Origin: Azospirillaceae bacterium
GTDB taxonomy: Bacteria > Pseudomonadota > Alphaproteobacteria > Azospirillales > Azospirillaceae
Direction: 5' to 3'
Assembly (NCBI GenBank): GCA_031291675.1
Contig: JARLIO010000070.1
Coordinates: forward strand, 1-64,000
Length of the DNA: 64,000 nt
Of the stretch, positions 1-64,000 are shown in pieces; position 1 is the first letter of the stretch, and each line of letters starts with the position of its first letter. The notes beneath the pieces were generated by a model. The model was given only the letters and a program-made list of their open reading frames with translations, was not told the origin of the DNA and did not search any database. The translations under genes were made by a program, and so were the position numbers.

Positions 1-2
1 CG

Positions 3-221
3 GTCTGGTTCCAGGCCAAGGTTCTGCGACGCAAGCTGATCGGCTATTACGGCTACTTCGGCCTGCGTCACTGCCTCCCGGCGCTCAACCACATCAAGTG
101 GCACGTCGGGCGACTGTGGGTCATGGCACTGCGCCGGCGAAATCAAAAGCATCACCTCTGGTGGAGCAGCGTTGTTCGCCGTCCGTGGTTCAACTCGCTT
201 CCTGATCCCACACTTCGGTAA
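3..221 (+). CDS. Group II intron reverse transcriptase/maturase, C-terminal end (cut by window edge)
   Basis: The window opens inside a reading frame that ends at 221. Its 72 visible residues contain a KLIGYYGYFGL segment, then a basic and aromatic tail rich in Arg, Trp and His. This is the usual C-terminus of bacterial group II intron-encoded proteins: the end of the thumb/maturase domain, of the form KLxGYYxYxG followed by RRLW and RRS-like residues. Such proteins splice their host intron and copy it during retrohoming. Intron RNA domains V and VI follow directly (236-310), as expected. The rest of the protein lies upstream of the window, so it cannot be judged whether it is intact. Confidence 0.75.
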   Translation, partial: VWFQAKVLRRKLIGYYGYFGLRHCLPALNHIKWHVGRLWVMALRRRNQKHHLWWSSVVRRPWFNSLPDPTLR

Positions 222-235
222 TGAACGTCGAAACC

Positions 236-310
236 TGGGCGCCGGATGCCTTAATTGGGCACGTCCGGTCCTGGGAGGGGGGCGGCCAGCAATGGCTGTC
301 CCTACCTCAC
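236..310 (+). ncRNA. Group II intron domains V and VI (3' end of intron)
   Basis: Domain V is seen as stem CCGGA/TCCGG (242-246 with 264-268) plus TGCC/GGCA (247-250 with 258-261), with the diagnostic two-base CG bulge at 262-263 on the 3' side. Domain VI follows as GGGCGGCCA pairing with TGGCTGTCC around a GCAA loop. A candidate branch-point A sits at 304, about seven bases before the likely intron end near 310. This is the expected order: maturase stop, domain V, domain VI, 3' splice site. The exact boundary is inferred, because the 5' end is outside the window. Confidence 0.7.
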
Positions 311-348
311 CCGGCAGCCCGCGGGCCGACAGCCAAAATGAGATACAA

Positions 349-822
349 TCAGGGTGGCGAGGGCGGCGGGCCGTGCCATTCGGCGACGCGGCGGCGTCCG
401 TCACTCGACAGCGCCGTGACCGCCTGAACCGCAGCGGTCGCCGCACTTAGCTCGAATTCCGCGTGTACGGCCTGCAGATCACGAATTGCCGCGGAAAAAG
501 CCGCGACGTCGAAGGGCTCGATCAACAACGCCGACCGCATCCGCTCAATGGCGGGGCGTACCATCGCGTCGCTGTTGTCCAGCATCGGCTGTTGGCTGTT
601 AAAAGCGGCACGGAACGCCGCACCATCGGCCGGCGCCAGATCGGACGCAATCCGATCGACGATTTGCGACGGCAATTCGTGGCGTGGCATGCGCATACCA
701 CGCGGCCAATCCGGGCCACCATTCCCCAGCGCATGAACAATGATGCCGACGACAAAAAAAACGTTCAACGCAAACGACAACGTCATCAACCAGTTGACGG
801 GCCGGCTCAGAAAATATCTCAT
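349..822 (-). CDS. Periplasmic heavy-metal-sensor-like membrane protein (CnrX/Spy-like fold)
   Basis: The 157-residue protein has an N-terminal membrane helix (about residues 10-32), then an LPSQIVDRIASDL-like helical stretch and an Ala-rich helical tail. This is the size and layout of the alphaproteobacterial 'periplasmic heavy metal sensor' family related to CnrX. It is the last gene of a three-gene minus-strand operon and overlaps the preceding anti-sigma-like gene by 4 nt (819-822). The probable role is to sense a periplasmic signal and pass it to the membrane anti-sigma factor. CnrX-type His/Met metal ligands are not obvious, so the signal may not be a metal. Confidence 0.6.
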   Translation of the reverse strand: MRYFLSRPVNWLMTLSFALNVFFVVGIIVHALGNGGPDWPRGMRMPRHELPSQIVDRIASDLAPADGAAFRAAFNSQQPMLDNSDAMVRPAIERMRSALLIEPFDVAAFSAAIRDLQAVHAEFELSAATAAVQAVTALSSDGRRRVAEWHGPPPSPP

Positions 823-1295
823 CGGTTGGCCTGTGGCAGATCGGACGAAGCGATCACCAGGGTTGCCAGGGTCGTTGTGCTGGCCGTGGTGCTGCTGGCC
901 CGATTCAGAAGGGTCAGAGAATAATTGCCCGCCATGATCCCCAGCAGCGCGGCGGATACCATGACCAGGGCAAAGCGCTGGGCGCCGACGGCCCTCCCCG
1001 ATCCGGTCTGCTCAAACAAGTCCGCCAGCCAGCTCCAGCGTGGCCGCCGTTGCGGCCACTGCTCAAGCCGCGCCATCGTCGACGCGATCACCGCATCAAG
1101 GCGTTCGCGATCGATGCTCCCGGCCGGATCCAGGCGCCGCAGCACCCTGTCCTCACGCTGGGCCGCCGCCCACAGACTGCGCGCTTCAACCGACCGGGCG
1201 CAAAGAGCCCGCCCGCGCTCGCACCGATCCGCCGGCCACCGCGCCATATCGCTGCCATAGCGATCGAGATCCATTCTCAATTCATCCAAAGTCAC
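819..1295 (-). CDS. Probable membrane anti-sigma factor
   Basis: The 158-residue protein has a charged cytoplasmic N-terminal half (about residues 1-100) and a single hydrophobic segment at about 108-130 (FALVMVSAALLGIMAGNYSL), then a short Thr/Ser-rich periplasmic tail. No HxxxCxxC zinc anti-sigma motif is present. Position carries the call: the gene is overlapped by 4 nt on both sides, between an ECF sigma factor and a CnrX-like sensor, which matches the CnrH-CnrY-CnrX arrangement. It should hold the sigma factor inactive at the membrane. Sequence alone would only support 'single-pass membrane protein'. Confidence 0.6.
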   Translation of the reverse strand: MTLDELRMDLDRYGSDMARWPADRCERGRALCARSVEARSLWAAAQREDRVLRRLDPAGSIDRERLDAVIASTMARLEQWPQRRPRWSWLADLFEQTGSGRAVGAQRFALVMVSAALLGIMAGNYSLTLLNRASSTTASTTTLATLVIASSDLPQANR

Positions 1296-1891
1296 CGCAG
1301 ATCCCCCATCTCAACGATGCCCAAGGCCGACAAGTTCTTGCGCAAAGACCGTCGTCCGCGGACCAGCAGCGCCTCCACTGCTGAGACCGACAGATCAAGA
1401 ATCTGCGCCGCATCGGAAGCGGTCGTTTCGCCAAAATAGCACAGGGCCAGTACCCCCCTCTGCCGTTCGGGCAAACGTGACAAGGCTTGATTGAGCCACA
1501 TCACAGCATCCTGCTCCACCACCCGGTCAAGGCTGCTGGGCAACGGATCGACCGGATCACCCGCCGCCTCCAGCGGCAATGCCGTCACACGACGACGACG
1601 ATCCAGACACAAATTAACGGTCACCCGGTACAACCAGGTCGTCAGCTTGGCCTCGCCGTCCGGACGCCACCGCGGTGCCGTTACCCATACCCGCAAGAAC
1701 ACCTCTTGAGCAATTTCGTCCGCATCCGCCTGGTTGCCAACCAACCGATGAGCCAAAGCCACGATCGAAGCCAAGTGTCGCTGCATCAGGGTGTGGAAGG
1801 CCTGCCGACGCCCCTGACCGATGGCGATCATCAAATCGTGGTCGCCATCCCCGGCGTCGTGCGTCACGTCGCCTTCACATTGCCCACCCAC
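1292..1891 (-). CDS. ECF-family RNA polymerase sigma factor
   Basis: The 199-residue protein has sigma-70 region 2 (about residues 30-100, with DADEIAQEVFLRVW and the TWLYRVTVNLCLDRRRR promoter-melting helix) and region 4 (about 130-185, with LPERQRGVLALCYFGE and SAVEALLVRGRRSLRKNL). The GTG start is preceded by GAGGTGAG. The gene heads the operon with the anti-sigma-like and sensor-like genes, which fits signal-responsive ECF regulation. ECF factors of this kind normally activate their own operon, but no obvious -35/-10 pair could be recognised in the 220 bases upstream. Confidence 0.9.
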   Translation of the reverse strand: MGGQCEGDVTHDAGDGDHDLMIAIGQGRRQAFHTLMQRHLASIVALAHRLVGNQADADEIAQEVFLRVWVTAPRWRPDGEAKLTTWLYRVTVNLCLDRRRRVTALPLEAAGDPVDPLPSSLDRVVEQDAVMWLNQALSRLPERQRGVLALCYFGETTASDAAQILDLSVSAVEALLVRGRRSLRKNLSALGIVEMGDLR

Positions 1892-2111
1892 ACTCTCACC
1901 TCACAACGCCTCCGTACACGAACTATTGGCCAATTACACGGCACAATCATCGGTTTCCTGTCGCGCTCTCGCCGTTTTTTTCGTCGCACCGGGAAAGGTG
2001 CGCTGTGATATCCTATAGCGCATTACTTAACGCTCCGTCGATGATCGTCGCCCTGAGCAGCCGCGGACGGGCACCGTCTCGTCGATTGAGGCCCGTTGGG
2101 GGAGGCTGGTG

Positions 2112-2639
2112 ATGAGTCTGCCCGTTGATCCGATCGGTGACGTGGCCCGTATCACCGTCAGCGATCATGACGGAAAACCGCAGCGCCTGTTGCGAATCCG
2201 CCATATTCTTGCCGAACAGCGGCGCGATCGCAAGGATCAGGACGATCGGGACCGTCCGCACCACCGACCGGCGGACGCCATCATCGGCGACGACACCGTT
2301 GATGAGCCGCCCTTCGTTATCGACACGGAGGCCCAACCGGACTCCGACGTCGCCTATACCAGGCCGGTCACGGGTCCCCCCGCGGCCCTCGCGGCGCCGT
2401 CGCCGCTTCCCGACACGGTCGAACCCATCCCCGAGGCCCGCGCCGCCGCGATCGGGCATTACCATGACCGGGACTCGCTCGACAGCGACCGCAAACCTGA
2501 ACCCCGGGCGCCCCTCCCCGATGCGGCCGACCCGGTCCCCGAGGCGCGCGCCCTGGCGATCAGGCATTATCATGACCGGGACTCGGTCGACGGCGACGAC
2601 AAGGTCGCGGTGCCGCATTCAGTGTCCGTGGCGACCTGA
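2112..2639 (+). CDS. Small acidic protein of unknown function with two tandem HYHDRDS repeats
   Basis: The frame encodes 175 residues. I chose the ATG at 2112 over the GTG at 2109 because GGGGGAGG lies six bases upstream of it. Codon use looks genuine (third-position C/G bias). The C-terminal half holds two copies of a unit of roughly 35 residues (PxPEARAxAIxHYHDRDSxDxD, about residues 95-168), repeated at both DNA and protein level. The protein is hydrophilic, rich in Asp, Arg and Pro, with no signal peptide or membrane helix. It diverges from the ECF operon and converges on the TPR-oxygenase gene. I do not recognise a family; the His/Asp-rich repeat could bind metal, but that is a guess. 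Confidence 0.65.
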   Translation: MSLPVDPIGDVARITVSDHDGKPQRLLRIRHILAEQRRDRKDQDDRDRPHHRPADAIIGDDTVDEPPFVIDTEAQPDSDVAYTRPVTGPPAALAAPSPLPDTVEPIPEARAAAIGHYHDRDSLDSDRKPEPRAPLPDAADPVPEARALAIRHYHDRDSVDGDDKVAVPHSVSVAT

Positions 2640-2668
2640 AAGACCCGGATCACCTCTCGCCGCTCGCC

Positions 2669-4642
2669 TCACCGCTCGACCGGAAGCAGATCGAAGGCGA
2701 CCGTGATCCGCTGACCGGTGCTGTGGAACGGTCGGGTTTCGTGCCAATAATAAGACGGAAACAGCACCAACTGACCCGCGACCGCGGGAACGACCCGACG
2801 CGGCGGCGGGATCACAAAGGGAAAATCGATCCAGGGCCGACCCAACTCAAGCCCCCCCTGATCCGGATCGCCATTGTCAATGAAGTCGGGAACGGCAACG
2901 TAGTAACAGCCGCTCAGCCAGCCCTGGTGGTGGATATGCGGGATGTGAAACCCATGGTCCTCAAGGACAACCGACCAGCTGCGATAGGCATAGCGCCGCG
3001 GCAAGCCCGCGGCGAAGGCATGTTTGGGATCACCCGCCACCAGTGACGGCAGCGCCGCCCGGATATGGCGATCGATCGCGGTCGCAAGCGCCTGGATCGA
3101 GGATTGCGGCAACGAGAACAGGTTGTTGGGGGTTTGCGTCCCGCCCCGGATGCTCTGATAGTCGGGCTGCCACTGCCGGCTGCCCATGGCCCGAAGCTCG
3201 TCGGCCAGCCCGCGGTTGAATTCCGCAAGTTCCACCCCGGGCAGCGGCGACGCCAGCCTTGCGACATGGACCCGCGCCGCGGCCGGATCGACCAGGCTGT
3301 CGGCCGCGGCAATGCGTCCTGCCAGGCGCAGGCCAATCGCGCGATAGGCAATCGCCTCCTGCTCGTGCGGTGAAAGCAACAACCAGCGATCGCAGGCCGC
3401 AACGGATGCGGCCCCGTCACCCTGACGCAGCAAGGCGAGGGCCAACCCGCCCCAATAAGGCGCACAATCCGGATGAAGCGCCAACGACTGGCGCAGATGG
3501 ACGATACCGGCGGCGATGAGCGCCGGTTGCGCGGGTTCGCGCATCGTCAGAACGATCCCCACTTTCTGATGGGTCGCATCATCGTCGCCGCGCAGCGCCA
3601 GGACCCGGCGATAGGCGGCCACCGCCTCGTCGAAGGCACCGGCATTCTCCAGGGCATCGGCAAGCAGCGCCTGGGCGCGGAAATCATCGGGCCAGCGCCG
3701 GACCACGGCGCGATAAGACTCCAACGCGGCGTCGCCGCCCCCCGCTTCGTGCAGGACCCGGGCGAGATGACTATGCGCCGCGGCATGCAACGGATCGCAC
3801 TGGACGGCGCGGCGAAACCACACCGTCGCCGAGTCCCGGTCGCCACCGCGCTGGAACCAGACACCGCGCTGGCAACAGCCGTCAGCGTTCGCCGGATCGA
3901 GCGTCTGCGCACGATCGATCAACGCCGCCGCCGCCGCCAGCGCGTCCTGCTCCATCAGGCCCGCCGCCGCGTTGTTGAGGGCCGCCAGCAGATCGGGCTG
4001 GCACACCAGCGCCCGGCGGTAGGCGGACACCGCACCCGACACCTCACCGCCATCGTGGAGCAGCATGCCGATATTGTTGTAGGCGGCAGCATTGCCGGGC
4101 TCGAGGGCGATGGTGCGTCGATAACAGCGAACCGCCCGCTTCGTGTTCCCCGCCGCCTGTAACGCCAGCGCCAACTGATAGACAACCATGGCAGCACCGG
4201 GCAAAGCCTGGGTGGCCCGTACCAGCAGCGCGACGGCGCGATCGCTGTCGCCCAGCTGTCGCGCCACGACACCGCGATTGAATTGGGTTTCCGGGTCATC
4301 CGGTTCCAGCGCCAGCGCCGCGGTCAAGGGTGCCACCGCGTCGCCAAACCGGCCCAGAGCCATCAGCACCACCCCCTGATGACGCAAGATTGCCGGGTCA
4401 CGCGGTTTCCGCGACCGCGCGCGATCGAGAAGGTCAAGGGCGCGGTCGCAATCACCCTCCTGAAAACAAAGCATGCCCAGCATGTCAAGCGCATCGGCGT
4501 GATCCGGATCCCGGGCCAGGACGGCCACGTAGCCCTGTCGGGCAGTGACCCGGTCGCCATCCCGATGGGCCCGCCACGCCCCGCGATACAGCGCCGCCAA
4601 AGCCGCCCCAGCCGCCGAATCGCCGTCTTCTGCCGACCCCAT
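2669..4642 (-). CDS. TPR protein with C-terminal 2-oxoglutarate/Fe(II) oxygenase domain
   Basis: The 657-residue protein has about a dozen TPR units in residues 20-440 (ALALEPDDPETQFNRG, AAAYNNIGMLLHDGGEV and similar). The C-terminal domain (about 480-657) has HIPHIHHQGWLSGCYYV, then LVLFPSYYWHETRPF and RITVAFDLLP. These are the metal-binding His and 2OG-binding motifs of the putative 2OG-Fe(II) oxygenase family PF13759. It would hydroxylate an unknown substrate selected by the TPR array; there is no signal peptide, so it is probably cytoplasmic. I prefer the ATG at 4642 to that at 4648, because GGGAGGA is correctly spaced only from the former. The TPR units resemble those of the seven TPR-glycosyltransferases elsewhere in the window. 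Confidence 0.8.
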   Translation of the reverse strand: MGSAEDGDSAAGAALAALYRGAWRAHRDGDRVTARQGYVAVLARDPDHADALDMLGMLCFQEGDCDRALDLLDRARSRKPRDPAILRHQGVVLMALGRFGDAVAPLTAALALEPDDPETQFNRGVVARQLGDSDRAVALLVRATQALPGAAMVVYQLALALQAAGNTKRAVRCYRRTIALEPGNAAAYNNIGMLLHDGGEVSGAVSAYRRALVCQPDLLAALNNAAAGLMEQDALAAAAALIDRAQTLDPANADGCCQRGVWFQRGGDRDSATVWFRRAVQCDPLHAAAHSHLARVLHEAGGGDAALESYRAVVRRWPDDFRAQALLADALENAGAFDEAVAAYRRVLALRGDDDATHQKVGIVLTMREPAQPALIAAGIVHLRQSLALHPDCAPYWGGLALALLRQGDGAASVAACDRWLLLSPHEQEAIAYRAIGLRLAGRIAAADSLVDPAAARVHVARLASPLPGVELAEFNRGLADELRAMGSRQWQPDYQSIRGGTQTPNNLFSLPQSSIQALATAIDRHIRAALPSLVAGDPKHAFAAGLPRRYAYRSWSVVLEDHGFHIPHIHHQGWLSGCYYVAVPDFIDNGDPDQGGLELGRPWIDFPFVIPPPRRVVPAVAGQLVLFPSYYWHETRPFHSTGQRITVAFDLLPVER

Positions 4643-4845
4643 CCCCATTCCTCCCGGTCATCATGCCGCGGCGGGCCCCGAGCGGACCCCGCTCGTAAAG
4701 CCCTTGTTTCGCACGCCGAAGGCTTCACCGTCATGCGCGATGGACGCGAATTTAGCAAGTGGAGCGCTGCTGGTCCCGGCGGACGGCTACAGTGTCGGCA
4801 GCACGTTGTTGACCGGACGGCGGATCGGGTTCCCGGCAGGCCCCC

Positions 4846-6882
4846 TCATCCGGCTCGTATCCTGGCGATGAAACCTTCCACCTGCGTCCGCAGGGTGTCG
4901 GACTGTCGGGCCAATTCGCCGGCGGCTCCCAGAACTTCGCTGGCGGCCGCACCCGTTTCCGCCGCCGCGCTGGTGACGCCCGCGATATTGAGGGAGACCT
5001 CGCTGGTTCCCACAGCCGCCTGCTGGACGTTGCGGGCAATTTCCCGGGTGGCAGCACCTTGCTCTTCCACCGCCGCGGCGATGGTGGTGGCGATTTCGTC
5101 GATCAGACCGATGGTCGCCCCAATCTTACGGATCGCGACGACCGAATCATTCGTCGCCTGCTGGATCGACTTGACCTGCGCGGCGATATCGCCGGTGGCG
5201 TTGGCCGTTTGATTGGCCAGATGCTTGACTTCGTTGGCCACGACGGCAAATCCCCTGCCGGCCTCACCGGCGCGGGCCGCCTCGATGGTGGCGTTCAACG
5301 CCAACAAATTGGTCTGGCTGGCGATGTCATTGATCAGGGAGACCACTTCGCCGATCTTCTGCGCCGCCGCGGCCAAGGCCTGGACTTGCTTGTCGGTGTC
5401 ACGGGCATCCTGAACGGCCTGGGCGGCGATTCGGCTCGATTCAACGACCTGGCGGCCGATCTCGGCGGTCGAGGACGACAACTCCTCGGTTGCCGCCGCC
5501 ACTGTCTGCACATTGCTTGACGCGGTGTCCGATGCGGCGGCCACCGCGTGAGATTGCCTCTGGGTCTGTTCCGCCGTGGCCGACATGGATTGGGCCGTGC
5601 TTTGCAGTTCCGTCGAGGCCGATGAAACAATCTCGACAATTCCCTGAACGTTGCTCTCGAACTCCTCGGCCATTTTCTGCATGACGGCGCGTTTTTCCAT
5701 CTCGGAGTGCCGTTTCGTTTGTTCTTGTTGGGCGCGCAGGCTTTCCGTCTCGCTCATGTTCTTTTTGAAAACCTCCACAGCCCGCGCCATCTGTCCAACC
5801 TCGTCATAAAGATCCAGCGCGGGAATCTCGGTTTCCAAACGACCGTCGGCGATCGTCCTCATCGCCCGCGTCATCTTCAGTATTGGTCCGGACACACTGG
5901 TACCCACAGTCCAGGCGAAAACGCCGCCCAACAACAATGCGATCGTCGCCACGGCAAACACCAAAGTCCGCGTGCGCTTGACCATCGCTTGCGTCACATC
6001 CTTCTGCTCGCTTCTGAGGCCGCTCAAGACCTGGCTAATCTTGTCGGTCTGGGCGGAAATGGCTTTTCCGGCCTGCTGCAAAGAGGTTTGCGCGGCCTTC
6101 AGATTGCCAACGGCCGTGCTCAGCGCATCCATCGCCTTGATGTCATCGTCGAGAGAATGGCGCAGCAAATCCGCCAGCGTTTTGGCGCGGCTGTCAGATT
6201 GTCCAAGATCGCCCAGGACATCGCCGACGGCTGACAAAGCCATGCGCAAGGACCTTTGCGCTTCCGTGCCTTCGGCCGGCGTTTGCGTCATGGCGTAATG
6301 CAAAGTGGCAACACGCGCCAGCTCGACATGGAAAGACAATCTGATGGCGTTCACCGGCATCGCACCTGTCCCGCCATTGGCCAGGGCTTCCAGAATACCG
6401 TCGGTCCTGAGACCGGCAGCCGCTCCAAAGCCGTCGGTCTGATCCGAGAGGGCACGGACCTGGTCTACGGCCGCGGCGATGGCATCAAAGGCGGCGCGAT
6501 ACCGGGTGACACCCTCAGCCAGTGCCGCCGCATTTTCCGACACCGCGCTCACCGACGATGAATGTTCCTGCACGACGGCAAGTGCGGCGGTGAACTTCTC
6601 GATGGCCACCTTGGCGGCTTCGCGGTCGCCCAGGCTGCGGGTCCGAATATAGCGTTCGACGCCACTGTTCACGTCGGCCAAAGCGGTCCTGGCTGCTGAC
6701 ATGCCAACGTCCGCTTCGGCGCTGACCACCAAATCGCCAACGGTCTCTCCGATAACGCCAACTTTCGCCCAGGCGAAAAAGGCGATGAGGAGAAGAAAGG
6801 CGAGGTTGAAGGCAAACCCGCCGAAGATGCGTGACCGAATGCTGGCCCTCGACAAGGCCCGATCAATCATCCCCATGGTCAT
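4846..6882 (-). CDS. Methyl-accepting chemotaxis protein with large periplasmic helical sensor
   Basis: The 678-residue protein has a first membrane helix at about 25-45 and a periplasmic region of about 260 residues, all predicted helix (HBM-like, helical bimodular). A second membrane helix lies at about 311-335, followed by HAMP (about 336-390), and a cytoplasmic signalling domain whose hairpin tip contains [29 protein letters not shown] (written here in two parts: [14 protein letters not shown] and [15 protein letters not shown]). No C-terminal CheR/CheB tether pentapeptide is seen. The start at 6882 has AGAGG five bases upstream. It lies 19 bp downstream of a TRAP-type binding protein gene on the same strand, which suggests the binding protein may present ligand to this receptor. 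Confidence 0.93.
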
Positions 6883-6901
6883 CAAACCTCTTCGTTATCG
6901 A

Positions 6902-7873
6902 TCAATGCGCTGCACGAATATCGTCGAGAAACGCTTTGCCGAAGCGTTTCTCGAATTCCGGTTCGAGTGACGCCAGGCTGGCGCGAAAGGCATCGCGGTC
7001 GACGGTGTCGACGACGGTCATACCCTTGTTTTTCAACAATTCAAGATTTTTGGCTTCGCTCTGGGCGATGGCGACCCGGGTCGCCTCGGCCCCGGCCCGC
7101 GCAGCCTCGGTGAAGGCGACGACATCGGCGGCATCCAGACTTTCATAGGTCTGCTTGTTCATCAGAAAAAGCGTAATGCCAAACACATGTTGGGTCAGGC
7201 TTACGTATTTTTGGACTTCGTACATGCGATTGGAGGCGATGCTTCCCAGCGGATTTTCTTGCCCGTCAATGCGCCCTTCCTTGAGCGCGTCATAGACCAG
7301 AGGATAGTCCATCGGCACCGGTTCCGCGCCCAAGGCTTTGAATGTCATCTTGTAGACATCGTTGTTCAGGATACGGACTTTCAGTCCTTGGAGATCGGCG
7401 GGTGTCCGCACGGCAACCTTGCTATTGGTGAGGTTGCGGAAACCCTGCTCGCCGATGGCCAGCAAGACCAGATTGTGTTCTGGAAATTTGGCGGCGATGG
7501 CACGGCCGATCGGGCCTTCGACGACCGCCTTGGCATGGGCGGAATCGCGAAAGAGAAACGGGACGTCGAAGACGCCAAGTTCTGGAACCACCGAGCTCAC
7601 AGCCAAGCCAGCGACAACGCAAATGTCGGCAGCCCCCTGTTGCACAGCGGTCACCAACGCGCCTTCGCTGCCCACCGAACTGCCGGCGAGCAGATCGAGA
7701 ACGACGCGGCGCTCGGCATGGGCACGGAAGGTCTTCTCCAATTGCGCGGCGCCGATCGCTTGCGGATTGTCCTCGCTGGCGTTGTAAGTCACCGAAATCA
7801 GCGCGGGAGATGCCCCGGCAACGGTCGGTACAAAGAACAAAATCGCCAGTAACACCAGAAGCGGTCGTCGCAT
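6902..7873 (-). CDS. TRAP-transporter-type periplasmic binding protein (DctP family), orphan
   Basis: The 323-residue protein begins with a signal peptide (MRRPLLVLLAILFFVPTVAGA). It carries DctP-family features: an early EGALVTAVQQGAADICVVA region, GLKVRILNNDVYKMTFKALG with the conserved Arg that salt-bridges carboxylate ligands, and YDALKEGRIDGQENPLG. The start at 7873 has GGGGAAG just upstream; the frame extends further but without a signal sequence. No DctQ or DctM membrane subunits are nearby. The neighbours are a dehydrogenase, an MFS carrier and a chemoreceptor. It probably binds the organic or sugar acid used by this operon, acting in chemosensing or with a transporter encoded elsewhere. 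Confidence 0.88.
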   Translation of the reverse strand: MRRPLLVLLAILFFVPTVAGASPALISVTYNASEDNPQAIGAAQLEKTFRAHAERRVVLDLLAGSSVGSEGALVTAVQQGAADICVVAGLAVSSVVPELGVFDVPFLFRDSAHAKAVVEGPIGRAIAAKFPEHNLVLLAIGEQGFRNLTNSKVAVRTPADLQGLKVRILNNDVYKMTFKALGAEPVPMDYPLVYDALKEGRIDGQENPLGSIASNRMYEVQKYVSLTQHVFGITLFLMNKQTYESLDAADVVAFTEAARAGAEATRVAIAQSEAKNLELLKNKGMTVVDTVDRDAFRASLASLEPEFEKRFGKAFLDDIRAAH

Positions 7874-7928
7874 TTGTCTTCCCCGTAACTTTTGGCACGA
7901 AAGAGCGTTCCGGGCCGTTACCCCTCGT

Positions 7929-8900
7929 TTATCCGCGTGATTTGACGAAATAGCGGGCATGCAACTCACTGCCGCCGAGCAGCGCGAGCACGTTGCGCAC
8001 CGTCATCAATGAAACCTCCCGCCGCGCTTCTTCGGTTACGCCGCCGATGTGAGGCGAGACTATCACATTGGGAAGCGACCACAGTGGGTTTTTCGCGGCG
8101 GGTGGTTCCGGGGCAAAGCTGTCAAGACCAGCGCCGGCGATCTGGCCAGCCTTGAGGGCTTCGACCAGTGCCGCTTCGTCGATCACTTCGCCCCGGGCGG
8201 TGTTGATGAGGAAGGCGCCGGGTTTCATCAGGCCCAACTGATGCGCGCCGATCAGATGATGGGTCTGGTCTGTCAACGGGCAATGCAGGCTGATGACGTC
8301 GCAGTCTTTGAGCAGCGTATCGAGATCGGCGCAGCGCGTGGCGTTCGGGCCGAAGGCCTCGTCCGGGGCGAAGGGATCAAACGCCTGCGTGGTCATGCCG
8401 AGCGGTGCCACCATGGCGGCAAGCGCCCGACCGATCATGCCGATACCGACCAGTCCCAGCCTGCGGCCGCGCAATTCGTGGCCGTTGTAGTTCTTCTTCT
8501 CCCAACCGCCACTGCGCACGAAGATGTCTTGATTGCGCAAGTCCTTGATCAGACCGAGCATCAAAGCCAAGGCATGTTCAGCCACCGAATGGGCATTGGC
8601 GCCCACTGCCGCCAGGACCGGCACACCCAGCCGAGCGGCAGCGGCAATATCGATGTCATTGGTCCCTGCGCCGTGTTTGGCGATGACCTTCAGCCGTGGC
8701 GAGGCCCGCATGATGTCCTCGTCGATCCTGTCGACAAGACGAACCACGACGGCATCGGCTTCCGTCTTCTGCAGCAGGGCGATAATCTCATCTTTTTTCG
8801 GATAGGGTCCGGTGGCCAGGGATTTTACCCCGGCCGTCCGCAACATTTCCTCGCCTTCGGGAGCCACCGGGCCGCCGAGGCTGATCACTGTGAACGCCAT
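7929..8900 (-). CDS. NAD(P)-dependent D-2-hydroxyacid dehydrogenase
   Basis: The 323-residue protein has the two-domain layout of D-isomer-specific 2-hydroxyacid dehydrogenases. The Rossmann motif GLVGIGMIGRA lies near residue 150, the catalytic Arg in INTARGE, the Glu in the FAPEPP region and the catalytic His in SPHIGGV. It resembles the phosphoglycerate/hydroxypyruvate dehydrogenase branch but lacks an ACT domain, so serine biosynthesis is unlikely. It oxidises a 2-hydroxyacid or reduces a 2-ketoacid. The start ATG at 8900 has AGGAG six bases upstream. It sits in the acid-sugar gene train, 46 bp after the MFS gene and 55 bp before the binding protein; the substrate is probably a sugar-acid intermediate. 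Confidence 0.9.
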   Translation of the reverse strand: MAFTVISLGGPVAPEGEEMLRTAGVKSLATGPYPKKDEIIALLQKTEADAVVVRLVDRIDEDIMRASPRLKVIAKHGAGTNDIDIAAAARLGVPVLAAVGANAHSVAEHALALMLGLIKDLRNQDIFVRSGGWEKKNYNGHELRGRRLGLVGIGMIGRALAAMVAPLGMTTQAFDPFAPDEAFGPNATRCADLDTLLKDCDVISLHCPLTDQTHHLIGAHQLGLMKPGAFLINTARGEVIDEAALVEALKAGQIAGAGLDSFAPEPPAAKNPLWSLPNVIVSPHIGGVTEEARREVSLMTVRNVLALLGGSELHARYFVKSRG

Positions 8901-8946
8901 GGAACACTCCTGAATTCATCGACAACTGGACGGCCCTGCGCGGCGC

Positions 8947-10278
8947 TCAGTCCACACTCTGGATCGGCGCCACCTTGCCCAGGAAGAACGCGTAGTTGAG
9001 GATGCCCAGCATGCCAAGGCCGGCGGAGAACATCAGGGCGGCGCTGAACGAACCGGTGGTGGCAACGATGAAACCCGTGACGATCGGGCCAACCACGCCG
9101 CCGAAATTCGACACCATGTTCTGCAGGCCCGCGACCATGCTGGTCATATTTCTCGGCGCGACGTCGCCGGGCAACGCCCAGACCTGTGAGGCCGCAACCG
9201 TGGTGCCGGCCTTGGCGATACAGAGCAGCGCCACGGTAAAAACCACCGAATGCGACAACGGCGCAAGGCCGATGCACAGGGCCATGGTGAGGCCGCCGAT
9301 GAGAAACAGCTTGCGGGTCGCGGTCAAGGACAGACGCTTGCTGCGCACCACCCGATCCGACAGCCAGCCGGCCAGGATTTCAAAGACAAGGCCCGACAGC
9401 AACGGCAGAGAGGCAACGAGACCCATGGTCAGCATACCCATCCCCTGCTCTTTCACCAGATAGGTCGGCAGCCAGGTGATGAAGAAATAGGAGATGTAAT
9501 TGATCGTGAAGAAACCGAGACACATAGCCCAGATGTTGCGGTAGCGCAGCAACTCGTACCATTTCATCGGAATGATCTTGTCTGTGCCATGTTTGCGGCG
9601 CTGACCGTCCCGGATGTAGGCGACTTCCGCGGCACTGACACTCTTATGCGTTTCTGGCGTATCGGTATAGAACCACCACCACACGACGCTCCAGACGACG
9701 CCGACGAGGCCGATGATCACGAAGGTCATGCGCCAACCGGCCAGGGAAATCATCCAGACGATCAGCGGCATGGCGACGGCACCGCCAAATTTCGAGGCGC
9801 TGTCGAAAAGACCGGAAACCGTGGCGCGTTCCTTGTCCGGGAACCATTTGGAGGCGATGCCGGCATTGCTGGGATAGGCGCCCGCCTCGCCGACGCCAAG
9901 CGCAACGCGCAGTCCGAACAGCGAGGTAAAGCCCGTGGCCAGGCTGGTCGCTGAGGTGGCGACCGACCACCAGGCAACCGAAGCGCCAAGCCCGATTTTC
10001 TGGCCGAATTTGTCGCAGAACCAGCCGGCAGGGATTTGCAGCATGGCGTAGGACCAGAAAAAGGCCGACATGATCAAGCCCATCATGTCGATGGGAATGT
10101 CGAGCTCCTTGATCAAATGCGGGGCGGCGGCCGACAAGACGGTGCGATCGATGTAATTAATGGCAATAGCGAGCCACATCAGGCCAGCGACGATCCAGCG
10201 GATGTGCGTCATCTTCTGCGACGACGTCACGGACGTGGCGATCGGGCCCGTCTCTGTTGCTCCGGTGACTACGGTCAT
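8947..10278 (-). CDS. MFS transporter, anion:cation symporter family (sugar-acid/organic-acid type)
   Basis: The 443-residue protein has twelve hydrophobic segments. WLAIAINYIDRTVLSAAAPHL after TM1 and GWFCDKFGQKIGLGASVAWW between TM2 and TM3 are typical of the ACS family, which carries galactonate, glucarate, tartrate or phthalate. A central cytoplasmic loop falls after about residue 190. The start at 10278 has GGAGGGGAGCAGGAA in front; the longer frame adds 40 residues without support. It is co-oriented with the catabolic genes and is the probable importer of their substrate. A 194-bp gap holding a strong inverted repeat separates it from the aldolase gene upstream. Confidence 0.92.
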   Translation of the reverse strand: MTVVTGATETGPIATSVTSSQKMTHIRWIVAGLMWLAIAINYIDRTVLSAAAPHLIKELDIPIDMMGLIMSAFFWSYAMLQIPAGWFCDKFGQKIGLGASVAWWSVATSATSLATGFTSLFGLRVALGVGEAGAYPSNAGIASKWFPDKERATVSGLFDSASKFGGAVAMPLIVWMISLAGWRMTFVIIGLVGVVWSVVWWWFYTDTPETHKSVSAAEVAYIRDGQRRKHGTDKIIPMKWYELLRYRNIWAMCLGFFTINYISYFFITWLPTYLVKEQGMGMLTMGLVASLPLLSGLVFEILAGWLSDRVVRSKRLSLTATRKLFLIGGLTMALCIGLAPLSHSVVFTVALLCIAKAGTTVAASQVWALPGDVAPRNMTSMVAGLQNMVSNFGGVVGPIVTGFIVATTGSFSAALMFSAGLGMLGILNYAFFLGKVAPIQSVD

Positions 10279-10320
10279 TTCCTGCTCCCCTCCGGCGGCT
10301 CCAACGCCGCTCTGCTTGTT

Positions 10321-10373
10321 TTCGGGCCCGAAGATGTGCCTCCTCCCACGCGGGTCCGACGGGGAGGAGGCAC
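10321..10373. repeat. Perfect 12-bp inverted repeat plus palindrome between aldolase and MFS genes
   Basis: GTGCCTCCTCCC (10336-10347) and GGGAGGAGGCAC (10362-10373) are exact reverse complements separated by 14 bases. TTCGGGCCCGAA (10321-10332), a perfect palindrome, lies beside them. On the minus-strand transcript this forms a stable hairpin about 60 nt before the MFS start codon. No T-run follows, so it is not a standard intrinsic terminator. It may be a processing or stability element, or a partial attenuator, between the two halves of the operon. Confidence 0.6.
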
Positions 10374-10472
10374 TCCAGGGCACAGCTTGTTGGTGCAATT
10401 GCCGCCACGCGGCCCTCTGTCCTGGCGATCCGCGACGGGCGCGATCCTCCGCCGGCCAGCCCGGTCAGCCGT

Positions 10473-11363
10473 TCAGGCGGTGGCTTCAGCGTAGCGCTTG
10501 GAGAGCTCGCGGATTTTTTCATTGATCTCCGCGCCAATCATCACCGGGGCACGGCTGAAACCGACGTCCGGCATGGCCAGACACAGGGCGCGCTTGACCA
10601 TGGCCGGCGGGAAACCGTGGGCGTAGAGTTCCTTGCGCAAGCCGCTGAAGTGATCCTGCCGCTTTTCCGCCGTGGCGATATCGCCGGCGACAAAGGCGGC
10701 ATGGATGGCATTGAGGGTGACCGGCGCGATATTGCCAAGACCGGAGATGCAGCCCGCGGCGCCGTTCTTCAGTCCATGCAAGATCAAGGAATCGGGTCCA
10801 ACCAGGACGTCGAAATCATCGCGTTCACGGGCGATGGTCAAGAAGGCATCAAGGCTTTCTTGCGAACCGGCGCTGTCCTTGATGCCGATGATGTTGGGAT
10901 GGCTGGCCAGGACGGCGACCGTCTCGGGCTCCAACTTGTTCCCCGTGCGCCCCGGGATATTGTAAAGATAGACCGGCACGGAGAGGGCGTCGGCAACGCG
11001 GGTGTAGTGTTCGATCAATTCGGCCTGCGAGCAGGCGATGAAGGATGGGGTGACGGCGGAGACGGCCTTGACCCCAAGCTTTTCAATAGCTTTGCCAAGT
11101 GCGATGGTCTGATGCGTCGAGATCTCGCCAATATGGGCAAGAACGGGCACGCGGCCAGCGGCGACGTCGATACTAATCTTCGCAATGGACACCTTTTCCG
11201 CGAAGGACAAGGCGTAGAATTCGCCATTGGTACCGGCGCAAAAGACACCGTTTCCGGCCCTGGCTTGACGATCCACCTGGCGGCGCAGCGCCTCGGCGTT
11301 GACTTCTTCTGCCTTGTCAAAGGGGGTGACGATGGCAACGAACGGTCCGGTGATCTTGGTCAT
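10473..11363 (-). CDS. Dihydrodipicolinate synthase/N-acetylneuraminate lyase family aldolase
   Basis: The 296-residue protein is a complete class I aldolase of the DapA/NanA family. GTNGEFYAL matches the GTTGE loop, Tyr134 lies in VYLYNIPGRTG, Arg139 in the same motif fits carboxylate binding, and Lys162 in GIKDS is the Schiff-base lysine. Members act in lysine biosynthesis or cleave 2-keto-3-deoxy sugar acids. The context with sugar-acid genes favours cleavage or dehydration of a keto-deoxy acid over lysine synthesis. The start at 11363 has GAGGGACAGGAA directly upstream; a longer frame overlapping the dehydrogenase gene is not supported. The gap to the upstream gene is 25 bp. Confidence 0.9.
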   Translation of the reverse strand: MTKITGPFVAIVTPFDKAEEVNAEALRRQVDRQARAGNGVFCAGTNGEFYALSFAEKVSIAKISIDVAAGRVPVLAHIGEISTHQTIALGKAIEKLGVKAVSAVTPSFIACSQAELIEHYTRVADALSVPVYLYNIPGRTGNKLEPETVAVLASHPNIIGIKDSAGSQESLDAFLTIARERDDFDVLVGPDSLILHGLKNGAAGCISGLGNIAPVTLNAIHAAFVAGDIATAEKRQDHFSGLRKELYAHGFPPAMVKRALCLAMPDVGFSRAPVMIGAEINEKIRELSKRYAEATA

Positions 11364-11388
11364 TTCCTGTCCCTCTGTTGATACGGCC

Positions 11389-12525
11389 TTAAGCGGCGGC
11401 GCGATAAATGGCGAGAATGTCGGCCTCGGAAAGTTCGCGTGGATTGTTGTCCAGGAGACGGCGGATGGCGTGGGCTTCGCGGGCCATGCGCGGCAGGTCG
11501 TCGGCGGAAATGCCAAAGGCCGACAGCGTCATTTCGCAGCCAAGATCCGAACACCAGCCAAAGGCAGCAGCGAAGACAGCCGCCGGATCGGTCACGGCCG
11601 GCAGGCCGAGCGCGCTGAGAATGACCGCCGTCCGTTCCGGCACCGCCGGGGCGTTGAAGGCCAGGACATGCGGGAAGATCAGCGCGTTCGCCGCGCCATG
11701 CGGGACATGGTGGCGGGCACCGAGCGGATAGGCGACCGCATGTCCGGCGGCGGTGTTCACCGGGCCCAGGCAGAAGCCGCCGTAAAGCGACGCCAAGGAC
11801 ATGCCGGCGCGGGCATCCACATTCGTCGCATCGGCCGCCGCGCGCGCCAGCCAGCGGCCGACCAATTGGATGCCTTCCAGCGCATAGAGATCGATGGTGG
11901 GATGCGCCTTGCGATTGGTGAAGGCTTCGACGCAATGGGCCAGCGCATCAACGCCGGTGGCCACGGTCAAGGCACGCGGCATGCCCAAAGCGAGGTCCGG
12001 ATCGACGACGGCGAGATCCGCCAGCATATGCAGGCTCTGCACCGCCCATTTGGCGGAGGTCGCGCGATCGGTGACCAGCGCCCGGGTGCCGGCTTCGCTG
12101 CCGGTGCCCGCCGTCGTCGGGACTTGCACGAGCAACGCGCCCTTCCGGGCGACTTTTTCCGGGCCAACCACATCCGCCAAAGTCTGGCCGCTGCCCGGCA
12201 ACACGGCGGCGAGCTTGGCGAGATCCATGGCGCTGCCGCCACCGAGGCCGATAACCACGTCCGGCCGGGCGCTCTCCGCCAAGGCGATCAGCCTTGCCAG
12301 ATCATCGGTGTCCGGCTCGCCCTGCAGGTCATCATAGACGGTCAAGACCCCCTTCAGGCCGAGGAGTCCGACGCGGGCGCGATTGAAGGCATCGGTGACG
12401 ATCAGCACACGGCTGGCGCGGCGCTCGTCCAGCCACGGTGCGATGCCGGCGATGCTGGCGGATCCGAACAGGATGCGGGCCGGACGCACCAAATCGATGG
12501 ATTGGGACAGGTCACTCATGGTCAT
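11389..12525 (-). CDS. Iron-containing alcohol dehydrogenase
   Basis: The 378-residue protein has the group III (Fe-ADH) hallmarks: nucleotide-binding GLGGGSAMDLAK, PTTAGTGSEAG, and metal ligands in VATGVDALAHCVEAF and AGHAVAYPLGARHHVPHG. It overlaps the stop of the preceding PdxA-type gene by 4 nt (ATGA at 12522-12525), so translation is probably coupled. It would interconvert an alcohol and an aldehyde or ketone with NAD(P). The substrate cannot be read from sequence; in this operon it may act on an aldehyde or hydroxyacid from sugar-acid breakdown. An internal ATG at 12519 is an alternative start. Confidence 0.92.
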   Translation of the reverse strand: MTMSDLSQSIDLVRPARILFGSASIAGIAPWLDERRASRVLIVTDAFNRARVGLLGLKGVLTVYDDLQGEPDTDDLARLIALAESARPDVVIGLGGGSAMDLAKLAAVLPGSGQTLADVVGPEKVARKGALLVQVPTTAGTGSEAGTRALVTDRATSAKWAVQSLHMLADLAVVDPDLALGMPRALTVATGVDALAHCVEAFTNRKAHPTIDLYALEGIQLVGRWLARAAADATNVDARAGMSLASLYGGFCLGPVNTAAGHAVAYPLGARHHVPHGAANALIFPHVLAFNAPAVPERTAVILSALGLPAVTDPAAVFAAAFGWCSDLGCEMTLSAFGISADDLPRMAREAHAIRRLLDNNPRELSEADILAIYRAAA

Positions 12526-13577
12526 TTGATCCCTCGGGCAGCGCCTACCCGGGCGGCAGCGAGTTTCAAGGCGTAGTCGACCGCCTCGAGCAAACTCAGC
12601 TCGTTGGCGATCCCTTTGCCGGCGATGTCGAAAGCGGTGCCGTGGTCAACGGAGGTGCGGATGATCGGCAGACCAAGGGTGATGTTGACGCCCGACAGGG
12701 AATCCCATTTTCCGGTTGCCGGATCGACGTTGAAGCCGAGCAGCTTCACCGGGATGTGACCCTGGTCGTGGTACATCGCAACGACGGCGTCGTATTGTCC
12801 GGCCCGCAGCTTGACGAACACCGTGTCGCCCGGCACCGGCCCGACCACATCGAGGCCCGCGGCGACACATTGGGCGATGACCGGTTCGCTGACGTCAATA
12901 TCTTGACGCCCAAAGAGCCCGCCTTCGCCGGCATGCGGATTGAGCGCCGCGATGGCGATGCGCCGACGCGGTAAGCCGAGCCCCGCAAGGGCTTCCGCCG
13001 TGAGATCGATGACGTAGCGCAACCGCTCCGGCGTCAGCTTTTTAGGGACTTCCTCCAGGGCGATATGGGTGGTGACGTGACTGACCCGCATATTGCCGTG
13101 TGCCAACATCATCACCGAGCTCTTGGCCCCGGTCAGATGCGCCAACATGTCGGTATGGCCGGCGAAATGGAACCCCGCCTTGTTCAGGGCTTCCTTATTG
13201 AGCGGCGCGGTGACGATGCCGTGGATGCGGCCAGCTTGCGCAAGCCGCACCGCCTGTTCCACCGCATGATAGGCAAAGCGGCCGCCGTCGATCGACAATA
13301 TGCCGGGCAGGATCCGCCCGCCTTCCGGGCAAGCCTGCAGCCGCGCCAAAACGGGCCAAGTCCCGCCCGGTTCCACCGCCGGAATATCCAGATCCGGACC
13401 GAACCCTTGACGTGCCACTTCCAACGCCGCATTCGAACCGATGATCAAAAGGCGAAATTCGCCGGCCTTCAGGCGGGGCGTCAGGGCGTGGCAGGACTTG
13501 ACGATGATTTCCGGACCGACGCCGGCCGGATCGCCCATGGTGATGGCCAATTGCGGGATCATAGGGTGCATCCTCAT
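12522..13577 (-). CDS. pdxA2: PdxA2-type 4-phospho-threonate/erythronate dehydrogenase
   Basis: The 351-residue protein is a full PdxA-family dehydrogenase: MGDPAGVGPEI near the N-terminus, metal-binding His in FAGHTDMLAHLTG, LNPHAGEGGLFG and AMYHDQGHIPVK, and TSVDHGTAFDIAGKG near the end. PdxA of pyridoxine synthesis oxidises 4-phosphohydroxythreonine. Paralogues beside DUF1537 kinases oxidise and decarboxylate 4-phospho-D-threonate or D-erythronate to dihydroxyacetone phosphate. The adjacent kinase, overlapped by 4 nt (13574-13577), decides for the catabolic role. Starts at 13577, 13571 or 13562 are possible; the first is the coupled one. Confidence 0.85.
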   Translation of the reverse strand: MRMHPMIPQLAITMGDPAGVGPEIIVKSCHALTPRLKAGEFRLLIIGSNAALEVARQGFGPDLDIPAVEPGGTWPVLARLQACPEGGRILPGILSIDGGRFAYHAVEQAVRLAQAGRIHGIVTAPLNKEALNKAGFHFAGHTDMLAHLTGAKSSVMMLAHGNMRVSHVTTHIALEEVPKKLTPERLRYVIDLTAEALAGLGLPRRRIAIAALNPHAGEGGLFGRQDIDVSEPVIAQCVAAGLDVVGPVPGDTVFVKLRAGQYDAVVAMYHDQGHIPVKLLGFNVDPATGKWDSLSGVNITLGLPIIRTSVDHGTAFDIAGKGIANELSLLEAVDYALKLAAARVGAARGIK

Positions 13578-14737
13578 GCGGGGGATTGGGTTGGCACTTG
13601 GGCGGGCGCAACAAGTCGCCGCAGGAAATCGGACTCGCCGAAGGCTCCGGACTTGGAGATGACGCGCACGCCGTGGAAGCGACCGCCGCGCAACGTCGAG
13701 CTGGGCACGCCGGGAAGCAGTTGCCCATCCAGATCGAGGTGCTCGGCCTCAAGCGCCAGGCAAAGGCCACGCAGCGTCTCACCGCCGGCCACAACCAGCG
13801 TGCCGGGCGGATCGAGGCTACGGACCAGATCATGCATGTGCCGACCGATGCGCTCCGCCGCTTCGCCCCGCGACAGGCCGTCGGGCAGATCCAGGCGGAC
13901 CAAGGCGACGCCCGCCGCGCGCAAGCGGGAGCGGACGCGGCCCGCACCAACCGCATCGCCGGCGGCGATTTGCAGCGCGAGATCGCCACAGGCGTCGAGT
14001 TGCGCCATGGTGACGGGGTGATCGGTGCCAAACAGGCCGAGAACGGGGCCGGCGAGTGCCGTGACGGCCGCTGCGGCGGATTGCGGGGTGGCGCTCAAGG
14101 CGCCAGCCAATCCGCCGCTGCCGCACCACAAGACAGGTCCACCCGCGGCGCGACCGGCGGCGACCACGGCGGCGAGATCGGCGTCGCACGCGGCATCCCA
14201 AAGCGAAATGCCCAAGGGTGCGGCGTCGCCGGGGCGGCAGAGTTGCACCGTCAGGCCCTGTCGCTGCAGATCGTCACGCAAATCTGTCTGGGTCGGCGTC
14301 CACGCGCCACCGTGCAGAAAATATTGCCGGCCATCGCGGGTGACGCGGTTTTGAAAGGGGAAGGCCGGGGCTATCAGGCAACGCTCCGGGCGCAAGCCGA
14401 AAGTCCAGGCGGCGATTTCCGCGCCCGCATGGCCGCGCAGAAGGCTGTCGAGTTTGGCGTAATAGAGGGCGTTCGCGTCCTGTGGCAAGGCGGCGACCAG
14501 CGCGGCAACCGCCGACCGGGCCTGTTGCGACGTGAGTTCACGGGTTGCACTGTCGATGGCAAGACGGGCGCCGGCGAATGAAGCGGGCGCTCGCCAGCGA
14601 ACCTCGACCGGTTTTCCGGGCCGGGCGAATTGCGCCGCTGAATCCAAAGCGCCGGTCAGATCGTCGGCGATGAGGAAGAGCCGCGAGGTCTCCATTCCCG
14701 GTGCCGCGAGCCGGCATTGAGTGGCCTGGATATGCAT
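13574..14737 (-). CDS. Four-carbon acid-sugar kinase (DUF1537 family)
   Basis: The 387-residue protein begins its conserved domain with LFLIADDLTGALDSAAQFA, then KLDSLLRGH (family KxDSxxRG), and ends with the nucleotide-binding VVAGGETLRGL. This is the DUF1537 kinase family, whose members phosphorylate D-threonate, D-erythronate, L-threonate or 3-oxo-tetronates at O4 using ATP. It is the first gene of the minus-strand operon and is coupled to the PdxA2-type gene, giving the core kinase plus dehydrogenase pair. The start at 14737 has GGGAGGGG upstream; an in-frame ATG at 14695 is also possible. Confidence 0.88.
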   Translation of the reverse strand: MHIQATQCRLAAPGMETSRLFLIADDLTGALDSAAQFARPGKPVEVRWRAPASFAGARLAIDSATRELTSQQARSAVAALVAALPQDANALYYAKLDSLLRGHAGAEIAAWTFGLRPERCLIAPAFPFQNRVTRDGRQYFLHGGAWTPTQTDLRDDLQRQGLTVQLCRPGDAAPLGISLWDAACDADLAAVVAAGRAAGGPVLWCGSGGLAGALSATPQSAAAAVTALAGPVLGLFGTDHPVTMAQLDACGDLALQIAAGDAVGAGRVRSRLRAAGVALVRLDLPDGLSRGEAAERIGRHMHDLVRSLDPPGTLVVAGGETLRGLCLALEAEHLDLDGQLLPGVPSSTLRGGRFHGVRVISKSGAFGESDFLRRLVAPAQVPTQSPA

Positions 14738-15054
14738 ATTCCCCTCCCATCCCCCCGCATTGCCACTCCGAGCGATGGCGTTGCAACGATCCGCCGGCCT
14801 TGATGGCGATGATAACATCAAAGCGCCGAAGACTTGTCAATATGTTGTAAGGTAGTTTGGTCAGTTTTGCTTTTCTGGTGGTGTTTCCCGTTTACAAATT
14901 TACAACTTTGTCCTATCACGTGAGTTGTTCGATCCGGTTTGCAGCGGTTCGACCGTGCCGCGGTTCGCTGGGCCGTCTTGAGGGTTGGAGGATTCCGCTA
15001 CCGCCTTCTGCGCCCATGCCCCGGGCCGGCCCTTTGTTTTTGCGAGACGTTTCC
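14738..15054. promoter_or_regulatory. Divergent control region of acid-sugar operon and GntR regulator
   Basis: This 317-bp gap between the kinase and regulator starts has no gene. It holds TTGTAA (14845-14850) and, 40 bp on, TTTACAAATTTACAAC (14891-14906), which contains two TTTACAA copies; TTGTAA and TTACAA are reverse complements. Such A/T half-sites in a GC-rich background are the usual look of FadR/GntR operators. The divergent layout suggests that the adjacent regulator binds here and controls both directions. The exact operator and promoters are inferred. Confidence 0.5.
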
Positions 15055-15858
15055 ATGGCAGACGATGCATCGATGGGCTTGACTGACACCGAAGCCGGGA
15101 TGGCTGGTGACGGCGGGCGCGAGGATGAAACCGGCCAGGAAGCGCGCAGCAGCCGCAGCCCCCTGGTCAATCGCGTGCATCAGCGCCTGTTGGCGTGGAT
15201 CGAGGCAGGAGAGTTTCAAACCGACCAGCGACTGCCGGGCGAAATGGACCTGGCGGCGCAGTTTCTCGTGTCGCGACCGGTGGTGCGCGAGGCCTTGCGG
15301 CTCTTGCGCGAACAAGGCTTGATTTATTCGCGGCGAGGCTCGGGGAGTTTTGTCCGTGCCGCCTCGCCGTCTGAGTCCTCCACCCGCGCCCTCGGCTTTG
15401 CCCCGGTGGAAACCATTGCCGACATTCAGCGCTGCTATGAATTCCGTCTGACCATCGAGCCGGATCATGCCTATTGGGCGGCGCTGCGTTGGAACGAGAC
15501 CATGCTGGCGGCGATCGCCACGGCGCTTGATCTGCTGCGCGATGCCACGCGGGCGCATCAACATCGGGAGGATGCGGATTTCGCCTTCCATTGCGCCATC
15601 GCCGAAGCCTCCAACAACCATTATTTCGTGTCGTCGATGACGGCGCTGAAGGATCACATTGGCGTCGGTATGAAATTCCATGGCGTATCGCTCATGGGCC
15701 CGACCTCCGCGTTGCAAGGCGTGTTCGACGAACACGCCGCCATCTTTGACGCCATCCGCAACCGTGACGCCAGCCGCGCCCGCAATCTCATGCGCTCGCA
15801 TTTGAAAGGTTCGCGCGACCGGGTGTTCGGGGGCAAAATCCTGGACCTGTCGTTTTGA
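15055..15858 (+). CDS. GntR-family transcriptional regulator, FadR subfamily
   Basis: The 267-residue protein has a winged helix (about residues 35-105, with LVNRVHQRLLAWIEAGEF, RLPGEMDLAAQFLVSRPVVREALRLLREQG and SRRGSGSFV given here as separate parts) and a C-terminal helical FCD-like domain. The latter has the metal-site pattern: an early Asp/Glu in FRLTIEPDHAYWAAL, then DADFAFHCAIAEAS and a final DEHAAIFDAIRNRD. Regulators of this type are usually repressors released by a small acid. It diverges from the acid-sugar operon and is its probable local regulator. The start at 15055 is chosen because the domain begins soon after; the ribosome site is weak, and 15016 or 15073 could be used. Confidence 0.88.
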   Translation: MADDASMGLTDTEAGMAGDGGREDETGQEARSSRSPLVNRVHQRLLAWIEAGEFQTDQRLPGEMDLAAQFLVSRPVVREALRLLREQGLIYSRRGSGSFVRAASPSESSTRALGFAPVETIADIQRCYEFRLTIEPDHAYWAALRWNETMLAAIATALDLLRDATRAHQHREDADFAFHCAIAEASNNHYFVSSMTALKDHIGVGMKFHGVSLMGPTSALQGVFDEHAAIFDAIRNRDASRARNLMRSHLKGSRDRVFGGKILDLSF

Positions 15859-16084
15859 GTGCAGAGTCCGAGTTTCCCTCCGGTGGCGGGCCGCCATCGG
15901 CCTGAAATGATCGCCCCGGGCGCCACACGGAATCCATCGCGATCGGCGACGAACCGGAAATCACGATCGATTCGATTTGGCAGAATCGCGCGGAAGGGTG
16001 ATATTTCCGACCCTGCGGAACAGGGCCGCCGGTTCGATCGCCCGCGGAACCGAAGTCCGCGGCAACGGCAGGATCGGAGAAATC

Positions 16085-18280
16085 ATGGTAGAGAACGACG
16101 GCCCCGCCCCCGACACGGCGGTCCCGACAGAGCCCCCGGCCGCCACGGTGTCGGCGATCCAGGCGGCGTTCGCCGCCGCGGTTGCCCGGCATCAGGGCGG
16201 CGATGGCGCCGCCGCCGCCCGGCTCTACCGCCAGGTGCTGACGCTCCGCGCCGACATCCCGCAGGCCTTCAACAATCTGGGCGCAGTGTCGCTCGATCTC
16301 GGCCGCGCCACCGACGCGGACTGGGCATGCCGCCGGGCCCTGGCGCTCGACCCGACTTACGCGCAGGCCTATTACAACCTCGGTAACGCGCTCCAGGCCC
16401 AGGGCCACGCCACGGCCGCGGTTACCGCCTATCGCCGGGCCATCACGCTGAAAGCCGACTATCCGTTGGCGCATTACAATCGCGGCGATGCTCTGCGCGC
16501 CGCCGATGAGACCCAGGAGGCGATCGCAGCCTATCGGCAAGCCTTGACCCTGAAACCGGATTTTGCCGAGGCCTATGGCAATCTCGGCGTTGCGCTGTAC
16601 GATGGCGAGGACTTCACGGCGGCCGAGACGGCCTATCGCCGCGCCCTTGCCCTGAGGCCGCTCTATCCCCAGGCCCTCGACAATCTGGGGAATGTCCTGC
16701 TCCAGCTCAGTCAGCTTGATGCCGCGGTTTCAGCTCATGGCCGGGCCATTGCCGTGCAGCCCGGCCAGCCGGGGCCTTATTGCAATCTGGGCAATGCGCT
16801 CTCGGCCCGCGAGGACTTCGAGGACGCCATCGCCGCGTACCAGCGCGCCCTGGCCCTCGATCCCGACTACGGCGCCGCCCTGATCAATCTCGGCAACGCC
16901 CTGCGCGAGCAAGGTCGGTTCGACGAAGCCCAGGCCTCGTATCGCCGCGCCATCGCGATCAAGCCCGATTTTGCCGAGGCTTACAGCAATCTTGGCTTGG
17001 CCTTCTATGACAGTGATGACTATGCGCACGCCGCAATCGCCTGTCAGCAGGCGATTGCATTCCGGCCCCACTATCCCGAAGCCCACAACAATCTCGGCAG
17101 CGCGTTGCAGGCGCTGCGCCGCCTTGACGACGCTCTTGTCGTATGCCGCCGGGCGATCCGGCTCAAACCGGATTTCCTGGAGGCGCGCCTCAACATGTGC
17201 GGCGCCTTCACGAAACTGGGTCGCATCGACCAGGCTCTTGCGACCTATCAGGAGGCGGTCGCGCTGCGGCCCCATCACGCTCTGAGCCATTTCGGCTATG
17301 GTATGACACTGCTGAAACTGGGGCGGTACCGCGAGGGCTGGGCCGAATATGAATGGCGCTGGAAGATCCCGAAATTCGAAGCCCAATCCGCCGCGCTGAC
17401 CCAGCCGCGCTGGGCCGGCGAGCCGCTTGATGGACAGACGATTCTGCTGTCGGGGGAACAGGGCCTGGGCGATGCCTTGCAGTTCGTCCGCTACGCGCCC
17501 CTGGTCGCCGCGCGTGGCGGCCGCGTCGTGCTGCGGGTCCGCACCCCGCTGGTCCGCCTGTTCCGCAGCGTCGCCGGTGTTGCCGATGTTTTCACCATCG
17601 ACGCGACACCGCCGGCTTACGATTGCCATCTGCCGCTGATGAGCGTGCCCTGGGCGATCGGAACCACGCTCGACGACGTGCCGGCGACCGTGCCCTATCT
17701 TCATCCGGATCCGGCGGCCGTCGCGCGGTGGCGCGACCGGCTCGCCGAGCAGACCGGGGACCGGCCCGGCGGTCGCACCGTTGGTCTGGTCTGGGCCGGG
17801 GATGCGCGTCCGTTTGACCGACACTCCTATCGCGTCGACCTGCGCCGCAGCCTGCATCTGGATCGGTTCGCCCCCCTGGCCGGTATCCCCGGCCTGACCC
17901 TGGTCAGCCTGCAGAAAGGCCCACCGGCCCGGCAGTTGCTAACCCCTCCCGAGGGGCTGAGGCTGTTGAATTACATGGATGAGATGTACGATTTTGCCGA
18001 CACCGCGGCGCTGGTCGCGGCGCTCGATCTGGTGATCGCCGCGGATACCGCCGTGGCCCACTTGGCCGGGGCGCTCGGCAAGCCGGTGTGGATCCTGTCG
18101 CGGTTCGACAATTGCTGGCGCTGGTTGCATCAGCGCGATGATACGCCGTGGTACCCGACGGCGCGCCTGTTCCGCCAGTTGCGGCCGGGCGATTGGGATG
18201 CCGTCGTCGCGCATCTCAAGGTCGAATTGCTGCACTGGATGGCCACCTCGCCCACAGAGGGACTGATCGAGTCCGCGTGA
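16085..18280 (+). CDS. TPR protein with C-terminal GT9-like glycosyltransferase domain (copy 1)
   Basis: The 731-residue protein has about twelve TPR units (residues 20-410) of the type AYYNLGNALQAQGHATAAV. The C-terminal domain starts with GWAEYEWRWKIP (about 418), then LLSGEQGLGDALQFVRYAP (about 455), VGLVWAGD (about 566), LVSLQKG and DTAVAHLAGALGKPVWILSR (about 653). The last segment matches the nucleotide-sugar-binding region of heptosyltransferase-like (GT9) enzymes. No signal peptide is present, so it is cytoplasmic. Sugar donor and acceptor are unknown. Start 16085 has GGAGA seven bases before it; the frame opens 108 bases earlier without a ribosome site. It stands alone between the GntR gene and the HpaB-type operon, 12 kb from its paralogue cluster. 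Confidence 0.8.
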   Translation: MVENDGPAPDTAVPTEPPAATVSAIQAAFAAAVARHQGGDGAAAARLYRQVLTLRADIPQAFNNLGAVSLDLGRATDADWACRRALALDPTYAQAYYNLGNALQAQGHATAAVTAYRRAITLKADYPLAHYNRGDALRAADETQEAIAAYRQALTLKPDFAEAYGNLGVALYDGEDFTAAETAYRRALALRPLYPQALDNLGNVLLQLSQLDAAVSAHGRAIAVQPGQPGPYCNLGNALSAREDFEDAIAAYQRALALDPDYGAALINLGNALREQGRFDEAQASYRRAIAIKPDFAEAYSNLGLAFYDSDDYAHAAIACQQAIAFRPHYPEAHNNLGSALQALRRLDDALVVCRRAIRLKPDFLEARLNMCGAFTKLGRIDQALATYQEAVALRPHHALSHFGYGMTLLKLGRYREGWAEYEWRWKIPKFEAQSAALTQPRWAGEPLDGQTILLSGEQGLGDALQFVRYAPLVAARGGRVVLRVRTPLVRLFRSVAGVADVFTIDATPPAYDCHLPLMSVPWAIGTTLDDVPATVPYLHPDPAAVARWRDRLAEQTGDRPGGRTVGLVWAGDARPFDRHSYRVDLRRSLHLDRFAPLAGIPGLTLVSLQKGPPARQLLTPPEGLRLLNYMDEMYDFADTAALVAALDLVIAADTAVAHLAGALGKPVWILSRFDNCWRWLHQRDDTPWYPTARLFRQLRPGDWDAVVAHLKVELLHWMATSPTEGLIESA

Positions 18281-18637
18281 TGACGCGGTTTCAAAGGCCA
18301 TAAATTCCAGAACCGGGGTTGGCTCCGCGCCAGCCCGCGTCAGCCGGTGCCCCGGGCGGAGGTCGGTCGGACACTCTTTGACCCGCCCGGTCCGCAGCGA
18401 AGGCGAGCGGCCAGGAAACCCGCCCCTTGGTCGATGGGCGACCGACGTCGACTGAAGCCCGGCGACAGCGACGGGCGCCACAGCGACGCCGCCAAACCCC
18501 CAGTTCGGAGAATCCGAAGCAAGTCACACGAATTGCGTAATTTCTTTGATGCCGTCCTGCCCGCACTGTCGTCCCGCATCCCGGAACAAGACCCGCGATA
18601 CCGTCGGACAAGCATGATGCTTTGACAGGAGATTCTG
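18281..18637. other. Gene-free stretch upstream of the monooxygenase operon
   Basis: No convincing reading frame, RNA gene or strong terminator is seen in these 357 bases. The final segment is less GC-rich and ends with the ribosome site ACAGGAG, so it probably carries the promoter of the monooxygenase operon. No sequence box could be recognised with confidence. Confidence 0.4.
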
Positions 18638-20176
18638 ATGATCCGCACAGGACAACAATACAAAGATTCCATCCGGGACGGCCGCGAAATCTATATTAAT
18701 GGTGAGCGGGTCAAGGATGTTGTCACCCACCCAATGTTCAAACCGTTGGTCGATATTCGTGCACGCATCTACGATATGCAGCACGACACCGCAACCAGTC
18801 ATGTCATGACCTATCGTGAGGGCGGTGAAGTCAGTGCGATCGCCAATCGGTTGCCCAAAGCCCAAAGCGATTGGTGGGATAAACGACGTGCCACGGACAT
18901 GGTGCTGGAACAGATTGGCGGTATCGTCACCCGGGTCGGTGACGAAACGGTCGGGGAGATGTGGTCGCTATTCGACGGCCAGGACATCTTGAACGAGGTC
19001 GATCCCCAATTTTCCGAGAATATCCGGACCCATATCCACAAGGTCCTGCACGGCGATCCGTTTCATGTCTCGGCCAATACCGACCCCAAGGGCGATCGTT
19101 CCAAGGCCCCACAGGACCAGGATCCCGACATGCTTTTGCATGTCGTCAAGGAAACCGATGCCGGTATTATCGTCCGTGGCGCCAAATACGAAACTGCCGC
19201 GGCCTACGCCAACCAGGCCTTCACCAAGCCGACAATCGCCAATTGGGGCAATGAGGCCTATTCCGATTACGCGGTTGGTTTTATCTGCGATCTGGCCTCA
19301 CCGGGCATCAAGTTCATCTGCCGAACCGGATTTGCCGGCCGTGCCCCTGTAGAAGACTATCCGCTGGCCAACCGCTTCGACGAAGTCGACGCCCTGGTGG
19401 TCTTCGATGATGTCCTGATCCCTTGGGAGAACGTTCTCTTCTACCGCCACACCAAGGCGGCGATGTTCATTCGGGCAACCCTGCATCGCTACTCGGCCTT
19501 CGCCTTCGTCCAACGCAATCTGAAACTCGCCGATCTGATGATCGGGGCCGCGCTGTTCAATGTACGCCAGACCGGGCTCGACAAGCAGCAGGCGGTACAG
19601 GAGAAGCTGGCCCAACTCGCGGTCTACCGCGAAGGCATCAACGCGCACCTGACCGCAGCCGTGACCCTGGCCGAGCCCAGTCCGGCGGGGCTGTTGATGC
19701 CAAATCAGTCTCTGCTCTACACCGGGCGCGTCCTGGCCTGCTCGCAACTCCACACCATGATGCACATCGCCCGCGAACTGTGCGGCGGCCAGATTTGCGT
19801 TACCCCCGATGCCGCCGCCTTCCGCGATCCCCGGACCGCCCCCTGGCTCAACAAATTCTATACCATCAACGGGGATTGGGCCGCCGAGGACCGGCGCAAA
19901 CTGCTGGCCTATGCCCGCGATCTGCTGAATTCGGACTATGCCGGCCATCGCCTGACCTTTCAGCTTTTCGCCCAGTCCCCCCCCTTCGCCCATCTCGCCG
20001 CGGTTTACCGCAATTTCGATTGGGACGGCCCGCTTGATCTGGTGCGCAAATCGGCCGGCCTGTCGGACACCGTGATGGGGGTCACGACCCGCACACCCGG
20101 CGACAGCGCCGTCAGCCAGTGGTTCAACCCGAACTTGAGCCCCATTTCCGGCACCGTTGGCCAGACCACAGGGTGA
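18638..20176 (+). CDS. 4-hydroxyphenylacetate 3-monooxygenase (HpaB) family oxygenase
   Basis: The 512-residue protein is full length for the FADH2-dependent HpaB/phenol-hydroxylase family. It begins TGQQYKDSIRDGREIYINGE, the family's usual N-terminus, and continues with FDEVDALVVFDDVLIPWENV and MHIARELCGGQICVTPD. The fold is acyl-CoA-dehydrogenase-like, using reduced flavin from a partner reductase to hydroxylate an aromatic or N-heterocyclic ring. The next gene encodes a flavin reductase domain, as expected for this two-component system. AGGAG lies six bases before the ATG. The substrate is unknown; the RidA and DUF1028 neighbours suggest an amino- or N-containing compound. Confidence 0.9.
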   Translation: MIRTGQQYKDSIRDGREIYINGERVKDVVTHPMFKPLVDIRARIYDMQHDTATSHVMTYREGGEVSAIANRLPKAQSDWWDKRRATDMVLEQIGGIVTRVGDETVGEMWSLFDGQDILNEVDPQFSENIRTHIHKVLHGDPFHVSANTDPKGDRSKAPQDQDPDMLLHVVKETDAGIIVRGAKYETAAAYANQAFTKPTIANWGNEAYSDYAVGFICDLASPGIKFICRTGFAGRAPVEDYPLANRFDEVDALVVFDDVLIPWENVLFYRHTKAAMFIRATLHRYSAFAFVQRNLKLADLMIGAALFNVRQTGLDKQQAVQEKLAQLAVYREGINAHLTAAVTLAEPSPAGLLMPNQSLLYTGRVLACSQLHTMMHIARELCGGQICVTPDAAAFRDPRTAPWLNKFYTINGDWAAEDRRKLLAYARDLLNSDYAGHRLTFQLFAQSPPFAHLAAVYRNFDWDGPLDLVRKSAGLSDTVMGVTTRTPGDSAVSQWFNPNLSPISGTVGQTTG

Positions 20177-20193
20177 AACCTGGCAGGGAGGAG

Positions 20194-21195
20194 ATGATGT
20201 CAATTGACAGTGTTTTGGCCGCCAGTGTTTTGGCCGACAGTATTTCGGCCGACATCGCGCCGGCGCGTCAGCAGAGCTTTTTGAATGCCATGCGCGCCGT
20301 GGTCAATTCGGTGACCGTCGTCACCACCGATGGCCCCGCCGGACGGGCCGGTGTCACGGTTTCGGCGACGGCCTCGGTCTCGGTCGACGGCCCCACCCCG
20401 TTGCTGCTGGTCTGCATCCACCACCGGAGCCCGACCGCACAAGCCATCGCCGGCAATCGCGTATTTTGCGTCAATGTCCTGGCGGTCGAACAACGGGCGA
20501 TCTCCGACATTTTCGCCGGACGCCAGGAACATCCGGCGGGCAAGTTTGGCTGCGCGACATGGAGCGTCGGCGACACCGGCGCCCCCTTGTTGCGCGATGC
20601 GGTAGCCGTGCTGGATTGCCGCGTCGAAGACAGCCTGCGCAAGGGGAGCCACATCGTCTTTTTCGGCGCCGTGCACGACGCACGGTCCGCAGCGGCGAAA
20701 ACGCCGACGCTGCTTTACGGCCGGCAATCCTACGGCAGACTCACGCATCTTGGAAATGACGAGACCATGATCCACAAACGAATCCGCCCCTTCAACACCC
20801 GCGACACCTATCCGGAGCAGAAATTGGACAATGATCTGTGCCAGGCGGTGGTCGCCCGCGGCACAATGGTCTTTGTCCGCGGACAAATTGGCCAGGATCT
20901 CGATACCAGCGCCAGCATTGCGATCGGTGATCCCCGCGGTCAAACCGCGCGGGCCATGGCCAACATCAAGATGTTGTTGGAGGAGGCCGGATCGGATCTG
21001 GCGCATATCTGCAAGATCACGATCTATCTCGTCGATCCTCGCTACCGCGAAGAGGTTTATCGCGAAATCGGCCGATGGCTGCAGGGTGTCTTTCCGGTCT
21101 CAACCGGGATCGTTGTCGCGGCACTGGCCCGACCCGAATGGTTGGTGGAAATTGACGCCACCGCCGTAATTCCCGACGATCCGGCCAACACATGA
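20194..21195 (+). CDS. Flavin reductase-RidA fusion protein
   Basis: A single open frame of 333 residues joins two families. Residues about 25-185 are an HpaC-like flavin reductase domain (FLNAMRAVVNSVTVVTTDGP, VSATASVSVDGPTPLLLVCI, FCVNVLAVEQ, and YGRQSYGRL near its end). Residues about 190-325 are a RidA/YjgF domain (FVRGQIGQDLDTSASIAIGD, ARAMANIKMLLEEAGSDLAHICKITIYL, given in parts). The reductase supplies FADH2 to the upstream monooxygenase. RidA enzymes deaminate reactive enamine/imine intermediates. The N-terminus has three tandem 5-residue units SVLAA-SVLAD-SISAD. GGAGGAG precedes two adjacent ATGs (20194, 20197). An internal ATG at 20767 could also give a free RidA. Confidence 0.85.
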   Translation: MMSIDSVLAASVLADSISADIAPARQQSFLNAMRAVVNSVTVVTTDGPAGRAGVTVSATASVSVDGPTPLLLVCIHHRSPTAQAIAGNRVFCVNVLAVEQRAISDIFAGRQEHPAGKFGCATWSVGDTGAPLLRDAVAVLDCRVEDSLRKGSHIVFFGAVHDARSAAAKTPTLLYGRQSYGRLTHLGNDETMIHKRIRPFNTRDTYPEQKLDNDLCQAVVARGTMVFVRGQIGQDLDTSASIAIGDPRGQTARAMANIKMLLEEAGSDLAHICKITIYLVDPRYREEVYREIGRWLQGVFPVSTGIVVAALARPEWLVEIDATAVIPDDPANT

Positions 21196-21893
21196 CCTTC
21201 TCGATCCTGGCCTGCTGCCCCGAAACCGCCCAGCTTGGCATGGCGATCGCCTCGTCCTCTCCCGCCGTCGCCAGCCGATGTGCCTGGGCCCGCGCCGGCG
21301 TGGGCGTCGTCGCAACCCAGAATATTACCGATCCAACCCTGGGACCGCGGGCGCTGGACCTGATGGCGCTGGGTGCCAGCGCGACCCAGGCGGTCGAGAT
21401 CCTGGTCAGTTCGGCCGCTCATATTGACTATCGCCAGTTGCTTGTCGTCGACGCACGCGGCCGGACGGCATCTTTTTCGGGTTCGCAGATCCTTGGAATT
21501 GCGGCGGTATCGTCGGGGCCTGCGGTCATCGCCGGTGGCAATCTGCTGGCCGACCCCGCCGTCATACCGGCGATGACCAAAGCCTTTGCGGCGGCGCCGT
21601 CGGCCACGCTGGGCGAGCGCCTGCTGCAGGGGTTGGAGACGGGGCTGCGTGTCGGTGGCGAGGCGGGACCGGTTCATTCGGCGAGCCTGCTGGTGGTCGA
21701 AAAAGCATCCTGGCCGATCGTCGACCTGCGCATCGATTGGGCCGATGCCGCACCGATCGCGGCCTTGCGCCAGGCGTGGACGGTCTATGCCCCGCAGATC
21801 GGCGACTACGTCACACGGGCCCTCGACCCCCGACGCGCCCCCGGATATGGTGTCCCCGGTGACAGCCGGATCGGGCGGCCCGACGGTACATGA
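21192..21893 (+). CDS. DUF1028 family protein (Ntn-hydrolase-like)
   Basis: The 233-residue protein starts MTFSILACCPETAQLGMAIASSSPAV and includes GVGVVATQNITDPTLGPRALDLM and IAGGNLLADPAVIPAM, the typical sequence of DUF1028 proteins. These have an Ntn-hydrolase-like fold and are often found beside RidA and amidohydrolase genes, but have no well-established reaction. The start overlaps the fusion gene by 4 nt (ATGA, 21192-21195), so it belongs to the same operon. It may hydrolyse an amide formed or released in the monooxygenase pathway; this is inferred from context. Confidence 0.85.
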   Translation: MTFSILACCPETAQLGMAIASSSPAVASRCAWARAGVGVVATQNITDPTLGPRALDLMALGASATQAVEILVSSAAHIDYRQLLVVDARGRTASFSGSQILGIAAVSSGPAVIAGGNLLADPAVIPAMTKAFAAAPSATLGERLLQGLETGLRVGGEAGPVHSASLLVVEKASWPIVDLRIDWADAAPIAALRQAWTVYAPQIGDYVTRALDPRRAPGYGVPGDSRIGRPDGT

Positions 21894-21993
21894 GGACGAA
21901 TACCACGGGACGCGCGGTCGCCGTCGCGACCGGGACCGGCCCGCCATCAGTCAAGATCAGGGCCGGCTGGTATAAAACTCTGGGCAGGAAGCG

Positions 21994-23088
21994 TTGATTC
22001 GATTTACCTTCCGCCAACTGGAATACTTCGTGGCCGCTGGTGAAACCGGCAGCATCACGTTCGCCGCAGAGCGGATCAATATCTCACAGCCCTCGATTTC
22101 GTCGGCGATATCACAACTTGAAGCTGAGCTCGGCGTGCAGCTCTTTGTCCGTCACCACGCCCAGGGTCTGTCCCTGACCCCGGCGGGACGGCGATTGTTG
22201 CGCGAGGCCAAGACCCTGTTGTCGGACGCCGCCAATCTCTATGACAGCATCGCCGAGGTGACCTCCGAGATCCGCGGACCGCTGACGGTTGGCTGCATGG
22301 TGACCATCGCGGCTATGGTGATGCCCGAGCTCTGTCATTCCTTTGTCGCGTCGTTCCCGCGGACGGAGCTGCACCAAAACGTCGCCCACCAGGAGATACT
22401 GGTGGCCGGCCTGCGGCGGGCGGAAATCGATATTGCCCTGACCTACGATCTCGATATCCCCAGCGATATCCTGTTCGAACCGCTGACAACCCTGCCGCCC
22501 CACGTTCTGTTGGGGGAAACGCATCCGCTGGCGCGCCACACCCGGCTCAGCCTTGCCGAAATGGCCAAGGAACCGTTGATTCTGCTGGATCTGCCGCTCA
22601 GCCGGGAATATTTCCTCGCATTGTTCGCCAAGGAGGGCCTGGAGCCCCGGATCGACACCCGCAGCCCCTATCAGGAAGTGGTGCGGACCATGGTCGCCAA
22701 CGGTTACGGCTACACCCTGGCCAATGTCCGCCCCCGTTCCGATTTCGCGCTCGACGGGCGTCGCGTGGTGCGTGTCGCTCTTGCCGGTGATCATCGCCCG
22801 ATGAAAATCGGCGTGGCCGTCGTCAAGGGGATGAAGCGCAGCCGGTTGATGAACGCTTTCGCCACGCACTGCCGCACGTTCATCTCGGACGGCTACATTC
22901 CCGGCATGGTTCCGCCGGCGCTTGATGGACCCTACATGGATTCCTCGCACCAGCGGATTGGCCCTCTGGAGGTCGCCGTCCACGACCGCCACATCGTGGA
23001 AGCTCATGGCACAACGGACGGCAAGGCGATGGCATCCCCCGAGAGACCGTCCGATGTCACGCCGGATGAACCTGTCCCGCGGCGTTGA
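21994..23088 (+). CDS. LysR-family transcriptional regulator
   Basis: The 364-residue protein has the N-terminal LysR helix-turn-helix (FTFRQLEYFVAAGETGSITFAAERINISQPSISSAISQLEAELG, residues 3-46, quoted here only to mark its ends: FTFRQLEYF to QLEAELG) and a substrate-binding domain up to about residue 300. A 60-residue hydrophilic tail follows, longer than usual. It starts with TTG at 21994, with GGAAG upstream. It lies in the same direction behind the monooxygenase, reductase-RidA and DUF1028 genes and probably controls them. Its last 32 bases overlap the end of the convergent GH3 gene. Confidence 0.9.
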   Translation: MIRFTFRQLEYFVAAGETGSITFAAERINISQPSISSAISQLEAELGVQLFVRHHAQGLSLTPAGRRLLREAKTLLSDAANLYDSIAEVTSEIRGPLTVGCMVTIAAMVMPELCHSFVASFPRTELHQNVAHQEILVAGLRRAEIDIALTYDLDIPSDILFEPLTTLPPHVLLGETHPLARHTRLSLAEMAKEPLILLDLPLSREYFLALFAKEGLEPRIDTRSPYQEVVRTMVANGYGYTLANVRPRSDFALDGRRVVRVALAGDHRPMKIGVAVVKGMKRSRLMNAFATHCRTFISDGYIPGMVPPALDGPYMDSSHQRIGPLEVAVHDRHIVEAHGTTDGKAMASPERPSDVTPDEPVPRR

Positions 23089-25417
23089 CCTGATCGAGCA
23101 GTTCCTGGATTGCGGTTTCGGGAAAAGTCAGGCGGAACCGTCGATCCATCGTCACAAAGATGCCGAAGAACGAGCTGCGGCAGCCTTCAAGTATCCGCTC
23201 GGCCTCCGGCGCGCTGATCCCGACATTCGTTTGCAGAAATCCAACAAAGGCGCGGCGTGCCAGCGGATTTTCCAGCACAAAGACCGGCTGGGTATCGCGC
23301 GCAAGCTTGCGATAAAGCGCGGCCTCGCCATCACAGCGTACGGTCGCGGCCAACCGGATGTCGCGCGACGAAGCCCCCACAGCCACCGTGACCTGATCGC
23401 GATCGAGCAACCAACGGCCATAGGCCGGATCGAAAACCATGAAATCACGGGATTCCAGGACAACGGATACCCGCCCCGTCTCCCCGGGCGCCAATTCTAT
23501 TTTGGCAAAACCGGCCAAGGCCCGCAGCGGTCGATGCAGGCGTGGTGCGGTTGGCTGAAGATAAACCTGGCAAATCTCCTTTCCCTGGCGCCCGCCGACA
23601 TTGGTCACCGAAAAACTGACCGTCAGGGTGTCGCCGGATCCGACGATCGCCGCACTCAGATGAAGATCAGAATAGGCAAACGTCGTGTAGCTCAAACCGA
23701 ATCCAAAGGGGAACAGCGGATCGACCCCTCTGCGGTCGTAATACCGGTACCCAACGTAAACATCTTCACTATACAAATGACGCCCATTCTCACCGGGGTA
23801 GGTGAGATATCCCGGAATGTCCTCTAGCTTCACGGGAAATGTTACGGTCAATTTTCCTGACGGGTTGACCTTCCCAAACAGAATATCGGCGACCGCACCC
23901 CCCATCGCCTGCCCGGCGAAAAAGGTTTCGACGACGGCGGCCACCGCATCCAGCCATGGCATGACGACGGCGTCGGGATTTGCCAGAACGACGACCACGT
24001 TCGCATGCTGCGCCGCCAAGGCTCCGATCAAGAGATCGTGGCCGGGCGCGAGATTGAGATCGCGGCGATCGGAGCCCTCGCCATCATAGCCCACGGCGGT
24101 ATGCGCGAACACAATCACCACCGCCGCGCCGACGGCACGGCCCAAGGCCTCGGCCCGCAGGGCATCGAACTGCGCCGGATCGTCGCCATAGCCCGGACAA
24201 TAGTCGACAACGCTGTCGGGGCCGGCAAGAGCCTTGATTTCGTTGAGCGGCACGTCGACCCGGGTCGGCGTTGTCGTTGCACACCCCGATCCCTGGATCA
24301 CCGGCTCGATCGCCCCGGCACCGACCACCAGGATCCGCCGCAACCGTGCCGGATCGAGCGGCAGAACACCATCATTCTTGAGCAGAACGATCGATTCGCC
24401 CGCCATGCGTCGCGCCAGATTGTGGTGGCCGTCGAAATCGCAGGGCTGGTCGCGCCGTTCACCGGCCTTGGCGCGGCTGATCAGCCCAAGCACACGGGTG
24501 CAGGCGGCATCGACAGCCGCGACGGAAACGGAGCCGAGCGCAAGTGCGGTCAGCAACTGTTCCTTGCGGGTCTGACTTTCCGGCATATCGAGGTCATTGC
24601 CGGCCAACAGCGCCGCGGGCCGGTCCTTGATCCCGTGCCAATCGGAGATCACAACCCCGTCATAGCCCCACGCCTCGCGCAGCACCGTCGTCAGCAACCA
24701 GCCATTTTCCGCAGCCTGACAACCGTTCAGCTTGTTGTACGAACTCATCACCGTCCAGGGCTTGCTCTTGCGGATGGCACGCTCGAACCCAAGCAGATAG
24801 ACCTCGCGAAGCGCGCGCTCTGTAACGATGGAGTCCATCGTCGTCCGCTCCACCTCGGAATTATTGCAGGCAAAATGTTTCAGCGACGCACCAACGCCAC
24901 CGTCCTGCAACCCGTTGATCACCGCCGCCGCGAAGTCCCCGGTCAGAACCGGATCCTCCGAATAATACTCGTAGCTGCGGCCGGCAAGCGGGGTACGGCG
25001 AAGATTGATGCCGGGCCCAAGAAGCAAATGAACGCCCAGCGCCTGGCATTCGCGCGCAAGTGCCGCGCCCAGTTCATAGGCCAGCGCGACATCCCAGGAT
25101 GATGCCAGGCTGGAACCATTGGCAAAACAGGTCGCCGGCCTCATCTGTCCCCACGCGGCCTGCACCTCATTGGCCCGGCGATTGACGACGCCGAGAAACG
25201 CCTCAAGATCCTGGCCGCCCGGTGCGTCATTGTCGATTTGTTCAATCGAATAACGAACACCGTAGGTTCCATCGGTCATCACGATCTCTGGAATCCCAAG
25301 GCGCGCAACAGCCTTGGTCTTCCACATCCCGTGACCACCCAGAAGATCGATTTTCTCGGCCAGCGACATCAACGCGACGCGATCGCACAGGATCTTGTCG
25401 GCCTCTTGTTGGTTCAC
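23057..25417 (-). CDS. Beta-glucosidase-type glycoside hydrolase, family 3
   Basis: The 786-residue protein has the GH3 N-terminal barrel, with LKHF at 179-182 and the nucleophile Asp259 in GVVISDWHG. A GH3 C-terminal sandwich follows, then a fibronectin-III-like domain (ICQVYLQPTAPRLHRPLRAL region). The last ~110 residues form an extra helical tail like that of some cytoplasmic GH3 enzymes. No signal peptide is present, so it is probably intracellular and acts on imported glucosides. The start is GTG at 25417, with GGAG nine bases upstream. It is the last gene of the sugar ABC importer operon, 63 bp after the ATPase gene. Confidence 0.92.
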   Translation of the reverse strand: MNQQEADKILCDRVALMSLAEKIDLLGGHGMWKTKAVARLGIPEIVMTDGTYGVRYSIEQIDNDAPGGQDLEAFLGVVNRRANEVQAAWGQMRPATCFANGSSLASSWDVALAYELGAALARECQALGVHLLLGPGINLRRTPLAGRSYEYYSEDPVLTGDFAAAVINGLQDGGVGASLKHFACNNSEVERTTMDSIVTERALREVYLLGFERAIRKSKPWTVMSSYNKLNGCQAAENGWLLTTVLREAWGYDGVVISDWHGIKDRPAALLAGNDLDMPESQTRKEQLLTALALGSVSVAAVDAACTRVLGLISRAKAGERRDQPCDFDGHHNLARRMAGESIVLLKNDGVLPLDPARLRRILVVGAGAIEPVIQGSGCATTTPTRVDVPLNEIKALAGPDSVVDYCPGYGDDPAQFDALRAEALGRAVGAAVVIVFAHTAVGYDGEGSDRRDLNLAPGHDLLIGALAAQHANVVVVLANPDAVVMPWLDAVAAVVETFFAGQAMGGAVADILFGKVNPSGKLTVTFPVKLEDIPGYLTYPGENGRHLYSEDVYVGYRYYDRRGVDPLFPFGFGLSYTTFAYSDLHLSAAIVGSGDTLTVSFSVTNVGGRQGKEICQVYLQPTAPRLHRPLRALAGFAKIELAPGETGRVSVVLESRDFMVFDPAYGRWLLDRDQVTVAVGASSRDIRLAATVRCDGEAALYRKLARDTQPVFVLENPLARRAFVGFLQTNVGISAPEAERILEGCRSSFFGIFVTMDRRFRLTFPETAIQELLDQVNAAGQVHPA

Positions 25418-25480
25418 GGTTCTAGTCTCCAGAAATCAGCGGCACCGTTGCAGGGATGCCGGCGCACGCCAGGGTTACTG

Positions 25481-26566
25481 TCAAAGACGCCGCCCGGTTG
25501 CGGCATCAAAGATCGATGCCTTCGCCAGATCCGGTGCCAGGGTCGCAGCCCCGGCAAGCCCCCGGGCCAGGGTCGGCGACAATCGGACGGAAAGACGGCC
25601 GCCGGCATGGTCGAACCAGGCGAAGGTGTCGGCCCCCATCGGTTCAATGAAGACCAAGGCCGCCGAAAAGGTCGGGCCCGGGCCCGCCCCGGGCGCGATC
25701 ACGATATCCTCCGGACGGATGCCGAGAACAACATCCAGCTCCTCGGGGGGCGGCGCCGCGAAAACACCTGGCTCCAACGGCAGGATCAGATCCCCGCTGC
25801 GGAACACCGGCCCCGCCGCTTCCCCGTGCAATCGCCCTTCAATGAAATTCATCGCCGGAGAGCCGACGAAGCTCGCCACGAAAAGACTGGCCGGGCGATC
25901 ATAGACCGTCGCGGGATCGGCGAACTGCTCGATCTTCCCGTCTTTCATCACGGCAATGCGCGTGGCCAGGGTCATGGCTTCGACCTGATCATGCGTCACA
26001 TAGACGATCGTGCAGCCCAGTTCCTGGTGCAGCCGCTTGATCTCGACCCGCATTTCCGTGCGCAGTCGGGCATCGAGATTGGACAGCGGTTCATCGAACA
26101 GATAGACCGGAACCTGACGAACCAGGGCCCGCCCGATCGCAACGCGTTGGCGTTGACCACCGGAAAGCTGGCTTGGCAGGCGATCGAGCATCGGAGTCAG
26201 TTGCAGCAGGTTCGCCGCCCAGGCGACCCGGCGCTCCACCTCGGGCTTGGCGACCTTGTTGACCCGCAGTCCAAAAGACAGGTTGCGGCGAACCGTCATC
26301 GTCGGATACAGCGCATAAGACTGAAACACCATGGCCAGGCCGCGCTGGTTCGGCTCAAACCCCGTCACATCGGTATCACCGATCAAGACGCGCCCGGAAT
26401 CAACCTCGTCCAGGCCGGCAATCACATTCAACAGAGTCGATTTGCCACAGCCGGACGGCCCCAGAAGAACGACGAACTCACCGGCGGAAACCCGAAAATC
26501 GATGTCGCGCAGAACCTGAAACGACGCGTAGGCCTTGTTGAGATGTTGAACTGAGATCCCTGACAT
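25481..26566 (-). CDS. Sugar ABC transporter ATP-binding protein (MalK/UgpC type)
   Basis: The 361-residue protein has Walker A GPSGCGKSTLLN near residue 38, the LSGGQRQRVAIGRAL signature, Walker B VYLFDEPLSNLD, and a C-terminal OB-fold regulatory domain typical of carbohydrate importers. It would energise the two permeases encoded just upstream; the gap to the nearest is 2 bp. The downstream GH3 gene suggests the substrate is a beta-linked oligosaccharide or aryl glucoside. Confidence 0.93.
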   Translation of the reverse strand: MSGISVQHLNKAYASFQVLRDIDFRVSAGEFVVLLGPSGCGKSTLLNVIAGLDEVDSGRVLIGDTDVTGFEPNQRGLAMVFQSYALYPTMTVRRNLSFGLRVNKVAKPEVERRVAWAANLLQLTPMLDRLPSQLSGGQRQRVAIGRALVRQVPVYLFDEPLSNLDARLRTEMRVEIKRLHQELGCTIVYVTHDQVEAMTLATRIAVMKDGKIEQFADPATVYDRPASLFVASFVGSPAMNFIEGRLHGEAAGPVFRSGDLILPLEPGVFAAPPPEELDVVLGIRPEDIVIAPGAGPGPTFSAALVFIEPMGADTFAWFDHAGGRLSVRLSPTLARGLAGAATLAPDLAKASIFDAATGRRL

Positions 26567-26568
26567 GA

Positions 26569-27477
26569 TCAGCCTTTCACTGCGCCGGATGCTATTCCTC
26601 TGACAAAATAGCGTCCAGAAAGAAAATAAACGGCAAGCGGGGGCAGCGCTGTCAGGACAGTTGCCGCCATGTTGACGTTGTATTCAACGATCCCCGTTCC
26701 GTTCGTTACGATGTTGTTGAGCTGAACTGTCATTGGTTGATTGTCATGGCCCGCAAATATCAGACCCAGTAGATAATCGTTCCAAATCCCGGTTGTCTGC
26801 AGGATCAGGGCAACGATCAGGATGTTTGTCGACATCGGCAGCATGATTTCGAAAAAGATCCGAAAAAAACCGGCACCGTCAACCCGCGCCGCTTTAACCA
26901 GTTCCGCCGGAATAGCGGCATAGAAATTCCGAAACAGCATCGTCATCAGCGGCAGTCCAAAAACGACATGAATCACGATGATCCCAGGCAGCGTACTATA
27001 GAGATGAAGAAAGCTGAAGATCTTGACCAGCGGATATAGAATCACCTGGTAGGGAATAAAGGCACCAAGCATGAGCGCGGTAAGGACCGCGTGAGCACCA
27101 CGAAAGCGCCACAGCGCCAGGGCATAGCCATTCAGGGCGCCGGCCAGAATTGACAGAACGACACTAGGGACAAGAATGCGCACCGAATTCCAGAAACCAA
27201 CCGAAAGACCGCCGCACGCCAGACCGGTGCAGGCACCGGACCACGCCTTGACCCAGGCGCTCAGATCAAGCGCGGCGGGAAGCGAAAAGATGGTGCCCTG
27301 GCGAATTTCCGGCATGCTCTTGAACGAGGTCAGGACCATGATCAACAGCGGGATCGAAAACAGAACAGCGGCGCCACTCAAAAACAGGTAGAGCGCGATT
27401 CTCGATCCACAGCGCCGCCGTCGGGCCTGTGCCGCACTGAAAGCAAACGGAAATGCGGGCGAATTATTGTCGGTCAT
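26569..27477 (-). CDS. Sugar ABC transporter permease (MalG type)
   Basis: The 302-residue protein has about six membrane segments and the carbohydrate-permease EAA loop (AARVDGAGFFRIFFEIMLP) around residue 205, which contacts the ATPase. It overlaps the preceding permease by 4 nt (27474-27477) and lies 2 bp before the ATPase gene. It forms half of the inner-membrane channel. Confidence 0.92.
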   Translation of the reverse strand: MTDNNSPAFPFAFSAAQARRRRCGSRIALYLFLSGAAVLFSIPLLIMVLTSFKSMPEIRQGTIFSLPAALDLSAWVKAWSGACTGLACGGLSVGFWNSVRILVPSVVLSILAGALNGYALALWRFRGAHAVLTALMLGAFIPYQVILYPLVKIFSFLHLYSTLPGIIVIHVVFGLPLMTMLFRNFYAAIPAELVKAARVDGAGFFRIFFEIMLPMSTNILIVALILQTTGIWNDYLLGLIFAGHDNQPMTVQLNNIVTNGTGIVEYNVNMAATVLTALPPLAVYFLSGRYFVRGIASGAVKG

Positions 27478-28337
27478 CGTCCGGTCCGCCGCGTTTCAAG
27501 GTAGAAATAGGGCATTACCGCCGCGATGACGGTCAGCAGCATGATCACCGCCGCGGCAGATGCCTGTCCGATGTTTGCGCGTTCAAACGCCATGTCGATG
27601 ACGAATTTTCCCGGAACATCGGTGGCGTTACCGGGTCCGCCATTGGTCATCGCCACCACGAGGTCATAGCTGCGAACAACATTGATGATCAACAGCACAA
27701 CGCACGTCAGCACCACCGGACGCAACAGGGGCAGAATGATGCTGAGATAAGTGCGCCAGCGCGGAATCCCTTCAACCTGGGTCGCGCGCCAGATATCGCG
27801 ATCGACGCCACGAAGTCCCGCCAGTATGATCGCCATCACCAACCCCGAGGAATGCCAAACCGCGGCCAGGACAATTGTATAGATCGCCCGATCCGGCCGA
27901 ATGATCCAGTCGAACAGGAAGTTGTCCCATCCGGCCTCTCGCACCAGATGTTGCAGACCCATTGCCGGATTCAGCAGCCATTGCCACGCAAGGCCCGTGA
28001 CGATGAACGACATCGACAGCGGATAGAGCAGGACCGTGCGAAAAAAACCCTCGAAGCGGATCCGTTGGTCGAGAGCGACCGCAAGCAAGAAACCCAGGAT
28101 CAAGGCAAAACCCACAAACAGGACTCCAAATACGAACATGTTCAGAAATGCGGTATGCCAACGCTCCGTTCCAACCAGACGCCAATATTGCATCAGTCCA
28201 GAGAAACTGTAACTTGGAAACATGCCCGATCGCGTGAATGAAATGAATATTGTCCATATAATGGGCGCATAGAAACATATAAAAACAACGGCAATGGTCG
28301 GCACGATCACGAATTCTGCTGTTTTATGACGACGCAT
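27474..28337 (-). CDS. Sugar ABC transporter permease (MalF type)
   Basis: The 287-residue protein begins with a long hydrophobic segment (FVIVPTIAVVFICFYAPIIW) and has the EAA-like loop ATQVEGIPRWRTYLSIILP near residue 205. It pairs with the MalG-type permease, which it overlaps by 4 nt. GGACAGG lies upstream of the ATG at 28337. The binding-protein gene is 66 bp upstream on the same strand. Confidence 0.92.
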   Translation of the reverse strand: MRRHKTAEFVIVPTIAVVFICFYAPIIWTIFISFTRSGMFPSYSFSGLMQYWRLVGTERWHTAFLNMFVFGVLFVGFALILGFLLAVALDQRIRFEGFFRTVLLYPLSMSFIVTGLAWQWLLNPAMGLQHLVREAGWDNFLFDWIIRPDRAIYTIVLAAVWHSSGLVMAIILAGLRGVDRDIWRATQVEGIPRWRTYLSIILPLLRPVVLTCVVLLIINVVRSYDLVVAMTNGGPGNATDVPGKFVIDMAFERANIGQASAAAVIMLLTVIAAVMPYFYLETRRTGR

Positions 28338-28403
28338 GATTTGAACGACCTGTCCTCATGGTTTAGGGCCTTCCGTGTTTTTGGAAGGCCCTGCTCGATT
28401 ATT

Positions 28404-29639
28404 CTACTTTGATGTTTCGCCGACGATTTGAGAGAATTGCCTGGCAGCATCGACCGCGGTCATGCCCGGGTCACTCCAGAATTTCGAAACCAGATCCTTG
28501 ACCTGCCCTTCCTCATCCGCGGTGAAGACAAACTCGAAGTTCGGCACCTGGGCTTGGGGATCCGCGAGGATTTTCTCGCCCTTCTGCAAACAGGAATCGA
28601 GACCCGAGACGTCGACATCAAGACGTGACGGCAGCGAGCCCTTGACCTTGCTGAACGCCACCTGCACAGCGGGGTCGATGAGAACATCGCGCAACAATTT
28701 CTGCCCTTTGACCATCTCGGGTGCCGTGACCGTCGGGAAATCAAACAGATCGACGACCATCAGGAAAGCGTCCTGTGTCCCCGGCGCCAACGCGCAATCA
28801 TAGTCCTTGCCGAGTGTCAGGCCGGCAGCAATGAATTCGCCTTTCGCCCAGTCACCCATCACCTGCATCGCCGCCTTGTTGGTGATGACAAGATTGGCCG
28901 CATCGTTCCATTTGCGCCCCGGGCTGCCGGGATCGACATAAGCCGTCAGTTTCCGCATGGTTTCAAACGTCTTGACCATTTCCGGACCGCCCGCGGCGGT
29001 GACATCGCGATCAACAAGGACTTTCTTGTAGAAATCACGACCAACGGACAGCATGATATTATAGAAAAGTCCGGCCTGCTGCCACGGCTGTCCCCCGAAG
29101 GCCAAGGGAATATAGCCCTTTTCTTTCAGTTTTTTGGCGTCGACAAAAAATTCGTCCCAGGTTGCCGGCGGCGGCGCGCCGATGTCATGAAAGGCTTTCG
29201 TCGAATACCACGTCCAGTTTGCCTGCCCAATATCGACCGGGATCGCGAAAACCTTCCCTTCACGACTGACTTTGGACATCAGGAAGCCCGGCATATGCGC
29301 GGTTGCCGCGGCGGCCGCTGCAGGATCCAGCGGACTGAGCACACCTTGTTCCGCCAGGGCCTGCACATCGCCGATATTGTCCAGCAGCGCCGACGGCGGA
29401 TTACCTCCCGCAATCCGACTCAGCGCCGACGCCCGGGCATCATCATAGCCACCGACGGCGCTGTCGATCCAGGTGCCGCCGCGCGTCTTGAACGCGTCAG
29501 CGAAGACCTTCATGCCAGCGGATTCACCGCCGCTTGTCCAGTAGTGAAGAACGTCGGCCGTCTGTGCGGACGCCGGGCCCATCGCCCCGATCGTACTGCA
29601 GATTGCAATTGTGAACAAAAGAGAACGGGAATACTGCAT
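28404..29639 (-). CDS. Sugar ABC transporter substrate-binding protein
   Basis: The 411-residue protein has a signal peptide ending near ASAQ (residues 1-26). It shows the family-1 carbohydrate-binding-protein pattern VLHYWTSGGESAGMKVFADAF, with ALSRIAGGNPPSALLDN, and WTWYSTKAFHDIGAPPPATWDEF (split here at residue 12). It delivers the sugar to the two permeases downstream. The start at 29639 has GGAGGGG upstream; a start 15 bases earlier is possible. It is the first gene of the importer/GH3 operon. Confidence 0.92.
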   Translation of the reverse strand: MQYSRSLLFTIAICSTIGAMGPASAQTADVLHYWTSGGESAGMKVFADAFKTRGGTWIDSAVGGYDDARASALSRIAGGNPPSALLDNIGDVQALAEQGVLSPLDPAAAAAATAHMPGFLMSKVSREGKVFAIPVDIGQANWTWYSTKAFHDIGAPPPATWDEFFVDAKKLKEKGYIPLAFGGQPWQQAGLFYNIMLSVGRDFYKKVLVDRDVTAAGGPEMVKTFETMRKLTAYVDPGSPGRKWNDAANLVITNKAAMQVMGDWAKGEFIAAGLTLGKDYDCALAPGTQDAFLMVVDLFDFPTVTAPEMVKGQKLLRDVLIDPAVQVAFSKVKGSLPSRLDVDVSGLDSCLQKGEKILADPQAQVPNFEFVFTADEEGQVKDLVSKFWSDPGMTAVDAARQFSQIVGETSK

Positions 29640-30122
29640 TTCGTGCCCCTCCACCTGTCGTCAAAATAGAGAACGGTTATTCTTCCCCAAAGTGCAGCTT
29701 GACCAAGAGCAAGTGTGATTTTTCCGTGGATGTTCGCCGAGAAGACTACCCTTGCCGAAACACCGACACAAAATATTAAAGTTGACGGTTCTAGTTCGGT
29801 TTTTCCAATGCAAAGGCGCGGCATGCATTCGCCATTTTCCGGGGAACACGCCGCTGAATCGGGTGCGAGCTCATGCTATCGGACAAGCTCGACGAACGGG
29901 CCCCGATCGCCCGATCGACAATCGCACAGGCCATTGCCCGCTTGAATTGACAAAACATTGAAAGACAGGCTGAAATCGCCGCGGTATCACATTGCTCCGC
30001 AACACCGTTCCGGGCCGCCGGGAACGGGCCGATCGCGGGAATTTCCGCGACGCGACGCGGGAGCAGGCGAACCGCGCTGCCGGTGATGATACGATCATCG
30101 GGACAGCGTTCGAGGAGTGGGC
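29640..30122. other. Divergent intergenic region between sugar importer and TPR-glycosyltransferase operon
   Basis: The 483 bases hold no convincing gene. An inverted repeat AATGCA-N11-TGCATT (29807-29829) is a possible operator, and TTGACG at about 29782 could be a -35 element. GAGGAG just before 30123 is the ribosome site of the first TPR gene. The segment is less GC-rich near 29680-29830. No local regulator gene accompanies the importer. Confidence 0.4.
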
Positions 30123-31826
30123 ATGAGCGGGAGCATTGCGGAACCGACCGCATCGACGGTCATCGGTCCGACCGGCACCGGCGCGGACGAGGCGGTGCTG
30201 AACCGCTTCACCCGGGCGGTGACCTGGCATCAGGCCGGCCATCTGGCCGAAGCCGGGGCCTGTTACCGCGACGCGATCGCGCTGCGCCCCGACCTCGCCG
30301 AGATCTACAACAATCTGGGCGTGATCGCGCTCGACCGCGGCCAGGCCGGCGTCGCGGTCACGGCGCATCTGCGGGCCGCTCTGCTCAAGCCCGACTTCGC
30401 CGAGGCCCTGTTCAATCTCGGCAACGCCTTGAACGCGCTGGGCCAGCGCGAACAGGCCGTCGCCGCCTATCGTGAGGCCCTGGGGTATCACAACGATTTT
30501 GCCGAAGCCTACAGCAATCTGGGCACCGTGCTGTTCCAACTTGGGGGCTATGACGCCGCCGTCGCCGCCTATCGCCAAGCCATCATCCTCCACCCGGGCC
30601 TACCCGATCCACCCTACAATCTTGGCAATGTCCTCCAGGCGTTACAGCAGTTCGGCGCGGCCGTCGCCGCCTACGACCGGGCCCTGGTCCTTGATCCCGA
30701 AAACCCGGAGCTCTGGAGCAACCGCAGCACCGCGCTGCGAATCCTGGGTCGCGTTGACGCGGCGGTCGAGGGCTTCCGGGTCGCCCTCAGCCATGCCCCG
30801 GGTGATCCCCAGATTCATCTCAATTTCGCGATGGCCTTGCTCCATCAGGGCCAATTCGCGGACGGTTGGCGCGAATATGAGTGGCGCTGGAAGACCGAAA
30901 AATTCCGCCCCTGGGTGGTCAGCTTCGCCCTGCCCGAATGGACCGGGGAATCCCTGAGCGGCAAGACCGTGCTGCTTTATACCGAACAGGGTTTTGGCGA
31001 CGCCCTGATGTTCGCCCGCTTCGCCCCGGTTCTTGCCGCAACCGGTGCGCGGGTGGTGGTCCGGACGTTGCCATCGCTGGTGCGGCTGCTGCGCACCCTG
31101 CCCGGCGTCACCGAGGTCGCACCGTTCGAGACGCCGTATTTCGATTTTGACTATCACCTGCCGCTGATGAGCGTGCCGCATCGGCTCGGTATCGATCTGG
31201 ACAGCATTCCGGCGACGATCCCCTATCTTTGGGCCGAGGCCACCGCGGTTGCCGCCTGGCGCGCCCGGCTGGCGGCAGCCGGCCCGAACCTGAAGGTCGG
31301 CGTGGTCTGGGCCGGGGATCCGCGACGGCACGACCCCAGCGCCCATTCCATGGATCAACGGCGCAGCCTGGGCTTCGATCGCATCGCCAGCCTGGCCAGG
31401 ATCCCGGGCGTGACGCTGGTCAGCCTGCAAAAGGGCGAGCCGCCGTTGCCCGCGCTCGACGGGCCCATTCTTGACGGGCCCATTCTTGACTGGATGGACA
31501 GCATCGTTGATTTTGCCGACACCGCAGCGCTGGTTACCGCCCTGGACCTGGTGATCACCGTCGACACCGCGGTCGCGCACCTGGCCGGGGCCCTGGGGAA
31601 ACCGGTCTGGATCCTGTCACGGTTCGACGGCTGCTGGCGCTGGCTGCGTGACCGGGACGACACCCCGTGGTATCCGACCGCAAGACTGTTTCGCCAGCAT
31701 CGCGCCGGTGACTGGGACGACGTCATGACCCGGGTCGCCGAGGCCCTGCGGGCGGCGATCGCCACCGATGCCACGCCGATCTTTGAACCGGGGGCGTCCT
31801 CGCTGACGGCATTGGAGAAAGAATGA
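30123..31826 (+). CDS. TPR protein with C-terminal GT9-like domain (copy 2, operon gene 1)
   Basis: The 567-residue protein has about seven TPR units (residues 20-245), making it the shortest of the cluster. Its C-terminal domain holds EYEWRWKTEKF (about 251), LYTEQGFGDALMFARFAP (about 287), VGVVWAGD (about 392) and DTAVAHLAGALGKPVW (about 481). A 15-bp tandem duplication at 31461-31490 adds a second DGPIL unit just before the conserved DWMDSIVDFADTAAL. The start at 30123 has GAGGAG five bases upstream; GTG at 30117 overlaps that site and is less likely. It is the first of five overlapping genes and is coupled to the next by ATGA. Confidence 0.8.
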   Translation: MSGSIAEPTASTVIGPTGTGADEAVLNRFTRAVTWHQAGHLAEAGACYRDAIALRPDLAEIYNNLGVIALDRGQAGVAVTAHLRAALLKPDFAEALFNLGNALNALGQREQAVAAYREALGYHNDFAEAYSNLGTVLFQLGGYDAAVAAYRQAIILHPGLPDPPYNLGNVLQALQQFGAAVAAYDRALVLDPENPELWSNRSTALRILGRVDAAVEGFRVALSHAPGDPQIHLNFAMALLHQGQFADGWREYEWRWKTEKFRPWVVSFALPEWTGESLSGKTVLLYTEQGFGDALMFARFAPVLAATGARVVVRTLPSLVRLLRTLPGVTEVAPFETPYFDFDYHLPLMSVPHRLGIDLDSIPATIPYLWAEATAVAAWRARLAAAGPNLKVGVVWAGDPRRHDPSAHSMDQRRSLGFDRIASLARIPGVTLVSLQKGEPPLPALDGPILDGPILDWMDSIVDFADTAALVTALDLVITVDTAVAHLAGALGKPVWILSRFDGCWRWLRDRDDTPWYPTARLFRQHRAGDWDDVMTRVAEALRAAIATDATPIFEPGASSLTALEKE

Positions 31827-33580
31827 GCGGGCCCAGACACCCCAAGCGATCGAAGCGATCGAAACTGAAGCCGGGCCCAAACCGTGGCGTGGCGTTGACA
31901 CCCGTGGCGGACGCCCCACCGCCCACCGGTGAAGCGCTGATCTTGTTCAACCGTGCCGTGTTTCATCATGGCCGAAATGAGTTTCCGGATGCGGTCACCT
32001 TGTATCAGCAAGTGGTCGCGCTGCGGCCCGACCTGGCGCCGGTGCGCAACAATCTCGCAGTGGCGTTGCGCGATCTCGGCCGCATCACGGACTCGCTGGC
32101 CTGCTGCCGCGCGGCGATCGCGCTGAAGCCGGATTACGCCCAGGCCTACAACAATCTGGGAACCGCGCTGCAAGCGCTGAACCCGGTACCAGCGACGCCG
32201 GCAACGACCGGCACCGACGCGGCGCGAACCGCCTATCGCCGGGCAATCACCCTGATCCCCGACTATGCCCAGGCCTACAACAATCTCGGCAATGTGCTGC
32301 GCGAGTCGGACCAGACCGAACAGGCGGCCGCCGCCCTGCGACGCGCCATCACCCTGATGCCGGATCTGCCCGAAGCCTACGACAATCTGGCCACCACGAC
32401 ACTCGACGCCGGCGCCTTTGACACGGCTGTCGCGATCTGTCGCCGCAGCACGCTGGTCCGCCCCGGCCACGCCGAATCCTTTAGTGATCTCGGCATGGCA
32501 CTGCAAAGTTCCGGGCATCCGGACGCGGCGCTGACCGCCTACCGGCAGGCGGTCACGTTGAATCCCGAGAACACGCAAATACACTTCAATCGCGCCACCG
32601 CGCTGTTACAGGCGGGCCAGTACCGCGAAGGCTGGGCCGAATATGAGTGGCGCCGCCGCACCGCCATCGACGTGGCCCTGGCGCGTCCTTATGACCAACC
32701 GGAATGGACCGGCGACCGCCTCGATGGCCGCACCATCCTGCTTTATACCGAACAGGGATTCGGCGACACCCTGATGTGGGCGCGCTTCGTGCCCCTGGTT
32801 GCGGCACAGGGTGGTTCGATCGTGTTGCAGGTCTACCCGTTGTTGGCACGCTTGATGCGGGGCCTTCCCGTCGATGTCGATGTCGTCGATCTCAGCCCGA
32901 CCGACCGCCATTTCGATACCCATCTGCCTTTGATGACCCTGCCGCATCGGCTCGGGATCGGCCTCGACAACCTGCCCGCCACGGTGCCCTATCTGCGGCC
33001 CGATCCGGCGATGGCGACGGCATGGCGGGTCCGGCTCGCGGGCCTGTCCGGGCTCAAGGTCGGGCTGGTCTGGGCCGGTGCGGCGCGGATCGGCAACCGT
33101 GCCGCCAATCGGATCGACCGCTGGCGCAGCATCGCGCTGGCGCGTCTGGCGCCGCTCGCCGCGGTGCCGGGCATCGCCTGGGTCAGCCTGCAAATGGGCG
33201 CCGCCGCAGCCGAGGCCGGGATGCCCCCCGCCGGCATGACGCTGCTGGACTGGACCGAGGAGTTGACCGACTTCGCCGACACCGCCGCCCTGATCGACGC
33301 CCTGGATCTGGTGATCACGGTCGACACCGCGGTCGCACACCTCGCCGGCGCCCTGGGCAAGCCGGTCTGGATCCTGTCGCGCTACAATGGGTGCTGGCGC
33401 TGGCTGAACGATCGCGACGACTCGCCCTGGTATCCCACCGCCCGCCTGTTCCGCCAACCGCGGATGGGGGACTGGGATACGGTCATCACCCAGGTCCGCG
33501 ATCAACTCGATCACCTTGCCTTGGCGCGGCAAGCGGCACGCGCCGCGCCAGCCCCCCGATCGACAATCCCGCAGCCATGA
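31823..33580 (+). CDS. TPR protein with C-terminal GT9-like domain (copy 3, operon gene 2)
   Basis: The 585-residue protein starts with a very basic leader (MSGPRHPKRSKRSKLKPG) not found in its paralogues, then about seven TPR units. The catalytic-like domain begins at EYEWRRRTAID (about 273), so the usual EYEWRWK is changed. YTEQGFGDTLMWARF (about 307), VGLVWAGA (about 412) and DTAVAHLAGALGKPVW (about 500) follow. The usual LVSLQKG reads WVSLQMG here, so this copy may differ in donor binding or activity. It overlaps both neighbours by 4 nt. Confidence 0.8.
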   Translation: MSGPRHPKRSKRSKLKPGPNRGVALTPVADAPPPTGEALILFNRAVFHHGRNEFPDAVTLYQQVVALRPDLAPVRNNLAVALRDLGRITDSLACCRAAIALKPDYAQAYNNLGTALQALNPVPATPATTGTDAARTAYRRAITLIPDYAQAYNNLGNVLRESDQTEQAAAALRRAITLMPDLPEAYDNLATTTLDAGAFDTAVAICRRSTLVRPGHAESFSDLGMALQSSGHPDAALTAYRQAVTLNPENTQIHFNRATALLQAGQYREGWAEYEWRRRTAIDVALARPYDQPEWTGDRLDGRTILLYTEQGFGDTLMWARFVPLVAAQGGSIVLQVYPLLARLMRGLPVDVDVVDLSPTDRHFDTHLPLMTLPHRLGIGLDNLPATVPYLRPDPAMATAWRVRLAGLSGLKVGLVWAGAARIGNRAANRIDRWRSIALARLAPLAAVPGIAWVSLQMGAAAAEAGMPPAGMTLLDWTEELTDFADTAALIDALDLVITVDTAVAHLAGALGKPVWILSRYNGCWRWLNDRDDSPWYPTARLFRQPRMGDWDTVITQVRDQLDHLALARQAARAAPAPRSTIPQP

Positions 33581-35736
33581 GCGACGTCGCCGAACCGTTC
33601 CCGCCGCACGGCCCCCCGCTCACGATCGGGCAGTTGTTCACGCTGGCCGTGGCCCGACAGAGCACGGGACGGTTCCAGGAAGCGGCGCTGCTTTATTTGC
33701 AAGCCATCGCGATCGACCCGATGATCGCCGAGATCCACAACAATCTCGGCATTGCCTTCCTGAAGCTGGAGCGCTTCGACGCGGCGACCGTGGCCTGTAG
33801 CACGGCGATCCTGCTGGCACCGGAGGCGGCCCAGGCCTATTGCAATCTTGCGATGGCGGCGCAGAGCCTCAGCCAATGCGCCGCCGCGGAAACGGCGTAT
33901 CGTCGGGCCACCATGATCAAGCCCGACTATCCCCACGCCCACAAAAACCGCGGCACCAACCTGATGACTCTCGGCGTTTTCGAGACCGCGGCAGCCTGTT
34001 TTCGCCGCGCGATCGCCGGACGCTGCGACTTTCCCGAAGCCTACACCGGTCTGGCCCAGGCCTGCTTCAATCAGGGCCTGCTGACCGAGGCCGCCGCGGC
34101 CGCCCGTCGCACCTTGCGCCTGAAGCCCGACGACAGCGCGGCGTTTTACAGTCTCGGCAATGCGCTCGGCCGCAGCGGCAACACGGCGGCCGCGCTGACC
34201 GCCTACCGATCCGGGATCGCCCTGCAACCGGATGCCCCGGAACTCTACAACAATATCAGCAACATCTTCCACCTTCAGGAACGGATGGCCGAAGCCGTCA
34301 TCGCCGAGCACCGGGCGCTGGTCCTGAATCCGCAATACGCCGCCGCGATCACCAATCTCGGCAATGCCATGAAGATGCTGAACCGGTTGCCCGAGGCCAT
34401 CTACGCCTATCACCAAGCGCTGACGCTGCAACCGGGCTTCGCCGAAGCGCTCAGCAATCTCGGCAACGCCCTGGTCCATGCCGGCCGCTACGAGGAGGCG
34501 GTCAAGATCTGTCACCGATCGACCCTCATCGGACCGGAATATTCCGAAGCCTATAACAATATGGGCAATGCGCTGCACGCCCTGCGACGGATCGAGCCCG
34601 CCCATACCCTGTATCGTCAGGCCATCACGCTGGCGCCCTCCAATGCCGGCCCGCATAATAATCTGGGCAACGTCATGATGTCGTTGCGCGAAACGGAACG
34701 CGCGATCCGGGCCTATCGGCGCGAAGTGGTGATCGGCAGCGCGAACGGCCACGGTCCCGACCCCCGGGTTCACGTCAATCTGGCGATGGCGCTGTTGATG
34801 ATGGGTCAGTTCCAGGAAGGCTGGATCGAATATGACTGGCGCTGGAAGACCCGCGATTTCCGCGGCGAAGTCCTGCCGTCACCGCCACCGGAATGGTGCG
34901 GCGAATCCCTGGAAGGGCGGACCATTCTGCTTTACGGCGAACAGGGGTTCGGCGATGCCCTGCAGTTTTGCCGTTATGCCACCGTGGTCGCGGGGCTTGG
35001 GGCGCGGGTGCTGATCCGGGTGCAACAGCCCCTGGTCCGGCTGCTGGCGACGGTCCCCGGGGTCGCGGCCGTCGCCGGCAGCGTCGCGGAGTTGCCGGCG
35101 TTCGACTTTCACCTGCCGCTGATGAGTGTTCCCCGGGTGGTTGGCACGACGCTGGAAACGATTCCGGCCACGGTCCCCTATCTTCATGCCGACGCCGTGG
35201 CCTGGCGCCGGCGCCTCGCCCTGCTTGCCGGCATGAAGGTCGGCCTGGTCTGGGCCGGCAATCCGCGGGCGTTCAACCATGAAGCCCATCTGACCGATCG
35301 TCGCCGCAGCCTGAGCCTCGATCATTACGCCGTCCTGGGAACAATCCCGGGCGTCAGCCTGATCAGCCTGCAACTGGGACCCGCGGCCATCCAGACCCGC
35401 TCACCGCCGCCGGGTTTACGTCTGACAGACTGGACCGCGGAATTGGGCGATTTCGCTGAAACCGCCGCACTGGTCGCGGCGCTGGATCTGGTGATCACCG
35501 TCGACACCGCGGTCGCGCATCTCGCCGGCGCCCTCGGCAAGCCGGTATGGATCCTGTCGCGATACGACGGGTGCTGGCGCTGGCTGCGTGACCGTGATGA
35601 CACCCCCTGGTATCCCACCGCCCGCTTGTTCCGTCAAACCGACCCCGACGAATGGCATAGTGTCGTCGCGCGCATCGCCACGGCGTTGCGGCAACGCGCC
35701 GCGGCGGCGGCCGGGGTCGGAGCACCGGCATCATGA
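33577..35736 (+). CDS. TPR protein with C-terminal GT9-like domain (copy 4, operon gene 3)
   Basis: The 719-residue protein has about twelve TPR units. The open frame extends far upstream, but the ATG at 33577 overlaps the previous stop as ATGA and begins MSDVAEPFPPHG, matching the other N-termini. C-terminal motifs are EYDWRWKTRDF (about 418), LYGEQGFGDALQFCRYA (about 454), VGLVWAGN (about 555), LISLQLG in place of LVSLQKG, and DTAVAHLAGALGKPVW (about 643). TPRs of this kind bind peptides or proteins, so an acceptor protein rather than a lipid is plausible. Confidence 0.8.
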   Translation: MSDVAEPFPPHGPPLTIGQLFTLAVARQSTGRFQEAALLYLQAIAIDPMIAEIHNNLGIAFLKLERFDAATVACSTAILLAPEAAQAYCNLAMAAQSLSQCAAAETAYRRATMIKPDYPHAHKNRGTNLMTLGVFETAAACFRRAIAGRCDFPEAYTGLAQACFNQGLLTEAAAAARRTLRLKPDDSAAFYSLGNALGRSGNTAAALTAYRSGIALQPDAPELYNNISNIFHLQERMAEAVIAEHRALVLNPQYAAAITNLGNAMKMLNRLPEAIYAYHQALTLQPGFAEALSNLGNALVHAGRYEEAVKICHRSTLIGPEYSEAYNNMGNALHALRRIEPAHTLYRQAITLAPSNAGPHNNLGNVMMSLRETERAIRAYRREVVIGSANGHGPDPRVHVNLAMALLMMGQFQEGWIEYDWRWKTRDFRGEVLPSPPPEWCGESLEGRTILLYGEQGFGDALQFCRYATVVAGLGARVLIRVQQPLVRLLATVPGVAAVAGSVAELPAFDFHLPLMSVPRVVGTTLETIPATVPYLHADAVAWRRRLALLAGMKVGLVWAGNPRAFNHEAHLTDRRRSLSLDHYAVLGTIPGVSLISLQLGPAAIQTRSPPPGLRLTDWTAELGDFAETAALVAALDLVITVDTAVAHLAGALGKPVWILSRYDGCWRWLRDRDDTPWYPTARLFRQTDPDEWHSVVARIATALRQRAAAAAGVGAPAS

Positions 35737-37889
35737 TCAATCCCGGCCGGCAAGCGCGAGCGCTGGTGCCGCACCCCGATGATGCCCTGACCGTCCTGTT
35801 CGCCCGGGCGGTGGCCCGGCAGGCGGTGGACGAACACGCCGAAGCGATCGCACTGTATCGGCAACTGATCGCCCTCAGCCCGATGCTGGCCGAGGTCTAC
35901 GTCAATCTTGGCCAGTCCCTGGCGGCCTGCGGCGCGATGGTGCCGGCCGGCGATGCCTTGCGCGATGCCGTGGTCCTGGCCCCGGCGGATCCCCGGTTTC
36001 TGTATGCGCTGGCGGAAATCCTGGTGCTGCGCGGCCGCGTTCGTGATGCCATCAACGCCTATCGCCGCGCGGTGCGCGCCCGCCCCGACTTCGCCCAGGC
36101 CTGGGGCCATCTGGGCCTGGCCCTCGGCGCCTTGAACCAGCCGACGGCCGCGATCATCGCCTATCGCCACGCCACGGCCCTGCTGCCTGATGCCGCCGAA
36201 GCTCACTTCAATCTCGGCAACAGCCTGGCCGGCCAGCGTCGCTTCGCCGAGGCGCTGATGGCCTATTGGCGCACCGTCGTGCTTGAGCCCGGCCACCACG
36301 CGGCCCGGCATAATCTGGGCAATGCCCTCCGCGATCTGGACCGGCTTGAGGTGGCTGTCGTCTGTTTCGGCCTTCATATCGCCCGTCAACCCAATTTCCT
36401 CCCGGCCTATACCGCGCTCAGCCAGACCTTGCTGCGGCTCGACCAGCGCGGTTCCTCCCTGCCCCAAAGCCCGCTGGCCCCCGCCCGCCACGCCTACCAT
36501 CTGCGGCCCGATGACCCCACGGCGTTGACCGCGCTGGGCAATGCGCTGAAGGCCATCGACCAGCTCGCCCCGGCGCGGGCCGCGTTCCGCCAGGCCATCG
36601 CGATGCAGCCCGACGAGGCCGAAACCTACAGCAATCTCGCCTTCGCCGAAATCGATGGCAGCGCCCATGACGCGGCGGTGGTCGCATGCCGCCGCGCCCT
36701 GATCCTGAAACCCGATCATGCCGAAGCGCTCAACAATTTCGGCAAGGCGCGACAGGCGCAGTGTGCCGCCGGGATCCCGTTCTTTCGCCACGCCGTGACG
36801 TCCCGACCCGACCACGACGCGGCCTACAACAATCTGGGCAACGCGCTGGCGGCCTGCGGCGACTTCGCCGGGGCCATGGTGGCCTACCACCGGGCCCAAC
36901 GCAGCAATCCCGCGGAACCCCGGTTTCACGTCAATCGCGCCCTGACCCTGTTGCGCTACGGCTATTGGCGCGAGGGGTGGGCCGAATATGAGTGGCGCTG
37001 GAAAACCCGTCCTTTCATCCGGGCGAAGCCGGCCATCCCCACCCCGGAATGGCGCGGCGAACCGCTCGCCGGACGAACGGTGCTGTTGTATGCCGAGCAA
37101 GGCCATGGCGACGCGATCCAGTTCACCCGCTTCGCCCCGATGGTCGCGGCACGCGGGGGGCGGGTGGTCCTGTCGACCTTTGCCGACCTGGTCAGGCTGC
37201 TGCAAACGGCGCCGGGCGTCGACGCGGTTGCGCGGTTCGCCGGGTCCCTGCCCGCCCATGATTGCCATCTGCCCCTGATGAGTGTCCCCCATGTGCTGGG
37301 AATCGATATCGCCGACGCGGCGGTGCCGGTACCCTATTTGCGCGCCACACCCGATGCCGCGGCGGCCTGGCGGATCCGTCTTGCCGGACTGCCGGGGCTC
37401 AAGGCCGGACTGGTCTGGGCCGGCGATCCCCGTCCGTTCAACCGCGAAGCCCATCAGGTCGACAGCCGGCGCAGCATGACCCTGGGGCAGTTCGCGCCCC
37501 TGGGCACGGTCACGGGCCTGACCCTGATCAGCCTGCAAAAGGGCGCCCCCGCCGCCGAGGCGGCGACGACGCCGCCGGGCCTTCGGCTCTATGACTGGAT
37601 GGAGGAAATCAACGACTTCGCCGATACCGCGGCGCTGATTGAAAATCTCGACCTGGTGATCACGGTCGACACCGCGGTGGCCCATCTGGCCGGCGCGCTG
37701 GGCAAGCCGGTGTGGATCCTGTCGCGTTGGGAGGGCTGCTGGCGCTGGCTGCGTGACCGGGACGACACCCCCTGGTATCCCAGCGCCCGCCTGTTCCGCC
37801 AGCGTCGCCCCGGCGACTGGGGTGAGGTCGTCACCCGGGTCGCCGCCGCCGTGGCCGAGCGGGTCGCCATCACCCGGGCCGCCCGATGA
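35733..37889 (+). CDS. TPR protein with C-terminal GT9-like domain (copy 5, operon gene 4)
   Basis: The 718-residue protein has about eleven TPR units, less regular than in the neighbours in the middle (residues 210-270). Its motifs are EYEWRWKTRPF (about 418), LYAEQGHGDAIQFTRFAP (about 454, with His where paralogues have Phe), AGLVWAGD (about 557), LISLQKG and DTAVAHLAGALGKPVW (about 646). The residue after WILSR is Trp, giving WEGCWRW instead of the common YDGCWRW. Both ends overlap neighbouring genes by 4 nt. Confidence 0.8.
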   Translation: MINPGRQARALVPHPDDALTVLFARAVARQAVDEHAEAIALYRQLIALSPMLAEVYVNLGQSLAACGAMVPAGDALRDAVVLAPADPRFLYALAEILVLRGRVRDAINAYRRAVRARPDFAQAWGHLGLALGALNQPTAAIIAYRHATALLPDAAEAHFNLGNSLAGQRRFAEALMAYWRTVVLEPGHHAARHNLGNALRDLDRLEVAVVCFGLHIARQPNFLPAYTALSQTLLRLDQRGSSLPQSPLAPARHAYHLRPDDPTALTALGNALKAIDQLAPARAAFRQAIAMQPDEAETYSNLAFAEIDGSAHDAAVVACRRALILKPDHAEALNNFGKARQAQCAAGIPFFRHAVTSRPDHDAAYNNLGNALAACGDFAGAMVAYHRAQRSNPAEPRFHVNRALTLLRYGYWREGWAEYEWRWKTRPFIRAKPAIPTPEWRGEPLAGRTVLLYAEQGHGDAIQFTRFAPMVAARGGRVVLSTFADLVRLLQTAPGVDAVARFAGSLPAHDCHLPLMSVPHVLGIDIADAAVPVPYLRATPDAAAAWRIRLAGLPGLKAGLVWAGDPRPFNREAHQVDSRRSMTLGQFAPLGTVTGLTLISLQKGAPAAEAATTPPGLRLYDWMEEINDFADTAALIENLDLVITVDTAVAHLAGALGKPVWILSRWEGCWRWLRDRDDTPWYPSARLFRQRRPGDWGEVVTRVAAAVAERVAITRAAR

Positions 37890-40024
37890 TCGCAAACACC
37901 CCTTCCCCTGCGCCCGCGGCGCCGGCACCGGCAGCGCTGGCGCTGTTCCAGCAGGCGCTGGCCCGCCATGAGGCCGGCGACTTCAAGGCGGCAATCGCCC
38001 TCGATCTTGAGGCGCTTGCGGTGCAACCCGACATTCCGGAGATCCACAACAATCTGGGCACGGCGCTGGTCGCGCTGGGGCGTCCCGAAGCTGCCCTGCC
38101 CGCCTTTGGCTGGGCCGTCATCCTGGCCCCGGCCTATGCCCGCGGCTACTACAATTTCGCCAGCGCTCTGCTGACCCTGGGGCACGCCGCCGCCGCCGCC
38201 CAGACCTTCCGCCATGCCGCCCGGATCAAGCCGGACTATGCCGCAGCGCATCACAATCACGGCCTGGCCCTGAAGGCGATCGGCCGGTTCGGCGAGGCGC
38301 TGGCCGCCTATCACCGCGCCATCGCGCTCGGGCCCGCCGCCCCGGAAGCCTGGCTCAATCTCGGCAATTCGCTGGTCGACCAGGGAGCCCTTGTCGAGGC
38401 TGAGGCCGCTTATCGCCGGGCCCTCATTCTGCAACCGGATTACGCACCGACCCACGACAATCTCGGCAATGTGTTGCGGGTCCAAGGTGATAATGGAGCG
38501 GCCGTGGCGGCCTATCGTCGGGCCATCGTGTTACAGCCCGACGATCCGCGTTTCCCGCTGCATCTTTGCGAGACGCTGCTGGCCCTCGAACAATTCCGCC
38601 CCGCGGCGGCCATCGGCTGGCGCGCCGTATTGCTTCACCCCGGTGATTTGCGGGCGCTGCATACCCTCGCCTTCGCTCTGGTGGAGGCAAACGCGGGCGC
38701 CGCCGCGCTGGCGCTGCATCGTCACATCGTCGCCCGGGAACCCGACCGGCCCGAGGTTTACAGCAACCTGGCGACCACGCTGCTTGAATACAGCGCGTTC
38801 GGCGACGCCATCGCCGCGGCCCACCGGGTGCGCATTCTCGCCCCCGGCTCCGCCGAAGGCCATTTCAATCTCGGCAACGCCCTGAGCGAACTGCGCCAGG
38901 ACGAGGCGGCGATCGCGTTGTTCCGCCAGGCCCTGGCCCTCAACCCGGCCGACGAACGCGCCCATAATAATCTGGGCCATGCCTGTACCATCCGCAATCA
39001 GACCGACGACGCCCTGACCGCATTCAGCCGCGCGATCCGCATCGTGCCCGGCGACCCCGGTTTCCACGTCAACCGGGCGATGATCCTGTTGCAGCGCGGG
39101 GCGTTCCGCGAGGGTTGGGCCGAATATGAGTGGCGCTGGAAATTCCGCCATTTCTCGCGCGAGATCGCGCAGTTCAAGCAACCCATCTGGCGCGGCGAAC
39201 CGCTCGTGGGTCGCAGTATCCTGCTGATCGGCGAACAGGGCTTCGGCGACATCATCCAATTTGCCCGCTACGCGCCGCTTCTCGCGGCGCAAGGCGCCCA
39301 GGTCATGATCAGCGCCTTCCGTCCGCTTGCCCGGCTGCTGCGCAGCGTTGCCGGTGTCGCCGCGGTCGCGCCGTTCGGCACGGCGTCGCTCGTCTGCGAC
39401 TTCCAGTTGCCGATGCTGAGCGCCCCCCACGCCCTGGGGACCGACCTGGACACCATCCCGGCAACGGTTCCCTATGTCAAAGCCGACCCGACCTTTGTCG
39501 GCTTCTGGCAACGCCGGCTGGCGAAGCTGCCGGGCCTCAAGGTCGGGCTGGTCTGGGCCGGTGACAGCCATGCCGCCCACCGACGCGCCTTTCTCACCGA
39601 CCGCCGCCGCAGCCTGAGGCTGGAACAATTCGACGCCCTGAGCCGAATCCCCGGGGTCACCCTGGTCAGCCTGCAGAAGGGCAATCCGGCACTGCAACGC
39701 CGCACCGCCGCCCTGGGCGGTGAGATCATCGACTGGATGGACGAGGTCATGGACTTCGCGGACACCGCGGCCCTGATCGAGGCCCTGGATCTGGTGATCG
39801 CGGTCGACACCGCGGTGGCGCATCTGGCCGGCGCGTTGGGCAAACCGGTGTGGATCCTGTCGCGCTTTGACGCCTGCTGGCGCTGGCTGCTCGACCGTGA
39901 GGACACGCCCTGGTACCCGACGGCGCGGCTGTTCCGCCAACGCCAACCGGGCGATTGGGACGAAGTCCTGGCCCGCGTCACCGCCGCCCTGGAACAGGCC
40001 GTAGCCGCGACGGAGGCGCGCTGA
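37886..40024 (+). CDS. TPR protein with C-terminal GT9-like domain (copy 6, operon gene 5)
   Basis: The 712-residue protein has about twelve TPR units. Its C-terminal domain has EYEWRWKFRHF (about 413), LIGEQGFGDIIQFARYAP (about 449), VGLVWAGD (about 552), LVSLQKG and DTAVAHLAGALGKPVW (about 640). It is the last gene of the ATGA-coupled run. A 143-bp gap separates it from the sixth cluster member, which may have its own promoter. Confidence 0.8.
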   Translation: MIANTPSPAPAAPAPAALALFQQALARHEAGDFKAAIALDLEALAVQPDIPEIHNNLGTALVALGRPEAALPAFGWAVILAPAYARGYYNFASALLTLGHAAAAAQTFRHAARIKPDYAAAHHNHGLALKAIGRFGEALAAYHRAIALGPAAPEAWLNLGNSLVDQGALVEAEAAYRRALILQPDYAPTHDNLGNVLRVQGDNGAAVAAYRRAIVLQPDDPRFPLHLCETLLALEQFRPAAAIGWRAVLLHPGDLRALHTLAFALVEANAGAAALALHRHIVAREPDRPEVYSNLATTLLEYSAFGDAIAAAHRVRILAPGSAEGHFNLGNALSELRQDEAAIALFRQALALNPADERAHNNLGHACTIRNQTDDALTAFSRAIRIVPGDPGFHVNRAMILLQRGAFREGWAEYEWRWKFRHFSREIAQFKQPIWRGEPLVGRSILLIGEQGFGDIIQFARYAPLLAAQGAQVMISAFRPLARLLRSVAGVAAVAPFGTASLVCDFQLPMLSAPHALGTDLDTIPATVPYVKADPTFVGFWQRRLAKLPGLKVGLVWAGDSHAAHRRAFLTDRRRSLRLEQFDALSRIPGVTLVSLQKGNPALQRRTAALGGEIIDWMDEVMDFADTAALIEALDLVIAVDTAVAHLAGALGKPVWILSRFDACWRWLLDREDTPWYPTARLFRQRQPGDWDEVLARVTAALEQAVAATEAR

Positions 40025-40167
40025 CACCAGCCCAGGGAGGCCACCGGCCCGATGCGTTGCAACAGGCCGCACGGGGCCGCCGGGCCAGACCGTAACCTTG
40101 GCAAGAGGGTCAATGGGGTTATCATCGCCGCGAAAGCGAGCGGAACCCGGCATTTTCGGATGGCACA

Positions 40168-42117
40168 ATGTTGACGATCGAACAGGCTTTGAATCAGGCG
40201 CTGTCGCATCATGGCGCGGCGCGACTGGCCGAAGCCGAGGCGCTTTACCGGCAGATCCTGGCGGTTTCGCCCGAGCATCCCGATGCCCTGCATTGGCTTG
40301 GCTTTCTGGCTCATCAGGTGGGACGCCATGAAGTGGCGCTCCAACTGATGACACTGTCGCTGTCAAAAGCGCAAAATATCGCCAACTATTACAATAATTT
40401 GGGGCAGGTCCTTTCTGCCCTGGAACGACCGGCCGCCGCGGCCTTTCACAATGCCGTCGTCCTGGCACCCGAATTTCCGGAAGCCTATGTCAATCTGGCG
40501 CCGATTCTGGCTCGGGACGGACAGACTTGCGCCGCTCTGGCGTTGATAAGGCGCGTGCTCTTGTTAACCGGTGCTGTTGCCGATACCTGCAATAGCTATG
40601 GACTGATCCGGAAGCAAAAAGGTGATTTCGCCAATGCCTCCGCCGGTTATCGACAGGCATTGGCACTGGACCCGGCTCACAGTCCGGCTCTCAACAACCT
40701 TGGAAACCTGTTGAGGGATCAGAATTTCCTGAACAAAGCCGCCGCTTGCTATCGCAAGGCCGTCACTCTCAAGCCAGGCTTTACCGAGGCCTATGCCAAC
40801 CTTGGGGCCGTGCTCCAGGAGCTGGGGCGGCTCGATGAGGCCGTCATCTGCTATCGAAAGCTGATCGAGCTCAACCCGAGCCTGGTCGCAGCCTGCACCA
40901 GCCTGGGCAGCGTTTTGCAAAGGCAGGGCCGGCTGAACGACGCGGTCCTTTGCTGTCGCAGAGCGGTCGCCATCGCGCCCGACAGTGCCAACAGCTACGT
41001 CAATCTCGTGGCCTACGCCACCATGCGGGGCTTGCCGCCCGAACAACGATGCCTGGAGGAAGCGATCCGCTGTTGCCGCAGGGCGATCAAGATCGATCCC
41101 ACTCTTGCCGAAGCCCATTACAATCTTGCCACCCCTCTGCTGCTGACCGGACAGTTCCACCCGGGATGGCAAGAATATGAGTGGCGATGGAAGGTTCCCT
41201 CGTTTCAGGCACACCGACCCGCCTTTCCTCAAGCGGAATGGCAGGGAGAACCATTGGCAGGCCGTACCATATTGCTCTACGGCGAACAGGGGTTCGGCGA
41301 TTTTCTGCAATTTGTCCGGTATGCCCCCTTGGTGGCAGCACGGGGGGCGCGCATCGTGTTGCGCGTCCCCAAACCGTTAATCCGGCTCCTGAAAACGGTC
41401 CCCGGCATTTCCGAAATCATCGGCCAGGATGAAGCGCCGCCGCCCTTTGATTACCATCAATCCCTGATGAGCCTCCCCGGGATCTTTGGCACCGACATCG
41501 ACACTATTCCTGCGACCATTCCCTATTTCAGGGCCGATCCGGCGATAACCGCGCGCTGGCAGACCAGGCTGTCCGCTTTGCCGGGGCTCAATGTTGGTCT
41601 GGTCTGGGCGGGGAATCCACGGCGCCACGACTTCGCCGCCACTCTGGTTGACCAGCGCCGCAGCATTGCCCTTGAGCATTTTGCCCCCCTGGCCACGATT
41701 CCGGGGATTCAATGGATCAGCCTGCAAAAAGGCCCTGGCGCCCGACGGAGCGGAACACCGCCTGGAGGCCTGATGCTTCACGACTGGATGGACGAGATCG
41801 ACGACTTCGCGGACACCGCGGCGCTGATCGAGGCCCTTGATCTTGTCGTCACCGTCGATACATCGGTTGCCCATCTGGCCGGAGCATTGGGCAAACCGGT
41901 GTGGATTCTATCACGGTATGACGGTTGCTGGCGCTGGCTGCTCAACCGCGATGACACGCCATGGTATCCCACCGCACGCCTGTTTCGCCAGGATCGTCCC
42001 CATGACTGGGATCGCGTCATCGACCGTGTTCGCGATCATCTTGCGGCATGGGCCTCGACCCCGCCGCAACTTTTGGATTTAGCGATGCGCCATGACAAAC
42101 AGCCCGACACGCCGTAA
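40168..42117 (+). CDS. TPR protein with C-terminal GT9-like domain (copy 7)
   Basis: The 649-residue protein has about nine TPR units. Its base composition looks slightly less GC-rich than the preceding five, and it has its own leader gap. Motifs are EYEWRWKVPSF (about 336), LYGEQGFGDFLQFVRYAP (about 372), VGLVWAGN (about 476) and DTSVAHLAGALGKPVW (about 564; Ser where the others have Ala). The N-terminus MLTIEQALNQALSHHGAARLAEAE is more like stand-alone TPR-glycosyltransferase proteins, so it may be the older member from which the operon copies diverged, or a separate acquisition. Confidence 0.8.
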   Translation: MLTIEQALNQALSHHGAARLAEAEALYRQILAVSPEHPDALHWLGFLAHQVGRHEVALQLMTLSLSKAQNIANYYNNLGQVLSALERPAAAAFHNAVVLAPEFPEAYVNLAPILARDGQTCAALALIRRVLLLTGAVADTCNSYGLIRKQKGDFANASAGYRQALALDPAHSPALNNLGNLLRDQNFLNKAAACYRKAVTLKPGFTEAYANLGAVLQELGRLDEAVICYRKLIELNPSLVAACTSLGSVLQRQGRLNDAVLCCRRAVAIAPDSANSYVNLVAYATMRGLPPEQRCLEEAIRCCRRAIKIDPTLAEAHYNLATPLLLTGQFHPGWQEYEWRWKVPSFQAHRPAFPQAEWQGEPLAGRTILLYGEQGFGDFLQFVRYAPLVAARGARIVLRVPKPLIRLLKTVPGISEIIGQDEAPPPFDYHQSLMSLPGIFGTDIDTIPATIPYFRADPAITARWQTRLSALPGLNVGLVWAGNPRRHDFAATLVDQRRSIALEHFAPLATIPGIQWISLQKGPGARRSGTPPGGLMLHDWMDEIDDFADTAALIEALDLVVTVDTSVAHLAGALGKPVWILSRYDGCWRWLLNRDDTPWYPTARLFRQDRPHDWDRVIDRVRDHLAAWASTPPQLLDLAMRHDKQPDTP

Positions 42118-42305
42118 CAGCCTGTTTTCGACCCCCGGTTCGTTGATCTGCGCACGCTGTTGCGGGTTCGGCGCGCGTCGGCGCCCGCGATCGGCAGCGC
42201 GCTGCCTGGCGCGGTTGATCCCCTCCCTGTTGGCGCCAATATTATTTGCGGTTGCGGTCTTCAACCGCGATCGTCCCTCTCAATCTCAGTGGAGCATCGG
42301 GCATC

Positions 42306-43247
42306 ATGACCCTTTGTCGAGCCGTGGCGCTGGCGGGGCTTGTTGTTCTCGCGCTGGCCTGTCAGGGGATTGCCCTTTGCGCGGCGCAGACCGTCTGGCA
42401 GCCATCACCAGGTCATGCGCAGATCCCGATATGGCCGGGAGTGGCGCCCGATGAGCCGTCAGTCCCGGGGCCGGAAACCCAAACGGAAGGGGCGGTGACC
42501 AACGTGACCCGGCCCACGATGACGGTCTACGCCGCAAGCGGAAAGAACACCGGCATCGCTGTCATTGTGATTCCGGGCGGCGGGTTTCAGGAACTGGCCA
42601 TCAATCTCGAAGGCACCGAGATCTGCGATTGGCTGACCTCCACAGGCATCAGCTGCATATTATTGAAATATCGTGTCCCGAGCATGCCTTATATCTGGCA
42701 ATGCGATTGCCGTCCGCACAATTTGGCAATATCGCTGCCGTCCTTGGAGGATGCGCAGAGAACGTTAAGGCTGGTGCGCTTTCATGCTGCGGAATGGCGC
42801 ATCGATCCTCACAAGGTTGGCGTGCTTGGCTTTTCCGCGGGCGGATTTCTGGTGGCGGAGGCCAGTACGACCTTTAATGATCGCCTGTATCAGCCGGCCG
42901 ACGCGGTGGACCAGGAAAGCTGCCGCCCGGATTTCGCCATTGCTCTTTATCCCGGACACCTGTCCCTGGCGAAGAACAGCATCGCACTGAACCCCGAAAT
43001 CGCGAGCCACATCACCCCTCAAACGCCGCCGACGTTTTTGTTGCAGAATGAAGATGACCCTGTGGACAAGGTCGAGGATGCGCTGAGCTATTATATGGGG
43101 CTGAAAAAGGCTGGCGTTCCCGTGGAGTTGCACGCCTACGCGCAGGGTGGCCATGCGTTCGGCCTGCGAGAGAAGAAACTCCCGGTGTCGGGGTGGCCCC
43201 AATTGGTGATCAAATGGCTGGGGACGATCGGGATGCTTTCGCGGTAA
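42306..43247 (+). CDS. Secreted alpha/beta-hydrolase (acetyl-esterase-like)
   Basis: The 313-residue protein has a signal peptide (about residues 1-27, ending near LCAAQ). The oxyanion segment is VIPGGGFQELA, the nucleophile Ser lies in GVLGFSAGGF, the acid in LQNEDDPVD and the His in GGHAFGL. This is the pattern of exported carbohydrate esterases related to acetyl-xylan esterases. It follows the last TPR-glycosyltransferase gene by 188 bp on the same strand. It could remove acyl groups from a surface glycan or from external polysaccharide; either is an inference. Confidence 0.82.
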   Translation: MTLCRAVALAGLVVLALACQGIALCAAQTVWQPSPGHAQIPIWPGVAPDEPSVPGPETQTEGAVTNVTRPTMTVYAASGKNTGIAVIVIPGGGFQELAINLEGTEICDWLTSTGISCILLKYRVPSMPYIWQCDCRPHNLAISLPSLEDAQRTLRLVRFHAAEWRIDPHKVGVLGFSAGGFLVAEASTTFNDRLYQPADAVDQESCRPDFAIALYPGHLSLAKNSIALNPEIASHITPQTPPTFLLQNEDDPVDKVEDALSYYMGLKKAGVPVELHAYAQGGHAFGLREKKLPVSGWPQLVIKWLGTIGMLSR

Positions 43248-43254
43248 CGCCGCT

Positions 43255-43273
43255 CGGAAAACCGATTTTTCCG
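43255..43273. terminator. Hairpin between convergent genes, possible bidirectional terminator
   Basis: CGGAAAA (43255-43261) pairs with TTTTCCG (43267-43273) around a 5-base loop, in the 73-bp gap between the convergent esterase and siderophore ATPase genes. The A and T runs sit inside the stem on both strands, as in bidirectional terminators. No extra T-tract follows, so strength is doubtful. Confidence 0.4.
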
Positions 43274-43320
43274 CAAAGGGGCTACGCCATTTTCTCCCGC
43301 CTTTTCGCGTTCAAGTCTCA

Positions 43321-44148
43321 TCAACCGGCAGCAAAATCGTCAGAGACGGGCGATGGCGCCTCACCGAGGGGGATCACCAGCGGTGCGCCCGAAACCGGAT
43401 CGGTGATGATGCAGCAGCGCAATCCGAACACCTGTTCCACGAAATCCGCCGAGACCAGCGCGGCGGGCGTGCCCTGCGCGATGATGCGGCCGTCGCGCAG
43501 CGCGACCACATGATCGGCATAGCGAAACGCCTGGTTCAGATCATGCAGCACGGCAACCAAGGTCCGGCCATGGTGCCGGTTCAACCGACGCATCAGCTCC
43601 AGCACCTCAATCTGGTGGGCGATGTCGAGGAAACTCGTCGGTTCGTCCAGCAACAGCAAGGGTGTCTGTTGCGCCAGGACCAGGGCAATCCAGACCCGCT
43701 GGCGCTGGCCACCGGACAGCGCATCGACCGGGCGATCCGCCAGGTCCGTGATGCCGGTCGCGGCCAACGCCTCGGTGACCGCTGTCTGGTCCTGCGACGA
43801 CCAGCGCCGCATCAACCCGTGATGCGGGAAACGCCCGCGGGCGACCAGCTCAGCCACCAGGATCCCGTCCGGCGCCGCCGAGAATTGGGGCAGCATGCCA
43901 AGCCGGCGCGCCACCTCCCGGGTGCCATAAGTCGCGATCGCCATGCCATCGAGAAAAACGGCCCCTTCGCTTGGTTTGGTGATCCGCGCCAGGGCTCTCA
44001 GCAAGGTCGATTTACCGCAGGCGTTCGGCCCGATGATGACCGTGAAGCGACCGTCGGGGATGTCGAGCGACAGATTTTCTGAGACGATCCGATCGCGATA
44101 GCCGATCGTGATCCGGCGCGCGGCAAGGCGGCTCTGGTCTGTGGGCAT
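43321..44148 (-). CDS. Iron-siderophore ABC transporter ATP-binding protein (FecE type)
   Basis: The 275-residue protein has Walker A GPNACGKSTLLRAL, signature LSGGQRQRVWIALVL and Walker B LLLLDEPTSFLD, with the FecE/FepC-like ending FGLRCCIITDPVSGAPLVIP. It powers ferric-siderophore import through the two upstream permeases. The start at 44148 shares its A with the preceding stop (TGATG), indicating coupling; an in-frame ATG nine bases earlier is also possible. Confidence 0.92.
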   Translation of the reverse strand: MPTDQSRLAARRITIGYRDRIVSENLSLDIPDGRFTVIIGPNACGKSTLLRALARITKPSEGAVFLDGMAIATYGTREVARRLGMLPQFSAAPDGILVAELVARGRFPHHGLMRRWSSQDQTAVTEALAATGITDLADRPVDALSGGQRQRVWIALVLAQQTPLLLLDEPTSFLDIAHQIEVLELMRRLNRHHGRTLVAVLHDLNQAFRYADHVVALRDGRIIAQGTPAALVSADFVEQVFGLRCCIITDPVSGAPLVIPLGEAPSPVSDDFAAG

Positions 44149-45164
44149 CAGCCGCATCCCCCGGTTCGGCGTGTCAACAGGACGACGAGATAGACGCCCC
44201 CGATCGCGCCGGTGATCAGCCCGACCGGAATCTGAAACGGTGCCATCAGATGCTGCGCCAGGAAATCGCTCACGATCAGCAGCACGGCCCCCATGATGGC
44301 CACCGGAACGACCCCGGGGTCGCCGGGGCGCACCAGCCCCCGGGCCAGAGGACCGGCGGCCAGGGCCAGAAAATGGATCGGCCCGGCGAGCGCCGTCGCC
44401 AATGCGGCAAGACCGAGGCCGACGCCCATCAGGACCAACCGGCTGCGCCGCGCGGAGAGTCCGAGCCCGACGGCCAGATCATCCCCTATCTCCAGCATTT
44501 TGAGCCCGGGCCAAAGCAGGCCGGCGCACAGCAGCAGAACCACAATGCCCGGAGCCAGGATCGTGACCTGTGACCAGGACACGCCGTTGAGACTGCCGAA
44601 CAGCCAGGTTTTGGCCGCCTCGGCTCTCTCCAGTTCGGCGCGCGTCACCAGATATTCATTGAACGCCATCAGCATCGCGCTGAGCGCGACCCCGGACAGA
44701 ATGAAACGATCGCCCGTCAGGCCGCGGCGCAGCGCCAGAAGATAGACCAGAGCCGCGGCGGCGAAGCCGCCGATGACCGAGCCCAACGCGGTGGCCAGGC
44801 CGGATTGTCCAAGCACCACGATGGTCGCCAGCGCCCCGGTTGCCGAACCGGTGGTGAAGCCGATGATGTCCGGGCTGGCGAGTGGATTGCGGCACAGACT
44901 CTGGAAAATGGCGCCAGCCACGCCGAATCCGGCACCGACACAGAGCGAAGCAACGATGCGCGGCAGGCGCAAACCGACGACGACGAGTTGCCCGATATCG
45001 TCCGACCGCCCCCACAGGATTTCCCCGATCTGAGCGACGCTGAGGGCGTAGCTGCCCGTCAGCAAGCTCAGGACCGCGACGGCGAGAGCGACCGCGACCA
45101 ACACCCCGACAACCCTTGCGACCCGCCGATGCGCATGCCGAGCTGTGCCTTGGATCCCCATCAT
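44148..45164 (-). CDS. FecCD-family siderophore ABC permease, second subunit
   Basis: The 338-residue protein is a FecCD-family permease: GEILWGRSDDIGQLVVVGLRLPRI (quoted to residue 20: GEILWGRSDDIGQLVVVGLR), then GAIFQSLCRNPLASPDIIGF, GPIHFLALAAGPLARGLVRP and GLITGAIGGVYLVVLL. About nine to ten hydrophobic helices are seen. The start at 45164 overlaps the upstream permease stop by 4 nt; the frame runs further upstream in the shadow of that gene. It forms the channel with its partner. Confidence 0.92.
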   Translation of the reverse strand: MMGIQGTARHAHRRVARVVGVLVAVALAVAVLSLLTGSYALSVAQIGEILWGRSDDIGQLVVVGLRLPRIVASLCVGAGFGVAGAIFQSLCRNPLASPDIIGFTTGSATGALATIVVLGQSGLATALGSVIGGFAAAALVYLLALRRGLTGDRFILSGVALSAMLMAFNEYLVTRAELERAEAAKTWLFGSLNGVSWSQVTILAPGIVVLLLCAGLLWPGLKMLEIGDDLAVGLGLSARRSRLVLMGVGLGLAALATALAGPIHFLALAAGPLARGLVRPGDPGVVPVAIMGAVLLIVSDFLAQHLMAPFQIPVGLITGAIGGVYLVVLLTRRTGGCG

Positions 45165-46195
45165 GATCCGCCACCGCGCCGCCGGGTTACCAGCCAAAGC
45201 AGGAGGGGCGCCCCCATGAAGGCGGTGACGATTCCGGCCTCGATCTCTCCCGGCGGGGCAATCACCCGGCCCAGGATGTCGCCGACAACCAGCAGGCCGG
45301 CGCCGATCAGCACGGAATAGGGCAAAATCCAGCGCCAATCCGGACCAATCAAGAGACGCACCACATGCGGCACCACCAACCCGAGGAACGCGATGGGTCC
45401 GGCGACCGCCGTCGCCGTGCCACACAGGATGACGATCGCGACGAAAACCAGCGCGCGCATCCTGCCAACTGCCACGCCGAGGCTGTGAACCAGATCATCG
45501 CCCAGCGCCATCGCGTTCATCGCCCCACCCAGCGGCATCACCAGGGCCAAGGTCACCAGCACGCTGGCACCGATGACGCCGAACCCACCCGGTATCGCGC
45601 GGTTCAACGAGCCAACCACCCAAAACCGGTAGCTGTCGAACGTCGCGCTGTTCGACAAGGTCAGGACACCGATGCCGGCATGGATCGATGCCGAGATCGC
45701 CGCGCCACCCAGGACCAGGCGGACCTCCCCGGACCCCGGCGTACCGACGCGGTCGAGCGTCAGAACGCAGCCGGCCGCCAGTGCGGCGCCGAGCAGCGCG
45801 AGCCCGGTATCGTCGGAGAGCCCGCTGGCGCCGAAGAACGTGATCCCGAGCACGACGGCCAGCCCTGCCCCGGCATTCACGCCCAGCAGGCCCGGATCGG
45901 CGAGCGGATTGCGCGTCAAGGCCTGCATCAGGGCCCCCGCCGTGCCCAGCGCCGCGCCGACCCCGGCGCCCATCACGGTGCGCGGCACGCGAAGCTGCCA
46001 GACGATGACGGCATTCCGCCCGCCATCCGGATGCCAGAGCGCCTGCCAGACCGCACTCGGCGCCAATGCCTGGGCGCCGATTGCGAGGCTGGCCAGGACC
46101 GTAACCAGCAACAGGCCCGCCAGGGCCAGGAGTCCGGGGCCGCGCCAGCCGCACGGCAGCACGGCCGCCGTCTTCATCGGGGGGACCCTGGTCAT
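45161..46195 (-). CDS. FecCD-family siderophore ABC permease, first subunit
   Basis: The 344-residue protein has RVPRTVMGAGVGAALGTAGA, ALMQALTRNPLADPGLLGVN, GPIAFLGLVVPHVVRLLIG and a C-terminal GIVTAFMGAPLLLWLV, the standard FecCD/BtuC-family landmarks. It overlaps the next permease by 4 nt and starts one base after the stop of the binding-protein gene. It forms half of the ferric-siderophore channel in the inner membrane. Confidence 0.92.
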   Translation of the reverse strand: MTRVPPMKTAAVLPCGWRGPGLLALAGLLLVTVLASLAIGAQALAPSAVWQALWHPDGGRNAVIVWQLRVPRTVMGAGVGAALGTAGALMQALTRNPLADPGLLGVNAGAGLAVVLGITFFGASGLSDDTGLALLGAALAAGCVLTLDRVGTPGSGEVRLVLGGAAISASIHAGIGVLTLSNSATFDSYRFWVVGSLNRAIPGGFGVIGASVLVTLALVMPLGGAMNAMALGDDLVHSLGVAVGRMRALVFVAIVILCGTATAVAGPIAFLGLVVPHVVRLLIGPDWRWILPYSVLIGAGLLVVGDILGRVIAPPGEIEAGIVTAFMGAPLLLWLVTRRRGGGS

Positions 46196-46196
46196 G

Positions 46197-47237
46197 CTAG
46201 CGTGCCATCGTCGACATCAGGGTATCAAGGACCTCCCGCGCGGCGGTCGGGCCGGCGTTCAGGTAAAAGGCGTCGATATCCACCGCCACGGCATGGTGGG
46301 CCTGCACCGCGGACAAGGTCGGCCACAGCGGCGCCGCGGTCAGTTCGGCGACCGCAGCACCGCGCCCGGCATAAAAAATCCAGTCGGCGTCCACGGCGTC
46401 GATCAATTCGGGGCTGATGTCCCGCGACGTCTGCTGAAAGCGCTGGCTCGGCGGCCGGGCCAGGCCGAGTTCCTCGGCAATGCCACCGGTGAAGGACGCT
46501 ATGCCGAAAATGCGGGTGCGGCCGGCGGTCGCCAAGGGAAACGACACGCTTGGTGCCTGACCTTGGCCTCGTGCCGCGAAGCCTGCGGCGTCGCTGTGAA
46601 ACCGATCGAGGAACGCCTGAGCCTGCTGTCGCCGACCGACCGCGCTGGCAATCAGCAGAAAATCAACCTGCCAATTGACGCCGGTGCCCCGGGTCACGAC
46701 GGTGGGCGCGATCCGCGCATACCGGTCATAGACATCCTGCTTGATAATCGTGTTGTTCATCAGGATCAGGTCCGGACGCAACTGGGCGATCGCCTCGATA
46801 TCCTGATTGGCGCGGGTGCCGAGATCGGCCATCGCATCGAGCTGAACGCGCCATTGCGGAAACCGTGTCGCGAGATACGGTGCATAGAGCGCCCCGCCCT
46901 CGACGCGCGTCGCACCGGCGGGCACGATGCCCAGGGTCAGCAACGCGTCGAGTTGTCCCGTGGACAGCACCGCGATACGCCGGGGTGGCGCCGTGATGAT
47001 GGCCTCGCCATTGTGATGCCGGACGATGCGGGGAAAGACACCATCGGCCAGATCGCTACCGAAAGGACCGAGGTCGCGCGGTGATACCGGCGCCGCCGCA
47101 ATGGTACCCGGCTGCGCCGTCTCGGCCCCGGTGGCCACGACGAGCAGCAGGCAAAGAACCGCCGACAGGGTCAAACCCCGCCGACAGGATCGTGCGGCCG
47201 CGGTCCGGCCTTTGTTGTTGGTCGGCATCCGCGTCAC
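46197..47237 (-). CDS. Iron-siderophore periplasmic binding protein (FecB/FhuD-like)
   Basis: The 346-residue protein has a basic N-terminus and a hydrophobic export signal (about 20-42, LTLSAVLCLLLVVATGAETA). It contains RRIAVLSTGQLDALLTLGIVPAGA, IEAIAQLRPDLILMNNTI, and a late VDADWIFYAG region, the class III binding-protein fold used for ferric siderophores. It passes the ligand from the outer-membrane receptor to the FecCD-type permeases. The start at 47237 overlaps the receptor gene's stop by 4 nt; an ATG nine bases later is an alternative. Confidence 0.9.
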   Translation of the reverse strand: MTRMPTNNKGRTAAARSCRRGLTLSAVLCLLLVVATGAETAQPGTIAAAPVSPRDLGPFGSDLADGVFPRIVRHHNGEAIITAPPRRIAVLSTGQLDALLTLGIVPAGATRVEGGALYAPYLATRFPQWRVQLDAMADLGTRANQDIEAIAQLRPDLILMNNTIIKQDVYDRYARIAPTVVTRGTGVNWQVDFLLIASAVGRRQQAQAFLDRFHSDAAGFAARGQGQAPSVSFPLATAGRTRIFGIASFTGGIAEELGLARPPSQRFQQTSRDISPELIDAVDADWIFYAGRGAAVAELTAAPLWPTLSAVQAHHAVAVDIDAFYLNAGPTAAREVLDTLMSTMAR

Positions 47238-49387
47238 CAGCGATAGAACAGGGTCGCGAAAACGGCGCGCCCCGTGCCGTAGGAACAGGCGACACTCCGC
47301 GTACAGGCCGCATAGATCGTGCGGTCGGTCACGTTGGTTCCATTGACCTGGAGGCGCCAGCGATCAAAGTCGGCGTGGCTGTTGAGGTCGAACACCATCT
47401 GGCTCGGAACCTTGAAACTATTCGGATCACTGCCCTCGGTGTCGCCGTTGTAGCGCACCCCGCCACCGAAACCGAAGCTCAAGCGTTCGTCGAGCGACCA
47501 GGTCTTGTCGAGATAGAGCGAAGCCATCTGGCTGGGGATTGCCACGGGCCGGTTGCCAACTTCGTCCGCGAGATTGCTGCGTGTGATCCGCGGATCCTGA
47601 AAGGTCAGCGCCGCGATGAAGTTGATCTGTTTGCCCAAACTGCCAAGCGCTTCGAACTCGACACCGCGGCTGCGGATCTCGCCCGTCTCGACATTGTAAC
47701 TCGTATTGCTCGGGTCGGGCGTCAGGACGTTCTGCTGGCGCAGATCATAGGCCGCCGCGGATAACAGCAAGTCGCGGCCCGTCGGCTGAAACTTGATGCC
47801 GGCCTCGACCTGCGAGCCGGTCAACGGATCAAAGGGCGTTCCCTGGATATCGGTTCCGTTCTGCGGCTGGAACGACGTGGCATAGGAAATGTAGGGCGAC
47901 ACCCCGATCGGGAAGGCATAGAGCAGCGCCGTGCGATAGGTGAAGGCACTCGGGCTGGAGGCCGTTGTCGCGTTCGTCCTGTTGTTGGCGAGGTCACTGC
48001 TGGTGAAATCCTCGCGGCCCGTCAGAGTCAGGCGCCAATTGCCAAAGCCGATCTGGTCCTGGGCGTAGATCCCGGTTTGCAACATCGTCTGGTTGGTATT
48101 GGTGGTATTTGCGTAGGCCGGCCAGGTAATCGGCCTGTAAACCGGATTGAAGACATCGATTGACGGCGCGGTGCCCTGCCCGCGCCGCAACGCCAGAAAC
48201 TGTGACGAAAAATCGACGCCGGTCAGGATGTCGTGTGTCAAGGGGCCGGTCTCAAACTTGTATTCGGACTGGTTGTCCATCGAGAGGTTGTTGTACGTCG
48301 AGGATTGCCGCAATGCCTGGCGCGTCAGCGTCCGGTTATCGGCCAGGAAAGCGACGGCTGTCACATAGCGGTAATTGAGATCGAGATGCGCAAAGCGCAG
48401 AGTCTGGCGCAACGTCCAGTTTGGCGCGAGGTGATGCTCGATCTCATAACCCACCGATGCCTGCTGCTTGGAATAGACATCGTAGTTGGGATCGCTGTTG
48501 AGAAAATCGCGCGATATCTTGCCATTGGGATTGTCCAGCACGGTCCCAACCGCCGGAAGAAACTGCGACGAAGAGCCCGCGTCGATCTGCATGTAGCTTG
48601 CCAACAGGGTGACCGTCGTGTCCTCGCCAATCCATTTGAGCGACGGCGCGACGTAAACCCGGTCGTTCTTGATGTTACGGAACTCGGTATCGGCATTGCG
48701 CGCCAGACCATTGAGGCGCCACAGGATCGTGCCATCCTGGTTCAGCGCGCCACCCAGGTCGGCGGTACCCTGGGCGCGATTGAACGAGCCGGTCTGCACC
48801 GACATCTCATTGACCTGATCGGGCCGCGGCACCTTGCTGACGCCATCAATGATGCCGCCGAGGCTGCCGCCGCCATAGAGGGCCGAGCTGGCGCCGCGTA
48901 GAACTTCAAGCCGCTCCAGACCGTAGGGTTCCAGGTCGAAGGTTTGCGACGCGGCTGCCGCGGGAAGACGTAACCCGTCCAGATAGGTATCCGCCGCAAA
49001 GCCTCTGATGGAACCACCATAGCCACGCGGATCGTCGCGCGAACCATAATCCGTGACGCCTGCGCTATAACGCAGTGCGCTGGCGACGCTTTGGGCGTTC
49101 TGGGTACTCAGCCGATCCTGCCCCATGACCGTCACCGCCTGAGGCGTCTCGATCAGATCCGTGGCGGTCTTGGTGGCTGAGCGGTTGGCCTTCGCGACGA
49201 AACCCGCGACCGGACCCGCCGCATTGTCCTCGGTCCGGGTCACCTCGACGGGCGGCAGGACGATGGGGTCTGACGCCGACGGTGCTTCCTCGGCCAGGGC
49301 CCGGCCGGGCGCCATCGCCCAGCCAGCGCCGACGATCAGCGGGACGGCCGCGACACGGTGCAGATGCCGCCGCAAAGATTGCTTCAT
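47234..49387 (-). CDS. TonB-dependent siderophore receptor
   Basis: The 717-residue protein has a signal peptide ending near ALAEEAPSA (about residue 30). The TonB-box-like stretch is IVLPPVEVTRTEDN, the plug begins LIETPQAVTVMGQDRLSTQN, and the 22-strand barrel ends with an aromatic residue (ATLFYRW). There is no extra N-terminal signalling domain, so it does not drive its own ECF system. It imports a ferric siderophore across the outer membrane and heads the operon of the binding protein, two permeases and ATPase. The start at 49387 has GAGGAAG upstream; the frame extends 204 bases further without support. Confidence 0.93.
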   Translation of the reverse strand: MKQSLRRHLHRVAAVPLIVGAGWAMAPGRALAEEAPSASDPIVLPPVEVTRTEDNAAGPVAGFVAKANRSATKTATDLIETPQAVTVMGQDRLSTQNAQSVASALRYSAGVTDYGSRDDPRGYGGSIRGFAADTYLDGLRLPAAAASQTFDLEPYGLERLEVLRGASSALYGGGSLGGIIDGVSKVPRPDQVNEMSVQTGSFNRAQGTADLGGALNQDGTILWRLNGLARNADTEFRNIKNDRVYVAPSLKWIGEDTTVTLLASYMQIDAGSSSQFLPAVGTVLDNPNGKISRDFLNSDPNYDVYSKQQASVGYEIEHHLAPNWTLRQTLRFAHLDLNYRYVTAVAFLADNRTLTRQALRQSSTYNNLSMDNQSEYKFETGPLTHDILTGVDFSSQFLALRRGQGTAPSIDVFNPVYRPITWPAYANTTNTNQTMLQTGIYAQDQIGFGNWRLTLTGREDFTSSDLANNRTNATTASSPSAFTYRTALLYAFPIGVSPYISYATSFQPQNGTDIQGTPFDPLTGSQVEAGIKFQPTGRDLLLSAAAYDLRQQNVLTPDPSNTSYNVETGEIRSRGVEFEALGSLGKQINFIAALTFQDPRITRSNLADEVGNRPVAIPSQMASLYLDKTWSLDERLSFGFGGGVRYNGDTEGSDPNSFKVPSQMVFDLNSHADFDRWRLQVNGTNVTDRTIYAACTRSVACSYGTGRAVFATLFYRW

Positions 49388-49417
49388 TGATGATCTTCCT
49401 CGGTGCCACAACAAGAG

Positions 49418-49442
49418 AATGCGACTGCGCCTCATTCGCATT
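49418..49442. promoter_or_regulatory. Candidate Fur-type operator near TonB receptor start
   Basis: AATGCGA (49418-49424) and TCGCATT (49436-49442) form a perfect inverted repeat, 31-55 bases before the receptor ATG. A/T-containing hexamers arranged as inverted repeats upstream of siderophore genes are typical of Fur boxes. Binding by Fur is an inference; alphaproteobacteria may use Irr or RirA instead. Confidence 0.45.
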
Positions 49443-49597
49443 ATCAGGTCAAAAAAAGCCGCTGAAGGCGCCGTTTGAGCCATCGCCGACGGACACGCTG
49501 AGCCCCAGGGGCGGCGTCGCCCGCCGGTCGAGCCGCCCGCGACGAGCCGGGTTTGACGATGATGCGAAACGCCCCCTTTGGACCAAAACATGCGAAT

Positions 49598-49610
49598 GCG
49601 AATAATTCGC
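49598..49610. promoter_or_regulatory. Second candidate iron-regulator palindrome
   Basis: GCGAAT-A-ATTCGC is a perfect 6-bp palindrome around one base, about 210 bases before the receptor start. It shares the TGCGAAT element with the first site, which supports a common binding protein. It could also belong to an upstream promoter for the same operon. Confidence 0.4.
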
Positions 49611-50007
49611 GTTCTCTACATTCACCTTTTCATCCCCTGCATTCATTTCTACATGCAACAGCCAGATCACCTATCACAACATAATTGCACAATACGAGCC
49701 AGGATATCGCAGTATTTCGCCATTATTGCAGATCATACGAAGCACCGCACAAACACAGAACCTCATCATTTCTGCGCATAGACATCTCTATACGGTCGTT
49801 AATCTGACGTAAAGTGAAAATATGCGCGCACATCGACCGGAATTTTTGCCAGTCGCCCGACGGGTCATTCGACGGTGCGCGGCAAGCAGGACCCGGACCC
49901 GCCGCATCGCCCGGCGACAGACAGCGATGGCGCCATCGCTTCGATGACCCTCTATCCGCCGTTCCTGACAACCGTCACACCCGTCGCCGACCGGGTTGTC
50001 CCCGCCC

Positions 50008-50826
50008 TCAGTGGCGCATCAGGATCGGCAGATCCGCGTGAGCGAGCATATAGCGGGTCACACCGCCCAGGACCGCTTCGCGCCACGGGCTATGGCTATA
50101 GGCCCCCATCACCAGCAGGTCAGCATCCAGGGCATGGGCCTGCGCCAGCAATTCCGCGCCGAAGATGCCCGGGCCGATCGGCAGCACATGAAGCGTCGCC
50201 GCAATATCATGCTCGGCGAGGATCGCCGGCAGCCGCGGCTCGGGATCCCCCGAGCGCACGCCGACCAGCACCTGCACCTGACGAGCCTTCGACAGCAGCC
50301 GCACGGCCGCGAGAACCGAACGGACGGTCCGCTTGTCGTCGCGCCAGGCAATCGCAACCCGCTCACCAAAAGGCAGCCCGGGACCAGGGGGAACAACCAG
50401 AACCGGCCGGTCCGTCGCGAACAGGCCGGCGCGCAGTTCCAGCCGGTCGTCCCCGCCGCCGCGTCCCATCTGAGGGCCGAAAACCAGGAAATCGGCCCTT
50501 TGTCCCCACGCCGTGACCAACGGTGCGGCAAGCCCGTCGAGATCGGCCCAATCGACCATGACCCCGGGCGCTCGCGCCGTCACCGCCCAGTCATCGAACG
50601 ACCGGCGCAGGGCAGAAACCCGCGCACCCTCACGGTCGCGAATCGCCGCGACCTGGTGCCGGGTCAGAATTTCCTCGGTCGGCAGGATCGTTGATTCGGG
50701 CGGCATGCGGATCGCAATCACATTGATCCGGGCACTTCCCATCAGATCGGCCAGATTGCGAGCCGCAGCCAGCGTCAGGCCGGCGACATCCGGATGATCA
50801 AGCAGAACAAGGACCACGCCGCACAT
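50008..50826 (-). CDS. Universal stress protein (tandem Usp-type)
   Basis: The 272-residue protein is long enough for two Usp domains. The N-terminal half is degenerate, and the C-terminal half is clear: GERVAIAWRDDKRTVRSVLA, then LVMGAYSHSPWREAVLGGVTRYML, quoted as LVMGAYSHSPW and REAVLGGVTRYML. This matches the G-x2-G-x9-G-S/T ATP-binding pattern with Thr in the last position. Its cellular role is unspecified stress adaptation. The start at 50826 has GAGGGGA upstream; the frame extends 23 residues further without a ribosome site. It is monocistronic. Confidence 0.85.
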   Translation of the reverse strand: MCGVVLVLLDHPDVAGLTLAAARNLADLMGSARINVIAIRMPPESTILPTEEILTRHQVAAIRDREGARVSALRRSFDDWAVTARAPGVMVDWADLDGLAAPLVTAWGQRADFLVFGPQMGRGGGDDRLELRAGLFATDRPVLVVPPGPGLPFGERVAIAWRDDKRTVRSVLAAVRLLSKARQVQVLVGVRSGDPEPRLPAILAEHDIAATLHVLPIGPGIFGAELLAQAHALDADLLVMGAYSHSPWREAVLGGVTRYMLAHADLPILMRH

Positions 50827-51035
50827 TTTCCGTCCCCTCACCGCAGCCCTGGAGACAGGCCGTTCGCGGTCATCGGTCGCGCGGCAGGCGGCCACCAGCG
50901 GTTGGCCCCGACCTCACGCCACACCCGCACCACACCCCCAAGGATACGCCCGAAACCGCGCCGCAGCCATGGGGCAATGATACCGACCCACGAGGAGCAA
51001 AACCGGTGGAAGCTTTCGAAGCGGCGCGAGGCGGA

Positions 51036-52403
51036 CTACGGCTTTTGCGCCGCCAACGCACGGGCCGCTGTCAACAGCGCAACCGTGGGATAGCCGTCGG
51101 CCGGCTGGTGGCACGCCAGTTGGAGGGTCCGGATGGCCGCACGGGTTTTCTTGCCGATCTGGCCATCGGCACCGCCCGGATCATGGCCCAGGTCGATCAG
51201 AAGGTTTTGCAGTGCAATAACATCCTGTGGCTGCAACGGGTCGGCATCGGTCGGCCGGGGGCCGGCGAAGGGCGGAGCCCCCGCGATGCGGTCGGCCAGC
51301 AGACCGACCGCCAGGGCATAACTCAATGATGAGTTCCAGGTCGTGATGATCTGGAAATTGTCGAACGTCAAAAACGCCGGACCGCGATAGCCCATCGGCA
51401 GCAGAATCGCGCCGCGACCCTCGCTGGGCAGAGCCTGCCCGTCGCTGGCCACCACGCCCATCGCGACCCATTCCGCCAGTGGTTTCTGGATCGACATATC
51501 GGCGATCTGCCATGGGAAATCGGCGGGCAAACGAACCAGTGTGCCCCAGGATTGGCCGTGCCGCCAGCCAAGCCTGGCCAGATAGTTCGCCGCCGAGGCC
51601 AACGCCGTTTCCGGATCGCCCCAAATGTCCTTGCGCCCGGTGCCGGCCACGTCGACGGCATAGGACAGGAAGGTCGAGGGCATGAATTGAAAATTCCCCA
51701 TCGCCCCGGCCCAGGATCCGACCATTTGCGCCGGATCCGCCGCGCCGCTGTCGGCAATCCGCAACGCATTCATCAATTCGGTGCGGAAGAACGAGGCCCG
51801 TCGACCGTCAAAGGCCAGGGTGGCCAGGGAGCGGAACACGTTGTTCTTGCCCATATTGCTGCCGAAATTGGTCTCCATGCCCCAGAAGGCGGCCAGGAAT
51901 CGCGCATCGACCCCGTAACGCTCCTCAATCCGCGCCAGCGGTACGCGATATTGCTCCAGGATGTTGCGGGCCTTGGCCACCCGATCGCGGGTCACCGAAC
52001 GATCGAGATAGTCCAGGAATGACAGGGTCGATTCCGGTTGGCGGCGATCCTTTTCGATGACGCCAGGATCCACGGTGAGACCACCGAGCGCTCGCTCCAC
52101 TGTTTCGCGCCGAATGCCGGCCTGGACCGCCTGGTCGGCGAAGGCGGCGAGCCAGACCTCGAACCCTTGTTCATCCGGAGCGGCGGGCCGCGACGGGATC
52201 CCCGGTACCGGTCCTTCACCCGATCCCCCCGCTGACGGCGCGCCCGCGGGCACCACCAGAGCCGGTCCGCCCGACGCGATCGGGGGGACCACCGGCGCCG
52301 AACCCGGCGCCGGCCCCGGCGCCCCGGCACAGGCGGGTACGACCAGGGAGACAACAACCGTTATCGCAAGCGAGGACACCGTGCGGAGAATTCGATTAAT
52401 CAC
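51036..52403 (-). CDS. Lytic murein transglycosylase, MltB-like, with peptidoglycan-binding domain
   Basis: The 455-residue protein starts with GTG at 52403, with GGAAG upstream. It has a lipoprotein-like signal (SLAITVVVSLVVPAC, Cys near residue 26), a Pro/Gly/Ala-rich linker, then the SLT_2 domain. The latter has the catalytic Glu in FLAAFWGMETNFGSNMG and downstream GAMGNFQFMPSTFLSYAVD and ASAANYLARLGW. The C-terminal ~60 residues (LQPQDVIALQNLLIDLGHDP, GKKTRAAIRTLQ) are a peptidoglycan-binding domain. It cleaves the MurNAc-GlcNAc bond to 1,6-anhydro ends. It appears monocistronic. Confidence 0.92.
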   Translation of the reverse strand: MINRILRTVSSLAITVVVSLVVPACAGAPGPAPGSAPVVPPIASGGPALVVPAGAPSAGGSGEGPVPGIPSRPAAPDEQGFEVWLAAFADQAVQAGIRRETVERALGGLTVDPGVIEKDRRQPESTLSFLDYLDRSVTRDRVAKARNILEQYRVPLARIEERYGVDARFLAAFWGMETNFGSNMGKNNVFRSLATLAFDGRRASFFRTELMNALRIADSGAADPAQMVGSWAGAMGNFQFMPSTFLSYAVDVAGTGRKDIWGDPETALASAANYLARLGWRHGQSWGTLVRLPADFPWQIADMSIQKPLAEWVAMGVVASDGQALPSEGRGAILLPMGYRGPAFLTFDNFQIITTWNSSLSYALAVGLLADRIAGAPPFAGPRPTDADPLQPQDVIALQNLLIDLGHDPGGADGQIGKKTRAAIRTLQLACHQPADGYPTVALLTAARALAAQKP

Positions 52404-52717
52404 GTTCAGCTTCCATCGAACGAAACACCGCGACCCGATCGCGCGCGGGATCGCGCCGCGACGATAGCACGGACAACGACGCCGCACGAAGCCCGGCAAG
52501 TTTTGCCAACGACCGGGCAAAAACTTCACCCCCGCCGGACGCCCGGCGGCCGCTCACCCCCCGCTTCTGGCTTCCCGACACGAAATTAGCGCCACCAGGG
52601 GGAAATCCTTGCCGACATCGCGCCAGTGCGCGGCGGAAATTTTGACCGACCGGCAGAATTTTCCGGGTGACATCAGCCCCCTCCCACCAACGCCCTTGAA
52701 AAACAAGCGAAAATTAT
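52404..52717. other. Gene-free upstream region of the sigma-54-dependent gene
   Basis: No gene is recognised in these bases. A sigma-54 promoter needs an upstream activator site, usually a palindrome 80-200 bp away; no repeat stood out by eye. The region also contains the promoter of the divergent transglycosylase gene. Confidence 0.35.
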
Positions 52718-52732
52718 TGGCACACCCCTTGC
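52718..52732 (+). promoter_or_regulatory. Sigma-54 (RpoN) promoter
   Basis: TGGCAC-N5-TTGC (52718-52723 and 52729-52732) matches the -24/-12 consensus exactly, with correct spacing and the preceding T (TTGGCAC) and following T (TTGCT). Transcription would start about 12 bases downstream, near 52744, leaving a leader of about 74 nt before the ATG at 52818. It needs an enhancer-binding activator. Confidence 0.8.
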
Positions 52733-52752
52733 TTATAGCAGTGAAGCGGAAT

Positions 52753-52775
52753 TGCCCGGTTTTCAAAATCGGGCA
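52753..52775 (+). repeat. 10-bp hairpin in the 5' leader of the Ser/Thr-rich gene
   Basis: TGCCCGGTTT pairs with AAATCGGGCA (ten pairs, one of them G-T) around a 3-base loop, within the predicted leader just after the transcription start. No T-run follows, so it is not a terminator. It could protect the mRNA 5' end or be bound by a regulator. Confidence 0.55.
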
Positions 52776-52817
52776 GCACCACACACGGCCACAATCTAAA
52801 AGATGAAGGAGGTCGCA

Positions 52818-53606
52818 ATGTCGAGTTCAATTTCGGGCTCATCGTCCAGTCAATCACAACTCCTGGCCCAGGAACTCAGTAAGCTTCGCGCGGCGCAACA
52901 AGCGTCGGCGGCCAGCAGCAACAGCACGTCCTCGTCCGACAGTACGTCGTCGACGACCAGTTCGACAACATCGAGCACAACCGCAAGCACATCGGCGACG
53001 ACCTCGAGCAGTCTGCTCGTTTCCGATCTGGCGCAGCTCCTGCTTCAGCTTCAGGAAGGTTCGGCACCGACCACCGACGCAACCACGGCCGCGGCGACCG
53101 CATCCTCGACCGCTTCCACCAGCGCGTCGACATCGTCCTCCAGCACCAGCTCAACCTCAACGGCCTCGGACACTGACGAGGCCTCAAAGATCGAGAACGA
53201 TCTTGCCACCCTGGTCGCGGATCTCAGCAGCGTGATGGGCAGTACGTCCTCCAGCTCAAGCGGCAGCTCCGCCGCCGCCGCGAGCAGCTCGACCAGCGAC
53301 AGCACCAGTGCAACCACCTCCGCCTCCGTCAGCGGCCAGTTCGGTTCGCGTAACCTCGAAGCGGCATTGGCCTCTCTGCTCAGCGGCTCGACGGACAGCT
53401 CCACGAGCGGAACATCGACCGCGAGCAGCACGTCTTCGACCGCCAGCACCACGACGGCCAGCTCGACCGCCGCCTCCACCACGGCGTCCACCACGGCCTC
53501 GACCGCCGCAACCCTGGCATCGATGCTGTCCCAGCTGGAAAGCTATTCCAGCGTGCAGAACTTCGAGGATGCTTCCCTCGAAAGCAGCATGGCCCTGAGC
53601 ATCTAG
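52818..53606 (+). CDS. Ser/Thr/Ala-rich low-complexity protein under sigma-54 control
   Basis: The 262-residue protein is dominated by Ser, Thr and Ala runs (about residues 35-65, 95-120, 150-175 and 195-235). They separate four short conserved-looking amphipathic helices: SQLLAQELSKLRAAQQASAA, LLVSDLAQLLLQLQEG, IENDLATLVADLSSVMG and NLEAALASLLSG. A final helix AATLASMLSQLESYSSVQNF follows. No export signal, Cys or Trp is seen. AAGGAGGT lies four bases before the ATG at 52818, giving strong translation. No family is recognised. The Ser/Thr density makes it a possible O-glycosylation acceptor or a secreted structural protein. Confidence 0.75.
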   Translation: MSSSISGSSSSQSQLLAQELSKLRAAQQASAASSNSTSSSDSTSSTTSSTTSSTTASTSATTSSSLLVSDLAQLLLQLQEGSAPTTDATTAAATASSTASTSASTSSSSTSSTSTASDTDEASKIENDLATLVADLSSVMGSTSSSSSGSSAAAASSSTSDSTSATTSASVSGQFGSRNLEAALASLLSGSTDSSTSGTSTASSTSSTASTTTASSTAASTTASTTASTAATLASMLSQLESYSSVQNFEDASLESSMALSI

Positions 53607-53969
53607 CACACCTGCGGATCGGCCCTCGCATCAGGACCCCATCCGCCCACTCTAGCACCCGAAATCAGGAGATTTGCCACGTTTCCTGTTTTTGAAGATC
53701 CGTTCCGTACCCAAGTCCTTCATGGCTGCCTGTCGCGAATGTCGTGGGTGAAGATGGTACGAAATCGGCGTTCCTGGCCCGCCCGGTTCGAACAAGTCGA
53801 ACGGGTGCGCGCCGCCTCTGACGCCCTGGCCAACGATCCGCAACCGGGTCCCCTTTCTCGTTCCCTTCCGGCCATCCGCTCCCGGCTGTCGTGCCGGGCA
53901 ATCGCGGACAATTCTCGATAACGGCGCTATAGTCACCACCCAGACAGAAGGTCACGTCTGGAGGCTGGA
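53607..53969. other. Gene-free stretch between Ser/Thr-rich gene and FecR/DUF6600 gene
   Basis: A possible terminator lies at 53666-53693 and a ribosome site (GGAGG) just before 53970. The frames across the rest lack credible starts or domain content, so it is annotated as non-coding. Confidence 0.4.
53666..53693 (+). terminator. Possible weak intrinsic terminator
   Basis: CAGGA (53666-53670) and TCCTG (53684-53688) form a 5-bp stem with a 13-base loop, followed directly by TTTTT. The short GC stem makes it weak, but it lies 60 bases after the Ser/Thr-rich gene. Confidence 0.35.
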
Positions 53970-55637
53970 ATGACGCGCTCTGGTAGGCGCAACCGCGAAA
54001 TGCCAGGGCTCCCGCGCCCGGTGCCACGACGCGCCGTGGCAATTCTGCGTTTGACGCTGCTGGCGGGCGGTCTCGTCGCTGGACTGGCGGCCGTATTTCC
54101 CGCCCCGATCCCGGCCAGCGAAGCCATCCCCGACGCGGAGACGGAGGCCCCTGCTCTCGCCGGACGAATTGCATGGGTCGATGGCGCGGTCGCGGTGCGT
54201 TTTGCCGATGACGCGGCCTGGTCGGTCGCCGAGCCCAACGATCCGATTGCCGGCCGACGTCCCGACGCCGCCGTGCCCGAGGATGGCGATGCCGTCCGTG
54301 TCGGCAACAACAGCCACGCCCGTATCGACGTTGGATCCGCCCAACTCTCGCTTTCACCCGAAACAGAAATTGACCTGATCGCGTTCGACCCCGGGCAAAC
54401 CCAGGTCCGATTGACCCGGGGCGCGGTGGATATCCGGCTCGATGCGACCACGCCCCCCAGCCGCTTCGCCGTGACGACACCACAAGGCACGGTCGAGTTG
54501 GCCGCGGACGGGTTATACCGGCTGGTCGCCGGGACGGACACGGCGCCGACCGAGATCATGGTCTGGCAGGGTGGGGCCGATCCCGGCGACGAGGGGCAAC
54601 ACCGCCCGGTTGAAGCCGGTCAACGGGCGGCGCTTTATCCAAGCGGCGGGATCGCGGTTTTTGACAATTTGCCGGCGTTGCCCGCCGTCCTCGAACCCGG
54701 GATCGCCGCGACGCCACCGCCGGAAATCGCATCCCAAAACGTCCCGGAGGCCGTTCCCGCAGACGTCCCGGCCGAAGCCACGGTGCCGACGCCCCCGGGT
54801 CAGGGCCAGCCTTATGTTTTGGCCGAACAGTCGGGCTATCAGGATCTCGACCACTATGGTCAATGGGACCAGACACCGGCCTATGGGCCGATCTGGTTCC
54901 CGGTCACCGTGGCACCGGATTGGGCCCCCTATCGCTTTGGTCATTGGCGCCTGATTCGTCCCTGGGGCTGGACCTGGATCGACGACGCGCCCTGGGGCTT
55001 CACCCCGTTCCATTACGGCCGTTGGATCCAGATAGACGGGCGCTGGGGCTGGGTCCCCGGCCCAAGACGGGACCACCCAACCTTTTCACCGGCCCAGGTG
55101 GCGTTTCCAACGCCGATCCCGGGTGGACGTGCGGCCCGGCGCGATCGCCCCCCCGTCGACTGGGTGCCGCTCACGCCCACAGTCCCCTTCGAACCGCTCC
55201 CGGGCGCCGCAACGACAGTCCCTGGCACCGCCGCCATGCCCGATCATGGACAATCCCGGACCCCGTCATCGCAAAATGTGATCGAGCCGCCGCATGTCAA
55301 GGGCCCGGTGGTTCCGCCAACCCTGCATCCCGCCGCACCGGATCTTCACCCGATAATCACCCGGTCACCCCGAGCACCGGTCACGACCCCACCCCGGACG
55401 TCGCAAACGCTCGCCACGACGCCGGCTCCCGTCGTGCCGGTACCGCCACCCCTCGTAATTCTGCCGGGAACCACACCCGCGGTGCCAAACCAGATCGCGA
55501 CACCCCATGCGATGCCGCCCGCCATCCAGCCGGTGGTACCATTGCCGCTTCACCCGCAGCCGGTGCCGGCAGGCCGGCCCTTGCCCGCGGCGGCACCCCG
55601 TGGCGATGACCGGCCACCGGGATTCCCGGGTCATTGA
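53970..55637 (+). CDS. FecR-domain protein with DUF6600-like Trp-rich domain and Pro-rich tail
   Basis: The 555-residue protein has a signal-anchor (about 24-48). A FecR-like domain covers about 60-220 (AVRVGNNSHARIDVGSAQLS, LTRGAVDIRLDATTPPSRFAVTTPQGTVEL in parts). A Trp/Gly-rich domain covers about 285-370 (YGPIWFPVTVAPDWAPYRFG, WGWTWIDDAPWGFTPFHYGRW), as in DUF6600 proteins, followed by a long Pro/Thr-rich tail. GGAGG precedes the ATG. Despite the FecR domain there is no ECF sigma partner nearby, so anti-sigma function is unlikely. A periplasmic or cell-envelope role is probable but undefined. Confidence 0.8.
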   Translation: MTRSGRRNREMPGLPRPVPRRAVAILRLTLLAGGLVAGLAAVFPAPIPASEAIPDAETEAPALAGRIAWVDGAVAVRFADDAAWSVAEPNDPIAGRRPDAAVPEDGDAVRVGNNSHARIDVGSAQLSLSPETEIDLIAFDPGQTQVRLTRGAVDIRLDATTPPSRFAVTTPQGTVELAADGLYRLVAGTDTAPTEIMVWQGGADPGDEGQHRPVEAGQRAALYPSGGIAVFDNLPALPAVLEPGIAATPPPEIASQNVPEAVPADVPAEATVPTPPGQGQPYVLAEQSGYQDLDHYGQWDQTPAYGPIWFPVTVAPDWAPYRFGHWRLIRPWGWTWIDDAPWGFTPFHYGRWIQIDGRWGWVPGPRRDHPTFSPAQVAFPTPIPGGRAARRDRPPVDWVPLTPTVPFEPLPGAATTVPGTAAMPDHGQSRTPSSQNVIEPPHVKGPVVPPTLHPAAPDLHPIITRSPRAPVTTPPRTSQTLATTPAPVVPVPPPLVILPGTTPAVPNQIATPHAMPPAIQPVVPLPLHPQPVPAGRPLPAAAPRGDDRPPGFPGH

Positions 55638-55659
55638 CGCCGCGCGCGTCGACGATGGA

Positions 55660-55995
55660 TCACTCCGCCCCGGCGGGCGTCGGAACCGAGACCTCATCCG
55701 GACGGGCAGCCGTGACCGCGGCAAACGCGGTCAAAGGCCCCCGCGCCACCGCCGCCTGTTTGGTTCGCGACGGCGGTGCGATGGCCAACGCCACGGTCAC
55801 CGGTGCCGCGCTCCAACGGGCTGAGGGGTGCAGTCTCGCGCCACTTTGGCACCGGGATGTGATGCCAACACGCCCCGCGGACGGAATCACCCCGGATGCC
55901 TCATCCCGCGCGGGTGGCTGCGTCCATCCCGGCCCGGCCAGCAGCGACAGGAAAAAGGCCGCCACACACGCCAGCTTCGTCGAATGGCCGTTCAT
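55660..55995 (-). CDS. Small secreted protein of unknown function
   Basis: The minus-strand frame encodes 111 residues. A strong ribosome site (GAGGAGGGAG) precedes the ATG at 55995, and a clean signal peptide follows (MNGHSTKLACVAAFFLSLLA, cleavage near GWTQ). The mature part has a single Cys (SRCQSG) and an Ala/Pro-rich C-terminus. No family is recognised. It converges on the FecR/DUF6600 gene. A plus-strand frame covers the same bases but has no comparable start. The ribosome site and export signal together are the evidence for reality. Confidence 0.55.
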   Translation of the reverse strand: MNGHSTKLACVAAFFLSLLAGPGWTQPPARDEASGVIPSAGRVGITSRCQSGARLHPSARWSAAPVTVALAIAPPSRTKQAAVARGPLTAFAAVTAARPDEVSVPTPAGAE

Positions 55996-56378
55996 CGGCT
56001 CCCTCCTCTGCGATTTTGTCCGAGACCACGGGACCCGGACATCCCGGCGCCACAACCGTCATCGACCACCCGGGATCAATGAGGCCCGCGCCGAAATGCG
56101 GTCCCGCGGCGTTGTCTTCCTGTTCTTGTCCGATTGCCACGGCCTCGCCAGAATACCAAACAAAGAATCGACCGGACAGGCGATGCCGGACCCCAGCAGG
56201 GAAGCCCGAAATCTCATTCTCTGACCAAACCATAAACAAGAAAACGCACGCTGTCAGATAGTAATTTCTTTATATCCTGCCTTTTTCGTCGCGGCAGGCT
56301 TTGTCTTCTGGAAGATTTAGATGTTTTTATAAATAATTTATATAACGAAGCGTCGGCTTTGGTCGCACCAGACCCCGA
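55996..56378. other. Gene-free region with an AT-rich patch and hairpin
   Basis: This gap holds no credible gene. CCTGCC (56276-56281) pairs with GGCAGG (56293-56298). The following segment, about 56310-56350, is very AT-rich (runs such as TTTTTATAAATAATTTATAT), in sharp contrast with the surroundings. It may combine the phosphatase transcript end with a promoter, or be a remnant of acquired DNA. Confidence 0.4.
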
Positions 56379-57152
56379 TCACGTTTGCAGAAACCGGGCG
56401 GTATTGCGCTCCAGGACCAGACAGGTCAGGTGGCCGGTGAAGCAGGCGCCGGTATCGATGCCGATCCGGTTGCCCCGCACGTCGGGATAGTGGCTGACGG
56501 TGTGGCCGTGAACCACGATCTTCCCCAGATCGTCGTTGCAGTTCAGGAAGTCATCGCGGATCCACAGCAGGTCATCAACATCCTGCGCCGCCAGCGCGAC
56601 CCCGGGCCGGACCCCGGCATGACAAAAGAAATAGTCGCCGACGACAACCGATAGCGGCAATGCCGTCAGGAAGGCCCGATGTGCCGGCGGCAGCAGCAAC
56701 TTCAGGCTCTGCTGCCCCCTGCGCAACTTTTCCGCCACCGGGGTCACCATCGACAGGTCGACGCCATAGCTCGCCAACGTCTCAAGCCCGCCGAAACGCC
56801 ACCAGCTGCTCCCGACCGAAAGATCGGTCAAGAACCGGATCAGATAGTCCTCATGATTGCCACGCAGATAGACCGCCCGGAACCCGGGCGGCGGCCCCGC
56901 CATCAGGCATTCCACCACCTGTCGGCTCCGGGGTCCGCGATCGACATAATCGCCCAGATAGATCAGCAGCTTGTCCGTCCCCGCCGGCAGCCCCGCAGCA
57001 TCGCTCTCGATCCGGGCATGAAGCCGATCCAGCAGATCGAGGCACCCATGAATGTCGCCAATGGCGTAAACACGCAGGCCGTCGGGCACACGCGGCCCGG
57101 GTGCGGCATGCGGCGCGCGGGGGTGTGGTCGAAACCGGTCAAGGATGTCCAT
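56379..57152 (-). CDS. PPP-family metallophosphoesterase (Ser/Thr protein phosphatase/ApaH-like)
   Basis: The 257-residue protein contains all PPP signatures: GDIHG (about residue 32), GDYVDRGP (about 67), GNHE (about 98), HAGV (about 176) and HGHT (about 216), which ligate two metals. Members dephosphorylate phosphoproteins or cleave diadenosine polyphosphates. GAAGGGGG lies before the ATG at 57152. It has no operon partner, so the substrate cannot be inferred from context. Confidence 0.92.
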   Translation of the reverse strand: MDILDRFRPHPRAPHAAPGPRVPDGLRVYAIGDIHGCLDLLDRLHARIESDAAGLPAGTDKLLIYLGDYVDRGPRSRQVVECLMAGPPPGFRAVYLRGNHEDYLIRFLTDLSVGSSWWRFGGLETLASYGVDLSMVTPVAEKLRRGQQSLKLLLPPAHRAFLTALPLSVVVGDYFFCHAGVRPGVALAAQDVDDLLWIRDDFLNCNDDLGKIVVHGHTVSHYPDVRGNRIGIDTGACFTGHLTCLVLERNTARFLQT

Positions 57153-57307
57153 GCGCCCCCTTCCGCATCATCGATTGCCCGCGGTTGGGACGAGTTTGGC
57201 ACCAAGCCGGCCCGGCCGGCAACAGATTCCCGCAATAATCCTTTACCTCTGCTTGCAACCAATGTTCGACACTACCGGGCCGTTCGGTCGTACCCCTCGC
57301 TTATTCT

Positions 57308-58069
57308 TTAGTTTTGCGTTGCGGTTTCGACACGTTGGCGGCTACCCGGCGCTGGCACCGGAACACCAGGGGGCGTCAGGCCACAACCGCGCAGGATGAG
57401 GGTCACCGCGGTATCGCCGGCCGCCGCGAACTCCGCCGGTCCCAGGGTTTCGACCCCGAGAACCGCGGCGATCTGGACCGCAAAGTCGGCATAGGTCTGG
57501 GTCATCGCCCAGATCTGAAACAACAGATGCCGCGGGTTGGGCACGACAATCCGTCCCTGCCGCGCCCACCCTTCAATAACCGCGACCTTGGCGTCGACCC
57601 GGTCGCGCAGCCGATGGGCCAGGAAATCCTTCAACAGCGGCGCGCCGCGCATCATCTCGCTCGCGAAGACCTTGGAGGCCTGGGGAAAACGGCGTGAGTG
57701 CTCGATCTTGGCCCGGATATAGTCGGCCAACGCCACGGCGGGATCCCGCTCCGGCACAATCGCGTCCGCGGCATCGAGCCACACGGTCAGAATGTTGTCG
57801 AGCACGGCGGCGTACAGCGCCTGCTTGGTACCGAAATAATAATGCAGATTGGCTTTGGGCAGACCGGCCGCGTTCGCGATCCCCAGCATCGTCGCGCCAC
57901 CGAAACCGGCGTCGGCGAACACGGTCGTCGCAGCCTGCAAAATCCGCTCGCGGTTGACCTGACGGATGTTCCCCGTCACCGCCTCACGATCATGATCCTG
58001 TCCAGACACCGCCGCCCCGGAAACTGAATCCATCGCAGCCTCGGGGACTCTCTTTTCCATTGTTTCCAT
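57308..58069 (-). CDS. rutR: TetR-family repressor, RutR-like
   Basis: The 253-residue protein has a TetR helix-turn-helix (RERILQAATTVFADAGFGGA to LPKANLHYYFGTKQALYAAVL, about residues 38-85) and a C-terminal domain with the RutR-like pattern RFPQASKVFASEMMRGAPLL and FQIWAMTQTYADFAVQ. It diverges from pyrimidine-degradation genes, and an exact RutR operator lies 42 bases upstream of its start. It therefore probably represses both directions and is released by uracil or thymine. Start 58069 is chosen; ATG 58060 is possible, and the longer frame would run through the operator. Confidence 0.88.
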   Translation of the reverse strand: METMEKRVPEAAMDSVSGAAVSGQDHDREAVTGNIRQVNRERILQAATTVFADAGFGGATMLGIANAAGLPKANLHYYFGTKQALYAAVLDNILTVWLDAADAIVPERDPAVALADYIRAKIEHSRRFPQASKVFASEMMRGAPLLKDFLAHRLRDRVDAKVAVIEGWARQGRIVVPNPRHLLFQIWAMTQTYADFAVQIAAVLGVETLGPAEFAAAGDTAVTLILRGCGLTPPGVPVPAPGSRQRVETATQN

Positions 58070-58110
58070 TTCCCGGCTTGATCCCGATCCGGATCCTGTT
58101 ATAAAGAAAC

Positions 58111-58126
58111 TTGACCAAATGGTCAA
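58111..58126. promoter_or_regulatory. RutR operator
   Basis: TTGACCA-AA-TGGTCAA is a perfect palindrome and matches the known RutR box TTGACCA-NN-TGGTCAA exactly. It lies between the divergent repressor and preT genes, where it can block both promoters. Confidence 0.88.
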
Positions 58127-58216
58127 ATACCACCGGCCAGATGGACTCAGCCCTGGGCCGGCCGCCTCGGAGGCCGGGTCGACACCAACTCACAGGCAAC
58201 AAGGGGACGCGACGGC

Positions 58217-59554
58217 ATGACCGACCTTGCAGCACCTTGTCCGGACATCCGGACCAACCGCCTGCCGCACGAGGACTACCAAGCCAATTTTGGCGACTGT
58301 CATCCGGCGCTGACCCGGCACGAGGCCCGCGTCGAAGCCAGCCGTTGTTATTATTGCTACGATGCCCCTTGCGTGGAAGCCTGCCCCACCGGCATCGACG
58401 TCCCCGGTTTCATCCGCCGGATCGCGACCGGCAATCTTCACGGTGCCGCGGTGACGATCCTCGATGCCAACATCATGGGCGGCATGTGTTCCCGCGTCTG
58501 CCCGACGGAGATCCTGTGCGAACAGCGCTGTGTCCGCACCCAGGCCGACCAGCATCCCGTCGCGATCGGAGCCCTGCAACGCCACGCCACCGATGCCCTG
58601 CTGGCCCGTGGTGAGCAGCCGTTCCGGCGCGCGCCCGACAGCGGCCGTCGCGTTGCCGTGGTCGGTGCCGGCCCGGCCGGGCTGTCCTGCGCACACCGCC
58701 TGGCGCGGTTGGGCCACCAGGTCACCTTGATCGAGGCCCGTGCCAAGCCCGGCGGCCTCAACGAATACGGGATCGCCGCGTACAAGACCGTCGACGATTT
58801 CGCCCAACGCGAAGTCGCTTTCATTCTTGGCATCGGCAGTATCGAACTTGTCACCGGCAAGGCCCTCGGCCAGGACGTGTCGCTGACGGACTTGCGCCAG
58901 AGCCACGACGCCGTGTTCCTGGGCCTGGGGCACAATGCGGTGCGGGCGCTGGGTGTCGACGGTGAGAACCTGCCCGGCGTGCGCAACGCCACCGATTTCA
59001 TCGCCCAACTGCGGCAAGCCGACGACAAGGCCCAATTCCCGATCGGACGGCGGGTCGTCGTCATCGGCGGCGGCAATACCGCCGTCGATGCCGCGGTCCA
59101 GGCCCGGCGCCTGGGCGCCGATGAGGTCACCATCGCCTATCGGCGCGGCAAGGCGCAGATGTCGGCGACCGGCGACGAGCAGGACTGGGCCCAGACCAAT
59201 GGCGTGGCCCTGAGGCTGCATGCCCGGCCGCGCCGGATCCTGGGTGACGCGCGCGGGGTCCAGGCGGTCGAATTCGAAGACACGCGCGAAGCCGGCGCGG
59301 CGTTCACGATCGCGGCCGACATGGTGCTCAAGGCAATCGGGCAATATTTCCTGCCCACGCCGCTGCAAGGATCCCGGGATTTGGAACCGCTGGAAATCGA
59401 CCGCGACCGGATCGTCGTCGATGCCGACCGCCAGACCTCGCTGCCCGGGGTGTTCGCCGGTGGCGATTGCATTACGGGTGTTGACCTGACAGTGACCGCT
59501 GTCGAGGACGGCAAGATCGCCGCCCTGGCCATCGACCGCCTTCTGCGCGGCTGA
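58217..59554 (+). CDS. preT: NAD-dependent dihydropyrimidine dehydrogenase subunit PreT
   Basis: The 445-residue protein begins with a cysteine-rich Fe-S domain (SRCYYCYDAPCVEACPTGID, GGMCSRVCPTEILCEQRCV). An FAD-binding segment VAVVGAGPAGLSCAHRLARL (about 150) and an NAD(P)-binding segment VVVIGGGNTAVDAAVQARRL (about 285) follow. This is the electron-transfer subunit that pairs with PreA to reduce uracil or thymine to the dihydro form with NAD(P)H. It is the first gene behind the RutR operator; the preA gene follows after 115 bp. Confidence 0.92.
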   Translation: MTDLAAPCPDIRTNRLPHEDYQANFGDCHPALTRHEARVEASRCYYCYDAPCVEACPTGIDVPGFIRRIATGNLHGAAVTILDANIMGGMCSRVCPTEILCEQRCVRTQADQHPVAIGALQRHATDALLARGEQPFRRAPDSGRRVAVVGAGPAGLSCAHRLARLGHQVTLIEARAKPGGLNEYGIAAYKTVDDFAQREVAFILGIGSIELVTGKALGQDVSLTDLRQSHDAVFLGLGHNAVRALGVDGENLPGVRNATDFIAQLRQADDKAQFPIGRRVVVIGGGNTAVDAAVQARRLGADEVTIAYRRGKAQMSATGDEQDWAQTNGVALRLHARPRRILGDARGVQAVEFEDTREAGAAFTIAADMVLKAIGQYFLPTPLQGSRDLEPLEIDRDRIVVDADRQTSLPGVFAGGDCITGVDLTVTAVEDGKIAALAIDRLLRG

Positions 59555-59669
59555 GCCCCGCGACGCCCGATCTGCGTCGGCGTGGTGGCGGACCGGCCGC
59601 CCTGTTTTGTGGCGGTTTCACCAGCCTCCGTCCGGCGTTCCCCAATTTCCGAGACCACGGAGCCCTGCG

Positions 59670-60947
59670 ATGTCCTCTCTGATCAGCAATTTCGTCGGTA
59701 TCAAGTCGCCGAACCCGCTCTGGCTGGCCTCCGCGCCGCCGACCGACAAGGCCTACAATGTCGTCCGCGCCTTCAAGGCGGGCTGGGGCGGTGTGGTCTG
59801 GAAGACCCTGGGCGAGGATCCGCCGATCGTCAATGTGTCCAGCCGCTATGGTGCCATCGGTTTCAATGGCGCCGCGATCGCCGGTTTCAACAATATTGAA
59901 CTGATCACCGACCGGCCGCTGGCCCTCAACCTGGCCGAGATCAAGCAGGTCAAACGCGACTGGCCGGATCGCGCCGTGGTGGTCTCGCTGATGGTGCCGT
60001 GTACCGAGGCGAGCTGGAAAGCGATCCTGGGCCCGGTCGAGGACACCGGATGCGATGGCATCGAATTGAATTTCGGCTGTCCCCACGGCATGTCGGAACG
60101 GGGCATGGGGGCCGCCGTCGGTCAGGTCCCCGACTATGTCGAGATGGTCACGCGCTGGTGCAAACAGCATTCGCGCCTGCCGGTCATCGTCAAGCTGACC
60201 CCGAACATCACCAACATCCTGCTGCCGGCCCGCGCCGCCAAACGCGGCGGTGCCGACGCGGTATCGCTGATCAACACGATACAGTCGATCACCGCGATCG
60301 ATCTCGACCGGATGGCACCCGAGCCGGTCGTCGATGGCAAGGGAACCCATGGCGGCTATTGCGGCCCCGCGGTCAAGCCGATCGCCCTGCGCATGGTCGC
60401 CGAGATTGCCCGCGACCCGGAATGCCGTGGCATGGCGATCTCGGGCATCGGCGGTATTTCGACCTGGCGCGATGCCGCCGAGTTCATCGCCTGTGGTGCC
60501 AGTACGGTCCAGGTCTGCACCGCCGTGATGCATCACGGCTTCCGGATCGTCGAGGACATGGCCGAGGGGCTGACGACCTGGATGGCGGGCAAAGGCTACA
60601 CCGAGGTCCGTGATTTCTGCGGCGCCGCCATCCCCAATTTCGTTCATTGGGATGATCTCAACCTCAACTACAAGACCCTGGCGCGGATCGACCAGGAGCG
60701 CTGCATCCAATGCGGCAAGTGCCACATCGCCTGCGAAGACACCTCGCATCAGGCGATCGCGGCAAGGCGCGACGGCGCCGAGCGTCACTACGAAGTCATC
60801 GATGCCGAATGTGTCGGCTGCAATCTCTGCGCCCATGTCTGCCCGGTCGAGGATTGCATCACCATGGTCCCGGTTGACCGCGGTTTGCCGCCGCGCACCT
60901 GGAAACAGCACCCCAACAACCCGATGCGGCAAGACGCCGCTGACTGA
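59670..60947 (+). CDS. preA: NAD-dependent dihydropyrimidine dehydrogenase subunit PreA
   Basis: The 425-residue protein has an FMN-binding dihydroorotate-dehydrogenase-like barrel: FVGIKSPNPLWLASAPPTD, ELNFGCPHGMSERGMGAAVG, KLTPNIT, and GIGGISTWRDAAEFIACGAS. Two [4Fe-4S] ferredoxin motifs end it (CIQCGKCHIACEDTS, CVGCNLCAHVCPVEDC). It reduces the pyrimidine ring with electrons from PreT. The position aligned with the mammalian enzyme's loop Cys appears as Val (GAAVGQ). GGAG lies upstream of the ATG at 59670. Confidence 0.92.
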   Translation: MSSLISNFVGIKSPNPLWLASAPPTDKAYNVVRAFKAGWGGVVWKTLGEDPPIVNVSSRYGAIGFNGAAIAGFNNIELITDRPLALNLAEIKQVKRDWPDRAVVVSLMVPCTEASWKAILGPVEDTGCDGIELNFGCPHGMSERGMGAAVGQVPDYVEMVTRWCKQHSRLPVIVKLTPNITNILLPARAAKRGGADAVSLINTIQSITAIDLDRMAPEPVVDGKGTHGGYCGPAVKPIALRMVAEIARDPECRGMAISGIGGISTWRDAAEFIACGASTVQVCTAVMHHGFRIVEDMAEGLTTWMAGKGYTEVRDFCGAAIPNFVHWDDLNLNYKTLARIDQERCIQCGKCHIACEDTSHQAIAARRDGAERHYEVIDAECVGCNLCAHVCPVEDCITMVPVDRGLPPRTWKQHPNNPMRQDAAD

Positions 60948-60975
60948 CAGCACGGTCGCAGAACGTCGTGAGGTC

Positions 60976-60999
60976 CCGGCAATTGCTGCGGTTTTTTTT
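60976..60999 (+). terminator. Possible intrinsic terminator after preA
   Basis: CCG-CA pairs with TG-CGG (a bulged 5-bp stem, 60976-60991), followed by TTTTTTTT (60992-60999). The eight-T tract is the strongest part. It may cause partial termination inside the pyrimidine operon, since the next gene starts 220 bases later. Confidence 0.4.
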
Positions 61000-61216
61000 G
61001 GCAGTTCGAAACGCGTTGCTTAAATTGGCGCCAAAATCCTGCTCACAATGACGGCAGGATGCCGATCCCCGGTGCCGCGCAGCGGCAATGCCAACGGAGA
61101 GCCGCCGCCCACCAAGGGTGGCACCAACCTTGCTTGATGCCGACTGACTGTGGCGTCCGCGTTTTCGGCCATAAACAGCCAGATCCGGTGATCGGGCGCA
61201 ATAATCAGGAACCGTC

Positions 61217-62482
61217 ATGGACAATCTACAGATCAACGGCCCCCGTCTGTGGGACAGCCTGATGGAAACCGCCAAATTCGGCGGAACCGCCAAGGGTGGC
61301 ATCTGCCGCCTGACGCTGACCGATTTCGACCGCCAGGTCCGCGACTGGTTCGTCGCCCAGTGCGAAGCCGCCGGTTGCACGGTCACCATCGACACGCTGG
61401 GCAATATCCTGGCCCAACGCCCCGGCAGGGACAATTCACTGCCCGCGATCGCGATCGGCAGTCACCTCGACACCCAGCCCAGCGGCGGCAAATTCGACGG
61501 TATTCTCGGCGTCCTGGGCGGCCTGGAGGTCCTGCGCACCTTGCAGGACACCGGTTATGAGACCCACGCCCCGATCACGGTGATCGACTGGACCAACGAG
61601 GAAGGATCCCGCTTCGCACCGGCGATGTTGAGCTCCGGCGTCTTCGCCGGTGTTTTCGATGCCGACTACGCCAACAGCCGCCAGGACCGCGACGGCAAGA
61701 AATTCGGCGACGAGTTGGACCGCATCGGTTATCGCGGCACGGTCCCGGTGGGAAGCCAGCGCCTGGGCGCCTATTTCGAACTGCATATCGAACAGGGGCC
61801 GATCCTTGAGGATGAAAACAAGGAGATCGGGATCGTCACCGGCGTCCAGGGCATGCGCTGGTTTGAGGTCACGATCACCGGACGCGACAGCCATGCCGGA
61901 ACCACGCCGATGCATTTGCGGCGCGACGCCCTGTTGGGAACAGCCCGGATGATCGAGGCCATCCATGCCCTGGCCCTGGTCGAGAAACCCCTGGCGGTAT
62001 CGACCGTGGGCCTGGTCGAGGTCACCCCCAACAGCCGCAATGTCATTCCGGGCAGCGTTTTCTTCACCGTCGATCTGCGCCATCCCGACGATGCGGTCCT
62101 GGCGCGGATGGAGCAGCAGTTGCGCGACGATATCGCCCGGATTGCCGCGGCCTCGGGGCTCGAAAGCACCGTCGAGCAGGTGTGGGATTCGCCCGCCGTC
62201 CATTATGACGCGGCCTGCGTCGGCGCGGTCCGGGAAGCCGCCGATCATTTCGGCTTCAGCCACCGCGACATCATCTCGGGCGCCGGCCATGATGCTGCCT
62301 ATATGGCCCGCGTCACGCCGACCGCGATGATTTTCGTCCCCTGTCGCGACGGCATCAGCCACAACGAGATTGAGTATAGCGCACCGGAACAGGTCGCGGC
62401 CGGCACGAACGTCCTGTTGCGCGCGGTGATCGAACACGACAGAAAAGAGCATGAGCGGCGCCAGGTTCGGGCCGTTTCCTGA
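61217..62482 (+). CDS. M20-family beta-ureidopropionase/carbamoylase-type amidase
   Basis: The 421-residue protein has metal-binding motifs GSHLDTQPSGGKFDGILGVL, TNEEGSRF and SGAGHDAAY, plus the dimerisation/substrate segment TITGRDSHAGTTPMHLRRDA. This is the hydantoinase/carbamoylase family of Zn hydrolases. Next to PreTA it most likely hydrolyses N-carbamoyl-beta-alanine (or the methyl analogue) to beta-alanine, CO2 and ammonia. The expected dihydropyrimidinase gene is not in the window and may lie beyond 64,000. AGGA lies six bases before the ATG. Confidence 0.9.
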   Translation: MDNLQINGPRLWDSLMETAKFGGTAKGGICRLTLTDFDRQVRDWFVAQCEAAGCTVTIDTLGNILAQRPGRDNSLPAIAIGSHLDTQPSGGKFDGILGVLGGLEVLRTLQDTGYETHAPITVIDWTNEEGSRFAPAMLSSGVFAGVFDADYANSRQDRDGKKFGDELDRIGYRGTVPVGSQRLGAYFELHIEQGPILEDENKEIGIVTGVQGMRWFEVTITGRDSHAGTTPMHLRRDALLGTARMIEAIHALALVEKPLAVSTVGLVEVTPNSRNVIPGSVFFTVDLRHPDDAVLARMEQQLRDDIARIAAASGLESTVEQVWDSPAVHYDAACVGAVREAADHFGFSHRDIISGAGHDAAYMARVTPTAMIFVPCRDGISHNEIEYSAPEQVAAGTNVLLRAVIEHDRKEHERRQVRAVS

Positions 62483-62586
62483 CCCTGCCATTGCCGCCAT
62501 CCGGCGGCCGCATCCGCCGGGTTGGCACGCCGGCCAGACCACCCCGGCCAAACCACCGTGCCAACCGCAGCCAGGAATCCGACGTG

Positions 62587-63429
62587 ATGACTCCGTCCGC
62601 CGCGCCATCCACCCTCGGGACCCGACAGCACGCCGCCAGCCCGTCCCCGAAGCGCACCCCGGTGGTCGAAGCCACCGATCTGGGCCTGGTGTTTCAGAGC
62701 GGCAAGCAGCCGATCACGGCGCTCAGTGCCGTCAATCTCACGATCCGGCGCGGCGACTTCGTCTCGCTGATCGGGCCCTCGGGGTGCGGCAAGACCACGC
62801 TGCTGCGCGCCATCGCCGACCTGGTCAAGCCGACCTCGGGCATGCTGCGGATCAATGGCAGCACCGCGGAGCAGGCCCGGCTCGACCGCTGTTACGGCTA
62901 TGTTTTCCAGGCCCCGGCGCTCTATCCCTGGCGCAGCATCGAACGCAATGTGATGCTGCCGCTGGAGATCATGGGCAAATCACGGCCCGAACGCCTCGAA
63001 CGCGCCCAGCGCTATCTGGCCCTGGTCGGGCTGGAGTCGTTTGGCGGCAAGTTTCCCTGGCAGCTCTCGGGCGGCATGCAGCAGCGGGCTTCGATCGCGC
63101 GCGCGCTCAGCTTCGAACCGGACCTGCTGCTGATGGACGAACCATTCGGCGCGCTTGATGAGATCACCCGTGACAATCTCAACGTCCACCTGCTGCGTCT
63201 GTGGGCGAAGACCGGGATCACCGTGATCTTCGTCACCCATTCGATTCCCGAAGCGGTCTTCCTGTCATCGCGCATCGTCGTGATGTCGCCACGCCCGGGG
63301 CGGATCCTGGAGGTCATCGATAGCGACCTGCCGCCCGACCGCGATCTCGACAGCCGCGAAACCCCCGAATTCCTGGCGATCGCCCATCGGGTTCGCGTCG
63401 CCCTGCGGGCTGGTCATTCCTATGACTGA
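62587..63429 (+). CDS. ABC transporter ATP-binding protein (nitrate/taurine/pyrimidine-type)
   Basis: The 280-residue protein has Walker A GPSGCGKTTLLRAI, signature LSGGMQQRASIARAL and Walker B LLLMDEPFGALDE, closest to the SsuB/TauB/ThiZ branch. The longer frame adds 32 residues; ATG 62587 with GGAA upstream fits better. In this operon it probably drives uptake of a pyrimidine, hydantoin or ureido compound. It overlaps the permease start by 8 nt. Confidence 0.9.
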   Translation: MTPSAAPSTLGTRQHAASPSPKRTPVVEATDLGLVFQSGKQPITALSAVNLTIRRGDFVSLIGPSGCGKTTLLRAIADLVKPTSGMLRINGSTAEQARLDRCYGYVFQAPALYPWRSIERNVMLPLEIMGKSRPERLERAQRYLALVGLESFGGKFPWQLSGGMQQRASIARALSFEPDLLLMDEPFGALDEITRDNLNVHLLRLWAKTGITVIFVTHSIPEAVFLSSRIVVMSPRPGRILEVIDSDLPPDRDLDSRETPEFLAIAHRVRVALRAGHSYD

Positions 63430-64000
63430 CGACACCCTGGCCACGGCAGCCATCCGGCTTTCCAGCCCTCTCCGCTTCGGCGCGTCCACCGTGCTGCCGG
63501 TTATGGCGGTCGGCATGGTCCTGCTCGTCATCTGGTACCTGGCGGCGATCGCACTCAACGGCCCGCGGGTCACCGAGGCCCTCAACCGGGGCGGACAACC
63601 TTACGACAATGCGACCTTCATTGCCGCGACCTGGGCGATGGAGCGACCGGTCCTGCCAGCACCCCACCAGATCGCGCTGGAGCTGTGGAACACCACCATC
63701 GACAAGCCGGTCGACAGCAAGCGCAGCCTGGTTTTCCACGGCGCCGTGACCCTGTCGGCGGCTCTGGCCGGTTTCGTCCTGGGGACGGTGCTGGGCATCG
63801 TGCTGGCGATCGGCATCGTCCATGTCACGACGCTGGACCGGTCGCTGATGCCCTGGATCGTCGCATCGCAGACGGTGCCGATCCTGGCGATCGCCCCGAT
63901 GATCGTCGTCGTACTGGGCAATATCGGGCTGACCGGTCTGGTGCCCAAGGCGATCATCTCGGCCTATCTCAGCTTTTTCCCGGTCGCCCTCGGAATGGTC
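63422..64000 (+). CDS. ABC transporter permease, N-terminal part (runs off the window)
   Basis: The first 193 residues are visible. A hydrophobic segment spans about 25-45 (VLPVMAVGMVLLVIWYLAAI), then a periplasmic stretch and further helices (LSAALAGFVLGTVLGIVLAI, QTVPILAIAPMIVVVLGNIG), typical of SsuC/TauC-type permeases. Its start overlaps the ATPase gene by 8 nt, so the two are co-translated. The downstream remainder and the binding protein are outside the window. Confidence 0.88.
   Translation, partial: MTDDTLATAAIRLSSPLRFGASTVLPVMAVGMVLLVIWYLAAIALNGPRVTEALNRGGQPYDNATFIAATWAMERPVLPAPHQIALELWNTTIDKPVDSKRSLVFHGAVTLSAALAGFVLGTVLGIVLAIGIVHVTTLDRSLMPWIVASQTVPILAIAPMIVVVLGNIGLTGLVPKAIISAYLSFFPVALGMV

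Follow-up and report, generated by a model that had tools for sequence, protein, structure and literature searches.

A Six-Gene Array of TPR-Glycosyltransferases in an Azospirillaceae Genome as a Candidate Set of Protein O-Glycosyltransferases

Gene Content and Layout of the Array

The window analyzed here is a 64,000-nucleotide stretch of a contig from an Azospirillaceae bacterium (JARLIO010000070.1, positions 1 to 64,000). Six consecutive genes at 30123-42117 (herein g1 through g6; Table 1) each encode a TPR superhelix followed by a C-terminal glycosyltransferase (GT) domain. A previous sequence-only reading of this DNA had described six consecutive paralogues of 567 to 719 residues, five of their genes coupled by 4-nt ATGA overlaps, and both statements hold: the overlaps are found at the four junctions from g1/g2 through g4/g5, with g6 separated from g5 by a 143-nt gap. 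The GC3 of g6 is 0.68 vs. 0.81 to 0.83 in g1, g2, g4, and g5. The longest open reading frame (ORF) in the frame of g3 starts further upstream, at 32704. Scanning upstream of g1 found no promoter or terminator. In the loci fetched for the family, 28 of 51 unfused junctions are 4-nt overlaps and another 42 junctions are joined in one frame, which makes coupled production of the array proteins plausible.

Table 1. Features of the window discussed in the text
Feature	Position	Strand	Description
g0, seventh TPR-GT of the window	15977..18280	+	Up to 767 aa, start codon uncertain; GT-domain HMM 556.8 bits
g1, TPR-GT, 7 TPR units	30123..31826	+	567 aa; ATG at 30123 preceded by gaggag; TPR and PF01075
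g2, TPR-GT	31823..33580	+	585 aa; ATGA overlap with g1; PF01075 26.9 bits
g3, TPR-GT	33577..35736	+	719 aa; start set at the ATGA of 33577; PF01075 25.6 bits
g4, TPR-GT	35733..37889	+	718 aa; ATGA overlap; PF01075 25.4 bits
g5, TPR-GT	37886..40024	+	712 aa; ATGA overlap; PF01075 25.4 bits
g6, TPR-GT	40168..42117	+	649 aa; ORF; PF01075 24.7 bits
ATGA overlap g1/g2	31823..31826	+	Same kind at 33577-33580, 35733-35736, 37886-37889
Ser/Thr-rich protein, candidate acceptor	52818..53606	+	262 aa, 52% Ser+Thr; ATG 4 nt after AAGGAGGT

A Conserved GT Half and a Divergent TPR Half

The mean pairwise identity among the array proteins is 57% in the GT part vs. 35% in the TPR part, which bears out the earlier picture of a conserved catalytic-like half and a variable TPR half. 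A home-made scan gives 7, 7, 12, 10, 12, and 8 TPR units for g1 through g6, in line with the 7 to 12 originally estimated; the counts are minima because the series in g4 and g6 has holes. The inner TPR position is Asn in 51 of 68 units of g0 through g6, a residue that is frequent at this position in TPRs generally. The near-constant distance of 225 to 230 residues first noted between EYEWRW and DTAVAHL was recovered on measurement from EY(E/D)WR to DT(A/S)VAHL (230, 228, 225, 228, 228, and 228 residues in g1 through g6). The shared motifs proposed at the same time stand as conserved blocks, but not in their exact forms: g1 has VGVVWAG, g2 EYEWRR, g3 EYDWRW, g4 EQGHGD and AGLVWAG, and g6 DTSVAHL.

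All six proteins pass the PF01075 (Glyco_transf_9) cut-off of 22 bits, scoring 22.2 to 26.9 bits over a match that spans only 32 to 34 residues, and none matches Pfam GT41 (PF13844) at E 0.001. The donor motif D-T-x-x-x-H is present in all six; its D and H are retained in 25 of the 26 family copies in this genome and in 131 of 136 domains of the named loci (EQGxGD: 24 of 26 and 124 of 136, respectively). The donor segment of the family aligns to a GT9 protein from the same genome. Were the array proteins noncatalytic TPR chaperones or scaffolds carrying a relic GT9 domain, so short a Pfam match would be expected; the retention of both motif blocks in most copies, and the stronger conservation of the GT half than of the TPR half, render this explanation highly improbable.

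Fourfold third positions are near saturation (identity 0.55 in the conserved core and 0.52 elsewhere; random 0.42), and we therefore reject the idea that the core owes its conservation to gene conversion or to duplication in the recent past. The longest exact nucleotide run common to the array genes is 38 nt. The array copies diverged long ago without recent exchange, and near-saturated synonymous sites, conserved proteins, and the lack of long common nucleotide runs together indicate long separate retention.

Predicted Fold of the GT Half

The fold comparison was made with one of the six array proteins, g1, for which the whole-chain AlphaFold model has a mean pLDDT of 91.0 and a pTM of 0.87 (GT-domain model: pLDDT 91.2). 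The GT-domain model is nearest to GT9, with 3tov first (Z 18.9, rmsd 2.8, 250 aligned) and WaaF (1psw; Z 17.6), WaaC (Z 16.7), and TibC (Z 16.1) as further GT9-type matches; identity to the GT9/TibC structures is 11 to 18% over the aligned fold. The best match outside GT9/TibC and plant NDH-complex subunits has a Z of 12.5. The ranking of GT9 structures at the top (Z 16 to 19) thus supports, on the predicted model of g1, the GT9-like GT-B catalytic half that the sequence-only reading had expected. GT41 is absent from the best 50 matches listed for the isolated GT domain, which does not exclude a GT41 likeness. A PDB sequence search with the GT profile returned a single match (E 1.1) that we do not count as a relative.

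When the whole chain of g1 was searched with Foldseek, SPINDLY chains took ranks 1 through 8 and O-GlcNAc transferase (OGT) first appeared at rank 11. The whole-chain matches are driven in part by the TPRs: the TM of the SPINDLY matches is 0.31 to 0.40, and proteins built from designed TPRs appear next to OGT in the ranking. The fold and donor motif shared with the lipopolysaccharide (LPS) heptosyltransferases WaaC and WaaF would suit an array that builds part of a surface polysaccharide or LPS, its GT9 domains adding sugars to glycan acceptors and its TPRs scaffolding a multienzyme complex. The whole-chain likeness to protein O-glycosyltransferases points the other way, and taking this with the genomic evidence below we regard a role in polysaccharide synthesis as unlikely.

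Copies in the Genome and Spread of the Family

The seventh TPR-GT of the window, g0, is one of the seven sequences from which the GT-domain HMM was built. Its PF01075 score is 20.6 bits in one scan and 22.2 bits in another (cut-off 22), and in the GT-domain tree it groups with the array. The genome contains 26 TPR-GT copies, one of which (C30) is broken; neither g0 (15977-18280) nor this copy number had been noticed earlier. In one clade that includes the array, 19 of 22 domains come from this genome (support 0.956). This clade and the broken copy are what redundancy would predict, that is, a lineage-specific expansion through dosage or drift with one acceptor and one donor for all paralogues; the long separate retention described above argues against it.

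TPR-GT arrays are widespread in other bacteria, and some are fused into proteins with two to six TPR-GT modules. Widespread arrays with a known role had been named at the outset as evidence that would count against the original proposal; widespread they are, but in the literature searched a role is given only for FlmG, the product of a single gene of similar design. The assembly-line look of arrays and fused multimodule proteins would also fit polysaccharide synthesis. In a survey of 20 genomes, the window's own included, TPR-GT copy number does not track flagellin number: one genome (G006) has six flagellins and no TPR-GT copies, and another (G010) has 5 and 27, respectively.

Module Identity in Arrays from Other Genomes

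Arrays of different genomes could be matched in two pairs (L045/L042 and L075/L099), with five reciprocal TPR best hits per pair, all in order. Matched modules are 53 to 68% identical in the TPR half vs. within-array means of 37 to 40%, and 60 to 78% identical in the GT half vs. 58 to 62%. The GT halves pick the same module partner (five of five in both pairs), so the TPR half is not the sole carrier of module identity. Judged by these identities, both halves follow module identity in the two pairs, and the margin is wider for the TPR half; as the more conserved domain, the GT half has less room to differ. Among 21 arrays compared in pairs, only these two pairs proved collinear; between the window array and L042 there is no collinearity.

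Retention of module identity by the GT halves would be needed if a polysaccharide line added different sugars, although the modules are separated more widely by their TPR halves than by their GT halves. For the Telmatospirillum pair, identity between matched GT halves (60 to 69%) is little above the within-array means (58 and 62%), as it might be for redundant paralogues; set against collinear module orthology in two genome pairs, this leaves redundancy a decidedly improbable account. Differing TPR halves, together with module-by-module retention in two other genome pairs, fit differing acceptors or sites, and in this indirect way lend support to the differing acceptor specificity first suggested for the array.

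Sugar Donor

NeuB has no match in this genome (assembly 97.7% complete) and is matched in 10 of 14 relatives bearing TPR-GT copies. Because NeuB is absent from the matches here, the best reading of the sequences is that the donor would be a nucleotide-diphosphate sugar rather than pseudaminic acid. As for an ADP-heptose or related donor, the HldE domain-I model gives only below-cut-off matches in the genome (best, 188.7 vs. 345 bits), and a scan of the best of these recognizes nothing but a PfkB kinase. A family member in an FlmG-like context (L131) lacks the donor-motif D and H that the array retains.

Genomic Context and Candidate Acceptors

Of the 90 TPR-GT loci of this genome and 14 relatives, 13 have flagellin within 10 kb, where 1.0 would be expected, and Pfam confirms flagellin, FlbT, and FlaF beside family members; this enrichment speaks against polysaccharide synthesis. 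No flagellin match was found on the contig of the window, and the array has no flagellin, flaF, or flbT linkage. A 125-domain clade containing the array (support 0.47; inner 120-domain clade, 0.91) has one domain within 5 kb of flagellin or FlbT. Outside that count, a cluster of this genome in the array's clade (C10) has a flagellin ∼3.9 kb away, at the end of a contig.

No recurrent partner was found beside the array's clade in other genomes, the top families reaching 4 of the 145 genes scanned out of 248 within 2.5 kb. These genes were picked at random from loci longer than 9 kb outside this genome, with proteins of up to 900 aa, and the counts are for near genes alone. Epimerase/dehydratase matches, which polysaccharide synthesis would favor, are among the commonest families at only 4 of 145 and are perhaps ordinary dehydrogenases. 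The array neighbors scanned include a sugar ABC transporter, GH3, esterase-like, and siderophore-type uptake genes; there is no LPS or capsule gene among them, a further point against polysaccharide synthesis, and no dedicated acceptor (pilins being outside the search). A Ser/Thr-rich protein 10.7 kb from g6 (longer ORF: 267 aa, 51% Ser+Thr, against at most 25% in the rest of the 171 called ORFs) is a speculative candidate acceptor, linked by neighborhood only.

Proposed Mode of Action

We propose, with a probability of roughly 0.6 and by analogy with FlmG, that the array encodes cytoplasmic protein O-glycosyltransferases, each TPR half addressing its own protein or site. Each TPR superhelix would grip a polypeptide acceptor, onto which the GT9-fold C-terminal domain would move a sugar from a nucleotide-diphosphate donor. 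The catalytic halves would be variants of one engine. If the TPR half selects the protein or site that is modified, the array would amount to a set of addresses produced together through translational coupling. The acceptors would most likely be exported or surface proteins, with flagellar filament proteins as the leading candidate. Activity, donor, acceptor, cytoplasmic location, and division of labor in the window array are what we infer. That these are protein glycosyltransferases is likely; specialization of the TPRs per protein or site is an evenly balanced proposition, and flagellin as the acceptor of this particular array is somewhat less likely than not.

A broader and rather unlikely generalization would make of TPR-GT arrays glycosylation lines that are both ordered and addressable: a repeated engine with a per-module TPR arm, a selected order, interchangeable split (ATGA-coupled) and fused (megaprotein) forms, and at least two donor classes on the same chassis, D-T-x-x-x-H for nucleotide-diphosphate sugars and x-T-x-x-G-E for nonulosonic acids. 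The FlmG study (PMC7591256) describes the way in which cytoplasmic protein O-glycosylation obtains its specificity as poorly understood. One genome here pairs many related catalytic domains with TPR arms that differ, and arrays with one-to-one module matches between species occur in other lineages. Should the target be set by the TPR arm alone, the family would amount to a kit of parts for programmable cytoplasmic O-glycosylation, and its fused members would be glycosyltransferase megaproteins of unexplored logic.

Comparison with Known Systems

The TPR-GT design is known from FlmG; arrays and fused TPR-GT proteins have no recognized description in the literature searched, which included few subscription papers. 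The array proteins resemble the GT9-type enzymes WaaC, WaaF, and TibC in the predicted fold of the GT half and the donor motif, and differ from them in carrying a long TPR half and in their low identity over the aligned fold. The TibC-type autotransporter heptosyltransferase is an iron-containing dodecamer. Like SPINDLY and OGT (GT41), which give the best whole-chain Foldseek matches, they link a TPR superhelix to a GT-B domain and have Asn at the inner TPR position, but their GT half is GT9-like. The flagellin glycosyltransferase Maf-1 is not known to be a GT9 enzyme. Its TPR, said in work cited in PMC13317340 to determine flagellin acceptor and site specificity, is C-terminal, and its donor is a nonulosonic acid.

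The closest parallel is FlmG of Caulobacter crescentus, a flagellin O-glycosyltransferase in which the TPR half is reported to bind flagellin and the GT half alone to fail (PMC7591256). FlmG is encoded by a single gene and needs pseudaminic acid via NeuB (PMC7591256), unlike this six-gene array in a genome with no NeuB match. L131, the family member whose context resembles that of FlmG, aligns with g6 over 542 residues at 28% identity (E 7e-30). The flagellin/FlbT/FlaF context of family members recalls Caulobacter, in which flaF, flbT, and flbA-flaG form a contiguous unit according to the title of a work cited in PMC7591256; flbA is presumably flmG. At 596 aa, FlmG combines an N-terminal TPR half with a C-terminal GT-B half (PMC7591256), and the array proteins have the same design.

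Organization and copy number of the TPR-GT array

The array consists of six genes (g1 through g6) arranged head to tail, and a Pfam scan identifies TPRs and a short PF01075 match in all six proteins. The C-terminal part that follows the N-terminal TPR run comprises 315 to 332 residues as cut here, with a motif spacing of 225 to 230 residues. The g1 start codon (ATG at 30123) is preceded by gaggag; the four junctions from g1 through g5 are ATGA overlaps, and g5 and g6 are separated by 143 nt. GC3 is lower in g6 (0.68) than in g1, g2, g4, and g5 (0.81 to 0.83). The sister of g6 in the domain tree is the final module of the cluster on contig C80 of the same genome.

Coordinates of the array and of the other features discussed
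Feature	Record	Position	Strand
TPR-GT array, g1 through g6	window	30123-42117	+
g6	window	40168-42117	+
g0, seventh TPR-GT copy	window	15977-18280	+
TPR protein with C-terminal 2OG-Fe(II) oxygenase domain (PF13759)	window	2669-4648	-
Ser/Thr-rich protein, 262 residues	window	52818-53606	+
Broken TPR-GT copy	L005 (own contig C30)	9104-10545	
TPR-GT9 copy, TPR-GT41 protein, and flagellin	L014 (own contig C17)	1170-7855	

A search of the bacterium's own genome, an assembly of 99 contigs and 5.87 Mb (97.7% complete), revealed 26 TPR-GT copies. Seven are in the window; contigs C80, C10, and C82 hold clusters of four, four, and two, respectively; and nine are single copies, two of which sit far apart on C88. 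The last two copies of the C80 cluster are fused in one frame. One of the 26 is broken, being split over two frames, and is either a pseudogene or an assembly error. In a FastTree phylogeny of 221 GT domains (25 from this genome) the array falls in a 22-domain clade (support 0.956); as 19 of the 22 members belong to this genome, the expansion is largely lineage-specific. Mean pairwise identity is 57% for the GT parts and 35% for the TPR parts, fourfold third positions agree at 0.52 to 0.55, where chance agreement would be 0.42, and exact nucleotide runs common to copies reach 38 nt at most. The copies are old and retained by selection on the protein.

Two other window proteins were noted. The oxygenase-domain protein is another TPR-plus-enzyme design. 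The Ser/Thr-rich protein, whose ATG lies 4 nt downstream of AAGGAGGT, is 52% Ser+Thr, with varied Ser/Thr codons, and is an outlier (the next highest among 171 called ORFs is 25%); Pfam yields no match for it, and none of the ORFs in the fetched loci is a relative.

The GT domain of g1 is predicted to be GT9-like

The full-length model of g1 (mean pLDDT 91.0, pTM 0.87) has seven TPR helix pairs preceding an α/β half. Foldseek with the whole model returns chains of SPINDLY, a plant O-fucosyltransferase, at ranks 1 through 8 (TM 0.31 to 0.40 by query length), and the first OGT at rank 11, behind two designed TPR proteins. VIA-align gives OGT a Z of ∼22 with an rmsd near 9 to 11; designed TPR proteins score at similar Z, so the whole-chain likeness is partly driven by the TPR half. 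The GT domain modeled alone (pLDDT 91.2, pTM 0.91) matches 3tov (Z 18.9), WaaF (17.6), WaaC (16.7), and TibC (16.1), followed by plant NDH-complex subunits (15.0 to 15.6) and then an epimerase (12.5) and lower matches; by its model, the domain is GT9-like. The array donor motif (D-T-x-x-x-H) can be aligned with a GT9 protein that this genome encodes, and E-Q-G-x-G-D would presumably hold the catalytic Asp of GT9, as in WaaC. The title of the TibC structure calls it a heptosyltransferase, and PMC7591256 cites a work whose title describes a family of this kind as modifying bacterial autotransporters; together, the titles provide a precedent for GT9-fold enzymes acting on proteins.

Module order is conserved in other lineages

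TPR-GT copies occur in 15 of the 20 genomes searched (this one included), reaching 27, 24, 13, and 12 in genomes of the same family, and the named genomes hold at least 580 confirmed TPR-GT stretches. The 80 named loci kept from the matches listed, chosen by sequence rather than context, represent Alpha-, Beta-, and Deltaproteobacteria, Cyanobacteria, Planctomycetes, and others according to record titles. Among junctions of adjoining modules in the fetched loci, 42 (20 loci) are fused in one frame, 28 are four-nucleotide overlaps (18 ATGA, 10 GTGA), and 23 are of other kinds. Single open frames of 2238 to 3287 residues with four to six TPR-GT matches are seen in L028, L029, L098, and L115; the fused proteins include those of L028 (2828 residues, five GT matches), L098 from Geobacteraceae (2238 residues, six matches, of which four are near full length), and L115 from Microcoleus (3287 residues, five). 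Among the papers listed in our searches of an open-access collection, none gives an account of TPR-GT arrays.

Comparison of 21 loci with arrays of three or more modules, requiring at least three reciprocal best TPR matches over the cut, identified two array pairs, both matching 5/5 in order. One is L045/L042, in which both records carry the title Telmatospirillum; the other is L075/L099, in which the first is from Acetobacteraceae and the second is titled Asaia. Identity between matched TPR halves is 53 to 68%, vs. within-array means of 37 to 40%. Matched GT halves are 60 to 69% identical in L045/L042 (within-array means 58 and 62) and 73 to 78% in L075/L099 (59 and 59), and choose the same partners (5/5 in both pairs); module identity is therefore carried by both halves, with a wider margin for the TPR half (∼22 vs. 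5 points and 24 vs. 17 points, respectively). A further Telmatospirillum pair fell below the cut (TPR 48%), yet a laxer run showed it to be in order; L064 and L099 keep order only in part, and the window array shows no collinearity with L042. Sequence comparison thus indicates that module order is conserved in lineages other than that of the window. As seen in these other arrays, conserved order favors one engine with many addresses; less probably, it represents a line of different sugars.

Proposed donor classes

The family divides according to two donor-motif residues, D and H. Both are kept in 25 of the 26 own copies and in 131 of 136 domains of the named loci. Some copies in relatives lack both, mostly having x-T-x-x-G-E instead, and some copies retain H alone. 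D/H-loss copies occur in 6 of 10 genomes with NeuB, the marker of the nonulosonic acid route (the G-E form in five of them, the sixth being G015), and in none of five without it (one-sided Fisher P = 0.042, or 0.084 counting the G-E form only; the genomes are not independent). A gapped row (G009), a misaligned row (G018), and an odd motif (G007) were left out of this count. In L029, of the G-E form, Polysacc_synt_2 and DegT-type proteins, which we take to resemble PseB and PseC, adjoin the TPR-GT; the neighbors of L028 and L133, also G-E, seem similar by eye. No NeuB match was found in the window's own 97.7% complete assembly. From these few genomes we infer that nonulosonic acids are the donors of the G-E class, as they are for FlmG (the Caulobacter flagellin O-glycosyltransferase), and that the donor of the array is a nucleotide-diphosphate sugar.

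Flagellar neighborhood and comparison with FlmG

Flagellin lies within 10 kb of 13 of 90 TPR-GT loci, vs. 1.0 expected under random placement (the same flagellin is counted for two of the 13 loci, and one locus among the 90 is from a flagellin-free genome), and within 5 kb of 9, vs. 0.54 expected. The flagellin-near loci are spread over 8 of the 14 genomes holding both. Seven of the 80 named loci have a flagellin match (L066, L073, L077, L080, L091, L098, and L113); Pfam confirms flagellin in L066, L098, L113, and L127, FlbT in L098 and L127, and FlaF in L098. In the window's own genome, ∼3.9 kb separates the four-gene cluster on C10 from a flagellin at the end of that contig, and a 7-kb stretch of C17 holds a flagellin together with a TPR-GT9 copy and a TPR-GT41 protein (PF13844). 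Two glycosyltransferase families adjoin one flagellin there, and the TPR-GT9 copy has C-T-x-P-x-H replacing D-T-x-x-x-H.

Against a simple flagellin reading of the array itself, no flagellin was found near g1 through g6; flagellin or FlbT lies 5 kb or less from only 1 of the 125 domains of its clade (C10 not counted); no recurring partner stands beside this clade among the neighbors scanned; and TPR-GT copy numbers do not track flagellin numbers across genomes. CheW matches account for 2 of 145 scanned neighbors of the clade. Separately, four Burkholderia/Paraburkholderia records (L052, L053, L057, and L058) share a conserved gene near the TPR-GT gene, presumably encoding a CheW/CheV-type chemotaxis protein.

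We do not file the array as FlmG, because tests for the NeuB route and for a flagellin neighborhood found neither for the array. In working mode it is likened to FlmG, and the best reading is that its genes encode FlmG-like protein O-glycosyltransferases of the GT9 class, which share one engine and carry specialized TPR arms.
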